DNA of 48,581 bases from Chrysophaeum taylorii (lineage: Eukaryota > Sar > Pelagophyceae > Pelagomonadales > Pelagomonadaceae): positions 1 to 48,581 of the forward strand of contig JAQMWT010000378.1 of NCBI GenBank assembly GCA_029834535.1. The letters run 5' to 3'. Each line of letters starts with the position of its first letter. Position 1 is the stretch's first letter. The notes beneath the pieces are model-generated. The model was not told the origin of the DNA and did no database searches. It saw only the letters and a list, made by a program, of their open reading frames with translations. The translations under genes and the position numbers were made by a program. Shown here one piece after another: positions 1-48,581 of this stretch.

Positions 1-270
1 AAACCATCCCGTCCCATGAACGTCTGGAAGTATTTAATTCGGTGAATGAAAGGTATGTTCCCTATATCCTCAGAACACGACAGGCGGCATCTAGAACTGC
101 ACGAGAAAGGCTAAGTGTATAGTGCTACATACCTCGGGACGCGCTAGACCATGATGATGAGCTTGAGCACAAATCAGAGGACTAATTGACTGTGTAGAAA
201 GGAAGGAGAAGGGCAAGGAAGAGATCACGTTCTCAACGGACGGATAAGGGTAAGAGGCAGCAGATTTCTC
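1..270. other. Unassigned sequence beyond the truncated 3' end of element A copy 1
   Basis: Read on the minus strand, copy 1 of element A matches copy 2 (45.8 kb) until about position 273 and then diverges abruptly. Positions 1-270 match nothing else I can find in the window and hold no convincing reading frame. This is therefore either the sequence into which the truncated element is joined or a rearranged internal part. Confidence 0.5.
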
Positions 271-1676
271 TGCATAAATTCAATATGATTTGTCTTGGGA
301 TAGAAAATGAAAGAATCATGAAGCACAGGTGAAGTGTGGGAGACCAGTGTTTGCACGAGACGACGGGTGTCTTGGGTTTCAATATGATGGTGATAAGCCT
401 GGCATAACCAAAGAAAACCTGTAACAGGATTGAGAGAAGCAGTCTTATCAATTCCTGTTTCATGTGTTTGCAAGGTGTAGGTTTCCCCAAATGCATTTAT
501 GTGTGCCTGGTATTTAGAGGAGGAGTTAGAAACTGTGATGTCTCCACCTGTGTGTCTTCCGCCAGTGATGTAGATAATGGAGGAAGTAGAGGATTTATTT
601 AAATATAACCTATGAGATGGTTGGTTAGATTCGATAGTTGTAATACGAAAAGACACAGGTAATGTAGTAGAATTTGGGAACAAGCGTCCCATAATGTTAT
701 AGAGGACAACAAAGGCCTTAAGTTCAATAGGTGAAGTCATACACGTGAGGGGCTTTCTTGAATTCGTTAAGAATCCTAGGCGAAAGTTAGAAATGCCCTC
801 CATTTCGTCTCGACTTGGGTGTTCGATTGTTTTATATGAGTGCAAACGGAGGAACAGCATGATTAGTGTCTCTAGCTCGGTAACCGTTAGGCCGAACGGG
901 TCCTGTGCGACTGAAGCTGCTGCAAGTTTTGGGCATGGAAACGAATGGTACATCCGAGAAGACCTGTGTCCAGGGTTCGTCGACAATTAACTTGCGACTT
1001 ATGGAGTTAACATGATCCGCAATGCCCATGAAGGAAATAACTCGCTTATTGGGCCAAGAGAGCAAATCTAGTGGGCCGGTATTATATTTGCGAGCAACGA
1101 GGATCCATCTTTCTCTAGCTTGATAATAGCCACACAAGTAACATGGAACGCGATCGCATAGTCCACTGTGTAATGCATTGTGGTGAAGATCAGGCTAGCA
1201 ACTCGTATATGATCTTCATACGATGCAGAGTGTGGTGGTGTCTTCTCCATAAAAAGAACAAGGGGCTTTAAAAGTACACTTATAGCACTTGGAAATAAAG
1301 AGTCGTCCATATCTCGCTCGAAAGTTGATGTAGATCTCCCATTGATTATGTTACGATTGGTACATGGGGAAGTCAATTCCACTATGTCAGAGTAGTATCT
1401 TGCACGTTCAGCATCCGACGCTCGACGCATATAGGTAAGGAACTTTGGTAGTGACGGAAACACTTCGATGGAATTACCAAACCGTCTTCGTAGCATATGC
1501 GTAAGATTTTCATCGCTTTCAACAAGAACTTTAACGTTAATGTTGATTCGCAAGTCATTGGAAGCACAAGCCAAGAATGCAGGAGTGGACATCCCGGAGC
1601 AAAGTATAGTTACAGTAGGTACTCGTGAACTAGAAATGGCTGTTACAGTATGGAGCAAGCGTGTGTTATACTTGCG
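270..1676 (-). pseudogene. C5-cytosine DNA methyltransferase-like domain of element A copy 1 (frameshifted, truncated)
   Basis: The reading frame follows the protease in frame after one TGA codon (1677-1679). The first segment (1676-1068) has motif I (LCSG, followed by PAFLA), the motif IV core SPC with the catalytic-position Cys, and motif VI reduced to MEKTPP with Glu kept. A one-base loss near 1165 moves the reading to the segment at 1137-832, which holds motif VIII QARER (the canonical QxRxR). A second frame change near 905 leads to 986-225, part of the very long region that precedes motif IX. Motifs IX and X are missing because the copy is truncated near 270. Copy 2 has the region uninterrupted, which confirms the frame changes. 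Confidence 0.75.
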
Positions 1677-1679
1677 TCA
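1677..1679 (-). promoter_or_regulatory. In-frame TGA between protease and methyltransferase (element A copy 1)
   Basis: The codons before and after this TGA are in one frame: the protease ends PPV, then TGA, then CGC AAG and the methyltransferase. The same TGA followed by CGC AAG stands at the same place in copy 2 (44399-44401). Either it was inherited as a nonsense mutation (CGA to TGA is one step) or it is a readthrough codon controlling the pol:gag ratio. Confidence 0.45.
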
Positions 1680-2838
1680 TACAGGAGGTGAGAAATGTTT
1701 GCGAACATAAGGCAACTGTGAATGCATGGACTCCAAAATGGTTTTAAACCACGGGACGTAAATTACACGTTCAAGAAGTTTGGAATATAGTTTAAGCATC
1801 TCACGTTGTTCATCAAAAGCACTCAATCTGAACAGTAAAGGGCGCAATTCCATTTTTCGAGCTTTAGCTTGCTGTAACGAATAAATTGGGAGAGTAGGTA
1901 ATAAATTGTTTAATCTAAGCAAAGTAATCTTGACGTCGTCGTCAATGTTGCTCTGGATATATGATTGTCCTTTAAACTCAACCCCATAGAGGTGTATACC
2001 AAGTTTGTCTTCTCCCCATTGAGTCATGCTGATGATGTGCAAATCAGGATCGTTATGTTGATTTTGTTTGGGTAGGAAAAGACCAACATCTAGCTTGACA
2101 TATCCAACGTTAGGGTGCTTTGGAAGAGCAGGGATGACTGTTCTTATTATCACTGCATGAGTGATACTTTGGGTGTCTGTAGCCGTCTTGATGGCGGGTG
2201 ACAGGGACTCGGGCAGTTTAACAGTATGTAGTGGGTCGGCGTAACGTTTAAAGTTAACCACATGTTGAGAAGCGCACGTATCCGCATACCCAGGCGTGGT
2301 CATTAATGGTAAGTTGTATTCATTATACAGTTTAAGCATTGTTGCATAACAAGCATGTGTAGAACTTTGACCTAACTCATACTGAGTCATGAAACTTTGC
2401 GTTTGTTCGGAAGGTACCACGACAAGTGTAAAACCATTATTTAATTTCGGGAGCAACACAGGGGGATCTGTACCATCCTCGTTTTCTTCGTTTTGTTGAT
2501 TATTGGGAAGCTCAGAGTGCAAAGAAGTTTCCCGAGCTTGACGACGAACGATAGCATTCTGTGCTTTAGCATTTATATGCTGCAGTAACGGTTGAGGAAT
2601 ATTATCGATTTCATCATCTTTGATAGATAGAAAAGTGTGAAACATCTTTTCCGTTTCAGCAGTCCCCCTCTGCTCCGCATCACTGGGTGACGCTGCAGGA
2701 GCAGAAGTTTCAACTTGATCCTTTTCTTCTACCATGTGAGACTCTTTATCTGTCTCTAGAAGGTTCGAGATGGTGTTGGACATTGTGTCAACTCGTGATA
2801 GGTATAGGTGAACTTGGGTGGCTTCTTCTGGATCGAGA
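1680..2838 (-). CDS. Element A copy 1 aspartic protease (retropepsin-like) segment of pol
   Basis: The open frame begins after a TAG at 2841-2843, has its first ATG at 2783, and is uninterrupted to the TGA at 1677. An acidic, low-complexity N-terminal linker is followed by the retropepsin active-site region at 2268-2282, read as DTCAS instead of the usual D(S/T)GA(S/T), then a copia-like tail with a FLPK strand and an IISMTQWGED segment resembling the usual LLSxxQL block. The Gly to Cys change is shared by copy 2, so it belongs to the family. It would cleave the gag-pol polyprotein inside the particle. Copy 2 reads CAG where this copy has the TAG, so gag and pol were originally one continuous frame. 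Confidence 0.7.
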
Positions 2839-2840
2839 GT

Positions 2841-4418
2841 CTAAGTAGAAGCTTGAGAAGCAGTGGTCCAGAGAGTACTTAGTAAGCTCTTCATTTCTTC
2901 TTGTACTATTTTATAATCGGTAGAAGGATTAGGATTTGCTTCCTGTAACTTGTTAAACAGATGGCGAAGACGGTCTACTTGATAAGTAGCTCGATCCATT
3001 AGCGACATATTAGAGCGTGAATTGCGATTAGTGGACTGTGAGTAGACAGGACGATCAAAACTGGTGCCTTTGACATTGCAATTAGAAGGTGGGCGATAGT
3101 AGGATGTGTCTCGAGGTGAAATTGTCGACGCTTTATCTTTTGCGTTACGAAGCTTACGAGCATTAAAGCCAGACTGTCCAGCGACAGTAGCTAACAATGA
3201 ATAAGCATTGTTTAGAGAGTCGTGGGACTGATGAATGGTGTCCATCAGTAATACTTTAGGTGGCTTGGTAGCGGTAGTACCAGGGATATGTGGAATCCAT
3301 GATGCGGGTTTATCCAAGCGTCGGTTAGATGAGAATTTCGTCTCATTGTATATCTTTAACAAGAACACCAATAACGGGCGAACATCATTGGGATCAACTA
3401 GCTTTAAAACTTCAGGATCACGAGTCGAGTTGTTCCCCGAGCGAGCTTCATAAAGTTTGCACCATTCTAATAGTGACTGAGAGTAGCGCTCGTGGTCAGA
3501 TGGATTTGCGTAAAGACGGTAAAGCTCTTCGTGAGCTTTAAGTGCGATTATGGAATCATTAAATTGAATTGATGCTTCGTCGTTGTTCAATTGACTTGCC
3601 TGAGTTTGGAAAGCAAGAAGCTGTTCGACAAATACATGAGCATACCAGTTAACATTTAAGGACATTTGATTGAATTGAGATTTAAGTTCAGTGACATCCG
3701 TACAGGATAAAGTTTCATAATAATGATAGGATAACAACATCAGAGCGCGCGTTTTATTGGGATGCGCTGCAAACGAGCAAATTTTCGTCAACTGCGGCCA
3801 CATGGCGAGGGCAGGGCGATCTTAAGATTCCAAGTTGAAAAACGTGTACAAAAACCCCGCGTAGGTTTCGCAGTGTTTAATCCAGTCGACATTAGAAAGA
3901 CCTGAGAAGGATACATTGGTTAGAGACGAATCATACACAATTGACTTAGGGAATCGGGTATTTAAAAGAGTGAGGACACGCTTAACATCCTCATTTAATT
4001 CGGGTCGAACAAGATTAAATGACTCTCGAAAGAAAAGTCGTTCGAGATCATTACGTGCATCGACTGATAGCTGATGTGTATGATTAATATGCCATGTCTT
4101 GAGATAGTCAGGCAGGGCATCTTCGTTAGGTAGATGTACTTCGTTGATTTTCTCGGCTTTCGATTGGGGGAAAATGATATCAACTTCGTGTTCGAGAATT
4201 TGGTTATATTATGGGGCATTCCGCGTGTACGCGTCGTACGGGTCGTAGGAGAACAACGCGTCCGCGTATGGACTTGTCATGTGCCTACGAAGCATTTCGA
4301 GTTGCAAACTGACCTTAGTTGAATTGCCTTGGGAACGTAAACCATCGTTGAGCTTATCAACGAGAATTTGTTCCAGCTTATAGATATCCGTCGTGGATAT
4401 CGGCTTAGGTTTTGACAT
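2841..4418 (-). pseudogene. Element A copy 1 gag (three nonsense codons, frame otherwise intact)
   Basis: From the ATG at 4418, which also starts copy 2 gag at 41687, one frame of 525 codons runs to 2841 and is broken only by TAA at 4209-4211, TAA at 3822-3824 and TAG at 2841-2843. Copy 2 shows sense codons at these places (GAG, CAA and CAG). The protein is mostly helical by composition and I see no CCHC zinc knuckle. Its identity as gag rests on position: it is the first long frame after the LTR/leader and lies immediately upstream of the protease. It would form the particle shell. Confidence 0.7.
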
Positions 4419-4684
4419 GATTATGACCTGTTAAAGGTAGGTTAAAGGAGTGATAAAACAATTTGACATGTTCGAATGAAGGGTTTCTAACATGCGGATG
4501 CGTATGTACAGTTCGCTATTTTAAGCGTGGGCTTATTTACAAGACCAAACAAATCAATATGCCATTTAAACATGATGATCTGAGACTGAATAATGGATTA
4601 GTTCTCGAGCAGTCAGTCTTTTGTTGGGGAATAGAAGGAAAAACCCGTACAAGTTTCCGCGGCTTGTGTAGGAAAAATTTAATT

Positions 4685-5038
4685 TTATTGGTTATGCGAG
4701 TGCACATGACCAGTGGCCGACCCAACTCGGTCACAAACCAAATTAACTGGTGAGCACATACCGTCACACAACAAATATGTACAGTAGACCACCGCCAAAC
4801 GCATTGTCGCGTTGTACTCGTAATCATGCGTAAACTGATCACTCCATTTATACGTACAACACAGTTGGGCTGACATACCTACGCATCTGGGCCCATAACC
4901 TGGAGAGATTTGACCCTCTCCGGGTACATGGTAGAGACTGCGTGCAGTCTTCGGCGTGTACAGACCATTCCGCTTGTCACATGCTACTACACAAGGTAGG
5001 GATTTAGGCCCTGGCTTCTTAAGGACATTAAGTCCCAT
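4685..5038 (-). CDS. 117-codon ORF inside the element A LTR/leader, conserved in both copies
   Basis: The ORF begins MGLNVLKK and has the same length and nearly the same sequence as the 117-codon ORF at 41065-41418. It is Cys- and Tyr-rich with no domain I recognise. Conservation of an intact frame between two copies whose gag genes are broken is notable, but an LTR also constrains sequence for other reasons, so it may be non-coding. It overlaps the candidate TATA box, which argues against it being made from the main transcript. Confidence 0.3.
   Translation of the reverse strand: MGLNVLKKPGPKSLPCVVACDKRNGLYTPKTARSLYHVPGEGQISPGYGPRCVGMSAQLCCTYKWSDQFTHDYEYNATMRLAVVYCTYLLCDGMCSPVNLVCDRVGSATGHVHSHNQ
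4845..4852 (-). promoter_or_regulatory. Candidate TATA box in the element A LTR
   Basis: TATAAATG on the minus strand, in a block conserved with the plus-strand copy at 41251-41258 (flanks GTACG and GAGTGATCA). It lies about 430 bp upstream of the gag ATG, a reasonable position for an RNA polymerase II LTR promoter. Confidence 0.4.
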
Positions 5039-5299
5039 AGAAACGTTTACACCGACAACAAGGAACGAGGCCTCTGTTAATTAACCAGAAAACCCCGTAC
5101 CTTACGGTACGCACCTGAAGCCCTACTCCATGCTGGTAGAGAGCTTCAGACGACTCTCATTGTCATGAACTAAATAATCGCGGAAGGGTAAGGAAGGAAA
5201 GAGGGAAAGCCGTATTACGGAGAGAAAACCCTCGAGTAGAAAAAGGTGTGAAAGGAGTAAGGAGTTCCAGTGTCGTATACATTATATTGTAGCGCTCTG

Positions 5300-5591
5300 G
5301 ACGGTCATAAGTATAGAACACATGATTGTGTGCTGGTCTCTCTTGCATACAATTGAGACTAAATGCCCTATTGTCGATAACCCTGATCAACTTTTCGCGG
5401 TTCTTATCGAATCCTTTGTGTCCTGTGCCCTACATCAGCAAAAGTTAATGTTATCTTCCGGTTCTGCTGCACTGCCGTCTTTGCTAAACTATTTCTCGGG
5501 ATTATCTCCACAACAGCAAAGTGCATTCTCAAATATCCTTGGAAGAGCGAGCTACCCGGATTCCATCGCTACAGCATTTCCTAACTACTAA
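5300..5591 (+). pseudogene. Fragment of unknown gene E, abutting the element A end
   Basis: An 89-codon open frame from the ATG at 5322, with readable homologous residues back to 5300 (VISIEHM), matches the N-terminal part of the longer copy at 39415-39739: both share a WSLL block, a PD(Q/E)L block and a YF..LSP block. Element A copy 1 begins exactly where this homology begins, so the element probably interrupted gene E and the 5' part was displaced. Function is unknown. In the longer copy the next part is coiled-coil-like, so it may be a gag or accessory gene of another element. Confidence 0.5.
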
Positions 5592-5597
5592 TCGACA

Positions 5598-5636
5598 GAT
5601 GTTTGTCTGTTTGTTTGTCTGTTTGTTTGTTTGTCC
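5598..5636. repeat. TGTTTGTC simple tandem repeat
   Basis: About 39 bp of alternating TGTTTGTC and TGTT units directly downstream of the gene E fragment. It could be a slipped microsatellite or the tail of a decayed retroelement. Confidence 0.8.
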
Positions 5637-5687
5637 CCCGATTTAGGGTAAGGATCAGGTAGGCGCGCGAGCCAGGCAGTGATCCTC

Positions 5688-6040
5688 CAAGCCGTCTACG
5701 GCGACCTCGTAGACTGTTTCCACGACCCGCGGCGGCTCTTTCAGCGCGCCATTCTCACGCCCCGTCGAAACGATGTTGTTTATGCTGACAACGCGCGCAT
5801 GACCGCGGCCCTTTTTCCCGAAGACGAGGCGTCGGAGTTCTTTTCGGCCGACTAGGTTGGGTCGGAAGCCGACGCCTCGCTCTTTACAGTCGAGTTTTCA
5901 ACTCCCTGACAACCAACGACATGCTGACTTTGATCGCGAGCGAAAGTCTTCGCAACCTCGACCCGTCGCACGGCCACTGCAACGGTACCAGATACATGAA
6001 CGATCGTGTCGTGTCACCGAGGCTCCTCCGCCGGCCCTAA
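5688..6040 (+). pseudogene. Helitron/PIF1-type helicase C-terminal remnant
   Basis: One frame from 5688 reads YGDLVDCFHD, then RRLFQRAILTPRR and NARMTAALFPEDEAS, stopping at TAG 5853-5855. After a frame change the reading resumes near 5897 as FNSLTTNDM and LRNLDPSHGHCNGTR. The 'RAIL.P.N', 'SLT' and 'LRNLDP..G.CNGTR' blocks are typical of the C-terminal half of PIF1-family helicases, particularly those of Helitron transposons. No Rep nickase or upstream Walker motifs are present. It is a short, dead fragment. Confidence 0.7.
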
Positions 6041-6127
6041 TGAGTGTGGTCCAGTGGACCAGAAGTGGTGTGTTGGAGCACCAGAGTGTCATATACGATA
6101 TGGGTGAACTCTCTGGAATTGTTGTCT

Positions 6128-6516
6128 CATAAATTACTAACTTACTTCAGACCTCTCCCGAGCATGGGAGCCAGGCCGACCGGCAGGAGCCGGAGCGGAA
6201 TCACAGAGGAAAATCACGCAGTTGGGGCAGAGGCGAGGGACGAGGACGGACTTGTTGATGGTGGACCGCCACTGCGCGCGGTCTTGTGCGAGGTCGTGCA
6301 AAAGCGTCGCAGGCCGCGGACGTGTTGGTCCACGAACAATCGACCTGTCCGTCGCGTTCTGCCCAACCGAGAGAACCCCATCCCAGCGCGGACTTTCCGG
6401 GTGCTGACCGGCCAGCCCGGGAGGCGAGCAGGCACCGTCTCACTCCGGGACGGCCGGGGCCGCCGCAGGGAGCAAGCGTGTTAGGCACCGTCCTCCATCG
6501 CAACCAACGGTTAGCG
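6128..6516 (-). mobile_element. LINE-like 3' end, copy R1 (5'-truncated)
   Basis: This is a near copy of 10617-11014 in the same orientation. On the minus strand one frame reads LHDLAQDRAQWRSTINKS, resembling the A-x-D-R-x-x-W-R block that closes many non-LTR retrotransposon ORF2 proteins. It is followed by two GC-rich hairpins and a degenerate TTAG tail at 6128-6140. The shared short-repeat tail and the truncation at variable 5' points fit target-primed reverse transcription. The upstream part of the ORF is frameshifted. Confidence 0.5.
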
Positions 6517-7488
6517 TATTGTCTCATTCCCCACTGAAATTATTGAGAGTTAACCTCAAGATGGCGTGCATGCGCGCATCGGCTGGCGTACAGTTGGAGA
6601 ATCCGGTGAGCTAAGGCGATTTCGAAGGTCGCGTGGTGACTGCCGGTCCGATTTAAAGGGAGCGGTGAACAAGCTTCTGTTACGACTACTAATCGCCCAC
6701 TCACGGGCCAGCAGTATGGTAGTCTAGAACGTCTTCATCTCAAATAGGAACCCTCTGCATATGCATATATGTATTGAAGTCAAAAGCCTTCTTCTCAAAT
6801 AGGAATCCTCTGCGGTCGTTATCCCGCGCACTGACCATCACCCTCAAATGCCAAACTTTTGCCCAAGTGCAACTACCGCACAGCTCACCAAACCCAACTC
6901 CAGTTGCGGAGCTGCTATGAAAACTCGAACCGAGTAGGTTCGCTCTGCTCTTCGTTCTCTTCTGCTCGAATCTTCACGCTTGAGTCACGTCAATTCTTCA
7001 GCCAGTACGTCGGGCGCTGTTTCGCGCCAAAGGCGCTGTTATAGAAGGGGGCTCTCAGCTTTCACGCCGAGTTGCTTGGGGGTAGTTGTTTCTCGTCACT
7101 TGCACTCCAGGCTGGAAGAGAGTCTTCCCTACTACATGCGAGGGAGGATCCACAAATTTGCCCATGGCCGTGTCAGCTACAGCAAGACATCGTGGGGAGA
7201 CAACACCAGATCACGCACATGAACACGGGGGTGAGTTTCCGCAACCCTTTCTCTGCTCCGTTCTGTCTTGAATGATCGCGATTGATCCCGGGTAGACGGC
7301 AGGTTGCTATTTGCTGGGGCTTGGTTTAAACCAATGTTCATTGGTAAAGTACATCCACAATCGTTTCAATAAAACCTGTGGACCCTACATGTCGCTTCAC
7401 TCAGCACACGGCCATGGCAGTTGGAATGTCGAAGAAGCCAAACGGAATGCGCCTACAGCAATAACAATAACAACACTGCCGAAGAAGT
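6517..7488. other. Intergenic stretch without a supported gene
   Basis: Only short overlapping frames occur here and none resembles a family I know. It contains a short imperfect direct repeat, CTCAAATAGGAAYCCTCTGC at about 6738-6757 and 6794-6813. I see nothing else. Confidence 0.5.
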
Positions 7489-8547
7489 TCACAATTCTGT
7501 CCAAAGATAACCTACCTGTATGTGAGTGTCACACTGGTGGAAGAAATGCGTTGACATGCACAGTACCAGTTCGGAATACAGACCTTGCCTCGAAAAAAAA
7601 TGGGTCAAAACTGATAAAGTAAGGCTCATATTCCGTCGACTCGAATGCGTCAGCAAGACAGTCACCGCACCCACTAGATCGCGAAACTTGCAATCAAGGG
7701 AGTGTCGACCCTCAAACGTCATAAACCACAGCACATCATGCAGCCCAAACGCTGTCTGACAGGCATAACTGAACAGTGGAACATGGTATTGAACGACTAA
7801 CATAAACTGCAATCGGAATCCAACCGCCAAGTGAGCTTCGATTTTCTCGTCCTCTCCGACGACCAGGTCGTCAACCGCATTTTTCCTTCGCTTACGACGC
7901 AGACACCCATCTAACATAGCCACCACAAACTCACGACGTATGTCGACGCTCGCTCCATCCACATGTTGATTCCATGTAAGAAATCTGGCTGCGGCAAATA
8001 ATTCAAGGCCACGCACCATCGAAGAGACCTCAATACCCTCTCCCGTCCATTCCATTACACCCAAGAGGCTTCGCATCAGTGCTGTAATAAAGGCGATGCC
8101 TTTGACAACGAAGATACATGTGGATGTATCAAGAAATGACAAATACAACAAAACTGTTTGTGACGCACAAACGACGAAATACGCCATTATTCGCACAGCA
8201 GTGACGAGACTCAACTGTTCGTTCTCAGAAATAGCGCATGTCGTAGAGGTGCGCATCCCACCTAGTTGGATAATGCTTCCTGGGGGAACCTTCGACGCTA
8301 TCGAGGATAATGCGCTCCAAACACATTCAAAAACTACACGAATCAACGCATTATGATCCACCGTGCCAGAAAGCTCAGTGAAACTGTCAGTTCGGCGACA
8401 ACGACGCTTCTCTAGAGCAGCACACGCGATCATATGCCAGGTGAACTGCATCTCTTCGAAACTGGTATGACCACAGTGTGCACGCGTGGGCTCGAGCCCA
8501 CAATAGCAAACAAGACGGCACGGAAGTGTAAGTTCACTCGCTGCCAC
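7489..8547 (-). CDS. Hypothetical 352-residue protein
   Basis: This is the longest uninterrupted frame between elements A and C and starts with ATG at 8547. I do not recognise it. The N-terminal third is Cys-rich (about ten Cys in the first 80 residues). The middle, roughly residues 115-165, has one or two hydrophobic stretches that could be membrane segments, followed by a basic patch RRKRRK near residue 218. The start lies about 15 bases after a copia-like primer-binding-site match (8551-8561) and an LTR-like unit on the same strand, so it may be a divergent retroelement ORF. Codon evidence is weak. Confidence 0.35.
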   Translation of the reverse strand: MAASELTLPCRLVCYCGLEPTRAHCGHTSFEEMQFTWHMIACAALEKRRCRRTDSFTELSGTVDHNALIRVVFECVWSALSSIASKVPPGSIIQLGGMRTSTTCAISENEQLSLVTAVRIMAYFVVCASQTVLLYLSFLDTSTCIFVVKGIAFITALMRSLLGVMEWTGEGIEVSSMVRGLELFAAARFLTWNQHVDGASVDIRREFVVAMLDGCLRRKRRKNAVDDLVVGEDEKIEAHLAVGFRLQFMLVVQYHVPLFSYACQTAFGLHDVLWFMTFEGRHSLDCKFRDLVGAVTVLLTHSSRRNMSLTLSVLTHFFSRQGLYSELVLCMSTHFFHQCDTHIQVGYLWTEL

Positions 8548-8550
8548 TGC

Positions 8551-8561
8551 CTGGCTCTGAT
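8551..8561 (-). promoter_or_regulatory. Candidate copia-type primer-binding site
   Basis: The minus strand reads ATATCAGAGCC a few bases after a CA dinucleotide, close to the plant copia primer site GTATCAGAGCC that pairs with initiator tRNA-Met. The leading TGG is replaced by CAA, so the match is partial. Confidence 0.3.
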
Positions 8562-8563
8562 AT

Positions 8564-8750
8564 TGATTTAAGTCAAAAACGTCCGCCTTCTACAAGCAGA
8601 TTCGGCCATAACCCGCAACAACATAGCACAGATTTTTGAGAGGGTTTATGATCAAGTTCGTTGTACGCACAGGAGAGTGGGCTTTGTGGGTGACGTGGCG
8701 TGTCACTAGGATCCGAGGATTGATGACGTCATTCACAGTATCCCCTAACA
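8564..8750 (-). repeat. Candidate 187 bp LTR of another copia-like element
   Basis: On the minus strand the unit starts TGTTAGGGGATACTG, contains TGACGTCATC, and ends AAATCA. It is preceded by GGGGGGAG, which looks like a polypurine tract, and followed by a tRNA-Met-like primer site. PPT-LTR-PBS is the arrangement expected at the junction of tandem LTR elements sharing one LTR. No second copy is in the window for comparison. Confidence 0.35.
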
Positions 8751-8763
8751 CTCCCCCCAAACC
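8751..8763 (-). promoter_or_regulatory. Candidate polypurine tract
   Basis: GGTTTGGGGGGAG lies immediately before the TGTT start of the LTR-like unit on the minus strand, the usual place for plus-strand DNA priming in LTR retrotransposons. Confidence 0.3.
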
Positions 8764-9309
8764 TGTGTCTAAATCTAACAATACATGCCGCGTTTGGCTT
8801 ATCTTCGTTGAGCCTACAATGCTGTAAGATCCCAAATGTATGTTTCCCGGACAATCGTTAGGGTCTGGAGCTGGTGCCTACCTGTTATTCTCAATGTTTT
8901 TCGGGTTTTTTTACACGAACCGCGGTGTGCGGCGAGCCGATGACGCCCACTCGCCGTTCAAGGCTCGAAACGGCCCTCCATGGTCCCCTCTTGCACACCT
9001 GAAAGCGCGAAGACGTTTCGTGAGGTTTTAGAGACGCTAGACCTGCGTCGAAATTGGGCACTTTTTTTGGGGGTTCCGCGGGCACATCTCTTTTTCTTTC
9101 GGGGAAATCCTACGAAGACCGCCTCATAGCCACACGGGCCGCCAGACGCCGGAGCTTTGGTCGAGATGTAAGAGGGTTCCGTGTGGCCCTCATAGGCGAC
9201 CGACCATCATGATATAGTAGGGCGGGCGGATTCCATGACGTCTCGCGGCTTGGGGCGGTGTTGGGGGCGGTGTTGGAGGCTTGCAGCAAGGTTGGCAGGG
9301 GACTCAGAG
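8764..9309. other. Intergenic stretch without a supported gene
   Basis: Overlapping short frames on both strands with no recognisable domain. I see no RNA gene or repeat here other than short G-rich runs. Confidence 0.5.
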
Positions 9310-10255
9310 TCACTTGTCGCAGTGGAGGTGCTCGTTGCGATAGGCTTGTCTACCCTGGCCTTGCAGTCGAAGATGCCGAGGCTGTACGTTTTCTTTTTGT
9401 ATTTTGTGCGGCGCGTTCTCCTCGGTCTCTAAGTTCTCGTTGTGGCCGGGGATGTTTGGCTGCGGTCCGCCACTTGGCCCGGTTGGCGTTGAGAGGGCGC
9501 TGGCGGCACGAGCCGTCGATGGTTTCATGCTTCCGGAAGTTCCGGCAGTACCAGTTGTCCCACTTCCTGCCGTCCCAGAGGAAGCCACCGGAACCGTTGC
9601 GCTTCATCTTCCCAGAGTCATCGAGCTGGGCAAACTTCGGTGACCAGATGGTCTCGTTGACGAGCGCCTGCGCGTGCGCAATGACCAGCTCCTTGTAGAC
9701 CGGTTACTTCATCTCGCGAAGCTTGACGACGATGCTCACCACCTTCGCCTCGGCCTCCTTGAGGTAGCAAGCCTTCCGACCTGAGATCTTCGACGCAGAG
9801 ATGTTGTCGGCAACGTAGGTGTTGATCGCGTTCTCTGACCACGCCACGTCTTCGCCGTACAGCCGGTTACGCTCATTGATGATCACCTTGAGCCCGCGCG
9901 TCGCACCCTTCGCCTATAGTGGGGCCCAGTCCGTATATGAAATCACTATCTAGCTCTGGCGTCAGGTCTCGAGTGGATCCTATGGCGCGGCCGGCGCCGG
10001 TGCGGGCGCTGCCATCCGTGCCGACGTTAGTTGCGCCTACGCCGTGATCGCCGTCACCGCGTCGTCCGACCCGCAAAGCTCTTGGACAAGTCGGTAAACG
10101 GCGCTAGCTGCAACGTGCGCGAACTCGGGTCGCTCCTCCGCGGCCTGTTTCAAGGCATTTGAGATCACCCCCCCCGATGGCCATGACGCTAACTGCCACC
10201 GCACGGATGAGGAAGTGCTTCTCTTCCTTCGGGGGACCTCGCAGGGCGCATGCAT
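9310..10255 (-). pseudogene. Transposase-like or DNA-binding protein remnant
   Basis: One minus-strand frame from about 9886 reads IINERNRLYGEDVAW, then KISGRKACYLKEAE and KVVSIVVKLREMK, meets TAA at 9706-9708, and continues in the same frame through PVYKELVIAHAQALV and GRKWDNWYCRNFRKH to about 9450. The W-x-x-W-Y-x-R...R-K-H block is like the helix-turn-helix ends of CENP-B/pogo-type transposase N-termini, but this is only a resemblance. A further in-strand segment (10255-10037) reads ISNALKQAAEE and ASAVYRLVQEL and may be the N-terminal part after a frameshift. No DDE catalytic domain is visible. Confidence 0.35.
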
Positions 10256-10616
10256 CGCGCTCTATGCGCACGTAGAATTTTCCCGCACAGAAAAGGGGCC
10301 TGAAAGGTTTGGTTTGAGAAAAACAGGTACCCACCCAGCGAAGCGAACAGACTCGAAGAGAGGGCTGCAGAGGCACGCGAAAGGAGCAGAGCGCAAGACA
10401 ACTGCGCAACAAAGCAAGTGCGCGAGGAAGGCAGAGTGCGCAGCAGAGAACAAGAACAAGGGAAGGCAACGGACCTCCACAGGACAACAGGGTCTAGGGC
10501 AGATCAGGAGAGGCATGACCGGTGAGGAAGGCAGTATCGCGCGCGGAGAGGTCGGCGTCCTCGTTGGAAACGAAGACGTCGGCGTAATTGAGCTTGTTCT
10601 TGACGTACTTGTACAC
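10256..10616. other. Unassigned GC-rich stretch
   Basis: Several overlapping frames exist on both strands, all low in recognisable content. The stretch precedes the 3' tail of LINE-like copy R2 and may be the target DNA for its insertion. Confidence 0.4.
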
Positions 10617-11014
10617 ACTAACTAACTAACTTCGGACCTCTCCTGAGGCATGGGAGCCAGAGCATGGGAGCCAGACCGGACCGGCAGGAGCCGATCCGGA
10701 ATCACAGAGGAAAATCACGCAGTTGGGGCAGAGGCGAGGGACGAGGACTGGTTGATGGCGGACCGCCACTGCGCGCGGTCTTGTGCGAGGTCGTGCGAAG
10801 GCGTCGCAGGCCGCGGACGTGTTGGTCCACGAACAATCGACCTGTCCGTCGCGTTCTGCCCAACCGAGCGAACCCCATCCTAGCGCGGACTTTCCGGGTG
10901 CTAACCGGCCAGCCCGGGAGGCGAGCAGGCACCGTCTCACTCCGGGACGGCCGGGGCCGCCGCAGGGAGCAAGCGTGTTAGGCGCCGTCCTCCATCGCAA
11001 CCATACGGTTAGCG
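10617..11014 (-). mobile_element. LINE-like 3' end, copy R2 (5'-truncated)
   Basis: It is homologous to 6128-6516 along nearly its full length. The minus-strand 3' end shows the LAQDRAQWR block, then GC-rich hairpins, a 14 bp local duplication of CATGGGAGCCAGAG, and a clean terminal TTAG repeat (10617-10632 as plus-strand ACTA units). The short-repeat tail and 5' truncation support a non-LTR retrotransposon. Homology to R1 ends near 11014, just before the presumed leader of element C. Confidence 0.5.
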
Positions 11015-11835
11015 ATCGCAGGGTTAGGACACAGTCGTACGTATCAACGGCACAAATGAGGGCATTCATGGCGAGACGCAGATGTGGCGGCAACTCCTGA
11101 TCTCTAAGGCTTACCCTTCCTTCTCGAGGCTTGATACCCGTTCAACGGGACGCCTTTTCCTACATTCCTAGTGACATCATACCTCACCCTGGTGAGAAGC
11201 ATTCTTGCAGTATTCTTGTAGCATTCTTGCTATCATATACCATCTCTCCATCTTGTTGAGAGGCTTGGTGAGCGTGAGCAAGGTGTGTGGCGGGCATATC
11301 CGACCCCGAGTCCGTATTTTCATCGTTCAGTGAGGTTTAGGACGAGTCGGTGAGTACCCCCTTTGTCACCTGGGGGTCGGGAGTGTTTTTTCTGTGCCGC
11401 CATACGTGGTGGAGTACACGAGATCGTGCGACTACATCGGTCGCCGACGAACGAGTGCCACCGTACGTATTGTATTACGTGGTCCGGATTTGCACGTGTG
11501 CCCTGATCAAGCACGCGGAGTTCCAGTGGATCGGTTTGCGTTGAGAATATACGCGGACTTTGTTTTTTTCGTGCGTCCCGAGAGACGACGAACACGCGTG
11601 CGAGTTGGAAATCGCAGCGCATTCTCCCGGGAATTGATTTTGGTATAGCTGAACGGTGGAAGCTGTTTGGCGAGTGGGGTCGCTACCCACGGGCATTTTG
11701 TAATTGGCAGCGGATTGGAATTCCGCGAGTGCTGTTTTTACAGCGAGAGATGGCGTTGTTGGAATCAACGCGCATTACCTCGAGTGATCGGATCCGGACG
11801 TATTTCGAGATTCCTGATCGATATTTTGATACAGT
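11015..11835 (+). repeat. Presumed 5' LTR and leader of element C
   Basis: This non-coding stretch precedes the gag-like frames. It has a candidate primer-binding site at 11705-11718, so most of 11015-11704 would be the LTR. I cannot define LTR ends because no 3' LTR is present. Its content is otherwise unremarkable. Confidence 0.35.
11705..11718 (+). promoter_or_regulatory. Candidate primer-binding site of element C
   Basis: TGGCAGCGGATTGG begins with the TGG complementary to the CCA end of tRNAs and lies between a non-coding stretch and the first gag ATG at 11836. I cannot assign the tRNA. Confidence 0.35.
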
Positions 11836-13996
11836 ATGGATATAAACGCAGACGTGCGTGAGGAAGAATCTCCTCCAGTTCTTCCCGCCGCCCCTGAGAT
11901 AGGCCGCGAGGAAGGTGAATTAAGAGAGGCCGAGGCAGTCGACGTTGCTGACGTGCCCCCTGATGTGCCTCCGGATACTGCCATTTTTTCGCCGTTGAGT
12001 CCAACGACTCCGGATCACTCCGGATCCTGGCGAGCGTGTTACTATTGAGCGCGGATCTGCAGCCCGAAGTCGACTTCGTGAAGACCTCGAGCGGAGACGT
12101 CGCGAAAATGAACGATTAGCTGAGCTTTTTGCTCGTGAAAGGGCTGAAGCGACAGAGGAAGCGGCTCGACGAGAAGTTGATATGCTCAATGATGCATTAC
12201 AGCAGGAGATTGAGACAACGAAGACCCTACGTGAAGAGGCTGAACGATTTCGTCGTGAACGAGATGAATTGTTAGCCGAACGTACGCGTCGGGAGAATAG
12301 CCGCGAACAACCCGTGAGTCGACCCGAACCGGAAACGCCCGTGAGGCCGCCTGGACCGGAAAGGAACACTGAAACGGGGAATGAACCTCCGCCCCGAGTC
12401 GATACGGAGACTGAGGGTAGGGCGGAAGCTGAGAATGAAGGTACGAAAATTTTACGGGAATTATCGCGGGGAATATCGGAGACGGTCGCGGACGCCTTCG
12501 AAAAGGGCAACTTGAGCCGATCCCGTCGCCCCACCTCCAGTTTGAAGCCTGACAACCTCAAACTCGTCATCGACGGCCGAGATCAACGGCAATTCAATTT
12601 GGATTCGGCAGCGATGATGCATACTTTAGCAGATGACCATTGCTCGGTCGAGAAATTACGTTACTTACTACCCGTGCATCTACGGGATACCGTTGCGCCA
12701 ATTTTTGTGGAGCATTTGCGGAAATACGAGGAGCTCTGCGATGAGCTACCGCTCGGTCCGTCGTTTTATTTGAAATTGGGTGCTGACGACGAAGAGCATG
12801 GAGCCTCGGTTCGTCGCATCCGTCGTCTTAATAAGACGTATTGCGATAAAATTATGGATTAATGTAGATCGACCTGCCGACCTCCGAGCACGCAGCAGGA
12901 GCTGCTCGATTAGCTGCGGAAGGTCACTCAGTCTTCCGTTCCGAAGAAGTCTGGGGAGCGGCAGGTACAAACGTATTGTACCACATTTCAAAGTGAAGCT
13001 TTGGCTTTTTGTACCGTGTCCAGCCGCACGATGGATGACGTTGATATCCTCGACCAGCTTATCAGTGGTTTGGCGTCCAAGGAGCTGCGGACCCATGTGC
13101 GGTCTATGAGGAGCGGACATCCGGATAGTTACTTGACTTTTAAGTCGTTGGTGGCGCTTATTGCGCGACTCGAGAACGACTTGCGAAAGTTGATGGAGGA
13201 GGAGAAGGACCAAGGGCCTCCCAATCCGAAATCAAATAAACCGCCGCGAGGGCGGGGAGGTCGAGCTATGACTTCCGATCAACAAGCTAAGCCGGATGCG
13301 GATAAACCGTCTGGGAATACTGTTCCGCTGATCTTACGAGATCCTTCTTGGTGGTGCAAGAAGACGTGCAAGGAGTGCGGATTCTATTGGTCCACCCATG
13401 ATGAAGATGAACACGGAAATCGCGTGGTTTGCAACCGCGATCCGGACCGTTATCACTGTGCGATGTGGAAGCGCATTCGGAAACAGAAGAAGCAACCCAT
13501 ATCGCGCTCCGATTGGGAGAAGCGTGATGATGCATCTAATGCGCACGCCACGCGCGGATCGGAGCCTACTAATGAAACCCAAACTTCCCTCACCGAGCTT
13601 GGAACCACAATGGCGACCATGGTGAGCGAGGTCAGAGGCATCAACGATAGCAAGTCGTCTTCTACACGACAGCGAGACGGACGATCACCTTCTAAACGAT
13701 CGTCGCGCCGACACCGAAGTAAGAGCCCTGATCGAAAGGCCAATACTCCTACAACAAGCCCGAGCCCCCGCCGTCGCCGCCATAGCTGGAGCTCTAGTCG
13801 CAATTCGCGCCGGCGCAGACGTCATCGACAGCGCGATGACGAATATGACGGAGGCCGATATCAGGATAGTTTGGGACATTCGAGCGCAACTTTCGCGTTC
13901 CAATCTCTATGCGAAGCGCCGCCATCGTCGGGAGTTGTCTTTTACCCGACGGCACGCCCCGCCCGAGTCTCCGATGATGGTGCCATGCCGCTCTGA
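11836..13996 (+). pseudogene. Element C gag-like gene (frameshifted)
   Basis: The first frame starts with ATG at 11836 and is acidic and Pro-rich. A shift near 12025 leads into a long Arg/Glu-rich coiled coil (about 12025-12330) and a capsid-like region ending at TAA 12860. A third frame (about 13001-13996) has the helical DILDQLISGLASKELR block typical of Ty3-like capsids, then a Cys/His cluster near 13355-13465 (WCKKTCKECG, later C and HC) that could bind zinc, and a long Arg/Ser-rich tail resembling an SR domain. At least two frameshifts and extra stops occur. It would form the particle and bind RNA. Confidence 0.6.
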
Positions 13997-14010
13997 CGAG
14001 CAGCCATCGC

Positions 14011-15800
14011 TTGCAACAGGAGCAAAATACCACCAACGCTCGGATCGTTCGGTGGCCTTCTACATCGTATGTGGAAGCAATATCAGATGCAACTTTGGAT
14101 TCTCTGCGCTACTGGGAAGACTCAGACTCGGAGTCCGACGAACCCATGCCGCAGGTTCCAGTGTCCCCCCATTCTTCAATGTGTGTGTCTTGCAGGGCAG
14201 TTCCCGATGATGACGTTAGACCTTTCGAGTTGACGTCGGGGACGACGTCTTCTTTTCCTACGGGGCCCCCCGATAATGTTTTCGCCGATACAGTTTTGGT
14301 CGCAGCAGAGCACACCACAGCAGCGCCGATGGAGGAGAAGTTGACGGGAATGTCCGATTTGATGGACGAGAAACGAAAATTATCAGAGGAGATAAAGGAG
14401 GAAGTATATGTGCCTCCGATTGAGACGTGTCAGAGTTTATTGTCAGCGAAACTGGGGAATGAGGAAGCAGCCGAAGCGGCGAGCGCCAATATAGATTCAG
14501 AGGCGAGATGTGGAACGCCAGATATGGCAGCGGTGACGATGCAGATGCCGGGCGATGCGAAACCGGAGATACGATGTCATCACACTGCACTTTCGCCGAG
14601 CGATGGGGAAATGATCGAGCAAGACCTCATCACCATCGGCTGTTTGGACCCTGGTACACTTACGTTCATAGTTGGTCATACTTACAGACGACGAGACGGG
14701 CCGAAGTTCGCAACGACTTTAGGCGTGGATGGAATGGCTGATGTCTCCTATATTTGTCGTAGGATGGTCGAAAAACTGACAAGGATAATATCATCCTTGA
14801 CCGAGGAGATCTTCCAGTCGAGCGCACCTTGTACGGGTCAGGATTGAATAAGGCGACAATCCACAAATGGGTCGCATTGCGGATTGCGCTCGCGGACGAT
14901 GTCGCCGTTCCAGTGGTTGCCATTGTGGCCGATACTAATCACCTATTTCTGCTGGGAGTGCGCGATACTCGGGTGTTGGGAGCTATAGTGGACTACCCGC
15001 GAAATCGCATTGCGTTTCTCCGCACACAAGTCGCTTATGGGCGTAAGAAGTTAAAGGTGCAGGATCGACGAGTCGATTCTCCGATTTTGACGTTAAAAAC
15101 AACTTATGACGAACGCAACCCCGTGGTAGTTCAGGTTTATGGGCAACAGCACCATGCGATGCAAAAGAGCCTGAGCACAGCTGAGAACCGAGTTTACGCT
15201 CGCTTGTGCAAGATTGAAGACCTCCAGCGTCCACCGCCGAAACGAGCGGCAGCTTCGACGACTTGGGGTGTCCCTACAGTTACGCCTTCTCAAAGTTCGA
15301 ACAGCGATGCTTATGAAGTGATAGCCTACGCTACGCGCACGATAAAGGTCGAGCCTGGGCGCACTTACTGCGTGCCAGTCGCTCTTTCAGAGCCCATGGT
15401 AGTTTTCGTTGCTACGTCTTCTGGATACGAGCAACTTGGGGTAGTTGATGGAGTGTGTTCTTCTCCTGAGGATCATAACAAGTTCGCAGCTCGAGTGGCG
15501 ATCTCCTCTACCCAGGATGTGCCGACCGTGATTACTCAAGGTGAAGTTCTCGCTTTGGGCGATATTGTTCGTTTTGATGACGAGCTGAATGCTGAGACGG
15601 TCGACGATTTAACGAAGGATGGTGAAGCCGAATATGACAAGGCTAGCCTATCATTCACTGTTTCGGTCGCAAGCCATCTGACTCAAGGCGATGCGGCTCC
15701 CGAACCGGTGCTTTTGAGCTCGGTGCAGAAGGCGTCTCCTTCTGCCGATAAGAAGAATAATTCTCGTCAAGAATCGCTCGGTAACGACGATTTCGACCGA
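14011..15800 (+). pseudogene. Element C aspartic protease region (one frameshift)
   Basis: The first frame (14011-14847) is an acidic linker ending in a retropepsin start: the region around 14725 reads VDGMADVSYI where VDTGASVSFI-like sequence is usual, so the active-site Asp is present but the following residues are unusual. The frame then changes between about 14770 and 14800, and the second frame (to 15803) continues the fold with LDRGDLP, a W-V-A-L-R-I strand and LLGVRDTRVLGAIVDY, which fits the ILG.D.L...A..DY end of Ty3-like proteases. A long acidic linker follows up to the TGA at 15801. It would process the polyprotein if intact. Confidence 0.55.
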
Positions 15801-15803
15801 TGA
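15801..15803 (+). promoter_or_regulatory. In-frame TGA between protease and methyltransferase (element C)
   Basis: The frame of 14829-15800 and that of the methyltransferase (15804 onward) are the same, separated only by this TGA (CGA TGA ACT). The same situation exists in both copies of element A and in copy 2 of element B, in unrelated local sequence. Confidence 0.45.
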
Positions 15804-16502
15804 ACTGACGAGGAGGAAAAGAAATGCCGACAAGTTACAGAAGGCGATATTCGCCGAAGGTTTGAAAAGGTCAACTGGGGGCTGATCACGCGCAAGGTTG
15901 TGATACTCAATAGCGGCGCCGGAGGAAGTACTTTGGGACTGCAACGAGCGAATGAGTTGTGCGGGACGTCATTTCGAGTCGTCCTTGCTCTTGGCTCTTC
16001 AACAGCTGCCAATAAGATTCATCAGACGAATTTTCCGAAGATACCTGTGGTTCAGCACACGCTCTGCGGACGATATGACTCGACCCTCCGATTGATCAAG
16101 GCTTATTTGCCTGAAGCGGAATGGTCATCGTCGATGTGTATAGCGTCTCCACCCTGCGTTCATTCAGCACTCTGCAACTTGACATCCAGAGATGTTGGCA
16201 GGGGAGTTACGGCCACTACTTGGACGATGAAGCTGTGCAAAATGGCTGGCTTCATGATGTGGCTGATAGAACAGGAGGCGTCCATTATTTCTTATATAGC
16301 GCGCTTACACCCTTACGTGTACGTCGTCAATTTTCATGATATCACGCCCACTTTGATGAGCTCTCGCGTGCGATTGTTGGTTTCCAGTCACCCACTGCAC
16401 TTGCAAGAGGCTCCGAAGACATGCGCGAATATGCCACAAAAATTTGCTGCAGCTTTAGGTTACGCTCATGAACGCCACCTGCTCCAGCTGAATAATCTCG
16501 GC
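15804..16502 (+). pseudogene. C5-cytosine DNA methyltransferase-like domain of element C (3'-truncated)
   Basis: The frame reads motif I as NSGAGGSTLGLQ (SGAGG at 15912-15926), a NFP..PV block like that after motif II, motif IV as ASPPC (Cys codon 16155-16157), motif VI as WLIEQE (Glu codon 16269-16271) and motif VIII as SSRVRLL (16359-16376), with Ser in place of the first Gln of QxRxR. Order and spacing fit the C5 family. About 40 codons after motif VIII it is cut by element B at 16502, so the target-recognition region and motifs IX-X are absent. It would transfer a methyl group from S-adenosylmethionine to cytosine in DNA. Confidence 0.75.
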
Positions 16503-18110
16503 TCCGGGAGCCTGTGCTTCACAGCGATGACGAGCAATAACCGGTTTGTGGCGAGCATCGCGGTCGGTGAAGATGTGGCATAAAAGTCAATGCCGACACG
16601 TGCCAAGAAACCTCGGGCAACTAGACGAGCATTATAGCGGTCTGGGGTGCCGTCAGCAAAATACTTGATCTTCAGCACGAGTTTCGTCGAGATAGACGAA
16701 CGGTCTGGCGGTAAAGGTTCGAGCTTAAAGACGCCGTTGGAGCACAAGCCTTCAATTTCCTTGCGAATCGAAGCAATATGCTTAAGCTTGTCTTCTTCGC
16801 TGTGTCCTTTGAGTTCGACAATCTTTTCAGGCTCATAGACAACGTCATCAGCAGTCACGAGTTGTAACACGAGTAACACGACTTGGTCGATGTGCTGCAA
16901 GTCATAGTCCATGACTTCTTGGAGAATGTCTTGATTCGGATCACTTTGACTTAGAAAGAGGTGTCCGAGTTCGCCAGAATCATGCATGAAGGCGTGTCTG
17001 TGACGAGAAGCTAGGTGGTAGTGCTGATGCGCTGAGATGTCCCATAAGAGGGAGGAACTCATATAACAGAATTCTTGGTTCCATTGGCGCGCATAGTACT
17101 CTGCCGGTGACAGTTCGTCGTGGCATACACAGTTCTCGAGAACAGAATTGTCGTTGTCTAGGTGGTCGACCCAGACAGATGAGTGGTACGGCTTCCTTGG
17201 GAAATCAACGTACAAGAGTTCTGCGTCGGTTTCTCTCTGCAGATCCAGTGCAGTTCCGCCCATGATACCATAGTCCTGAGTGGTATTTGCGAGGAGGTAT
17301 CCTGTCGGAACATCATCTGGCGGCTTAGCGTCCCTTCTAATGTTGAGATCAGATGCGATGCTGGCGGCATGGCCCTGGTGCAGAGCGCTGACACTAATGA
17401 GAAACATCAATGTGCTGCACATGTTGGCTGTGGCGCGAGCCGTGGGTTGCTCCAGCTGGTATTTCCAATTGCGACCATACTCTGATGCGATGATGCGTCT
17501 GGTGAAAAGTTTTCCATCGTCGACACGTTTCACGATATAGAGTTGGTCTTTGGGAATACGGAAACCGCGTTCGTCCTTGAGATCTGCCTTGAGTTTGTCA
17601 CTCTGGTTGCGATGCACGAGGACTGGAGTAGAACCTGAATCATCGAGAACAACCTCTAGGCGATCCTTTCGCTTGGGCACCGGAATGCTACCGTCTGGCG
17701 GAGGTGGCCGGTTGAGGAACGAAAAATCCTGTTCAGGTGTCTCGTCGCTGACGGGACTTGGATCAGCAGCAGAGGTCGGATCTAGTTCTTTATGCTCTTC
17801 GTCATCATCGGGTTTATCATCCTGGTCGTTATCATGAGTCTCGCCGTCATTTTGCGATTCCTGTCTAACTTCTGGCATTAGCTGCTCGCTTACAGCTGGG
17901 TGCGGGTCATCTTGCCGTGCCTCTGCTGGGATCTGTGCGTGTGCTTTGATCCGCTCGATCTCATTGTTGCGGTTGATTGGCATGTCTGCATCAACGTGGA
18001 AGTCGTTCGAGGTGACGATTTTTCCATATAGCCCTTGATGTACAAGCAGAAAAGAGCTGTGAACATCACGGATAAATCGGTCCGTGCCGGGGAGGTTCGG
18101 GTGATAGTTG
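16503..18110 (-). pseudogene. Element B copy 1 integrase C-terminal linker and start of reverse transcriptase
   Basis: An open frame runs 18184-16466, of which the part below 16503 is antisense element C. It starts in the region after the integrase core, passes an acidic linker (DDDEEHKE), a block on RNQSDKL and TARATANM, and enters a Ty1/copia RT: KLVLKIKYFADGTPDRYNA, then LVARGFLARVGIDF and TSSPTAMLATNR. This corresponds to the N-terminal third of copia RT; the catalytic Asp residues are beyond the truncation. The intact frame of more than 500 codons suggests a fairly young copy. Confidence 0.8.
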
Positions 18111-19313
18111 TCAATGTGGAAGTAAGAGGCGGAGACGCTGGAGGGTTCCAGTTTGTGACTTTGAGGATAGACAAAGGTGACCAAAGGGGAGGAGCTTCAG
18201 GAGTTGTACCGTGGGTGACATGATGCGCCGGGGAACAGTGCAAGTCATGCTATTGCGCGAAGGCATTCCACGAGAGCGCTGATTGTCTGCTTGGATCCTA
18301 TGCAGTAGAGCAAACGGGTGGTAATACTCGGCGCCAATAGGCTTTCCTTCGATGCGGACGCTGCGCAGGTTAAGGAGGCGGACCACAATGCCTCGTGTGA
18401 TTTCCTTAATGATGTTTTCCGCGAAATTCCGCTGGTGTAGGTGGCGACCAATGATTTGAAGCTGGATACCGAGTTGTACCTTGAGCGGGTGGAACGAGCG
18501 GAAGGTGGAAAAAGCATCAGGTGATATGATTTTCACACTTACATCGAATTCGACCTTAATCACATTGACCACGTAGAGGATGCCGGCCAGAACGCCCTGC
18601 GCGTCCAGTCTCCGCAGGGAGTATACCCATTTGTGTGCCGAAAAAATACACACGAACTGCATGATGTATCGGAAGCTACCATAACATTTGCTGATGCTGG
18701 GATATGAGACATCCATGTGGAGATGTTGGCCAGGGGCGTAGGCCAGTTCATCCTGTGACCAGGAAGAGTTCTTATGACTGAAGCTAACATGCGGTTGACA
18801 GCGCTTGCATTCGCTGCAGTCTTGCAGATACCGATCATCACCTGGGCGGAGATTCGTTACATTAGCGGCAATTGTGCGGCGAAGAATCTCGGGTTGTTGG
18901 TGGTGTATGCGGTGCCAGCGAGTGACCAAGAGCACTCTTTTTGCGTGCTGAATGGTGCCGGGCTTGTGCAAGGGGGGCAGAGCGGCAGTCGAAGTCCGAG
19001 GAGGAGTGTGTCGCTTGTCGACTTGGATTTTAGCAACTGTGGCCTCGGCACGTAGCGTCTCGAGGTTTTTCGAGTTGCTTGGCTTGCGGATCGCAGCATG
19101 GTGAGCATCTGCAACAGCATTGAAGAGGGAGGCGAGGTTGAGGTCCTCCACTGCTAAGAGACGGCTGGAGATGTTCAAGAAGGATTCTGCAACCTGGTTG
19201 CTGTCTCCGGGGCTGGGAATGCCATTGCGCATGGTTGCCCATTCGATGTGAAGGTTCACGTGGTGATACGATTCATGGAGTGCGAGGACAGCGCTGTACT
19301 TAGCCTGCAGCAT
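18111..19313 (-). CDS. Element B copy 1 methyltransferase end, HHCC zinc finger and integrase core
   Basis: The frame opens with motif X overlap just upstream, then a spacer, then the pre-integrase zinc finger: WHRIHH with two His about 28 residues before CSECKRC. The DDE core follows: first Asp in HMDVSYP, second in IISPDAFSTF, Glu in NFAENIIKE. The spacing fits copia integrases. It would insert the cDNA. The frame is one base out from the upstream 19912-19256 segment because of a single base loss near 19410 relative to copy 2. Below about 18230 the C-terminal part moves into the overlapping frame that continues as RT. Confidence 0.75.
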   Translation of the reverse strand: MLQAKYSAVLALHESYHHVNLHIEWATMRNGIPSPGDSNQVAESFLNISSRLLAVEDLNLASLFNAVADAHHAAIRKPSNSKNLETLRAEATVAKIQVDKRHTPPRTSTAALPPLHKPGTIQHAKRVLLVTRWHRIHHQQPEILRRTIAANVTNLRPGDDRYLQDCSECKRCQPHVSFSHKNSSWSQDELAYAPGQHLHMDVSYPSISKCYGSFRYIMQFVCIFSAHKWVYSLRRLDAQGVLAGILYVVNVIKVEFDVSVKIISPDAFSTFRSFHPLKVQLGIQLQIIGRHLHQRNFAENIIKEITRGIVVRLLNLRSVRIEGKPIGAEYYHPFALLHRIQADNQRSRGMPSRNSMTCTVPRRIMSPTVQLLKLLPFGHLCLSSKSQTGTLQRLRLLLPH

Positions 19314-19985
19314 GTTGTGCGGGACGGCGTTGGCCAGTGCCTTGAACGCGAAGTACGGCGGATGCCGTTGGAACAGGCGGAGCAGTTCCGGGTCCGAGTG
19401 GTGTCCAACTTTGCGATTTCAGTGAGGGTCGCGTATCGGATGTGGTCGGGAGAGATCAGCAGTAATGCGTTGGAGTAGCTCGTGTTGGTTGGGTACGAGC
19501 CAGTGACCGAGTAGCACTCTTTGGATTTCTGGAGCGTGTCGCCGATGCGGCCGACGTAATCCGCGTAAGTGGGACGTGCTTCGGACATTATGAGTCCCGT
19601 GGGGTCATCGAGAGTAATTCGCCCTCGTGAATCGATCGCGGCAACGCCGGGATGCGAGCGATTCATGTAGTGGACCCACGTGGAGGGGGGCGAGCAGCTG
19701 TGAGCGGCTGCGAAGGAGTCGGTATAGGCGACGACCAGAAAGGCGGTGCCCTTGGGAACACACATCCAGGGAGAAGGTGTGCGTTGGGGAGAAGACGGCG
19801 GGTTGGTGTGAACAGTCCAATATCTTAGGGGGCCGTGAATACAAGGTGAGGGATGCGCGCGGGAAGTAGCCACATACGACGGCGGTGGCGGCAGTGCCGG
19901 CGATGGCTCCATCTAAATGACAAGCACATTGGGACTCTGAGGCGTGAAAGCAGCGCAGTGTGTTCCAGGCGGTGAGAGTAGGGTG
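19256..19985 (-). pseudogene. Element B copy 1 methyltransferase C-terminal part (motifs IX and X)
   Basis: The upper end is separated from the 439-codon frame by TAA 19986-19988, where copy 2 has CAA. Copy 2 supplies the alignment. The segment reads TWVHYMNRSHPG, ITLDDPTGLIMSEARPTY, then motif IX as IRYATLTEIAKL and, after a one-base frameshift near 19410, motif X as ALANAVPHNML (about 19327-19350). These fit the R-x-(L/A)-T-x-x-E-x-A and GNAVP blocks that close C5 methyltransferases. The distance from motif VIII is unusually long. Confidence 0.65.
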
Positions 19986-21305
19986 TTACGACCAATGGTT
20001 TTGCAGCAATGTAAATGCCAAGAGATGTGAGATATTGGTCATCGAGGCATAGGGGGTGCCGTCGGCGTCTAGTCCTAGATCCGTGAAGGGCTTCTTCAAG
20101 CGTGCAAGCATTTGGCAGATGCGTGCATTCTCGGAAATCGAGAGTTTAGCTGCGTTGGCGGGTGCGTATGAGAATGTGGCTTTGTTCTGGTAGTAGTCCA
20201 ATGTTGAGCGGGTCACTGTGCCACGAAGGGCGGGGTTTGCTATCCAGGGATCGTCGGGGATAGTGTGACTGGGGTCTAGGAGGGGAACCATGCTCGGAGG
20301 AGATATTATCAAGGGAGAAGCGGCTTTCTCTTTAGTGTGACTGGGGTCTAGGAGGGGAACCATGCTCGGAGGAGATATTATCAAGGGAGAAGCGGCTTTC
20401 TCGAGGTTGTCGCCGGTGAGCGGGCGTCGGGCAAAGACAGCGAGGTGGCGGTTCTTGCTTATGACGTCACCGAAAGCGGAGGCATTGTAGACACCGGAGT
20501 GTCTGAAGTAACCCATGCGCTGATAGCATTTGGCGAGCTGGGTGTACTCGTGGTGGGTTCGCGGGTTTGGTGGTACATTCTCGACAATGGTGTATGTCGG
20601 GAGCGTGCAACGAACAAAGCGGATTTGTTCTTTGACGAAAAGGTCGGCGGTCACCGGAGTGGCATAGCCGTCATAGTCTTTCATTACACTCAGATGCTGA
20701 CAAGGCAAGGTGAAGACAGCCAGGTGAAGTAGAGGTAGTCGTATTTTGCCGGTTTGCAGAGCGGCAGTGAGCTTCCTTAGACCCGCATGATGCAGAGCGG
20801 GAGGGAAAAGTTGCTGCGCGCGGGCGCGCATAATAGGGTTGATTTCACAGGTGGCCCCGACAGTGATGCGTTTGTCGAGGTGTTTGCGAAAAGAGTCAAA
20901 GCCTTCTTGGTGGAGTCCACCTGCAATAATGGCCGTGCGTAGCGGAGGGGGTTGTGCTTGCACAGAGAGGTCCGCTGAGCCAGTGAATGCATATTGGACG
21001 ACAGTACGCGGCAGGCTGATTAATTCCATCAAGAATATAGAATAATGCTGTAATTTGGCGAAATCGAGGAGATGGGATTGCGAGCGCGTCTTTGCGAACT
21101 TCTGCGTTATGTTTGAGAGCTCATCCTGGAGGGACATTTTCGTTCCGGGGTGGAAACTAAACACGGCGCGGAATGTTTGCTTTGGATGGGATGGCAGGGA
21201 CAAGAGACTATTAGTTTGGCGATTGGCGAGAACTACTGCGGTTGTTCCGATAAGTGTTTTGTACTCATGGGGATCTGATGTGGAGGTGGTCAGAGGTTCA
21301 TACAA
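19986..21305 (-). CDS. Element B copy 1 C5-cytosine DNA methyltransferase, motifs I-VIII
   Basis: This is a clean 439-codon frame. Residues count from its first ATG at 21305, although the domain proper follows MSLQDEL at residue 57. Motif I is IIAGGLHQEGF (about 126-136), motif II TCEINPIMRARA (152-163), motif IV TLPCQHLS with Cys202 (codon 20702-20700), motif VI IVENVPP with Glu242 (codon 20582-20580), and motif VIII a weak FGDVISKNRHLAVFAR (278-293) lacking Gln. This is the most canonical of the three methyltransferases: PCQ and ENV are textbook. It would methylate cytosine in DNA using S-adenosylmethionine. A 24-residue tandem duplication lies at about residues 302-349. Confidence 0.85.
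   Translation of the reverse strand: MYEPLTTSTSDPHEYKTLIGTTAVVLANRQTNSLLSLPSHPKQTFRAVFSFHPGTKMSLQDELSNITQKFAKTRSQSHLLDFAKLQHYSIFLMELISLPRTVVQYAFTGSADLSVQAQPPPLRTAIIAGGLHQEGFDSFRKHLDKRITVGATCEINPIMRARAQQLFPPALHHAGLRKLTAALQTGKIRLPLLHLAVFTLPCQHLSVMKDYDGYATPVTADLFVKEQIRFVRCTLPTYTIVENVPPNPRTHHEYTQLAKCYQRMGYFRHSGVYNASAFGDVISKNRHLAVFARRPLTGDNLEKAASPLIISPPSMVPLLDPSHTKEKAASPLIISPPSMVPLLDPSHTIPDDPWIANPALRGTVTRSTLDYYQNKATFSYAPANAAKLSISENARICQMLARLKKPFTDLGLDADGTPYASMTNISHLLAFTLLQNHWS
20261..20402. repeat. 72 bp tandem duplication inside the methyltransferase of element B copy 1
   Basis: Two nearly identical units with a 72 bp period (20261-20330 and 20333-20402) add 24 residues in frame. Copy 2 has a single unit, so this is a recent in-copy duplication. 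It lies after motif VIII and preserves the reading frame. Confidence 0.9.
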
Positions 21306-22053
21306 GTATGGTTCGTAGGGCAGCGGTGGATCTGTTGCTTGAACGTTCAGAGCTTTCAGTCGAGGGGTCGCTATAACCTGTAGACCTGGTCTGAAGTGCG
21401 GGACGACCAGAAAGACGAGGTATAATACGGAACCTGTGGAGTCTTTGATATCTTTGAGGAGAGGCCTGCAGCCTGCAAATACAACGGCTTGACACCGATG
21501 AACGTTCGCAGTGGGACGGGGTATGGCCGGGGGGCGAAGACGGAAGGTTATCGACGAGTTGGTTGTCAGTCACATCGCGGTCTCCTCGTCGCATGGCGAC
21601 AAGCTTGATGGTCACTCTCCGCCGACCGACCTTTCGGCGCTCCTCGTCTACAGGCCCGTGATTCCGGACTGGCTCCTGTCGGTCCGGCCTGGCTCCCATG
21701 CTCGGGAGAGGTCTGAAGTTAGTTCGTTAGAAGTGGCTGGTCAAGGTGCCTCTGCCCATGCGGATGGTATGTTCGGGGATCCTGCGTATGGACTCGGGAA
21801 CAAAATGTTGGATTGTGCGAGTGAAGCAAAATGATGCGCCACCGTCAATTAAAGAAATTTCAGTGCCGGGTCCATTGCATCCGTGCAGCGAGTTAGTCTT
21901 TGTGGGGGTCTTTCCTGTAGTGTAAGTGGCACAAAGAAAATCTGCGACTCTGGGGGAAAGTTCATATGATGTCGGGAAGTTCTTCATCATGAGGCGTGGT
22001 GCCTGATTTAGTAATTTTTGGTTGGCGGCACAGGCGTCGTCGGCAACCATCAT
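21306..22053 (-). pseudogene. Element B copy 1 aspartic protease, interrupted by a 227 bp insertion
   Basis: The frame starts at ATG 22053, overlapping the gag stop as TGATG. The active site region at 21832-21846 reads LIDGGASFCF, with DGGAS matching the retropepsin D-(S/T)-G-A-(S/T). After the insertion at 21503-21729 the frame resumes as GVKPLYLQAAGL and VLYLVFLVVPHFRPGL, like the YVP...NL end of copia proteases. Copy 2 lacks the insertion and gives the empty site. It would process the polyprotein. Confidence 0.7.
21503..21729 (+). mobile_element. 227 bp SINE-like or 5'-truncated LINE insertion in the protease of element B copy 1
   Basis: Comparison with copy 2 (around 34160) shows an insertion flanked by GAA at 21500-21502 and 21730-21732, possibly a 3 bp target duplication. 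Its last 70 bp (plus strand) match the 3' ends of LINE-like copies R1 and R2: the same GC-rich hairpin pair and a GTTA-type tail. The first 160 bp do not match R1 or R2. A body unlike the LINE with the same 3' end suggests a SINE using the LINE machinery, or a different LINE subfamily. Confidence 0.65.
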
Positions 22054-22060
22054 CGAAAAA
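22048..22060 (-). promoter_or_regulatory. gag stop/protease start overlap in element B
   Basis: On the minus strand CTTTTTCGATGATGG contains the gag stop TGA overlapping the ATG that opens the protease frame (-1 relative to gag). Copy 2 has the same arrangement at about 33862-33875 (CTTTTTCGCTGATGG). A T5 run directly before the stop could allow -1 slippage, or translation could restart at the overlapping ATG. Confidence 0.4.
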
Positions 22061-24219
22061 GCAGACTCTGGTGTAGAGCACGCATGTAGTCGCTGTGGCG
22101 TTGTGCGTAGTCTTCGGCGGAGTTGTCTTCATCATCTATTTCGGGGATATTATCGTCGTAGAGGCCTAGCTGTCCGTGATCATCATAGAAACCGAGGTGG
22201 CCTTGGTCATCTGCGTCGTCGGCTGCGCCCTCGTCGGGTGGATCATCCTGAGGATCGGATGATTGCACCTGAAGAAACTCGGCGGCGTCGGAATCAGCCT
22301 CGGAGAGAAGTATCTCATCGGAAATAGTGGTGATGAGGTTGATGAGCTTGGTCATGCGCTCTGAGTTGGATGTGTGTTGGCGACCGGCTTGACTAAGGTT
22401 CCGGATGATCTGGAGCTTGCGACGAACATCACGGAGGAGGACCTTGAGCCGTTGGTCAGGAGTGGATGGCTTTGGTGGATGGGTTTGGGTGGGGAAAGTG
22501 ACCTTGCGGATGTGCGGGTGCTCGCGTTTGTCTGGGGTGACAGCAGAAGCACGGGGGTTGTGTTTGTTCTTGGTTGGGGGTGACAGGGGTGGTGGCCTTG
22601 GGCTTAGGGCTGTCATTGATATCGTAGTACGACGGGGAGCGAGGATTTGGCGACTTTTCGGGGGGGGTCTTCGTCTGATGGCGGGACATCGGCTTCTTTC
22701 GATAAGCGTGTAGATGTAGGATGAGATCGGTGTCGTCATCTTGATCGAGGTTGGCTTCCGTGAGAAAGACATCGACGGGGTCGTTGTTTTCTGGGGATGC
22801 TTCGTCAGGATCTGGGGGAATTTCATCTTCAGGGGGTGACGTGTCGGCATCATCTTCGGTGAGGTGGAGGCCATGACGGCGGGAGCGAAAACGTGGGTTG
22901 TCTTTATCTTTGGTCGGCAGACGACCGAAATCAGTGACGAATCGCAACGGCTTGAAATTCAGAGTGGGGTGAGGCTTGAGGTGAGCCCAAAAGTTGCGCT
23001 CGAAAGTGGAGATAACCGTGATGCGGGCGATCAACTTGGGCAGATGGTTTATCGCTTCTTTGTCTTCGTCGAGTAACAGCGAGTCGTTGGGGGTGCGAAG
23101 GCAGTTGGCAAGACGGGCGAACCCTTTTATATGCGTTGGGGCGCGGGAGTCAAGCAAGCTTGGAGGATATTTGAACCGTAGGATTTGGTGGATTTCCTTG
23201 AGGATCATTTGGTCGGTAAGTTGGAGAGAGGCATCGTCGGTGATTTGACGAAGCTGTTGTTGAACGTGGCGCATATAATCTATATAATGCGCGGGTTCAT
23301 GGGTCTCTGGGTTGAACGGCGTGTCCAGGAAGGCACTGTAGACGTAGTGCGCATGGTGGACGTGGTTCTGGCCCGTGTGCTTGTCAAGTGCAAGACGGAC
23401 TTGTAGTACGAATTCGAGTCCTATCGGATGGGATGATCCGAGTGCATCTATTTCGTCGTATGCTGGGTGCTTGACGGAGTCGCTACCGGCATGCAGGAAA
23501 CGGCGAAAGAGGGGGTGCACGGTCTCGCGGAGGTACACGATGAAGTCGGCTTCTTTTCCTTGGAGGTGAGGTTGCGTGATCGGATATAACTTTCCTTTCG
23601 TCGTATCGGTCGTGTCTTTGTCTTGGTCTTTAAGTTCTTGGGGCTTTGGCTCATAGACGTTCTCAAGGAGGTGTTCGCCGAACTTCCGGTAGACGCCTTT
23701 GTAGTTGACGTAACGGCCTTGGGCGTCTTGTGTGTTGCCGGCAGTGGAGTGGTTATCGGGGTCCTTGTCATAGTCCTTGATGCAGTGGCTTAGGAGAGCG
23801 TCTGCTAGATCGTTAGATCCGCGCAAGACGGATTCCCACGCGTAGAAACCCTACAAGAAATACTGCGTAATGCCAGGTTCGGGCATGAGATGTTCGACGA
23901 ACAACTGCATAACTCGAAACGCGAGCATTGGGGGGGTGACTTGAGCGGTGTCCATTGACTTGAGTACGGCGCTAGGGGGGTCAGTGAAAGTGTTTGGCTT
24001 GGTCTTGGGGTCGTGTGGAGCTGGAGTGGGGGGGGCGGGGGGGGCTGCGGCGACGGTAGGTGGTGTCTGCACGGCATTTAGTCGTGCTTCGAGTGCATGT
24101 AGCGCCTGAGTTTGTGCTTGTATCACCGGAGCTTGTGCTTGCATCTCCCTTGTGTGCTTTGCCTCTATGCGAGCTTCTTGGTCTTTTATCTCCTTTTGGA
24201 GTTCTTGATTGGCTGGCAT
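22050..24219 (-). pseudogene. Element B copy 1 gag (one nonsense codon, one frameshift)
   Basis: Starts MPANQELQKE at 24219, matching copy 2 at 31742. The N-terminus is a Gln/Glu/Ala-rich coiled coil, then a Pro/Ala linker, then a capsid-like region. TAG at 23851-23853 replaces the CAG of copy 2. The frame then runs to about 22600, where a shift joins the frame that ends at TGA 22050-22052 after a C-terminal acidic tail (DDQGHLGFYDD). I see no CCHC knuckle. It would form the particle. Confidence 0.7.
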
Positions 24220-24303
24220 CTTGTTTCGGTTCGGGAACGTCAGGGAGCGGAACTCGTCTGGAAATCCTGGTACTCTGCTGATACCGGGACTGGTGCCCAA
24301 TAC

Positions 24304-24443
24304 CTAGAGAACACTGTCTCTAACAACGAGGACAGCACGGTGTGAATAACACAGCGTTTTCTTAAAATAAAAGGGCGTTAAGGTCAGAGAGCTCACCCTA
24401 GGATAGGGGGGTACTAACCCTAGACCAAATTTTGTATCTCTAG
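24304..24443 (-). repeat. 5' terminal repeat of element B copy 1
   Basis: The minus strand reads CTAGAGATACAAAATTTG at the start and ends TGTTCTCTAG, so the ends are inverted CTAGAGA/TCTCTAG. Copy 2 has the same ends (31461-31658) with about 58 extra bases internally. Homology between the copies begins exactly at this CTAGAGA, which marks the element's 5' end. It is short for an LTR and lacks TG..CA. A conserved GGGCACCAGTCCCGGTATCAG follows and may hold the primer site. Confidence 0.55.
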
Positions 24444-24689
24444 CTTGCTCGTCGCCATTCCACTCGTGGGCGAGAACAGTGGAATACCAGTTTCTTTTCA
24501 AAGCATCTTGCGCGTCTTTCTTCTTCCCGCGTAACTCCGGCGGCGGGCATCGCCCAGCGGTATGCACGAAATCCGGCGTTTCGTGCACCATCAGATAAAC
24601 TTCACCTTACGGCTTGTTTCCTGCACGTTTCGGCTTATCTTTTTTCTTATTCCCTGCACGTTGCAGCTTTTTCTCTTTCTTTATCTTCG
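24444..24689. other. Flanking sequence of element B copy 1, no supported gene
   Basis: A short minus-strand frame reads DFVHTAGRCPPPEL and KKKDAQDALKRNWYS. It has no family I recognise and runs into the element B terminal repeat. Otherwise pyrimidine-rich. Confidence 0.3.
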
Positions 24690-24938
24690 TTATTTCTGTT
24701 TGATATAAAAAGAAAATACGGAAGACTGGCAGGACAGACGCACATTAAACCGACAGGACAGACGCACATCGAACTTCCCGTTTTTTTCCGATCCGTTTAG
24801 TATGCAATATATACTGATATACTGAGCTGGCGACGACGGTTTCGCGAACGCATTAATCACCCGAAGAGCTTTGACAAACACCCTCTCTTCGAGGTGGCTA
24901 GTTTTTCGACCAAAGGATTTCTTCCTTCCTTTAGCCAT
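24690..24938 (-). CDS. Short basic ORF, hypothetical
   Basis: An 82-codon frame starting MAKGRKKSFGRK, strongly basic at its N-terminus with a predicted helix (EERVFVKALRVINAFAK). The C-terminal half contains a short direct repeat (DVRLSCR, NVRLSCQ) from the GACAGGACAGACGCACAT duplication in the DNA. It may be a decayed DNA-binding protein. Low support. Confidence 0.2.
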   Translation of the reverse strand: MAKGRKKSFGRKTSHLEERVFVKALRVINAFAKPSSPAQYISIYCILNGSEKNGKFDVRLSCRFNVRLSCQSSVFSFYIKQK

Positions 24939-25102
24939 TACCCCCGAAAAAAACCTGTACTTAACTACAGAAAAGTAAAACGCCTTGGAAGGCGTGTTCC
25001 GCTTCGTCTAGCGACCTTAGACTAACAGTACGCTTAGTAAACTTCCTGAATCGATTTCTAAACCGTGCACTTTCTGGTTCTAGTCACTGCAATGTGGCTG
25101 TA
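24939..25102. other. Short intergenic gap
   Basis: AT-rich gap between two small minus-strand frames. I see nothing in it. Confidence 0.4.
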
Positions 25103-25639
25103 TTAGTCGCCGAAGTCAAAACTGCCCAATAAATGGCCTCTACTCCGGCTTCTGCAAAATTTGCTTTTGGTCTTTCGGTATGTGAGACTCTCAATATGCT
25201 TCCTATACGTCTCGATCTGCCCTCTAAGCTGCTCTAGAGAAATGATCTTCGATACTCGCTTCAATGTTCGTATTGAAAGTTGGGGTGACTTTTGAAGCAT
25301 TTCATAAACATTTGGGGGGCGAATGTGACTTCGCGGGACAGTTTCCAGATACCCGCTCAGTGCGGCGTGATGCGCGATGCATCGGCGCTTCGTTCTCAGC
25401 TCGCAAAGGGCGAAGAATGTGGTGGCGGTGCTGCACGGGGTGCAGGAGTAGGTGGCTTGAGCCTTCTTGAACAGTGCACAGTGGGCGCGTGGGTTTGGCT
25501 TTCTCAAGCCTTTATCTTTGCTTTGAGGACGCGTTTCTTCCAGACGGGTGCGTGGAGAGAGGCTGGGGGACGTGTGATGTCGCAGAGAACGACCCCGATG
25601 AGACAGAAGACGGTGTGAAGGCGTTAAGATGGAGGACAC
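25103..25639 (-). CDS. Hypothetical 178-residue ORF, only the C-terminal half convincing
   Basis: The last 80 residues (RCIAHHAALSGYL, then NVYEMLQKSPQLSIRTLKR and LEQLRGQIETYRKH) look protein-like, with a possible helix-turn-helix followed by a short coiled coil. The N-terminal half is Ser/Arg/Pro-rich and probably not coding. I do not recognise the family; it may be another transposon remnant. Confidence 0.25.
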   Translation of the reverse strand: MSSILTPSHRLLSHRGRSLRHHTSPSLSPRTRLEETRPQSKDKGLRKPNPRAHCALFKKAQATYSCTPCSTATTFFALCELRTKRRCIAHHAALSGYLETVPRSHIRPPNVYEMLQKSPQLSIRTLKRVSKIISLEQLRGQIETYRKHIESLTYRKTKSKFCRSRSRGHLLGSFDFGD

Positions 25640-26053
25640 GTCCGAGGATGACGACGACGAGTGGCGAAGGCGAAAAGCAGACGCCTCGTCCTCCTCATCC
25701 TCATCCTCTACGTCCTACTCGTCTTCGGCAGCGCCAAGAGCACCAGGTGTCTCTCCCTCATCCTCAGTAAGCTCCACACAGACCTCGAGCACCCGGTACA
25801 ACCTCAGTCTCGAGTGTGTCACCATCGCGCTCGACGTCCCACAGGACCAGTCATCGACCTTGTCGACCACCACCACCAGCAATCCGCTTGACCAAAAGTC
25901 CTCCGAACCTCGGTCTTCGCCCAGGACTGGCCCAGTATGGACAGCAGCTGTTCTGCCGTGCCAATTTTCTTGCCGGCCGATTTGACAATCACGCCCGTCC
26001 GAATAGGTCGCCCGCCATGTCTGGCCATCTTCGCGAGGCCGCAACTCGGCCAA
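25629..26053. other. Overlapping open frames on both strands, coding status unresolved
   Basis: The plus strand has a 118-codon frame starting MEDTSEDDDDE followed by a Ser run. The minus strand has a 69-codon frame (MARHGGRPIRTGVIVKS, AEQLLSILGQSW) and an overlapping 112-codon frame. The minus-strand 69-codon frame is the most protein-like. The DNA includes TCC/TCA simple repeats at about 25688-25712. Confidence 0.25.
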
Positions 26054-26696
26054 ATCGACTCGAATCGAGAAGCGGCGCGGTTTGCAGTAGTGCGCGCGAC
26101 AACATCATTCTAACGGTGCTAGCCGAATGGCGCGCGACTTCGTTCCGTGTTAGCTACGAGCCGATTAAGTCACCTGTCGAGCAGGGCTCATGAGCACTAA
26201 CACAACACAAGTCACTTGACCTAACCACTCGCTTTTGGCCAAACAACTCAAGGGGCAGGAAAAAATGCCATCCTTAACACTACGTAGGTATGTAAGTGCC
26301 CCCGCCAGGGCCGGATTCGAGTTGTGGCGTAGGGGGGAATTGTGCCTACCTGGCTCACCTTCGAATCTAGGCTCGCCGCTCGCGTCCGTACCCTTGATCG
26401 AGTCACTGGACGTGGAAGGCCGTTCGCTCGCCACACAACCACAAACAACTTCCGTGCCTGGTCCTCACAACTTGAGGATCGGCTGTTGCTTTATAATTAA
26501 GATACTCTTGAATCACAGAAATCAGGGGGACACATGTCACGGAAAAGGAAGATGATGTCAGAGAGAAAACGGACATCATCAGAACGGAGTAGGGTGCCCC
26601 TGACAAGGGGGGCCCTAAAAGAGGGGTAAGCCTTAGGAGGCGGGAGTTTCCGCCACAGGACTCCCCTGGTGAGAATACGAGCTGCCCCAGCGAGCG
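26054..26696. other. Intergenic stretch, possibly a decayed LTR
   Basis: No supported gene. On the minus strand a stretch starting near 26605 reads TGTCAGGGGCACC and contains AT-rich TCTTAATTATAAAGC, somewhat LTR-like, but I cannot find a matching second copy, primer site or polypurine tract. Confidence 0.3.
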
Positions 26697-26946
26697 GCTA
26701 GCGCGAGGAGCGCGGCTTCGCCTTACGAGCATCTCGTGCACGAATCTTCTTGTAAACGCGGGTGATGATCGGTTCGGGAACGCGACCACTGCGCAGAGTA
26801 AACTTGGGGACCAACACATCGATCTCGTGCGGAGCGAAATCCGTGACTCAAGGAGTGGTGCTGGATAGGATCTTGGACTTGTCGGTGAAACTGCGACCGT
26901 CAGCGTCCTTGTACTCCGGCTTGAGCTTGCGGTTCGCAAGGTGTGA
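26697..26946 (-). pseudogene. Unidentified coding remnant with one in-frame TGA
   Basis: A minus-strand frame reads LANRKLKPEYKDADG, FTDKSKILSSTTP, TGA, VTDFAPHEIDVLV, then FTLRSGRVPEPIITRV and ends basic (KIRARDARKAKPRSSR) at TAG near 26697. The composition is clearly coding-like. I do not recognise the family. The upstream end abuts TTACTGTTCTCTAGGT, identical to the 3' end of the element B terminal repeat. Confidence 0.35.
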
Positions 26947-27575
26947 CTTTTACTGTTCTCTAGGTTTGGACCCATATTGCTCATCACGCTTGGTCGAACT
27001 AACGATCACTAATCTAATTATTTCGAGTCCCGTGACAAAGATACATTGGATATTGGACACAAAAACAAAAAAACGAGGATATAATAATTATACGCGCTTT
27101 AATGGATGATTAGAACTCGGACTCAATTTCCAACTCCGCGTCGACATGGCGGCCCGGAGGTCGACGTTTTCTTTCTCGTCGACGGTCCGTCGCTCGACGG
27201 TCCATCGCGCCGCGGTTTCCGCGGTCCGCCTACGACTGCCGGGGGTTTTGCTCCGCGCGCCCGCCCTGCGGTTGCAATTGTGATTTCGAATCTTATGTAT
27301 GCACAGGTGAAAACTCCTTGGGGATCTGGGGGGACCGCAATTTGGAACAATGGCGCGTGGCCCGTGTGGCTCGTGGCCACCTCGAGGCAAGGGTGATGGC
27401 TGCTGGGAAACGAGAGGGCTCCCAAAGTCGCAACAGTCGCCGAGAGGATGGGAAGCACCACGCTCGCCGGCCAAGCTACGCCAGAGGCAAGCAAGACACT
27501 CACTGGTTGTGTCGTCTGCCCGAAGACAAAAAGCGGCGGTGGGTAGTACAGCAGAGGAGTGGGTATCTGGAGGGT
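26947..27575. other. Stretch with overlapping frames, none supported
   Basis: Long open frames exist on both strands (for example 27088-27579 minus, 27318-27911 plus) but their compositions are Ser/Pro/Arg-rich and unlike proteins. The first 17 bases carry the element B terminal-repeat-like end. Confidence 0.35.
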
Positions 27576-29217
27576 TCACACCTCCATGTACCAGAGCTCG
27601 GGGATACTTTCTTCATCGAGGCGACGCTTGAGCCACGTTATCAATGGCTCGCTGCGGTTCGTGAAGTCCTCGTTGACGCAGGCTTCGCACGACCGGAGTC
27701 GCATATCGCTCTTAGGATCGGCGAGCGGATCTCCCTCGACAGATCCGTATTTGTCCCTCGCCCAGGTCATCTGGTCGCGGAGGTAGAGCTCGAGGTTCTC
27801 GCCAGCGCTCGCGTGGCCCACGTGCTGTTTCACGAGCTCCAACTCGGAGAACTTGAGCACGCGGCACATCCAGCCGTAGCTAGATGGCCGCGGGCTTCGA
27901 TGGTTCGGTAGGGGGTGTTGTCCATCCCAGCCTGCGCCGGGAAACATCACCGTTACAAGAGGAATTACCCGCACCTGCGGCCATGAACATCCGCTGCAAG
28001 TATCGGCGGAACATTTCGTCCTGCCAAGGCTCGCCGCACTTGACGCCACCTTCCTCGAACTCGTAGTGGCGGAAGAGCGGCCCTTCCGTTACGTTGTTGG
28101 GGGTGAAGTAGGTAAGCATGACGTGCACAATGCGCAAGACCGGGCACAACGCGAGGTTTTGGTCGTTGTGGTAGACGCGCTTATACTCCTTGCGGTTCTT
28201 CGTGTGGTGCACCTTGGGCGACTTGAAGACGATAAAGTCGGTTCTTCGTGTGGTGCACCTTGGGCGACTCGAAGACGATAAAGTCGGGGAGCCCTGTGAG
28301 CTCGTTCAGAATGTCGTTGCCGTGGTGGTCTTTGGGACGAGCAGGTTGTCGCGGATGTCGATGCCATCGTCCTCGGTTGGTCGGCCCACGTGGCACAACC
28401 CGAAAATGATCCGGAAAATCGCCAGATGCAGAAAGCACCTGATCGACGGTTGAGCGGATGCCTTCGAGATCCTCTCGACGGCACGAACACACCACCGATG
28501 AGCGCCAACGAGACGTCGAAGCCAACAACTGACGTCAAACCAGGGCGGAGGCGACACTTCGCGCGGCGTCTCGGTGATGAGAGCGACGTACTCTTCGTGA
28601 GGCCTCTCCTTGACGGTGCGTTTAACAGCCGGGTGGGTCCAAGGAGAACGAACAGTGCCCCAGACGCGTCCTGGCATTGCTCTTAGTGCACTCAACTGGG
28701 GCTGCATCGTGGACGGCACGAGTGCCTTCGCTTTAAGCGTTCCGACCACCGTATTGATAATGGGTTGGTCTTTTGTGAGAACACGGAAATTCAGATACGC
28801 AATCACCCAGGCAACGTGCGGAGGTTTGAGCGCAACAACGCCGTTTTCATCGAGCTCAAGCCAGGGGTGGCTCGTGAAGACTTCGTAGTCGGTCAACGCC
28901 GCGACGCGTTCGAACTCGATCCATATGTTCTCGCGCTTGCGAGAATACTGGTCGCTCCCAGCGTGCCCACTAAAATGGTCGCCGAACGACACGTGCATTA
29001 GGGTCCCAACACATGAAAGAAGCTCTTGTGAGTGCACGCAACTACTATCTTGGTGCGAATTGGGATTTAAGTAGTCGCAAGAAATAACCGAGTACCGACG
29101 ATCCGTTGCCCTTGCCAGAAACAAACATAGTCCATGGCAATTTGACCGAACTGACAACCTTGTCCCTCGAGACATTCGAACTGACTTTGGCAAAAAAAAT
29201 GTCATGGTACATTTCAT
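27576..29217 (-). pseudogene. Tyrosine recombinase-like gene (Crypton/integrase type), frameshifted
   Basis: The first segment (29217-28306) has a helical core-binding-like region: WIEFERVAAL, then PPHVAWVIAYLNFRVL and TMQPQLSALR. A 46 bp tandem duplication at 28194-28285 breaks the frame. The next segment (28212-27880) reads DQNLALCPVLRIVHVML, GPLFRHYEFEEGG and EMFRRYLQRMF, resembling recombinase catalytic domains, and the last (28049-27576) reads ELVKQHVGHASAGENLELYL, whose GH.S...N...Y pattern fits the end with the nucleophile Tyr. The box II H-x-x-R is not clear. Eukaryotic Crypton transposons carry such enzymes. Family assignment is inferred. Confidence 0.45.
28194..28285. repeat. 46 bp tandem duplication
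   Basis: Two 46 bp units (28194-28239 and 28240-28285) differ by one base. Since 46 is not a multiple of three, the duplication frameshifts the recombinase-like gene. Confidence 0.9.
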
Positions 29218-30373
29218 CCGTTATGAGCTTACCCTCAACGTCGCCATGGAGATTCCTGAGCGCTTTGGTGGCGCTCGCCAGATCCAAATGATCAGCTCGT
29301 GCGGAATTCCGCGCGGTCTGTGATCGTTGGCACGTACCGACGACCGACCCCGGGTTTTCGAGCGCCGAGCGGGGACTTTCGCTGGCGATGCTCTTGACCA
29401 ACTCGCCGATGAGTTCCTTCGAGCATCCAAGCATCGCTGAGACCCACTTGGAGCGATCAACGCCGCGATGAACAGACGACTCCATGCCGCTATCGTTAAG
29501 TGCGAGACCACGATCCAGCGTTGTTTCGATGACTGCTCTCGGGGTCTCCGAAAATGCATTGTTCCCAACGCGCAATTGGAGAATGAGGGCTCCAGAAAAT
29601 CCGGGAACGCCGCCGATCGCGTACGCGCTGTTGGGACAGTTTACAGGCACTTCAACATTGGGCTTGTTTGCAAGGCTGGGCAGCTGGGGATGCGCCTCAA
29701 GCCTCCAGTAACAAAGGCCGAAGCAGTCCAGCGCGCAACCCGCGCGCGCGGCATAGAGAAGTCGGTACCTTTCGTTGAAGGTGGCTGGCTCGGAGTCTCT
29801 CGGATGTGCTGGTCTCCAATGTCTTGTGTTGTGAAATGGCCATTCGTACGTGTACACCTGGTACGTCCCGCGCAAGGCAAAGTGCCACCAGTCGGGATCG
29901 TCTGGGTGCACGCCGATCATATGCGAAAATTCATTCACCGTGCAAGCTCTGGTAACACCGCCAGCGTGGCCAAAGAATGCGAGGTTGAGGAGACTCCGCA
30001 GGCAGGTGGGGGAAAAGTGACGCCGACGATTCCGGCGAAGGCAAGGGATCTGCGCCCGAAAGAATCGGGCGACCCTCCCCTTGCCGACATAACTCATCCC
30101 CGCCGACTCCAACATTGTACAGAGCGTGTCGACGTGGCGCTCTTCCAAGTAGGCGAGCTCGCCGAGCACATCGCAGTGTTCTTCCACGCTGAAGCCAAGG
30201 TAAAACAACGGCCATCTCAGCAGGTACGCGTCTCGCGGCACCAATTTGAACTTCGAGGCGAGGTCCGTCAGCGAATGCGACTTGCCGAGTTCAATATTGA
30301 CCGAGGCGTCGACGACACTCAAGTAGGGGGACAAGGGGATCGCGTTGAGTCGGCGCTTCCTCGAGGTCGGCAT
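29045..30373 (-). CDS. Hypothetical 442-residue protein upstream of the recombinase-like gene
   Basis: An uninterrupted frame from ATG at 30373. The N-terminal part (SLTDLASKFKLV, ELAYLEERHVDTLCTML) and the C-terminal part (LDLASATKALRNL, LITDEMYHDIFFAK) look like structured protein; the centre is richer in His, Trp and Arg. I do not recognise a domain. It lies on the same strand and just upstream of the recombinase-like frames, overlapping them by 170 bp, so the two may be ORFs of one mobile element. An antisense frame of 327 codons is probably a shadow. Confidence 0.4.
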   Translation of the reverse strand: MPTSRKRRLNAIPLSPYLSVVDASVNIELGKSHSLTDLASKFKLVPRDAYLLRWPLFYLGFSVEEHCDVLGELAYLEERHVDTLCTMLESAGMSYVGKGRVARFFRAQIPCLRRNRRRHFSPTCLRSLLNLAFFGHAGGVTRACTVNEFSHMIGVHPDDPDWWHFALRGTYQVYTYEWPFHNTRHWRPAHPRDSEPATFNERYRLLYAARAGCALDCFGLCYWRLEAHPQLPSLANKPNVEVPVNCPNSAYAIGGVPGFSGALILQLRVGNNAFSETPRAVIETTLDRGLALNDSGMESSVHRGVDRSKWVSAMLGCSKELIGELVKSIASESPRSALENPGSVVGTCQRSQTARNSARADHLDLASATKALRNLHGDVEGKLITDEMYHDIFFAKVSSNVSRDKVVSSVKLPWTMFVSGKGNGSSVLGYFLRLLKSQFAPR

Positions 30374-30707
30374 GGGACGAGAGGGAGAGGCGAGGAGCGC
30401 GAGCGTGTCGACGCCGAGATGTCGACGCCGATATGGCTAAAACCGAACTAATTAAACGATGATGCCGTTGAGGCCTCCAAACCGAGGCTAACCGCCTTGA
30501 ATTTCCCCAACAAAACGGTTCAAGCCCAACGGACGCTTCGAGTATCATATATTAAACATCCTATATCCAATATCAAATATCAAACTAAACATCATCGGTG
30601 TTCCTGCCGCGCCGGTACGGACGCAGCCGTTGCGCTCTCAGATCAGCCCGAATTAGCCGCCACCTCCTGCGACTCAGCACTGGACCCGCCAGCACAGCCA
30701 CCCGCGG
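30374..30707. other. Short intergenic stretch
   Basis: No supported gene. It contains an AT-rich segment with repeated ATATC/CATATATT words at 30545-30590. I see nothing else. Confidence 0.4.
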
Positions 30708-31030
30708 ATGGTCAACGACTTTGTCAAGCTGGGGACCGACTTTCTCTTGCGGGACCAGACGGCGACGCGGGCCGAGCCGGACGCTGAGTACACGAACTGG
30801 TGCTGGAAAAAGGCGGCCGCTACCTTCAACACGCCCGACGACGCCGAGCTCGACACGAACCTCTTCCTTAGCAAGGACGGCAACCACGAGATCTCACCGA
30901 TCTCACTCCGTTCCCCAGCCCTGGCCATGTCGCCAGCGCCACCACGATCAAGAAAAAGTTTGCCGACCTGCGCGCCCATATGCGCCCGCTTGACCTCTAC
31001 GCCCCTCTGAACTCCCGTTCCCGACCAGGA
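30708..31030 (+). pseudogene. Unidentified coding remnant
   Basis: The frame from ATG at 30708 reads MVNDFVKLGTDFLLRD, EYTNWCWKKAAATFN, DDAELDTNLFLSKDG, and after a frame change near 30900 continues LTPFPSPGHVASATTIKKKFADLRAHM and on. The first 70 residues have good protein composition. No family recognised; a transposon origin is likely from context. (The second segment is quoted in two parts: LTPFPSPGHVASATT and IKKKFADLRAHM.). Confidence 0.3.
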
Positions 31031-31460
31031 AAATGTGTATCTTAAGGTGTGCGGTCGCACGTTTAGGCGGATACACAGGGTTTGGGTGGACAACAGGCAG
31101 CAGCGGCCCGCGGCGCGTGCCGCGGCGCCCCGCTCGTCGCAATCCACGAGCGCAATGAGGTGATGACGCTTCACAACTCGTGAGACGGCCTCGAGCATCA
31201 TTTTCCGCTCGCCTCCTCTTCCCGTCGACGTCACCACTTGCGCGCTGGATGGTCTTAGCAGATTTGACCATTTCACTTTCAAGTTTGCCCTCCCCTCTAG
31301 AGAACGGGTTCGCGAAAGTCGCGAAAAAGGGACTTGGCAAATTTTGCGGCTTTTTGTAACTTTGATCCTGTAGAGAACGTTCTCTAGTTCAAGGCCCAAA
31401 CCCGGGGATCCCGTTATTAGGGCCGGCGCGGCAGGGCCATTGGTCGGTCGAGGGACTAAA
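31031..31460. other. Flank upstream of element B copy 2
   Basis: No supported gene. Contains the palindrome TAGAGAACGTTCTCTA near 31373-31388 and another TAGAGAAC near 31299. These echo the ends of the element B terminal repeat (TAGAGA, GTTCTCTA), so the region may hold remnants of an earlier insertion. Confidence 0.35.
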
Positions 31461-31658
31461 CTAGAGATAGAAAATTTGAATTAGGGTTAGTACCCCCCTA
31501 TCCTAGGGTTAGCTCTCTTACTTTTAGCACCTTTTGATTTAAGAAAACGCTGTGTTATTCACACCGGCTGTCCTCGTTATAGGAGACAGATACGAGGGCA
31601 GACTACCACTGCTCTCACTCTGCTGAAGGGTAACACAGTTGAAATTACTGTTCTCTAG
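31461..31658 (+). repeat. 5' terminal repeat of element B copy 2
   Basis: Begins CTAGAGATAGAAAATTT and ends TGTTCTCTAG, inverted at its ends, and matches 24443-24304. It is about 58 bp longer than in copy 1, the extra bases lying near the 3' end. A 3' copy for comparison is absent. Confidence 0.55.
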
Positions 31659-31741
31659 GTATTGGGCACCAGTCCCGGTATCAGCAGAGTCCCAGAATTC
31701 CAGCCGAGTTTCGCTCTCTGACGTTCCTGAACCAAACCAAG

Positions 31742-33863
31742 ATGCCAACCAATCAAGAACTTCAAAAAGAGTTGGCCACTCAGAAGACCCAACATGATCA
31801 AGCCATGAAAGACCAAGAAGATCGCTCGAGGGCAGAATTCAATGCTCAATTCACCGCGTTCGCCGCCCAGATGCAGCAACACCAAAACACTCCACCACCT
31901 GCCGTCGCCGCCGCGACTGCTCCTCCCACGGCTCCACAAGACCCCAAAAACAAGACTAACACCTTTAGTGACCCACCTAGCGCCGTCCTCAAGTCAATGG
32001 ACTCCGCTCAAGTCACACCCCAAATGCTCTCGTTTCGCGTTATGCAGTTGTTCGTCGAACATCTGATGCCTGAAACAGGCATAACGCAATACTTCTTGCA
32101 GGGCTTCTACACGTGGGAATCCGTCTTACGTGGATCTAATGATCTAGCTGACGCTCTTCTCAGCCACTGCATCAAGGAATATAACAAGGACCCCGACAAC
32201 CACGCTACCGCCGGGAACACGCAAGATTTCCAAGGCTGTTACGTCTACTACAAGGGGGTTTACCGCAAGTTCGGCAATCACTTCCTGGAGAACGTATACG
32301 AGCCTAAGCTCCAAGAACTTAAAGATCAAGACAAAGACACGACCGATACGACGAAAGGAGAGTTGTATCCGATTACACAGGCTCACCTCCAAGGAAAAGA
32401 AGCCGACTTCATCGTGTACCTCCGCGAGACCGTGCACCCCCTTTTTCGCCGTTTCCTGCATGCCGGTAGCGGCTCCGTCAAGCACCCAGCATACGACGAA
32501 GTCGATGCACTCGGATCCCCCCATCCGATAGGACTCGAATTTGTGCTCCAAGTCCGCCTTGCACTTGACAAGCACACGGGCCAGAACCACGTCCACCATG
32601 CGCATTATGTTTATAATCAACCCTGAGATCCACGAGCCTGCGCATTATATCGATTATATGCGCCACGTTCACCAACAACTTCGCCAGATCACCGACGATG
32701 CCTTTCTCCAACTTCCCGACGACAAGATCCTCAAAGAAATCCACCAAATGCTGCGGTTCAAATACCCTCCAAGCTTGCTTGACTCCCGCGCCCCAACCCA
32801 CATCAAGGGTTTCGCGCGTCTTGCCAACTGTCTGTGCACCCCTAACGACTCGCTGTTACTCGACGAGGACAAAGAAGCGATAAATCATCTTCCCAAGTTG
32901 ATCGCCCGCCTCACGGTTATCTCCACCTTCGAGCGCAGCTTTTGGGCTCACCTCGAGCCTCATCCAACTATGAACTTCAAGCCGTTGCGATTCGTCACTG
33001 ACTTTGGTCGTCTGCCGACCAAGGACAAAGATAATCCACGTTTTCGCTCCCGCCATCATGGTCTCCACTTCACCGAAGATGATGATGACACCTCACCCTC
33101 CGAAGATGAAATTGCGCCAGATCCAGATGAAGCTTCCCCCGAAAACGACGCAGTTGCAATGTTTCTCACGGAAGCCAACCTCGATCAAGATGAGGACACC
33201 GATCTCATCCAGCGCCTACACTCCTACCGGAAGAAACAGATTTCCCGCCACCAGAAGAAGACCCCCCCGAAAAAGCCGCCAAATCCTCGCTCCCCGTCGT
33301 ACTACGACATCAATGACAGCCCTAAGCCCAAGGCTACCCCTGTCATCCCAACCAAGAACAAACTCAACCCCCGTGCTTCTCCTGTCACCCCAGACAAACG
33401 CGAGCACCCGCACCTTCGCAAGGTCACTTTTCCCACTCAAACGCATCCACCAAAGCCATCCACTCCTGACCAACGGTTCAAGGTCCCCCTCCGTGATGTT
33501 CGTCGCAAGCTCCAGATAATCCGGAACCTTAGTCAAGCCGGTCGCGAACACACATCCAACTCAGAGCGCATGACCAAGCTCATCAACCTCATCACCACCA
33601 TTTCCGATACTTCTCTCCGAGGCCGATTCTCATGCCGCCGAGTTTCTTCGGGTGCTATCGTCCGATCCTCAGGATGATCCATCCGATGAGGGCGAAGCCG
33701 ACGAAAAAGATGACCAAGGCCACCTCGGTTTCTATGATGACCACGGACAGCTAGGCCTCTACGACGACACCATCCCCGAAATAGATGATGAAGACGACTC
33801 CGCCGAAGATTACGCACAACGTCACAGCGACTACATGCGTGCTCTGCACCAGAGTCCGCTTTT
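31742..33863 (+). pseudogene. Element B copy 2 gag (frameshifted)
   Basis: Begins MPTNQELQKELATQ. The first frame runs to 32626 and covers the coiled coil and first capsid-like part; a shift near 32610 leads to the frame 32620-33600 with HEPAHYIDYMRHV-like sequence, and a second near 33610 to the acidic tail ending LFR/FFR and TGA. The sense codon CAG at the site of the copy 1 nonsense codon shows the original residue was Gln. No zinc knuckle is visible. Confidence 0.7.
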
Positions 33864-34505
33864 TCGCTGATGGTTGCCGACGACGCCTGTGCCGCCAACC
33901 ACACAGTATCCAACCAGGCACCACGCCTCACGATGAAGCATTTCCCGACCTCATAAACCCTCTACCCCAGAGTCGCAGATTTTCTTTGCGCCACTTACAC
34001 TGCAGGAAAGACCCCACAAAGACTAACTCGCTACACGGATGCAATGGACCCGGCACTGAAATTTCTCTAATTGACGGTGGCGCATCATTTTGCTTCACTC
34101 GCACAATCCAACATTTTGTTCCCGAGTCCACACGCCGGATTCCCGAACACACCATTGGGCAGAGGCACCTTAACCAGCCACTTCATCGGTGTCAAACCGT
34201 TGTATTTGCAGGCCGCAGGTCTCCCCTCAAAAGATATAACAGACTCAACCGGCTACGTCCTATACCTCGTCTTTCTGGTCGTCCCGCGCTTCAGACCAGG
34301 TCTACAGGTAATAGCGACATCTCAGCTGAAAGCTCTGAACGTCCAAGCAACAGACCCGCCGCTGCCGCACGAACCATACTTATATGAGCTTCTGAACACG
34401 TCCACCTCCGATCCCCGCGATTATAAGACGCTTATAGGCAAAACCGCAGTAGTACTCGCCAATCGCCAAACTAATGGTCTATTGTCCCTGCCATCCCATT
34501 CAAAG
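33864..34505 (+). pseudogene. Element B copy 2 aspartic protease (5 bp deletion)
   Basis: The frame opens at the ATG overlapping the gag stop (TGATGG). One nonsense codon occurs early (PTS then TAA). The active site DGGAS is at 34073-34087. A 5 bp deletion near 34155 relative to copy 1 changes the frame to 34071-34505, which continues GVKPLYLQAAGL and the VLYLVFLVVPRF segment. It ends at TGA 34506-34508. Confidence 0.65.
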
Positions 34506-34508
34506 TGA
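34506..34508 (+). promoter_or_regulatory. In-frame TGA between protease and methyltransferase (element B copy 2)
   Basis: The codons read SHSK, TGA, then TSRAVLIFH and MSLKDEL in the same frame. Copy 1 has CAA at this place. It is therefore at the same domain boundary as the TGA codons in elements A and C, but not fixed within family B. Confidence 0.4.
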
Positions 34509-36310
34509 ACATCCCGCGCTGTGCTTATTTTTCACACCGGAACGAAAATGTCCCTCAAGGATGAGCTCGCACACATCACACAGAACGTCGCCAAGACACG
34601 CTCGCAATTCCACATGTTAGATTTCGCAAAGCTACTGAGTCATTCTATATTTTTGACGGAACTCATCAGCCTCCCGCGTACTGTCGTCCAATATGCATTC
34701 ACTGGCTCAGCGGACCTCTCTGTGCAAGCACAACCCCCTCCGCTAAACACAGCCATTATTGCAGGTGGACTCCACCAAGAAGGCTTTGGCTCTTTTCGCA
34801 AACGCTTCGACAAACGCATTACTGTCGTGGTCACCTGTGAAATCAACCCTATTATGCGCGCCCGCGCGCAACAACTCTTATAAGAAAGCTCACTGCCGCT
34901 CTGCAAACCGGCAAAATACGACTACCACAACTAGACTTGGTAGTATTCACCTTGCCGTGTCAACATCAGAGTGCAATGAAAGAATATGACGGCTATGCCA
35001 CCCCGGTGACCGCCGACCTTTTCGTCAAAGAACAAATCCGCTTTGTTCGTTGCACACTCTCGATACACCATTGTCGAGAATGTACCCCCCAACCCCCGAA
35101 CTCATCACGAGTACACTGAACTCGCCAAGTGCTATCAGCGCATCGGTTACTTTAGACACTCCGGTGTCTACAATGCCTCCGCTTTTGGTGACGTCATAAG
35201 CAAGACCCGCTACCTCGCTGTCTATGCCCGACACCCGCTCACTGGCTACAACCTCGAGAAAACCGCTTCTCCTTGGTTAATATCTCCTCCGATCATGGTT
35301 CCCCTACTGGACCCCAGTCACACTATCCCCGACGATATCTGGATCGCCAACCCCGCCCTTCGTGGGACAGTGACCCGCTCCACATTGGATTATTACCAGA
35401 ACAAGGCCACTTTCTCATACAAACCCGCCAACGCCTCCAAACTCTCGATTTCCGAGAATGCACGCATCTGCCAAATGCTCGCACGCTCGAAGAAGCCCTT
35501 CACGGATATAGGACTCGACGCCGACGGCACCCCCTATGCCTCGATGACCAATATCTCCCATCTCCTGGCATTCACATTGCTGCACAATCACTTGTCGCAA
35601 CATCCTACTCTCGCCGCTTGGAACACCCTCCGCTGTTTTCATGCCTCCGAGTCTCAATGTGCTTACCATTTGGATGGAGCCATCACCGGCACTGTCGCTA
35701 CTGCCGTCGCATGTGGCTACTTCCCGCGCGCCTCCCCCACCCTACATTCAAGGCCCCCTCGGATATTGGACTGTCCCCACCAACTCGCAGTCTTCTCCCC
35801 AACGCACACCTTTCCATGGATGTCCCCAAGGGCGCCGCCTTTCTGGCCGTCGCCTATACCAATTCTTCGGCCGCCGCTAACAGCTGCTCGCGCACCTCCA
35901 CGTGGGTCCACTACATGAATCGCTCGCATCCCGGCTTTGCCGCGATCGATTCACAAGGGCGAATCACACTCGATGACCCCACGGGACTCATAATGTCCGA
36001 AGCACGTCCCACTTACGCGGACTATGTCGGCCACATCGGAGACACGCGCCAGAAAAGCACCAAGTGCTACTCAGTCACTGGCTCGTACCCAACCAACACG
36101 AGCTACTTCAACGCACGACTGCTGATCTCTCCCGACCACATCCGATATGCGACCCTCAATGAAATCGCAAAGTTCGGACACCACTCGGACCCGGAACTGC
36201 ACCGCCTGTTCCAACAGCACCCGCCGTACTTCGCGTTCAAGGCACTGGCCAACGCCGTCCCGCACAACATGCTGCAGGCCAAGTACAGCGCTGTCCTCGC
36301 ACTCCACGAA
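34509..36310 (+). pseudogene. C5-cytosine DNA methyltransferase of element B copy 2 (frameshifted)
   Basis: Motif I (IIAGGLHQEGF) and II (TCEINPIMRARA) lie in 34521-34883. A deletion of about 30 bp there ends the frame; the next frame (about 34890-35060) holds motif IV TLPCQHQS, and a 2 bp deletion near 35065 moves to 35043-35918 with motif VI IVENVPP and the weak motif VIII. A further shift near 35810 leads to the frame ending with motif IX IRYATLNEIAKF (about 36143-36175) and motif X ALANAVPHNM (about 36239-36265). Copy 1 gives the continuous protein. Catalytic Cys and Glu are retained. Confidence 0.75.
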
Positions 36311-37470
36311 TCGCATCACCATGAACCTTCACATCGAATGGGCAACCATACGCAATGGCATTCCCAGCCCCGGAGACATCAACCAGGTTGCAGAATTCTT
36401 CTTGAACATCTCCAGCCGTCTCTTAGCAGTGGAGGACCTCAACCTCACCTCCCTCTTCAATGCTGTTGCAGATGCTCACCATGCTGCGATCCGCAAGCCA
36501 AGCAAATCGAAAAACCTCGAGACGCTACTTGCCGAGGCAACAGTTGCTAAAGTCCGAGTTGACAAGCGACCCAGCCCCCCTAGCGCTTCGACTGCCGCTC
36601 TGCCCCCCTTGCACAAGCCCGGCACCATTCAGCACGCGAAAAGAGTGCTTTTGGTCACTCGCTGGCACCGCATACACCACCAGCAACCAGAGATTCTTCG
36701 CCGCACGATTGCCGCCAATGTAACGAATCTCCGCCCAGGTGATGATCGGTATCTGCAAGACTGCAGCGAATGCAAGCGCTGTCAATCGCATGTCAGCTTC
36801 CGTCACAAGAACACTTCCTGGTCACAGGATGAACTAGCCTATGCTCCTGGCCAACATCTCCACATGGATGTCTCATACCCGAGCATCAGCAAATGCTATG
36901 GTGGCTTTCGTTACATCATGCATTCTGTGTGTGTTATTTCGCACACAAATGGGTCTACTTCCTGCGGAAACTAGACGCGCAGGACGTTCTGGCTGGCATC
37001 CTCTACGTGGTCAATGTGATTAAGGTCGAATTCGATGTAAGTGTGAAAATCATCTCATCTGATGCCTTTCCACTTTCCGCTCCGAAGCTTTCCACCCGCT
37101 CAAGGTGCAACTCGGTATCCAGTTTCAAATCATTGGTCGCCACCTACACCAGCGGAACTTCGCGGAAAACATCATTAAGGAAAACACACGAGGCACTGTA
37201 GTCCGCCTCCTCAACCTTCGCAGTGTCCGCATCGAAGGAAAGCCTATTGCCGCCGAGTATTATCACCCGTTTGCTCTGCTGCATAAGATCCAAGCAGACA
37301 ATCAGCGCTCTCATGGACTGCCCTCGCGCACTAACATGACCTGCACCGTTCCCCGGCGCATCATGTCACCAACGGCACCGCTCTTGAAGCTTCTTCCATT
37401 TGGCGAACCTGTCACCTTTGTCTATCCTCAAAGTCACAAAGTGGAACCCACCGGCGTCTTCGCCTCTTAG
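36311..37470 (+). pseudogene. Element B copy 2 HHCC zinc finger and integrase (frameshifted)
   Basis: After a short deletion near 36318 the frame 36320-36974 holds the HHCC finger (WHRIHH ... CSECKRC) and the first integrase Asp in HMDVSYP. A shift near 36935 leads to frame 36893-37104 and another to 37105-37470, which has the Glu region NFAENIIKE and the C-terminal strands (GTVVRLLNLRSVRIEGKPI). The second Asp region reads IISSDAF. The segment ends in TAG at 37468-37470. Confidence 0.7.
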
Positions 37471-39412
37471 TTTCATAGCAACAATTACCCCCCGAACCTC
37501 CCCGGCACGGACCGATTTATCCGTGATGTTCACAGCTCTATCCTGCTTGCACATCAAGGGCGATATGGAAAAATCGTCACCTCGATCGACTTCCACGTTG
37601 ATGCAGACATGCCAGTCAACCGCAACAAGGAGATCGAACGGACCAAAGCACTCCCGCAGATCCCAACAGAGGCACGGCAAGAGGACCCGCTCCCAGCTAT
37701 AAGCGAACTGCAAATGCCGGAAATTAGACAGGAGTTGCAAAATGAGGGCGAGACTCATGATGACGACCAGGATGATAAACCCGACGATGACGACGAGCAC
37801 AAAGAACCGGATCCAACCTCCGCTGCTGATCCAAGTCCCGTCAGCGACGAGACACCTGAACAGGATTTTTCGTTCCTCAACCGGCCACCTCCGCCGGACG
37901 GTAGCATTCCGATGCCCAAGCGAAAGGATCGCCTAGAGGTTGTTCTCGATGATTCAGGTTTTACCCCAGTCCTCGTACATCGCAACCAGAGTGACAAACT
38001 CAAGGCAGATCTCAAGGACGAGCGCCGATTCCGCATTCCCAAGGACCAACTCTATATCGCGAAACGTGTTGACGATGGAAAACTCTTCACCATACGCATT
38101 GTCGCTTCAGGGTATGGTCGTAACTGGAAATACCAGCAGGAGCAACCCACGGCTCGCGCCACGGCCAACATGTCCAGCACATTGATGTTCCTCATCAGTG
38201 TCAGCGCTCTGCACCAGGGCCATGCCGCCAGCATCGCATCTGATCTCAACATTAGAAGGGATGCTATGCCGCCAAATGATGTCCCGAAAGGATGTCTCCT
38301 AGCAAATACCACACAAGACTATGGTATCATGGGCGGCACTGCACTGGATCTGCAGAGAGAAACCGACGCAGAACTCTTGTACGTTGACTTTCCAAGGAAG
38401 CCGTACCACTCATGTATTGGTCGACCACCTGACAACGACAATTCTGTTCTCGAGAACTGTGTGCCACGACGAACTGTCACCAGCAGAGTACTATGCGCGC
38501 CAATGGAACCAAGAATTCCGTTGTATGAGTTCCTCTCTCTTATGGGACATCTCAGCGCATCAGCACTACCACTGAGCTTCGTCACAGACACGCCTTCATG
38601 CATGATTCTGGCGAACTCGGACACCTCTTTCTAAGTCAAAGTGATCCGAATCAAGACATTCTCCAAGAAGTCATGGACTATGACTTGCAGCACATCGACC
38701 ATGTCGTGTTACAACTCGTGACTGCTGAAGATATTGTCTATGAGCCTGAGAAGATTGTCGAACTCAAAGGACTCAGCGAAGAAGATAAGCTCAAGCATAT
38801 TGCTTCGATTCGCAAGGAAATTGAAGGCTTGTGCTCCAACGGCGTCTTTAAGCTTGAACCTTTACCGCCAGACCGTTCGTCTATCTCGACGAAACTCGTG
38901 CTGAAGATCAAGTATTTTGCTGACGGCACCCCAGACCGCTATAAAGCTCGTCTAGTTGCCCGAGGTTTATTGGCACGTCGACTTTTATGCCACATCTCAC
39001 CGACCGCGATGCTCACCAACCGGTTATTGCTCGCCATCGCGGTAAAGCACAGGGTCCCGGTCGCGCATGCAAACATCACCCAGGCATTCATCCAGTCGGC
39101 ACTCGATCGCCCGGTATGGATAGACTTACCTCGAAGAACAAGTGTCTCGCTCAACCTTATCCAGCAGATACAGAAAAACCACCCAGAGTCCAAGTTAGCT
39201 CTCCGACTCGTCAAGGCTCTCTATGGTCTCAAACAGTCAGCTTTGTTGTGGAACATTAAGCTCGACTCGTTTCTTCGACAACATGAGTTCGAACGCTCAC
39301 AAGTCGATACTTGCCTCTATATCAGTTGGGATCGATATATCAACAGATGGGCTCTCCTATCCGTATCTGTCGATGACCTATTGATCACGGGTACCAACAC
39401 AGCCAAGCTGTT
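37471..39412 (+). pseudogene. Element B copy 2 linker and Ty1/copia reverse transcriptase (truncated)
   Basis: The linker frame (37609-38634) is acidic and matches copy 1. After a frameshift near 38560 the frame 38598-39437 reads the copia RT: KLVLKIKYFADGTPDRYKA, LVARG, AFIQSALDRPVW, LVKALYGLKQSALLW and the active-site box as SVSVDDLLITG. The Asp expected before the AFL/AFI block is Asn here (HANITQAF), and Tyr of YVDD is Ser. The thumb, connection and RNase H are missing since the copy ends near 39412. It identifies the family as Ty1/copia. Confidence 0.85.
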
Positions 39413-39414
39413 CA

Positions 39415-40302
39415 CAAGCTTGACAGCTCTGACATAGTAGTCAGCCCAGACGACGATAACTCCCCACTGCATTTGCAACTTCCTCGTATTTCCATTGTAA
39501 ATCTCGAAATACTTATTACCGCCTGGTCACTACTACAGTCCGTCGAAGACAAAGTTTGTGTCGTCACAACCCCGGACGAACTTCTAGGTGTTCTCATTGA
39601 GTGTTTCGTTAATGATGTTACACATCAGATTCACACTTCCTCTCGTGAGACATTGCCACCGATGGTGGACTACTTCCTTAACTTAGTCCTGATCATCAGA
39701 CGTATCGCAAGATGCTTTATCCGTCATTGTCCTCCATAATGATTCAGCTATCTGACACTAACTTGTCTGAATCTGAGCAAGAACATGAACATGCTGTGCT
39801 TGCTCCTACAGCTGAGCCTCCCGACAATGTATACGGAACTTTACGACTTTTAAAAGAAGAAATCCAGTCACTCGCTTTGCACATCACCAAGCGCGATAAA
39901 CAACCTGCAGAACGTGACCTACGAATCTCCGATGCTTTGGAGACCATCACTCAACTTCGAAGTGCAAACGATGCTCTCACCGCGCAATTAACTGATAACA
40001 CCAAGCATGTGTCACTCTTGGACGATTTGCTTTCCAGCTACCAGATGCACCAGGACGCTACATTGCCCACCCTTGCTGTTTTAGCTCACCTTATCTCCAA
40101 GTCCCTTATCGCTTCAATTGAACAGTCTCCTCCAAACACCTTTGAGGAGACACAACAACTCTTAATCGAAAATGCAGCCGTTGGTTTATGTACCGCTATG
40201 TCTGATGCACAAGATCGTGTCATTCCTGCAACAGAGTTGCGTACTCTACCACCTGCTGCTGCTATGTCATACGTGTCTTCTGTCATGTCCCCACTCGCTG
40301 AT
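39415..40302 (+). pseudogene. Gene E, longer copy (one frameshift, truncated at both ends)
   Basis: The first frame (39415-39690) reads SDIVVSPDDD, ILITAWSLLQSVEDK, and PDELLGVLIECFV, homologous to 5300-5591. A one-base shift near 39685 joins LSPDHQTYRKMLYPS to a second frame ending at 40302, with a coiled-coil-like Leu-rich middle (EEIQSLALHITKRD, ALETITQLRSANDAL) and a helical end. It starts where element B stops and ends where the inverted element A LTR begins. Function unknown; possibly a gag or accessory ORF of another element. Confidence 0.5.
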
Positions 40303-40697
40303 CTGGAGAGATTCGACCCTCCCCGGGTACATGGTAGAGATTGCGTGCAGTCTTAGGCGTGTACAGACCATTCCGCTTGACACATGCTACTACACAAGGT
40401 AGGGATTTAGGCCCGAACTCCTTAAGGACATTAGGTCCCATAGAAGCGTTTACACTGACAACGAGGAACGAAGCCTCTGTTAATTAAACAGAAAACCCCG
40501 TACCTGACGGTACGCACCTGGAGGCCTACTCCATGTTGGAAAAGAGCTTCAGACTGGGTTCTTCATAGTCACGAAAAATATAATTGCGGAAGGGTAAGGA
40601 AGGAAGGAGGGTGAGCCGTATTACGGAGAGAAAACCCTCTTGTAGAGATAGGTGTGAAATGTTCCAGTGTCGCACACATACTAGTGTAGCTCTCTGG
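40303..40697 (-). repeat. Inverted fragment of element A LTR
   Basis: The sequence matches 4901-5299 (the outer 400 bp of the copy 1 LTR) in the same orientation and is the reverse complement of 40801-41203. Its outer end at 40697 equals the element A 5' terminus; its inner end is a truncation at 40303 joined to gene E. Confidence 0.85.
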
Positions 40698-40800
40698 AGT
40701 TTTATGTTTAAGTTACTCGATGCTCTCATGTATCGTACACAAGCTTCACACTCGAGAACGTCTTGAACGCATAAAGCCTTTCCCACACGTTGAGGGGGTC
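40698..40800. other. 103 bp spacer between the facing element A LTR ends
   Basis: Unrelated to the LTR. No gene. It may be target DNA left between two independent insertions. Confidence 0.6.
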
Positions 40801-41064
40801 AGAGCGCCACACTATAATGTGTACGACACTGGCATTCCTTACTCCTTCTTTCACACTTCTTCTACTCGAGGGTTTTCTCTCCGTAATACGGTTTTCCCTC
40901 TCCTTCCTTACCCCTTCCGCAATAATTTATTTCATGACTATGAAGTTTGAAGTCTGAAGCTCTCTTCCAACATGGAGTAGGCCTCCAGGTGTGTACCGTT
41001 AGGTACGGGGCTTTCTCTTTAATTAACAGAGGCTTCGTTCCTCGTTGTCAGTGTAAACGCTTCT

Positions 41065-41418
41065 ATGGGACCTAATGTCCTTAAGGAGTTAGGGCTTAAA
41101 TCCCTACCTTGTGTAGTAGCATGTGACAAGCGGAATGGTCTGTACACGCCTAAGACTGCACGCAGTCTCTACCATGTACCCGGAGAGGGTCAAATCTCTC
41201 CAGGTTATGGGCCCAGATGCGTAGGTGTGTCAGCCCAACTGTGTTGTACGTATAAATGGAGTGATCAATTTACGCCTGATCACGAGTACAATGCGACAAT
41301 GTGTTTGGCGGTGGTCTACTGTACATATTTGTTGTGTGACGGTATGTGCCCACCAGTTAATTTGGTTTGTGACCGAGTTGGGTCGGTCACTGGTCATATG
41401 CACTCGCATAGCCAATGA
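41065..41418 (+). CDS. 117-codon ORF in the element A LTR, copy 2
   Basis: Same length as the ORF at 5038-4685 with few substitutions, beginning MGPNVLKE. Cys/Tyr-rich (CVVACDKRNG, LCCTYKWSD). No recognised domain; coding status uncertain for the same reasons as in copy 1. Confidence 0.3.
   Translation: MGPNVLKELGLKSLPCVVACDKRNGLYTPKTARSLYHVPGEGQISPGYGPRCVGVSAQLCCTYKWSDQFTPDHEYNATMCLAVVYCTYLLCDGMCPPVNLVCDRVGSVTGHMHSHSQ
41251..41258 (+). promoter_or_regulatory. Candidate TATA box in element A copy 2 LTR
   Basis: TATAAATG within a block conserved with 4852-4845, about 430 bp upstream of the gag ATG. Confidence 0.4.
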
Positions 41419-41686
41419 AATTAAATTTTTCCTACACAAGCCGCGGAAACTTGTACGGGTTTTCCCTCCTATTCCCCAACAAAAGACTGTCTGCTCGAGA
41501 ATTAATCCATTCTTCAGTCTCAAGTCATCCTGTTTTTAAATAGCATGTTGATTTGTTTGGTCTTGTAAATAAGCCCACGCTTAAAATAGCGTACTGTACA
41601 TATAACCCGCACTCGAGAGACCCTTCATTCTTATGTGTCGAATATGTCTATCAATCCTAGAACCTATTCCTTAATAGGTCACAACC

Positions 41687-43255
41687 ATGTCAAAACAAAA
41701 ACCAATATCCACTACGGATATCTACAAACAAGAACAAATCCTCGTTGATAAAATTAACGCAGGATTGCGTTTCCAAGACAACTCAACCAAGGTGAGCTTA
41801 CAAATTGAGGTGCTTCGCAGGCATATGACAAGTCCATACGTGGACGCGTTATTCTGCTTCGATTCATATGAAGCTTACACCCGGAATGCTCCGGAGTATA
41901 ACCAACTTCTTGAACAAGAAGTTGATATCATCTTCGCTCAATGGAAAGCTGAACAAGTAAACGATTTAAACTTACCTGATGAAGATGCCCTGCCTGATCA
42001 TCTTAAAACTTGGCACGTCAACTCATCACATCAACTAACAGTTGATGTCCGTAATAATCTCGAACGACTTTACTTCAAAGAGTCATACAATCTCGTTCGT
42101 CCCGAATTAAATGACGTGTCCTCACGTTATTAGATACCCGATTCCCTAAATCAATTGTGTACGATTCATCTCTAACTAACATGTCCTTTACAGGTCTCTA
42201 ATACCGACTGGATCAAACACTGCGAAACTTATGCTGGTTTCTTGTACACATTTTTAAATCTGGAATCACAAGACAAACCCGCACTCGCTATGTGGCCTCA
42301 ATTAAAGAAGATATATGCACTTACTGCACATCCTAATAAACTACGTGCAGTAATGCTTTTAGCTTACCATTACTATGAGACAGTGTCTTGTACAGATGTC
42401 ACTGAGCTTAAATCTCAGTTTAATCGAATGTCTTTAAATGTTAATTGGTATGCCCATGTATTTGTCGAACAACTCCTGCTTTCCAATCTCAGGCAAGGCA
42501 ATTAAATAATGATGAAGCATCAATCGAATTTAATGACTCCATAATCACTCTTAAAGCTCACGAGGAGATCTACCGTCTATATGCTAATCCCTCGGATCAC
42601 GAGCGCTATTCTCGATCTTTATTGGAATGGTGTAAACTCTACGAGACACGCTCTGGGAACAACTCGATTCGACCCTGAATTGTTAAAGCTAGCTGATCCT
42701 AACGACGTTCGTCCGTTATTGGAGTTCTTGTTAAAGATATACAATGAAACAAAGTTTTCCTCTAACCGACGCTTAGATAAACCCGCTTCCTGGATCCCTT
42801 ACATCCCTGGTACTACCGCTACCAAGCCACCTAAGGTATTATTGATGGATACTATTCATCAATCCCACGACTCTCTAAACAACGCTTACTCGTTGTTAGC
42901 TACTGTAGCTGGACAGTCTGGCTTCAACGCTCGTAAGCTTCGTAATGCAAAAGATAAAGCATCGACAATTTTACCTCGTGACACGTCGTACTATCGTCCA
43001 CCTTCAAATTATAACGTCAAAGGTACCAGCTTCGATCGTCCTGTCTACTCACCCTCCTCTAACCGTAATGCACGCTCTAATATGTCTCTTATGGACCGGG
43101 CTACTTATCAAGTTGATCGTCTTCGCCACCTGTTTGGTAAATTACAGGAAGCGAATCCCAACCCCTCTACCGACTCTAAAATGGTACAGGAGGAAATGAA
43201 AAGCTTACTGAGTACCTCTGGACAACCGCTTCTCAAGCTTCGACACAGTCCTTAG
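41687..43255 (+). pseudogene. Element A copy 2 gag (multiple frameshifts)
   Basis: The first frame (41687-42133) starts MSKQKPISTTDIYKQ. Indels near 42105, 42220, 42480 and 42665 move the reading through segments 42242-42505, 42445-42678 and 42581-43255, all matched by the single 525-codon frame of copy 1. The final shift near 43205 separates gag from pol. No zinc knuckle is seen. Confidence 0.7.
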
Positions 43256-44398
43256 ATCCTGACGAAGCCACCCAAGTTCATCTCTACTTATCTCGAGTTG
43301 ATACTATGTCCAATACCATATGAACCTCTTAGAAGCCGATAAGGAATCTCATGTTTCAGAATAAAAGTATCAAACTGAAACATCTGCTCCTGAAGCGTCC
43401 CCCAGTGATGAGCAGAGGGGGACTGCTGATACAGAGAAAATGTTCCACACTTTTCTGTCCATTAAAGATGATGAAATCGATAACATCCCTCAGCCGCTAT
43501 TGCAGCACATAAATGCTAAAGCTCAGAATGCTATCGTTCGTCGTCAAGCTCGGGAAACTTCCTCGCACTCTGAGCTCCCCAATAATCTACCCAACGAAGA
43601 TAATGAAGATGGCACAGATCCCCTGTGTTGCTACCAAAATTAAACACTGGTTTTACACTCGTCGTTGTGCCTTCCGAACAAACGCAAAGTTTCATGACAC
43701 AGTACGTGTTTGGTCAAAGCTCAACACATGCCTGTTATGCAACAATGCTTAAACTGTACAACGAGTACAATTTGCCGCTAATGACTACGCCAGGATATGC
43801 TGACACATGTGCTTCTCAACATGTAATTAACTTTAAACGTTATGCTGATCCTATCCACATCGTAAAGCTACCCGAGTCCTTATCACCTGCTATCCAGACT
43901 GCTACGGATACGCAGAGTATCACACATGCTATGATTATAAGGACGGTCATTCCCGCTCTCCCAAAGCATCCAAATGTGGGATATGTAAAGCTAGACGTTG
44001 CGCTTTTCCTACCCAAGCAAAACGACCATAACGATCCCGATCTGCACATCATCAGTATGACTCAATGGGGAGAAGATAAACTTGGTATACATCTTTATGG
44101 AGTTGAATTTAAAGGACAATCATCTATCCAGAGTAAAATTGATGATAATGTCAAGATTACTTTGTTTAGACTTAATAACCTGTTGCCTACTCTACCAATT
44201 TATTCGATACAACAAGCAAAAGCGCGTAAACCTCGCTCACTACAGTTCAGACCATGTGCTTTTAATGAACAACGCGAAATGCTTAAACTATATTCCACCC
44301 TCATGGAACGCGTAATTTACGTCCCATGGCTTAAAACCATCTTGGAGTCAATGCATTCGCAGCTGCCTTACATACGCAAGCATTTCCCACCTCCCGTA
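43256..44398 (+). pseudogene. Element A copy 2 protease (two early stops and a frameshift, core intact)
   Basis: The acidic linker (43256-43640) has TGA near 43321 and TAA near 43363, and a shift near 43625. The protease core frame (43625-44398) is uninterrupted. Active site DTCAS lies at 43802-43816, followed by the FLPK and IISMTQWGED segments as in copy 1. Shared Cys in place of Gly in the active-site loop supports a family feature. Confidence 0.7.
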
Positions 44399-44401
44399 TG
44401 A
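44399..44401 (+). promoter_or_regulatory. In-frame TGA between protease and methyltransferase (element A copy 2)
   Basis: Same place and same following codons (CGC AAG) as 1679-1677. The downstream 674-codon frame is open, in contrast to the broken gag. Confidence 0.45.
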
Positions 44402-46441
44402 CGCAAGGTTACCACACGTTTGCTTCACACAGTAACTTCGTCTCCTAGCTCACGAACACCTACTGTAACTCTACTTTGCTCTGGGATGTCCACTCCTGCA
44501 TTCTTGGCTTGCGCTTCTAATGACTTGCAAATCAACATCAACGTTAAAGTTCTTGTTGAGAGCGACGACAATATCACGCACATGCTACGAAGACGTTTTG
44601 GTAATTCCATCGAAGTTTTCCCATCCCTACCTAAGTTTCTGACATATCTCCATCGAGCATCGGACGCTGAACGTGCACGATATTACACCGATATAGTGGA
44701 ATTGACATCACCATGCACAAATCGCAACATAATCAATGGGAGATCCATTTCCACCTTCGAGCGTGATATGGATGATTCCTTGTTTCCAAGTGCTCTAAGT
44801 GTACTTGAGCTTTTAAAGCCGCTTGTTCTTTTCATGGAAATGACACCACCACACTCCGCATCGTATGAAGACCATATACGAGTTGCTAATCTCATCTTCT
44901 CAACGATGCACTATACGGTGGATATATGTGACCGATTTCCATGCTATCTGTGTGGAGATTATCAAGCCAGAGAAAGATGGATCCTCGTTGCACGCAAATA
45001 TAACACCGGCCATCTTGATCTGCTTTCCTGGCCTAACAAACGAGTCACTTCCTTTCTGGACATTGCAGACCACGCTAATTCCATCAGTCGCAAGTTAATA
45101 GTCGACGAACCTTGGACGCAGGTCTTTCCCGACATACCATTCGTGTCCACACCTAAAACCTACAACATCTTTAGTCGTACAGGATCCGTGCGCTTAACTG
45201 TGACTGAGCTTGAAACCTTAACCATGCTGTTCCTTCGTCTGCACTCTAACAAAACAGTCGAACATCCCAGTCAAGATGAAGTGGAGGGCATTTCTAACTT
45301 TCGCCTGGGATTCTTGACTAATTCAAGAAAACCACTTGCTTGCATGAGATCCCCTATTGAACTCAAAGCTTTTGTGCTCCTCTATAATATTATGGGACGT
45401 TTATTCCCTAAATCTATCACATTACCTGTGTCCTTTCGTATTACAACTATCGAATATAACCAACCATCTCACAGGTTATTTCTAAATAAATCCTCTACTT
45501 CCTCCATCATTTACATCACCGGTGGAAGACATACAGGCGGAGACATAACAGTTTCTAACTCCTCTTCTAAATACCAGGCACATATAAATGCTTTTGGCGA
45601 AACCTATACCTTCCTAACACATGATGCCGGAATCGATAAGACTGCTTCTCTCGAACCTGTTACTGGTTTTCTTTGGCTTTGGCAAGCATACCATAATAAT
45701 AATGAAAATCAAGACACGCGTCGTCTAGTACAAGCACTGGTCACCTATACTTCTCCTGTATTTCACGATTCTTTTGTCTTCTACCCTCAGGAAAATCGTC
45801 TCGAATTTATCGATAAAATGTTTGCTTTAAGTGACATGCATCTGTCCCAAAGCAGATATCTGGGCTTTATTACATCAAGCGATAGGAAGATGGGTGCCAA
45901 AGTTCATTCTATATACACTCCTACTCCTACCATTCGTGGATTTGCTAATATGCTCGTGTACGATCCACGACTCGATCGCATTCGACACTACTCAACTCGC
46001 GAATTGGCACGCGCCAATAACTTCACAGCGTACCAAATCAATTTTCTTTTGTCTTTGTCCCCAGACCTATGCTGTGACATAATCGCTAATGCTATTCCGG
46101 CTGGAACATATCACATAATTTATAAACAATTGTGTCAGCTTGTCTATGACTTGCGTAAATTAACGCTATCACCATCGTTTGACCCTGATCATGCCTCTCT
46201 AACCAAAAACTATAGGTCAACCTTCTTCACAAATATATTCCCAACAGATACATCCTTAATATTACACCAGAGTTCCATTACAATGTTCTACATCTCCAAT
46301 AAAAAACTCTCATGTTGTGACAATCTTGCTTCTAACCACGAACTTCCATCTTTTCATCTCGATTCAATAGCTCATGTCTTACTCTATAACACCTCATCCG
46401 CAGATATATCATCTCCTACTAAAGGAAACAAATTCCTCTTA
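44402..46441 (+). CDS. C5-cytosine DNA methyltransferase-like protein of element A copy 2, motifs I-X
   Basis: Residues count from the TTG at 44420 of a 674-codon open frame. Motif I TLLCSGMSTPAF (17-28), motif II-like VLVESDDN (44-51), motif IV TSPCTN with Cys99 (codon 44714-44716), motif VI LFMEMTPP with Glu140 (codon 44837-44839), motif VIII QARER 182-186, motif IX IRHYSTRELARANNF (521-535), motif X IANAIPAGTY (555-564). Gln after the PC and Asn of ENV are replaced, so activity is uncertain, but the catalytic Cys, Glu and QxRxR are present. About 335 residues separate VIII from IX, much more than a usual target-recognition region. The frame ends at TAA 46442-46444, in frame with the integrase. 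Confidence 0.8.
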
Positions 46442-46444
46442 TAA

Positions 46445-46837
46445 CGCCAAGACAGCTCCACGAGAAGCATGCGCCCTTCGATAAGAAAGTTCATGCCAGG
46501 GGCACCCCTCGCATTTCGAGATGCGCAACAACGAGCTACCAATTTTCACAACATCCACCATTCTAGTGATTCTCAAGCTATAAAAGCTGTTCAGGTTATT
46601 GCCAGTCCTGGACACCACCCATCTGACGTACCCTACCGTAAGTTCTGTGTGGATTGTACGATTCATAAAAACGCTTCCCTCATCCACACCATCTTACCAA
46701 GCAACCATCATTCGAAAAAAATTTTCAACCTGGTGAAGCCTGGGCATGTGACGGTGGTTACGTATCTGTTCTCTCGGAATGGGGATCCTTTCGACATATC
46801 ATTGTTTTTAAGTGTCTCATTTCTAAATTTTTGTTAG
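46445..46837 (+). pseudogene. Element A copy 2 HHCC zinc finger and integrase start
   Basis: In frame with the methyltransferase across TAA 46442-46444. The finger has HNIHH and, about 29 residues later, CVDC. The integrase begins KPGHVTVVTYLFS; the first catalytic Asp expected here (position around 46755) is not visible. A frame change near 46820-46835 joins the next segment. Confidence 0.65.
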
Positions 46838-48490
46838 TGTACTTTTGTCGTAGCACTAACTCCAGCGAATTTTGTAACGCCCTTGAGTTTGTCCGCAATT
46901 TTTGCTCTACTTATGTTCATGTACAACTCAAACAAATCTATTGTGATTCCTTTAAACCCTATTTATCTCAGCATGTTACAACCCCCTTTCGTGTGGAACA
47001 TGGTATTAACATGTCCGCGTTCCCCCCTTACTTACATGTCTTTAATCATGAAGTAGAAGCCGCTGTTGGTCACATAGCCACTGCCGCGTCTACACGACTC
47101 CGGCATATGCTTAATGTATCCTATAAAGGTCACCCCCTAACAGATCCGGCACCACACTACCCGTGGGCTGTTATACATGCCATCCAATCGTATAATCTCC
47201 TCCCTAACGTTTCCCTCGAACGTATTTATAATAAAGTCCTAAGCCCCCAACAAGTTTTGTTAGACCAATGTAATGTTCCCCAACAGGACTACCTCAAACC
47301 TTTTGGTTCTGTTTGTTATCTGCATTTGGAACCTAACGAATTTCATAAATATGAGCCTCGATGTCGTCCTTACATCTACTTATGTGGTGCTAATGTTATA
47401 AACCCTTTAATAACACCCCATGTTAATCATTTAGCCGATGTTGTCCTTAATCCTGAAAACGGTCAAGTCCGTGTTTCCTCTAAACTGACTTTTCCTCATC
47501 TTATTTCTAAATCTCCTCCTGATTATGAACAGCATCCACCTCCCGCACCTTCACCCGACATTCCCTTCTCTGTTCACAGCACCCCCAATGATGCGGCGCA
47601 GAGGGGGAATGCTATGCCTACCGACACTGACCACGAGAGGGGGACTCCTTCTTCTCATCTCCATGCTCCCTCTCCCGCATGTGCTCCAGCTGCTTCTGCA
47701 CCCGCTACTTCCGCCACCACACCTACATCTGAAGTGTCTTCCAACACTTTGCCACTTTTACCATCTTATCGGTCTCTCTATTCCCAGGATGTCCTACGTC
47801 TCACCCGTGGTCCTCATCACCCTCAACCTCGTCGCAAAACCAATCTCAAGGATGTTCTTACTCGTATTGCCTCGCCTACTGTTGCCGCTTATAAACAAGC
47901 CGGTGGTACGCTTGCCGACTTCAAGTATGACCTCTCCAAGCAGTACATAACTTTCTGCGACCCCACCCTCCACTCCCTTCATCTTGCTCATGGCATCCAC
48001 TGGACGGCTATACCTCCAGAGGGGGAATTTACACCATCCCTTCATCACCATGTGCACCAAGCGATTTCACAGTCCTCTTCAGTTATGTGTCATAGGAGCC
48101 ATAGCCACCCATCGCCTGATGCTCCTCATGTTCACTTCTGCGACGACGCCAACCTTGCAGACTTTCACCTTCCTCAAGCTCTCGTTCATTTAATTTCTGA
48201 ACATGCTCACGCCTTTCGAGTTCCTCCCGCTCAATATGTTTATGCTTTCTCACCCCACTCCATTTTGGATCATAATGACGCTTCTTATGGTGCCTCCGAG
48301 CCTCACCTCTCCGCCATCGAAGACTATATCACCGTGCAATCGCATTACATTGAGGCCCACCTTGGTGATGCTCCTCTACTAGTTGTTCAACTCGTCGAAG
48401 ATCCCGATCACGCTCACACTCACGATAATGTCGCTTCTTACGCAATTACTCATCTTACGACGACTCATGACCCCAGCACTGTTGGTTCGA
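46831..48490 (+). CDS. Element A copy 2 integrase core and C-terminal linker
   Basis: A 569-codon open frame. The second Asp is in IYCDSFKPYLS and the Glu region is HVFNHEVEAAVGH followed by STRLRHML. Typical copia blocks follow: PHYPWAVIHAIQSYN and LKPFGSVCYLHLEP. After about 230 residues a Pro/Ser-rich linker and a second conserved region (DLSKQYITFCDP) lead to the RT. It would integrate the cDNA; the missing first Asp in the upstream segment suggests this copy is inactive. Confidence 0.75.
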
Positions 48491-48581
48491 CGAATACAAG
48501 ATTCAAGCCAAAGATATCAAAATTGATGAATATGAGTTGAACTGCCTCAAAGGTCTCTCAGACGCTGATCGCAAAGCTTAT
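48488..48581 (+). pseudogene. Element A copy 2 reverse transcriptase start (window edge, frameshifted)
   Basis: In a frame different from the preceding linker the end of the window reads DEYKIQAKDIKIDEYEL and CLKGLSDADRKAY, which aligns with the copia RT entry of element B (ELKG.SEEDKLKHI). The frame change is near 48485. The rest of RT lies outside the window. Confidence 0.5.

Follow-up and report, generated by a model that had tools for sequence, protein, structure and literature searches.

Element B in the window

The window, by which we mean the whole stretch of 48,581 nucleotides analysed (contig C378 of the genome searched, which comprises 70.8 Mb in 697 contigs), contains two copies of a retroelement, element B, both of them decayed. 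Their limits were read from blastn against other copies. Copy 1 (16504-24442, minus strand) runs from a remnant of the 5' LTR, whose start was read at 24442, to a truncated reverse transcriptase, and copy 2 (31462-39406, plus strand) runs from its 5' LTR (31462-31657) to a reverse transcriptase that is likewise truncated. The likeness of both to other copies breaks off inside the reverse transcriptase, and blastn against other copies found no 3' LTR for either.

In copy 1, all features lie on the minus strand. The LTR remnant (24305-24442), recognized by blastn against other copies, has an internal deletion and is followed by a gag region (22459-24303), so named by its position, with two open frames of 150 and 464 codons in which no Pfam family scored above its cut-off. 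Next comes the motif LIDGGAS (21832-21852), which we take to be protease-like; the open frame that holds it (21730-22128) has no Pfam match. The C5-cytosine methyltransferase domain, recognized by Pfam and alignment, extends over motifs I to X (19311-20933), the motif names being our own assignment. Beyond it lie an integrase region (18390-18905), presumed to be such from an HHCC zinc-binding motif and the D, D and E residues, and a spacer with the start of a truncated RVT_2 reverse transcriptase (16469-18196; Pfam E 4.9e-9).

The first part of the methyltransferase of copy 1 is carried by an open frame of 527 codons (19989-21569), in which motifs I (GGLHQEGF), IV (TLPCQH, with PCQ), VI (IVENVPP, with ENV) and VIII were read at 20427-20933, and which gives a PF00145 match of 25.2 bits at a cut-off of 22. 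The frame stops at a TAA (19986-19988) within a target-recognition-like region between motifs VIII and IX (19442-20426) that holds a 23-residue tandem duplication, and motifs IX (19409-19441) and X (19311-19343) follow in other frames. The preliminary description had read the first three of these motifs in this frame and had counted one nonsense codon and one frameshift before motifs IX and X; the nonsense codon stands, and alignment to an uninterrupted copy (L009) gives two frameshifts past the TAA, not one. It had also seen the methyltransferase again in copy 2, and the same domain is indeed found there on the plus strand (34227-36310, the end coordinate being that of the preliminary description), with several stops and frame changes, six of the stops lying within 34227-35324. 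The RVT_2 frame of copy 2 (38529-39434, plus strand; Pfam E 6.4e-25) is homologous to that of a longer genomic copy, L039, as far as about 39406.

Two further elements of the window carry methyltransferases. The frame of element A (44402-46441, plus strand) has SPC as motif IV and EMT as motif VI, and that of element C (15804-16580, plus strand) reaches 12.5 bits, which is under the Pfam cut-off. The enzyme of element B had been called more canonical than that of A, and in agreement with this Pfam and a reference profile detect the former and not the latter.

Structure, recurrence and constraint of the B methyltransferase

Better preserved copies elsewhere in the genome allow the class of element B to be assigned. 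In L039 (contig C96), a single frame of 1952 codons encodes DNA_methylase (E 1.1e-7), rve (residues 1016-1110; a weak match under its cut-off, E 0.0061) and RVT_2 (residues 1686-1933; E 1.6e-38), in that order. L043, the one copy examined for its ends, is 9,089 bp long, including stretches that resemble insertions of another repeat, and is bounded by LTRs of 194 and 197 bp, which differ by four mismatches and one 3-base gap. Their termini are TAGAGA..TCTCTA (TTTCTA in the 5' LTR), not TG..CA, and the flanks TCAT and GTCAT point to a target-site duplication (G)TCAT with four of four visible bases in agreement. With RVT_2, an integrase placed before the reverse transcriptase and, in L043, LTRs and a target-site duplication, element B is, as judged from its sequence, a Ty1/copia LTR retrotransposon, and in its predicted pol, protease and integrase are separated by a C5-cytosine methyltransferase that has motifs I to X.

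A search with the window frame placed the domain at no fewer than 82 genomic positions among 151 matches listed (82 of 1763 candidates were scored); many of these places are split over several of the 151 rows, and a few may be counted twice owing to near-duplicate contigs (C25/C521 and C10/C297). Among the best 62 of 147 rows for the reverse transcriptase, 29 have a row for the B domain less than 8 kb upstream in the same orientation, at 2.9-4.2 kb, and the number is 34 if Pfam rows are counted as well; the remaining 28 have no domain row in reach among the matches listed, which neither shows nor excludes a domain. Moreover, PF00145 gives 57 rows in the genome, of which 43 coincide with B places, the DNMT5 and DNMT2 of the host account for two and 12 are others, five of these (34 less 29) lying upstream of a B reverse transcriptase.

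We inspected 39 distinct copies, namely the 30 best by score and nine others, six of which were chosen for long frames. The domain is crossed in one frame in 11 of the 39, and in six of the 30 best-scoring ones. Nine of the 11 one-frame copies match PF00145 at E of 0.01 or below, the matched stretch ending at motif VIII; PCQ, with the catalytic cysteine of motif IV, is present in all 11, and ENV, with the glutamate of motif VI, in nine, being lost in L050 and L046. Local damage affects five of the 11: L047 lacks motif I, L050 lacks the EN of ENV, L046 is out of frame in a stretch that covers ENV, and L037 and L040 are out of frame in parts of the recognition region, which is about 310 residues long in element B. 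Motif I reads AGGLHQEGF and departs from FxGxG, the consensus of C5 methyltransferases. In a profile search of the PDB, the best match was HhaI (E 0.053, by itself suggestive), and no DNMT3 chain appeared at E of 1 or below; motif IV is PCQ, where a DNMT3 would have its signature PCN. AlphaFold models (mean pLDDT 33.9 and 28.3) were too poor for use. By the PF00145 profile and the catalytic residues, the domain is a predicted C5-cytosine methyltransferase, as the preliminary description had proposed from PCQ and ENV.

The 55 possible pairs among the 11 copies have a median dN/dS of 0.27 (range 0.13 to 0.67, the high values occurring at low dS). For pairs with dS above 0.2, to which the regional values were restricted, dN/dS is 0.15 in the core from motif I to VIII (12 pairs, the five damaged copies being left out), 0.20 in the recognition region (32 pairs), 0.18 over motifs IX-X (15 pairs), 0.24 in the stretch before the domain (38 pairs) and 0.22 in that after it (29 pairs); the integrase gives 0.13 (17 pairs from eight copies). 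The reverse transcriptase, intended as a second control, yielded three sequences, none of whose pairs had dS above 0.2. The methyltransferase is thus, on these substitution ratios, an inherited and constrained part of the element, with a core under nearly the same constraint as the integrase, and therefore no stray host fragment. Pseudogene noise was also considered as a reading of the domain and is ruled out by the selection.

Outside this genome, no relatives of B were found at E 1e-3 among the best 7996 candidates, nor at 0.01 with the B profile among the best 7997; none of C were found at 0.01 among 772 candidates, and the viral_contigs set, scanned with two short peptide patterns, gave no match to them.

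Origin of the methyltransferases in elements A, B and C

Searching the genome with the A domain gave at least 70 rows from the 65 of 1586 candidates scored. When these 65 places were set against 49 of 150 RVT_2 rows, picked by hand, 17 had RVT_2 downstream, and because RVT_2 lies downstream of its methyltransferase, element A is assigned to copia too. The two elements share 28% identity in the integrase (162 residues, E 4e-15) and 30% in the reverse transcriptase (113 residues). A further copia family is represented by one copy (contig C560) with an A-type methyltransferase, 47% identical to A over motifs IX-X, 39% in the recognition region and 44% in the integrase frame; 39 of the 150 RVT_2 rows have the same span and score as this family, the A-type domain having been read in the one copy. 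The search with C gave 147 rows. The one C copy read further (contig C5) has PF00145 (23.7 bits) and, after it, RVT_1 (E 6.9e-13) and RNase H (E 4.6e-26), all in a frame given as 3067 codons with no stop, so that element C is classified as Ty3/gypsy with a methyltransferase unlike that of B. The statement that methyltransferases accompany unlike families is borne out by the identities between A and B given above and by this division of copia and gypsy.

The claim that the B enzyme is independent of that of A is not supported. In Smith-Waterman shuffle tests with four B copies and 200 shuffles, B against A gave z of 3.5-7.0, with none or one of the 200 shuffles as high, and B against C gave z of at most 1.3. 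In a comparison with 300 shuffles, z for B and A was 6.4 over the whole domain (0 of 300 as high), 5.0 over motifs IX-X, 3.4 over motifs I-VIII (3 of 300) and 0.5 in the recognition region. B is the best partner of A, which reaches 2.7 against C and at most 2.4 against all other references. Of the seven bacterial and phage enzymes, M.SPR, a Riemerella phage enzyme and that of Nostoc stand as high as or above A in likeness to B (z 4.7-10.7; 5.7-8.2 for M.SPR), and the other four range from -0.7 to 4.9. The enzyme of C gives 5.6 against DNMT2 and 4.4-9.3 against four bacterial enzymes.

The tree, in which long branches meet, joins A and B with support of 95/93 and places C beside DNMT2 (86/74). 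The preliminary description had suggested asking whether A, B and C form one clade: the tree sets C apart, and the AU test rejects none of the groupings (A+B+C p 0.249, B+C 0.103, A+C 0.357). Without A, B joins a group (82/92) made up of M.SPR, DNMT5, Pan4 and the enzyme of the Riemerella phage, and without B, the grouping of A is a weak one that includes C, DNMT2 and Acidovorax. The B profile scored neither A, nor C, nor the host enzymes above shuffled sequences, and when profiles of all three elements, made from few or near-identical rows, were compared with each other, no match resulted, so the link between A and B rests on the pairwise shuffles and one tree. A shared origin of the two is supported, not proven, and is probably the better account than independence; the methyltransferase of C may be of separate origin.

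The host encodes two C5 methyltransferases of its own, DNMT5 at contig C621 (best PDB chain 7r76, E 3e-143, which we take to be Cryptococcus Dnmt5) and DNMT2 at contig C634 (best PDB chain 1g55, E 3.9e-39), and although they reside in the same genome, neither resembles the B enzyme above shuffles (z at most 1.9). That the host is an alga follows from 84 light-harvesting rows in its genome; for one such protein the best PDB matches, after long chains of the entry 9vfj, are light-harvesting and fucoxanthin a/c-type chains, which would suit the chlorophyll a/c lineage, and actin told nothing about the host. With bacterial and phage enzymes such as M.SPR and M.HhaI, the B enzyme has the order of motifs, PCQ and ENV in common, but it lies within a retroelement polyprotein and its recognition region is longer.

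Possible role of the enzyme and relation to known elements

The position in pol, the constraint and the recurrence favour the view that the enzyme acts on nucleic acid of the element itself. Since the domain is inside pol, it would sit with the reverse transcriptase and integrase, as argued for SymbioDIRS in the available part of PMC5890265. We lean, by a small margin over even chances, towards a joint reading in which B is a copia family with a constrained pol methyltransferase, likely of common origin with those of A and its relative, that methylates the element's own cDNA. The enzyme would enter the particle of the element together with reverse transcriptase and integrase and would methylate cytosines of the new cDNA before integration, and the methylated copy could then resemble host DNA and go unnoticed by a host that responds to foreign DNA lacking methylation. 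Methylation of cDNA is also the reading given in the available part of PMC5890265.

Counting against this joint reading are the departure of motif I from FxGxG and the substitutions in B copies, which speak against a lasting CpG mark. Among 25 triples of B copies no overall excess was found: transitions occurred at 92 of 6191 CpG sites and 231 of 16692 other sites, a ratio of 1.07. By the raw proportions for each triplet, ACG (26/1171, 0.022) and TCG (29/1464, 0.020) rank highest and CCG (12/1469, 0.008) lowest of 16. The observed/expected ratio of CpG lies at 0.94-1.04 for nine stretches of B and at 1.13-1.46 for seven of the host, a gap that may reflect base composition, and is 0.92-0.98 in two A stretches and 1.17-1.27 in two C stretches.

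The lack of an overall footprint in the DNA copies would suit an enzyme that, like DNMT2, methylates RNA, either the transcript of the element or a tRNA primer, and stabilizes or hides the template rather than the cDNA; RNA methylation is proposed for SymbioLINE in the portion of PMC5890265 available. We regard this as unlikely, considering that B has no special likeness to the host DNMT2 and that its domain stands beside the integrase in pol. The same lack of CpG decay speaks against a somewhat less likely explanation, in which marks set by the enzyme on the new insertion or on the host genome restrain transposition, a self-silencing upheld by the host DNMT5 that lessens damage to the host. 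In its favour, the host does encode a DNMT5, a family that keeps up CG methylation, and restraint is among the proposals in the accessible text of PMC5890265. The variant motif I and the damaged motifs of L047, L050 and L046 could indicate a passenger, or a domain that is no longer catalytic and is used for something else, DNA binding for example, but this is improbable given a core dN/dS close to that of the integrase and the retention of PCQ in all and of ENV in most one-frame copies. That the domain is a chimeric fragment of a host gene in this copy only, the outcome named beforehand as fatal to the claim, is refuted for practical purposes by its presence at over 80 scored places and inside the long pol frame of L039, and nothing was found in its favour.

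Element B can be set beside the DNMT-bearing retrotransposons already known, SymbioLINE, SymbioDIRS and KnitGypsy, as given in the available part of PMC5890265. Like B, KnitGypsy-Dnmt3 of Klebsormidium nitens is an LTR element with a C5 methyltransferase within the Pol frame under purifying selection, but it is a Gypsy with a DNMT3-type enzyme, whereas B is a copia with a PCQ enzyme. SymbioDIRS-Dnmt3, whose enzyme showed de novo CG activity in yeast, and SymbioLINE-Dnmt, both of Symbiodinium, are many-copy retroelements with methyltransferases as B is, but they belong to the DIRS and LINE classes; the Copia elements of Symbiodinium are given in the same part as lacking a DNMT. The features by which that part recognizes such elements, a methyltransferase in the coding region, many copies and purifying selection, are all found in B. 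In the section of PMC12344493 available, one sentence, credited to a 2018 paper, mentions DNMT3 in 'LTR Copia and DIRS' retrotransposons, which would match B as a copia with a DNMT, but names DNMT3 and gives neither a PCQ type nor a position before the integrase. The 2018 paper, in its available part, describes Gypsy. PMC6338049 has Gypsy and DIRS carriers and PMC9998398 names no such element, each in the portion available, and a literature search over titles and the openings of abstracts, with few subscription papers covered, found no copia element with a PCQ-type enzyme.

It is paradoxical that a transposon should retain, under selection, a methyltransferase of its own, for cytosine methylation is the mark by which hosts normally silence transposons. 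On a wider view, which we put forward as doubtful but a little less so than the RNA explanation, LTR retrotransposons of this alga may carry cytosine methyltransferases as standard equipment, gained at least twice (in copia A, B and the relative of A, and in gypsy C) from sources unlike the host DNMT2 and DNMT5, and maintained in families that number tens to hundreds of copies to methylate their own cDNA past a host check on unmethylated DNA. If true, this would be a eukaryotic parallel to restriction and modification. The carriers described so far, according to the available part of PMC5890265, come from dinoflagellates and a charophyte and belong to the LINE, DIRS and Gypsy types; here copia and gypsy carriers share one genome, in which the question of function is directly testable across unlike elements.

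Insertion and repeats around the element B copies

Directly upstream of the methyltransferase, copy 1 of element B carries a 228-bp insertion (window 21502-21730), and the repeat that forms it occurs twice, in inverted orientation and with 97–98% identity, in L043, a copy of element B elsewhere in the genome. The interval separating the two element B copies (window 24500-31400) holds long minus-strand frames, and for three of these (28309-29220, 29048-30436 and 30677-31480) no family was found in a Pfam scan at E-values up to 1. A 259-bp direct repeat (window 6248-6506 and 10745-11003; 97% alike, spacing 4,497 bp) is a possible pair of LTRs belonging to a further element.

Methyltransferases on other contigs

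In the host DNMT5 gene (L002, C621:15462-18998), the methyltransferase match lies within an open frame with a listed length of 2086 codons. An A-type methyltransferase is also present in a copia family (C560:3200-7700; loci L059 and L060), in the single copy that was read; this family is a relative of element A, at 44% over the integrase frame.

Element C

Element C (window copy 11999-16580, forward strand; further loci L055 and L057) is of the Ty3/gypsy class and has a methyltransferase of its own, with a PPC motif, a short recognition region, and EQE where element B has ENV. The likeness of the window copy to the other copies ends at the junction with the truncated end of element B copy 1.
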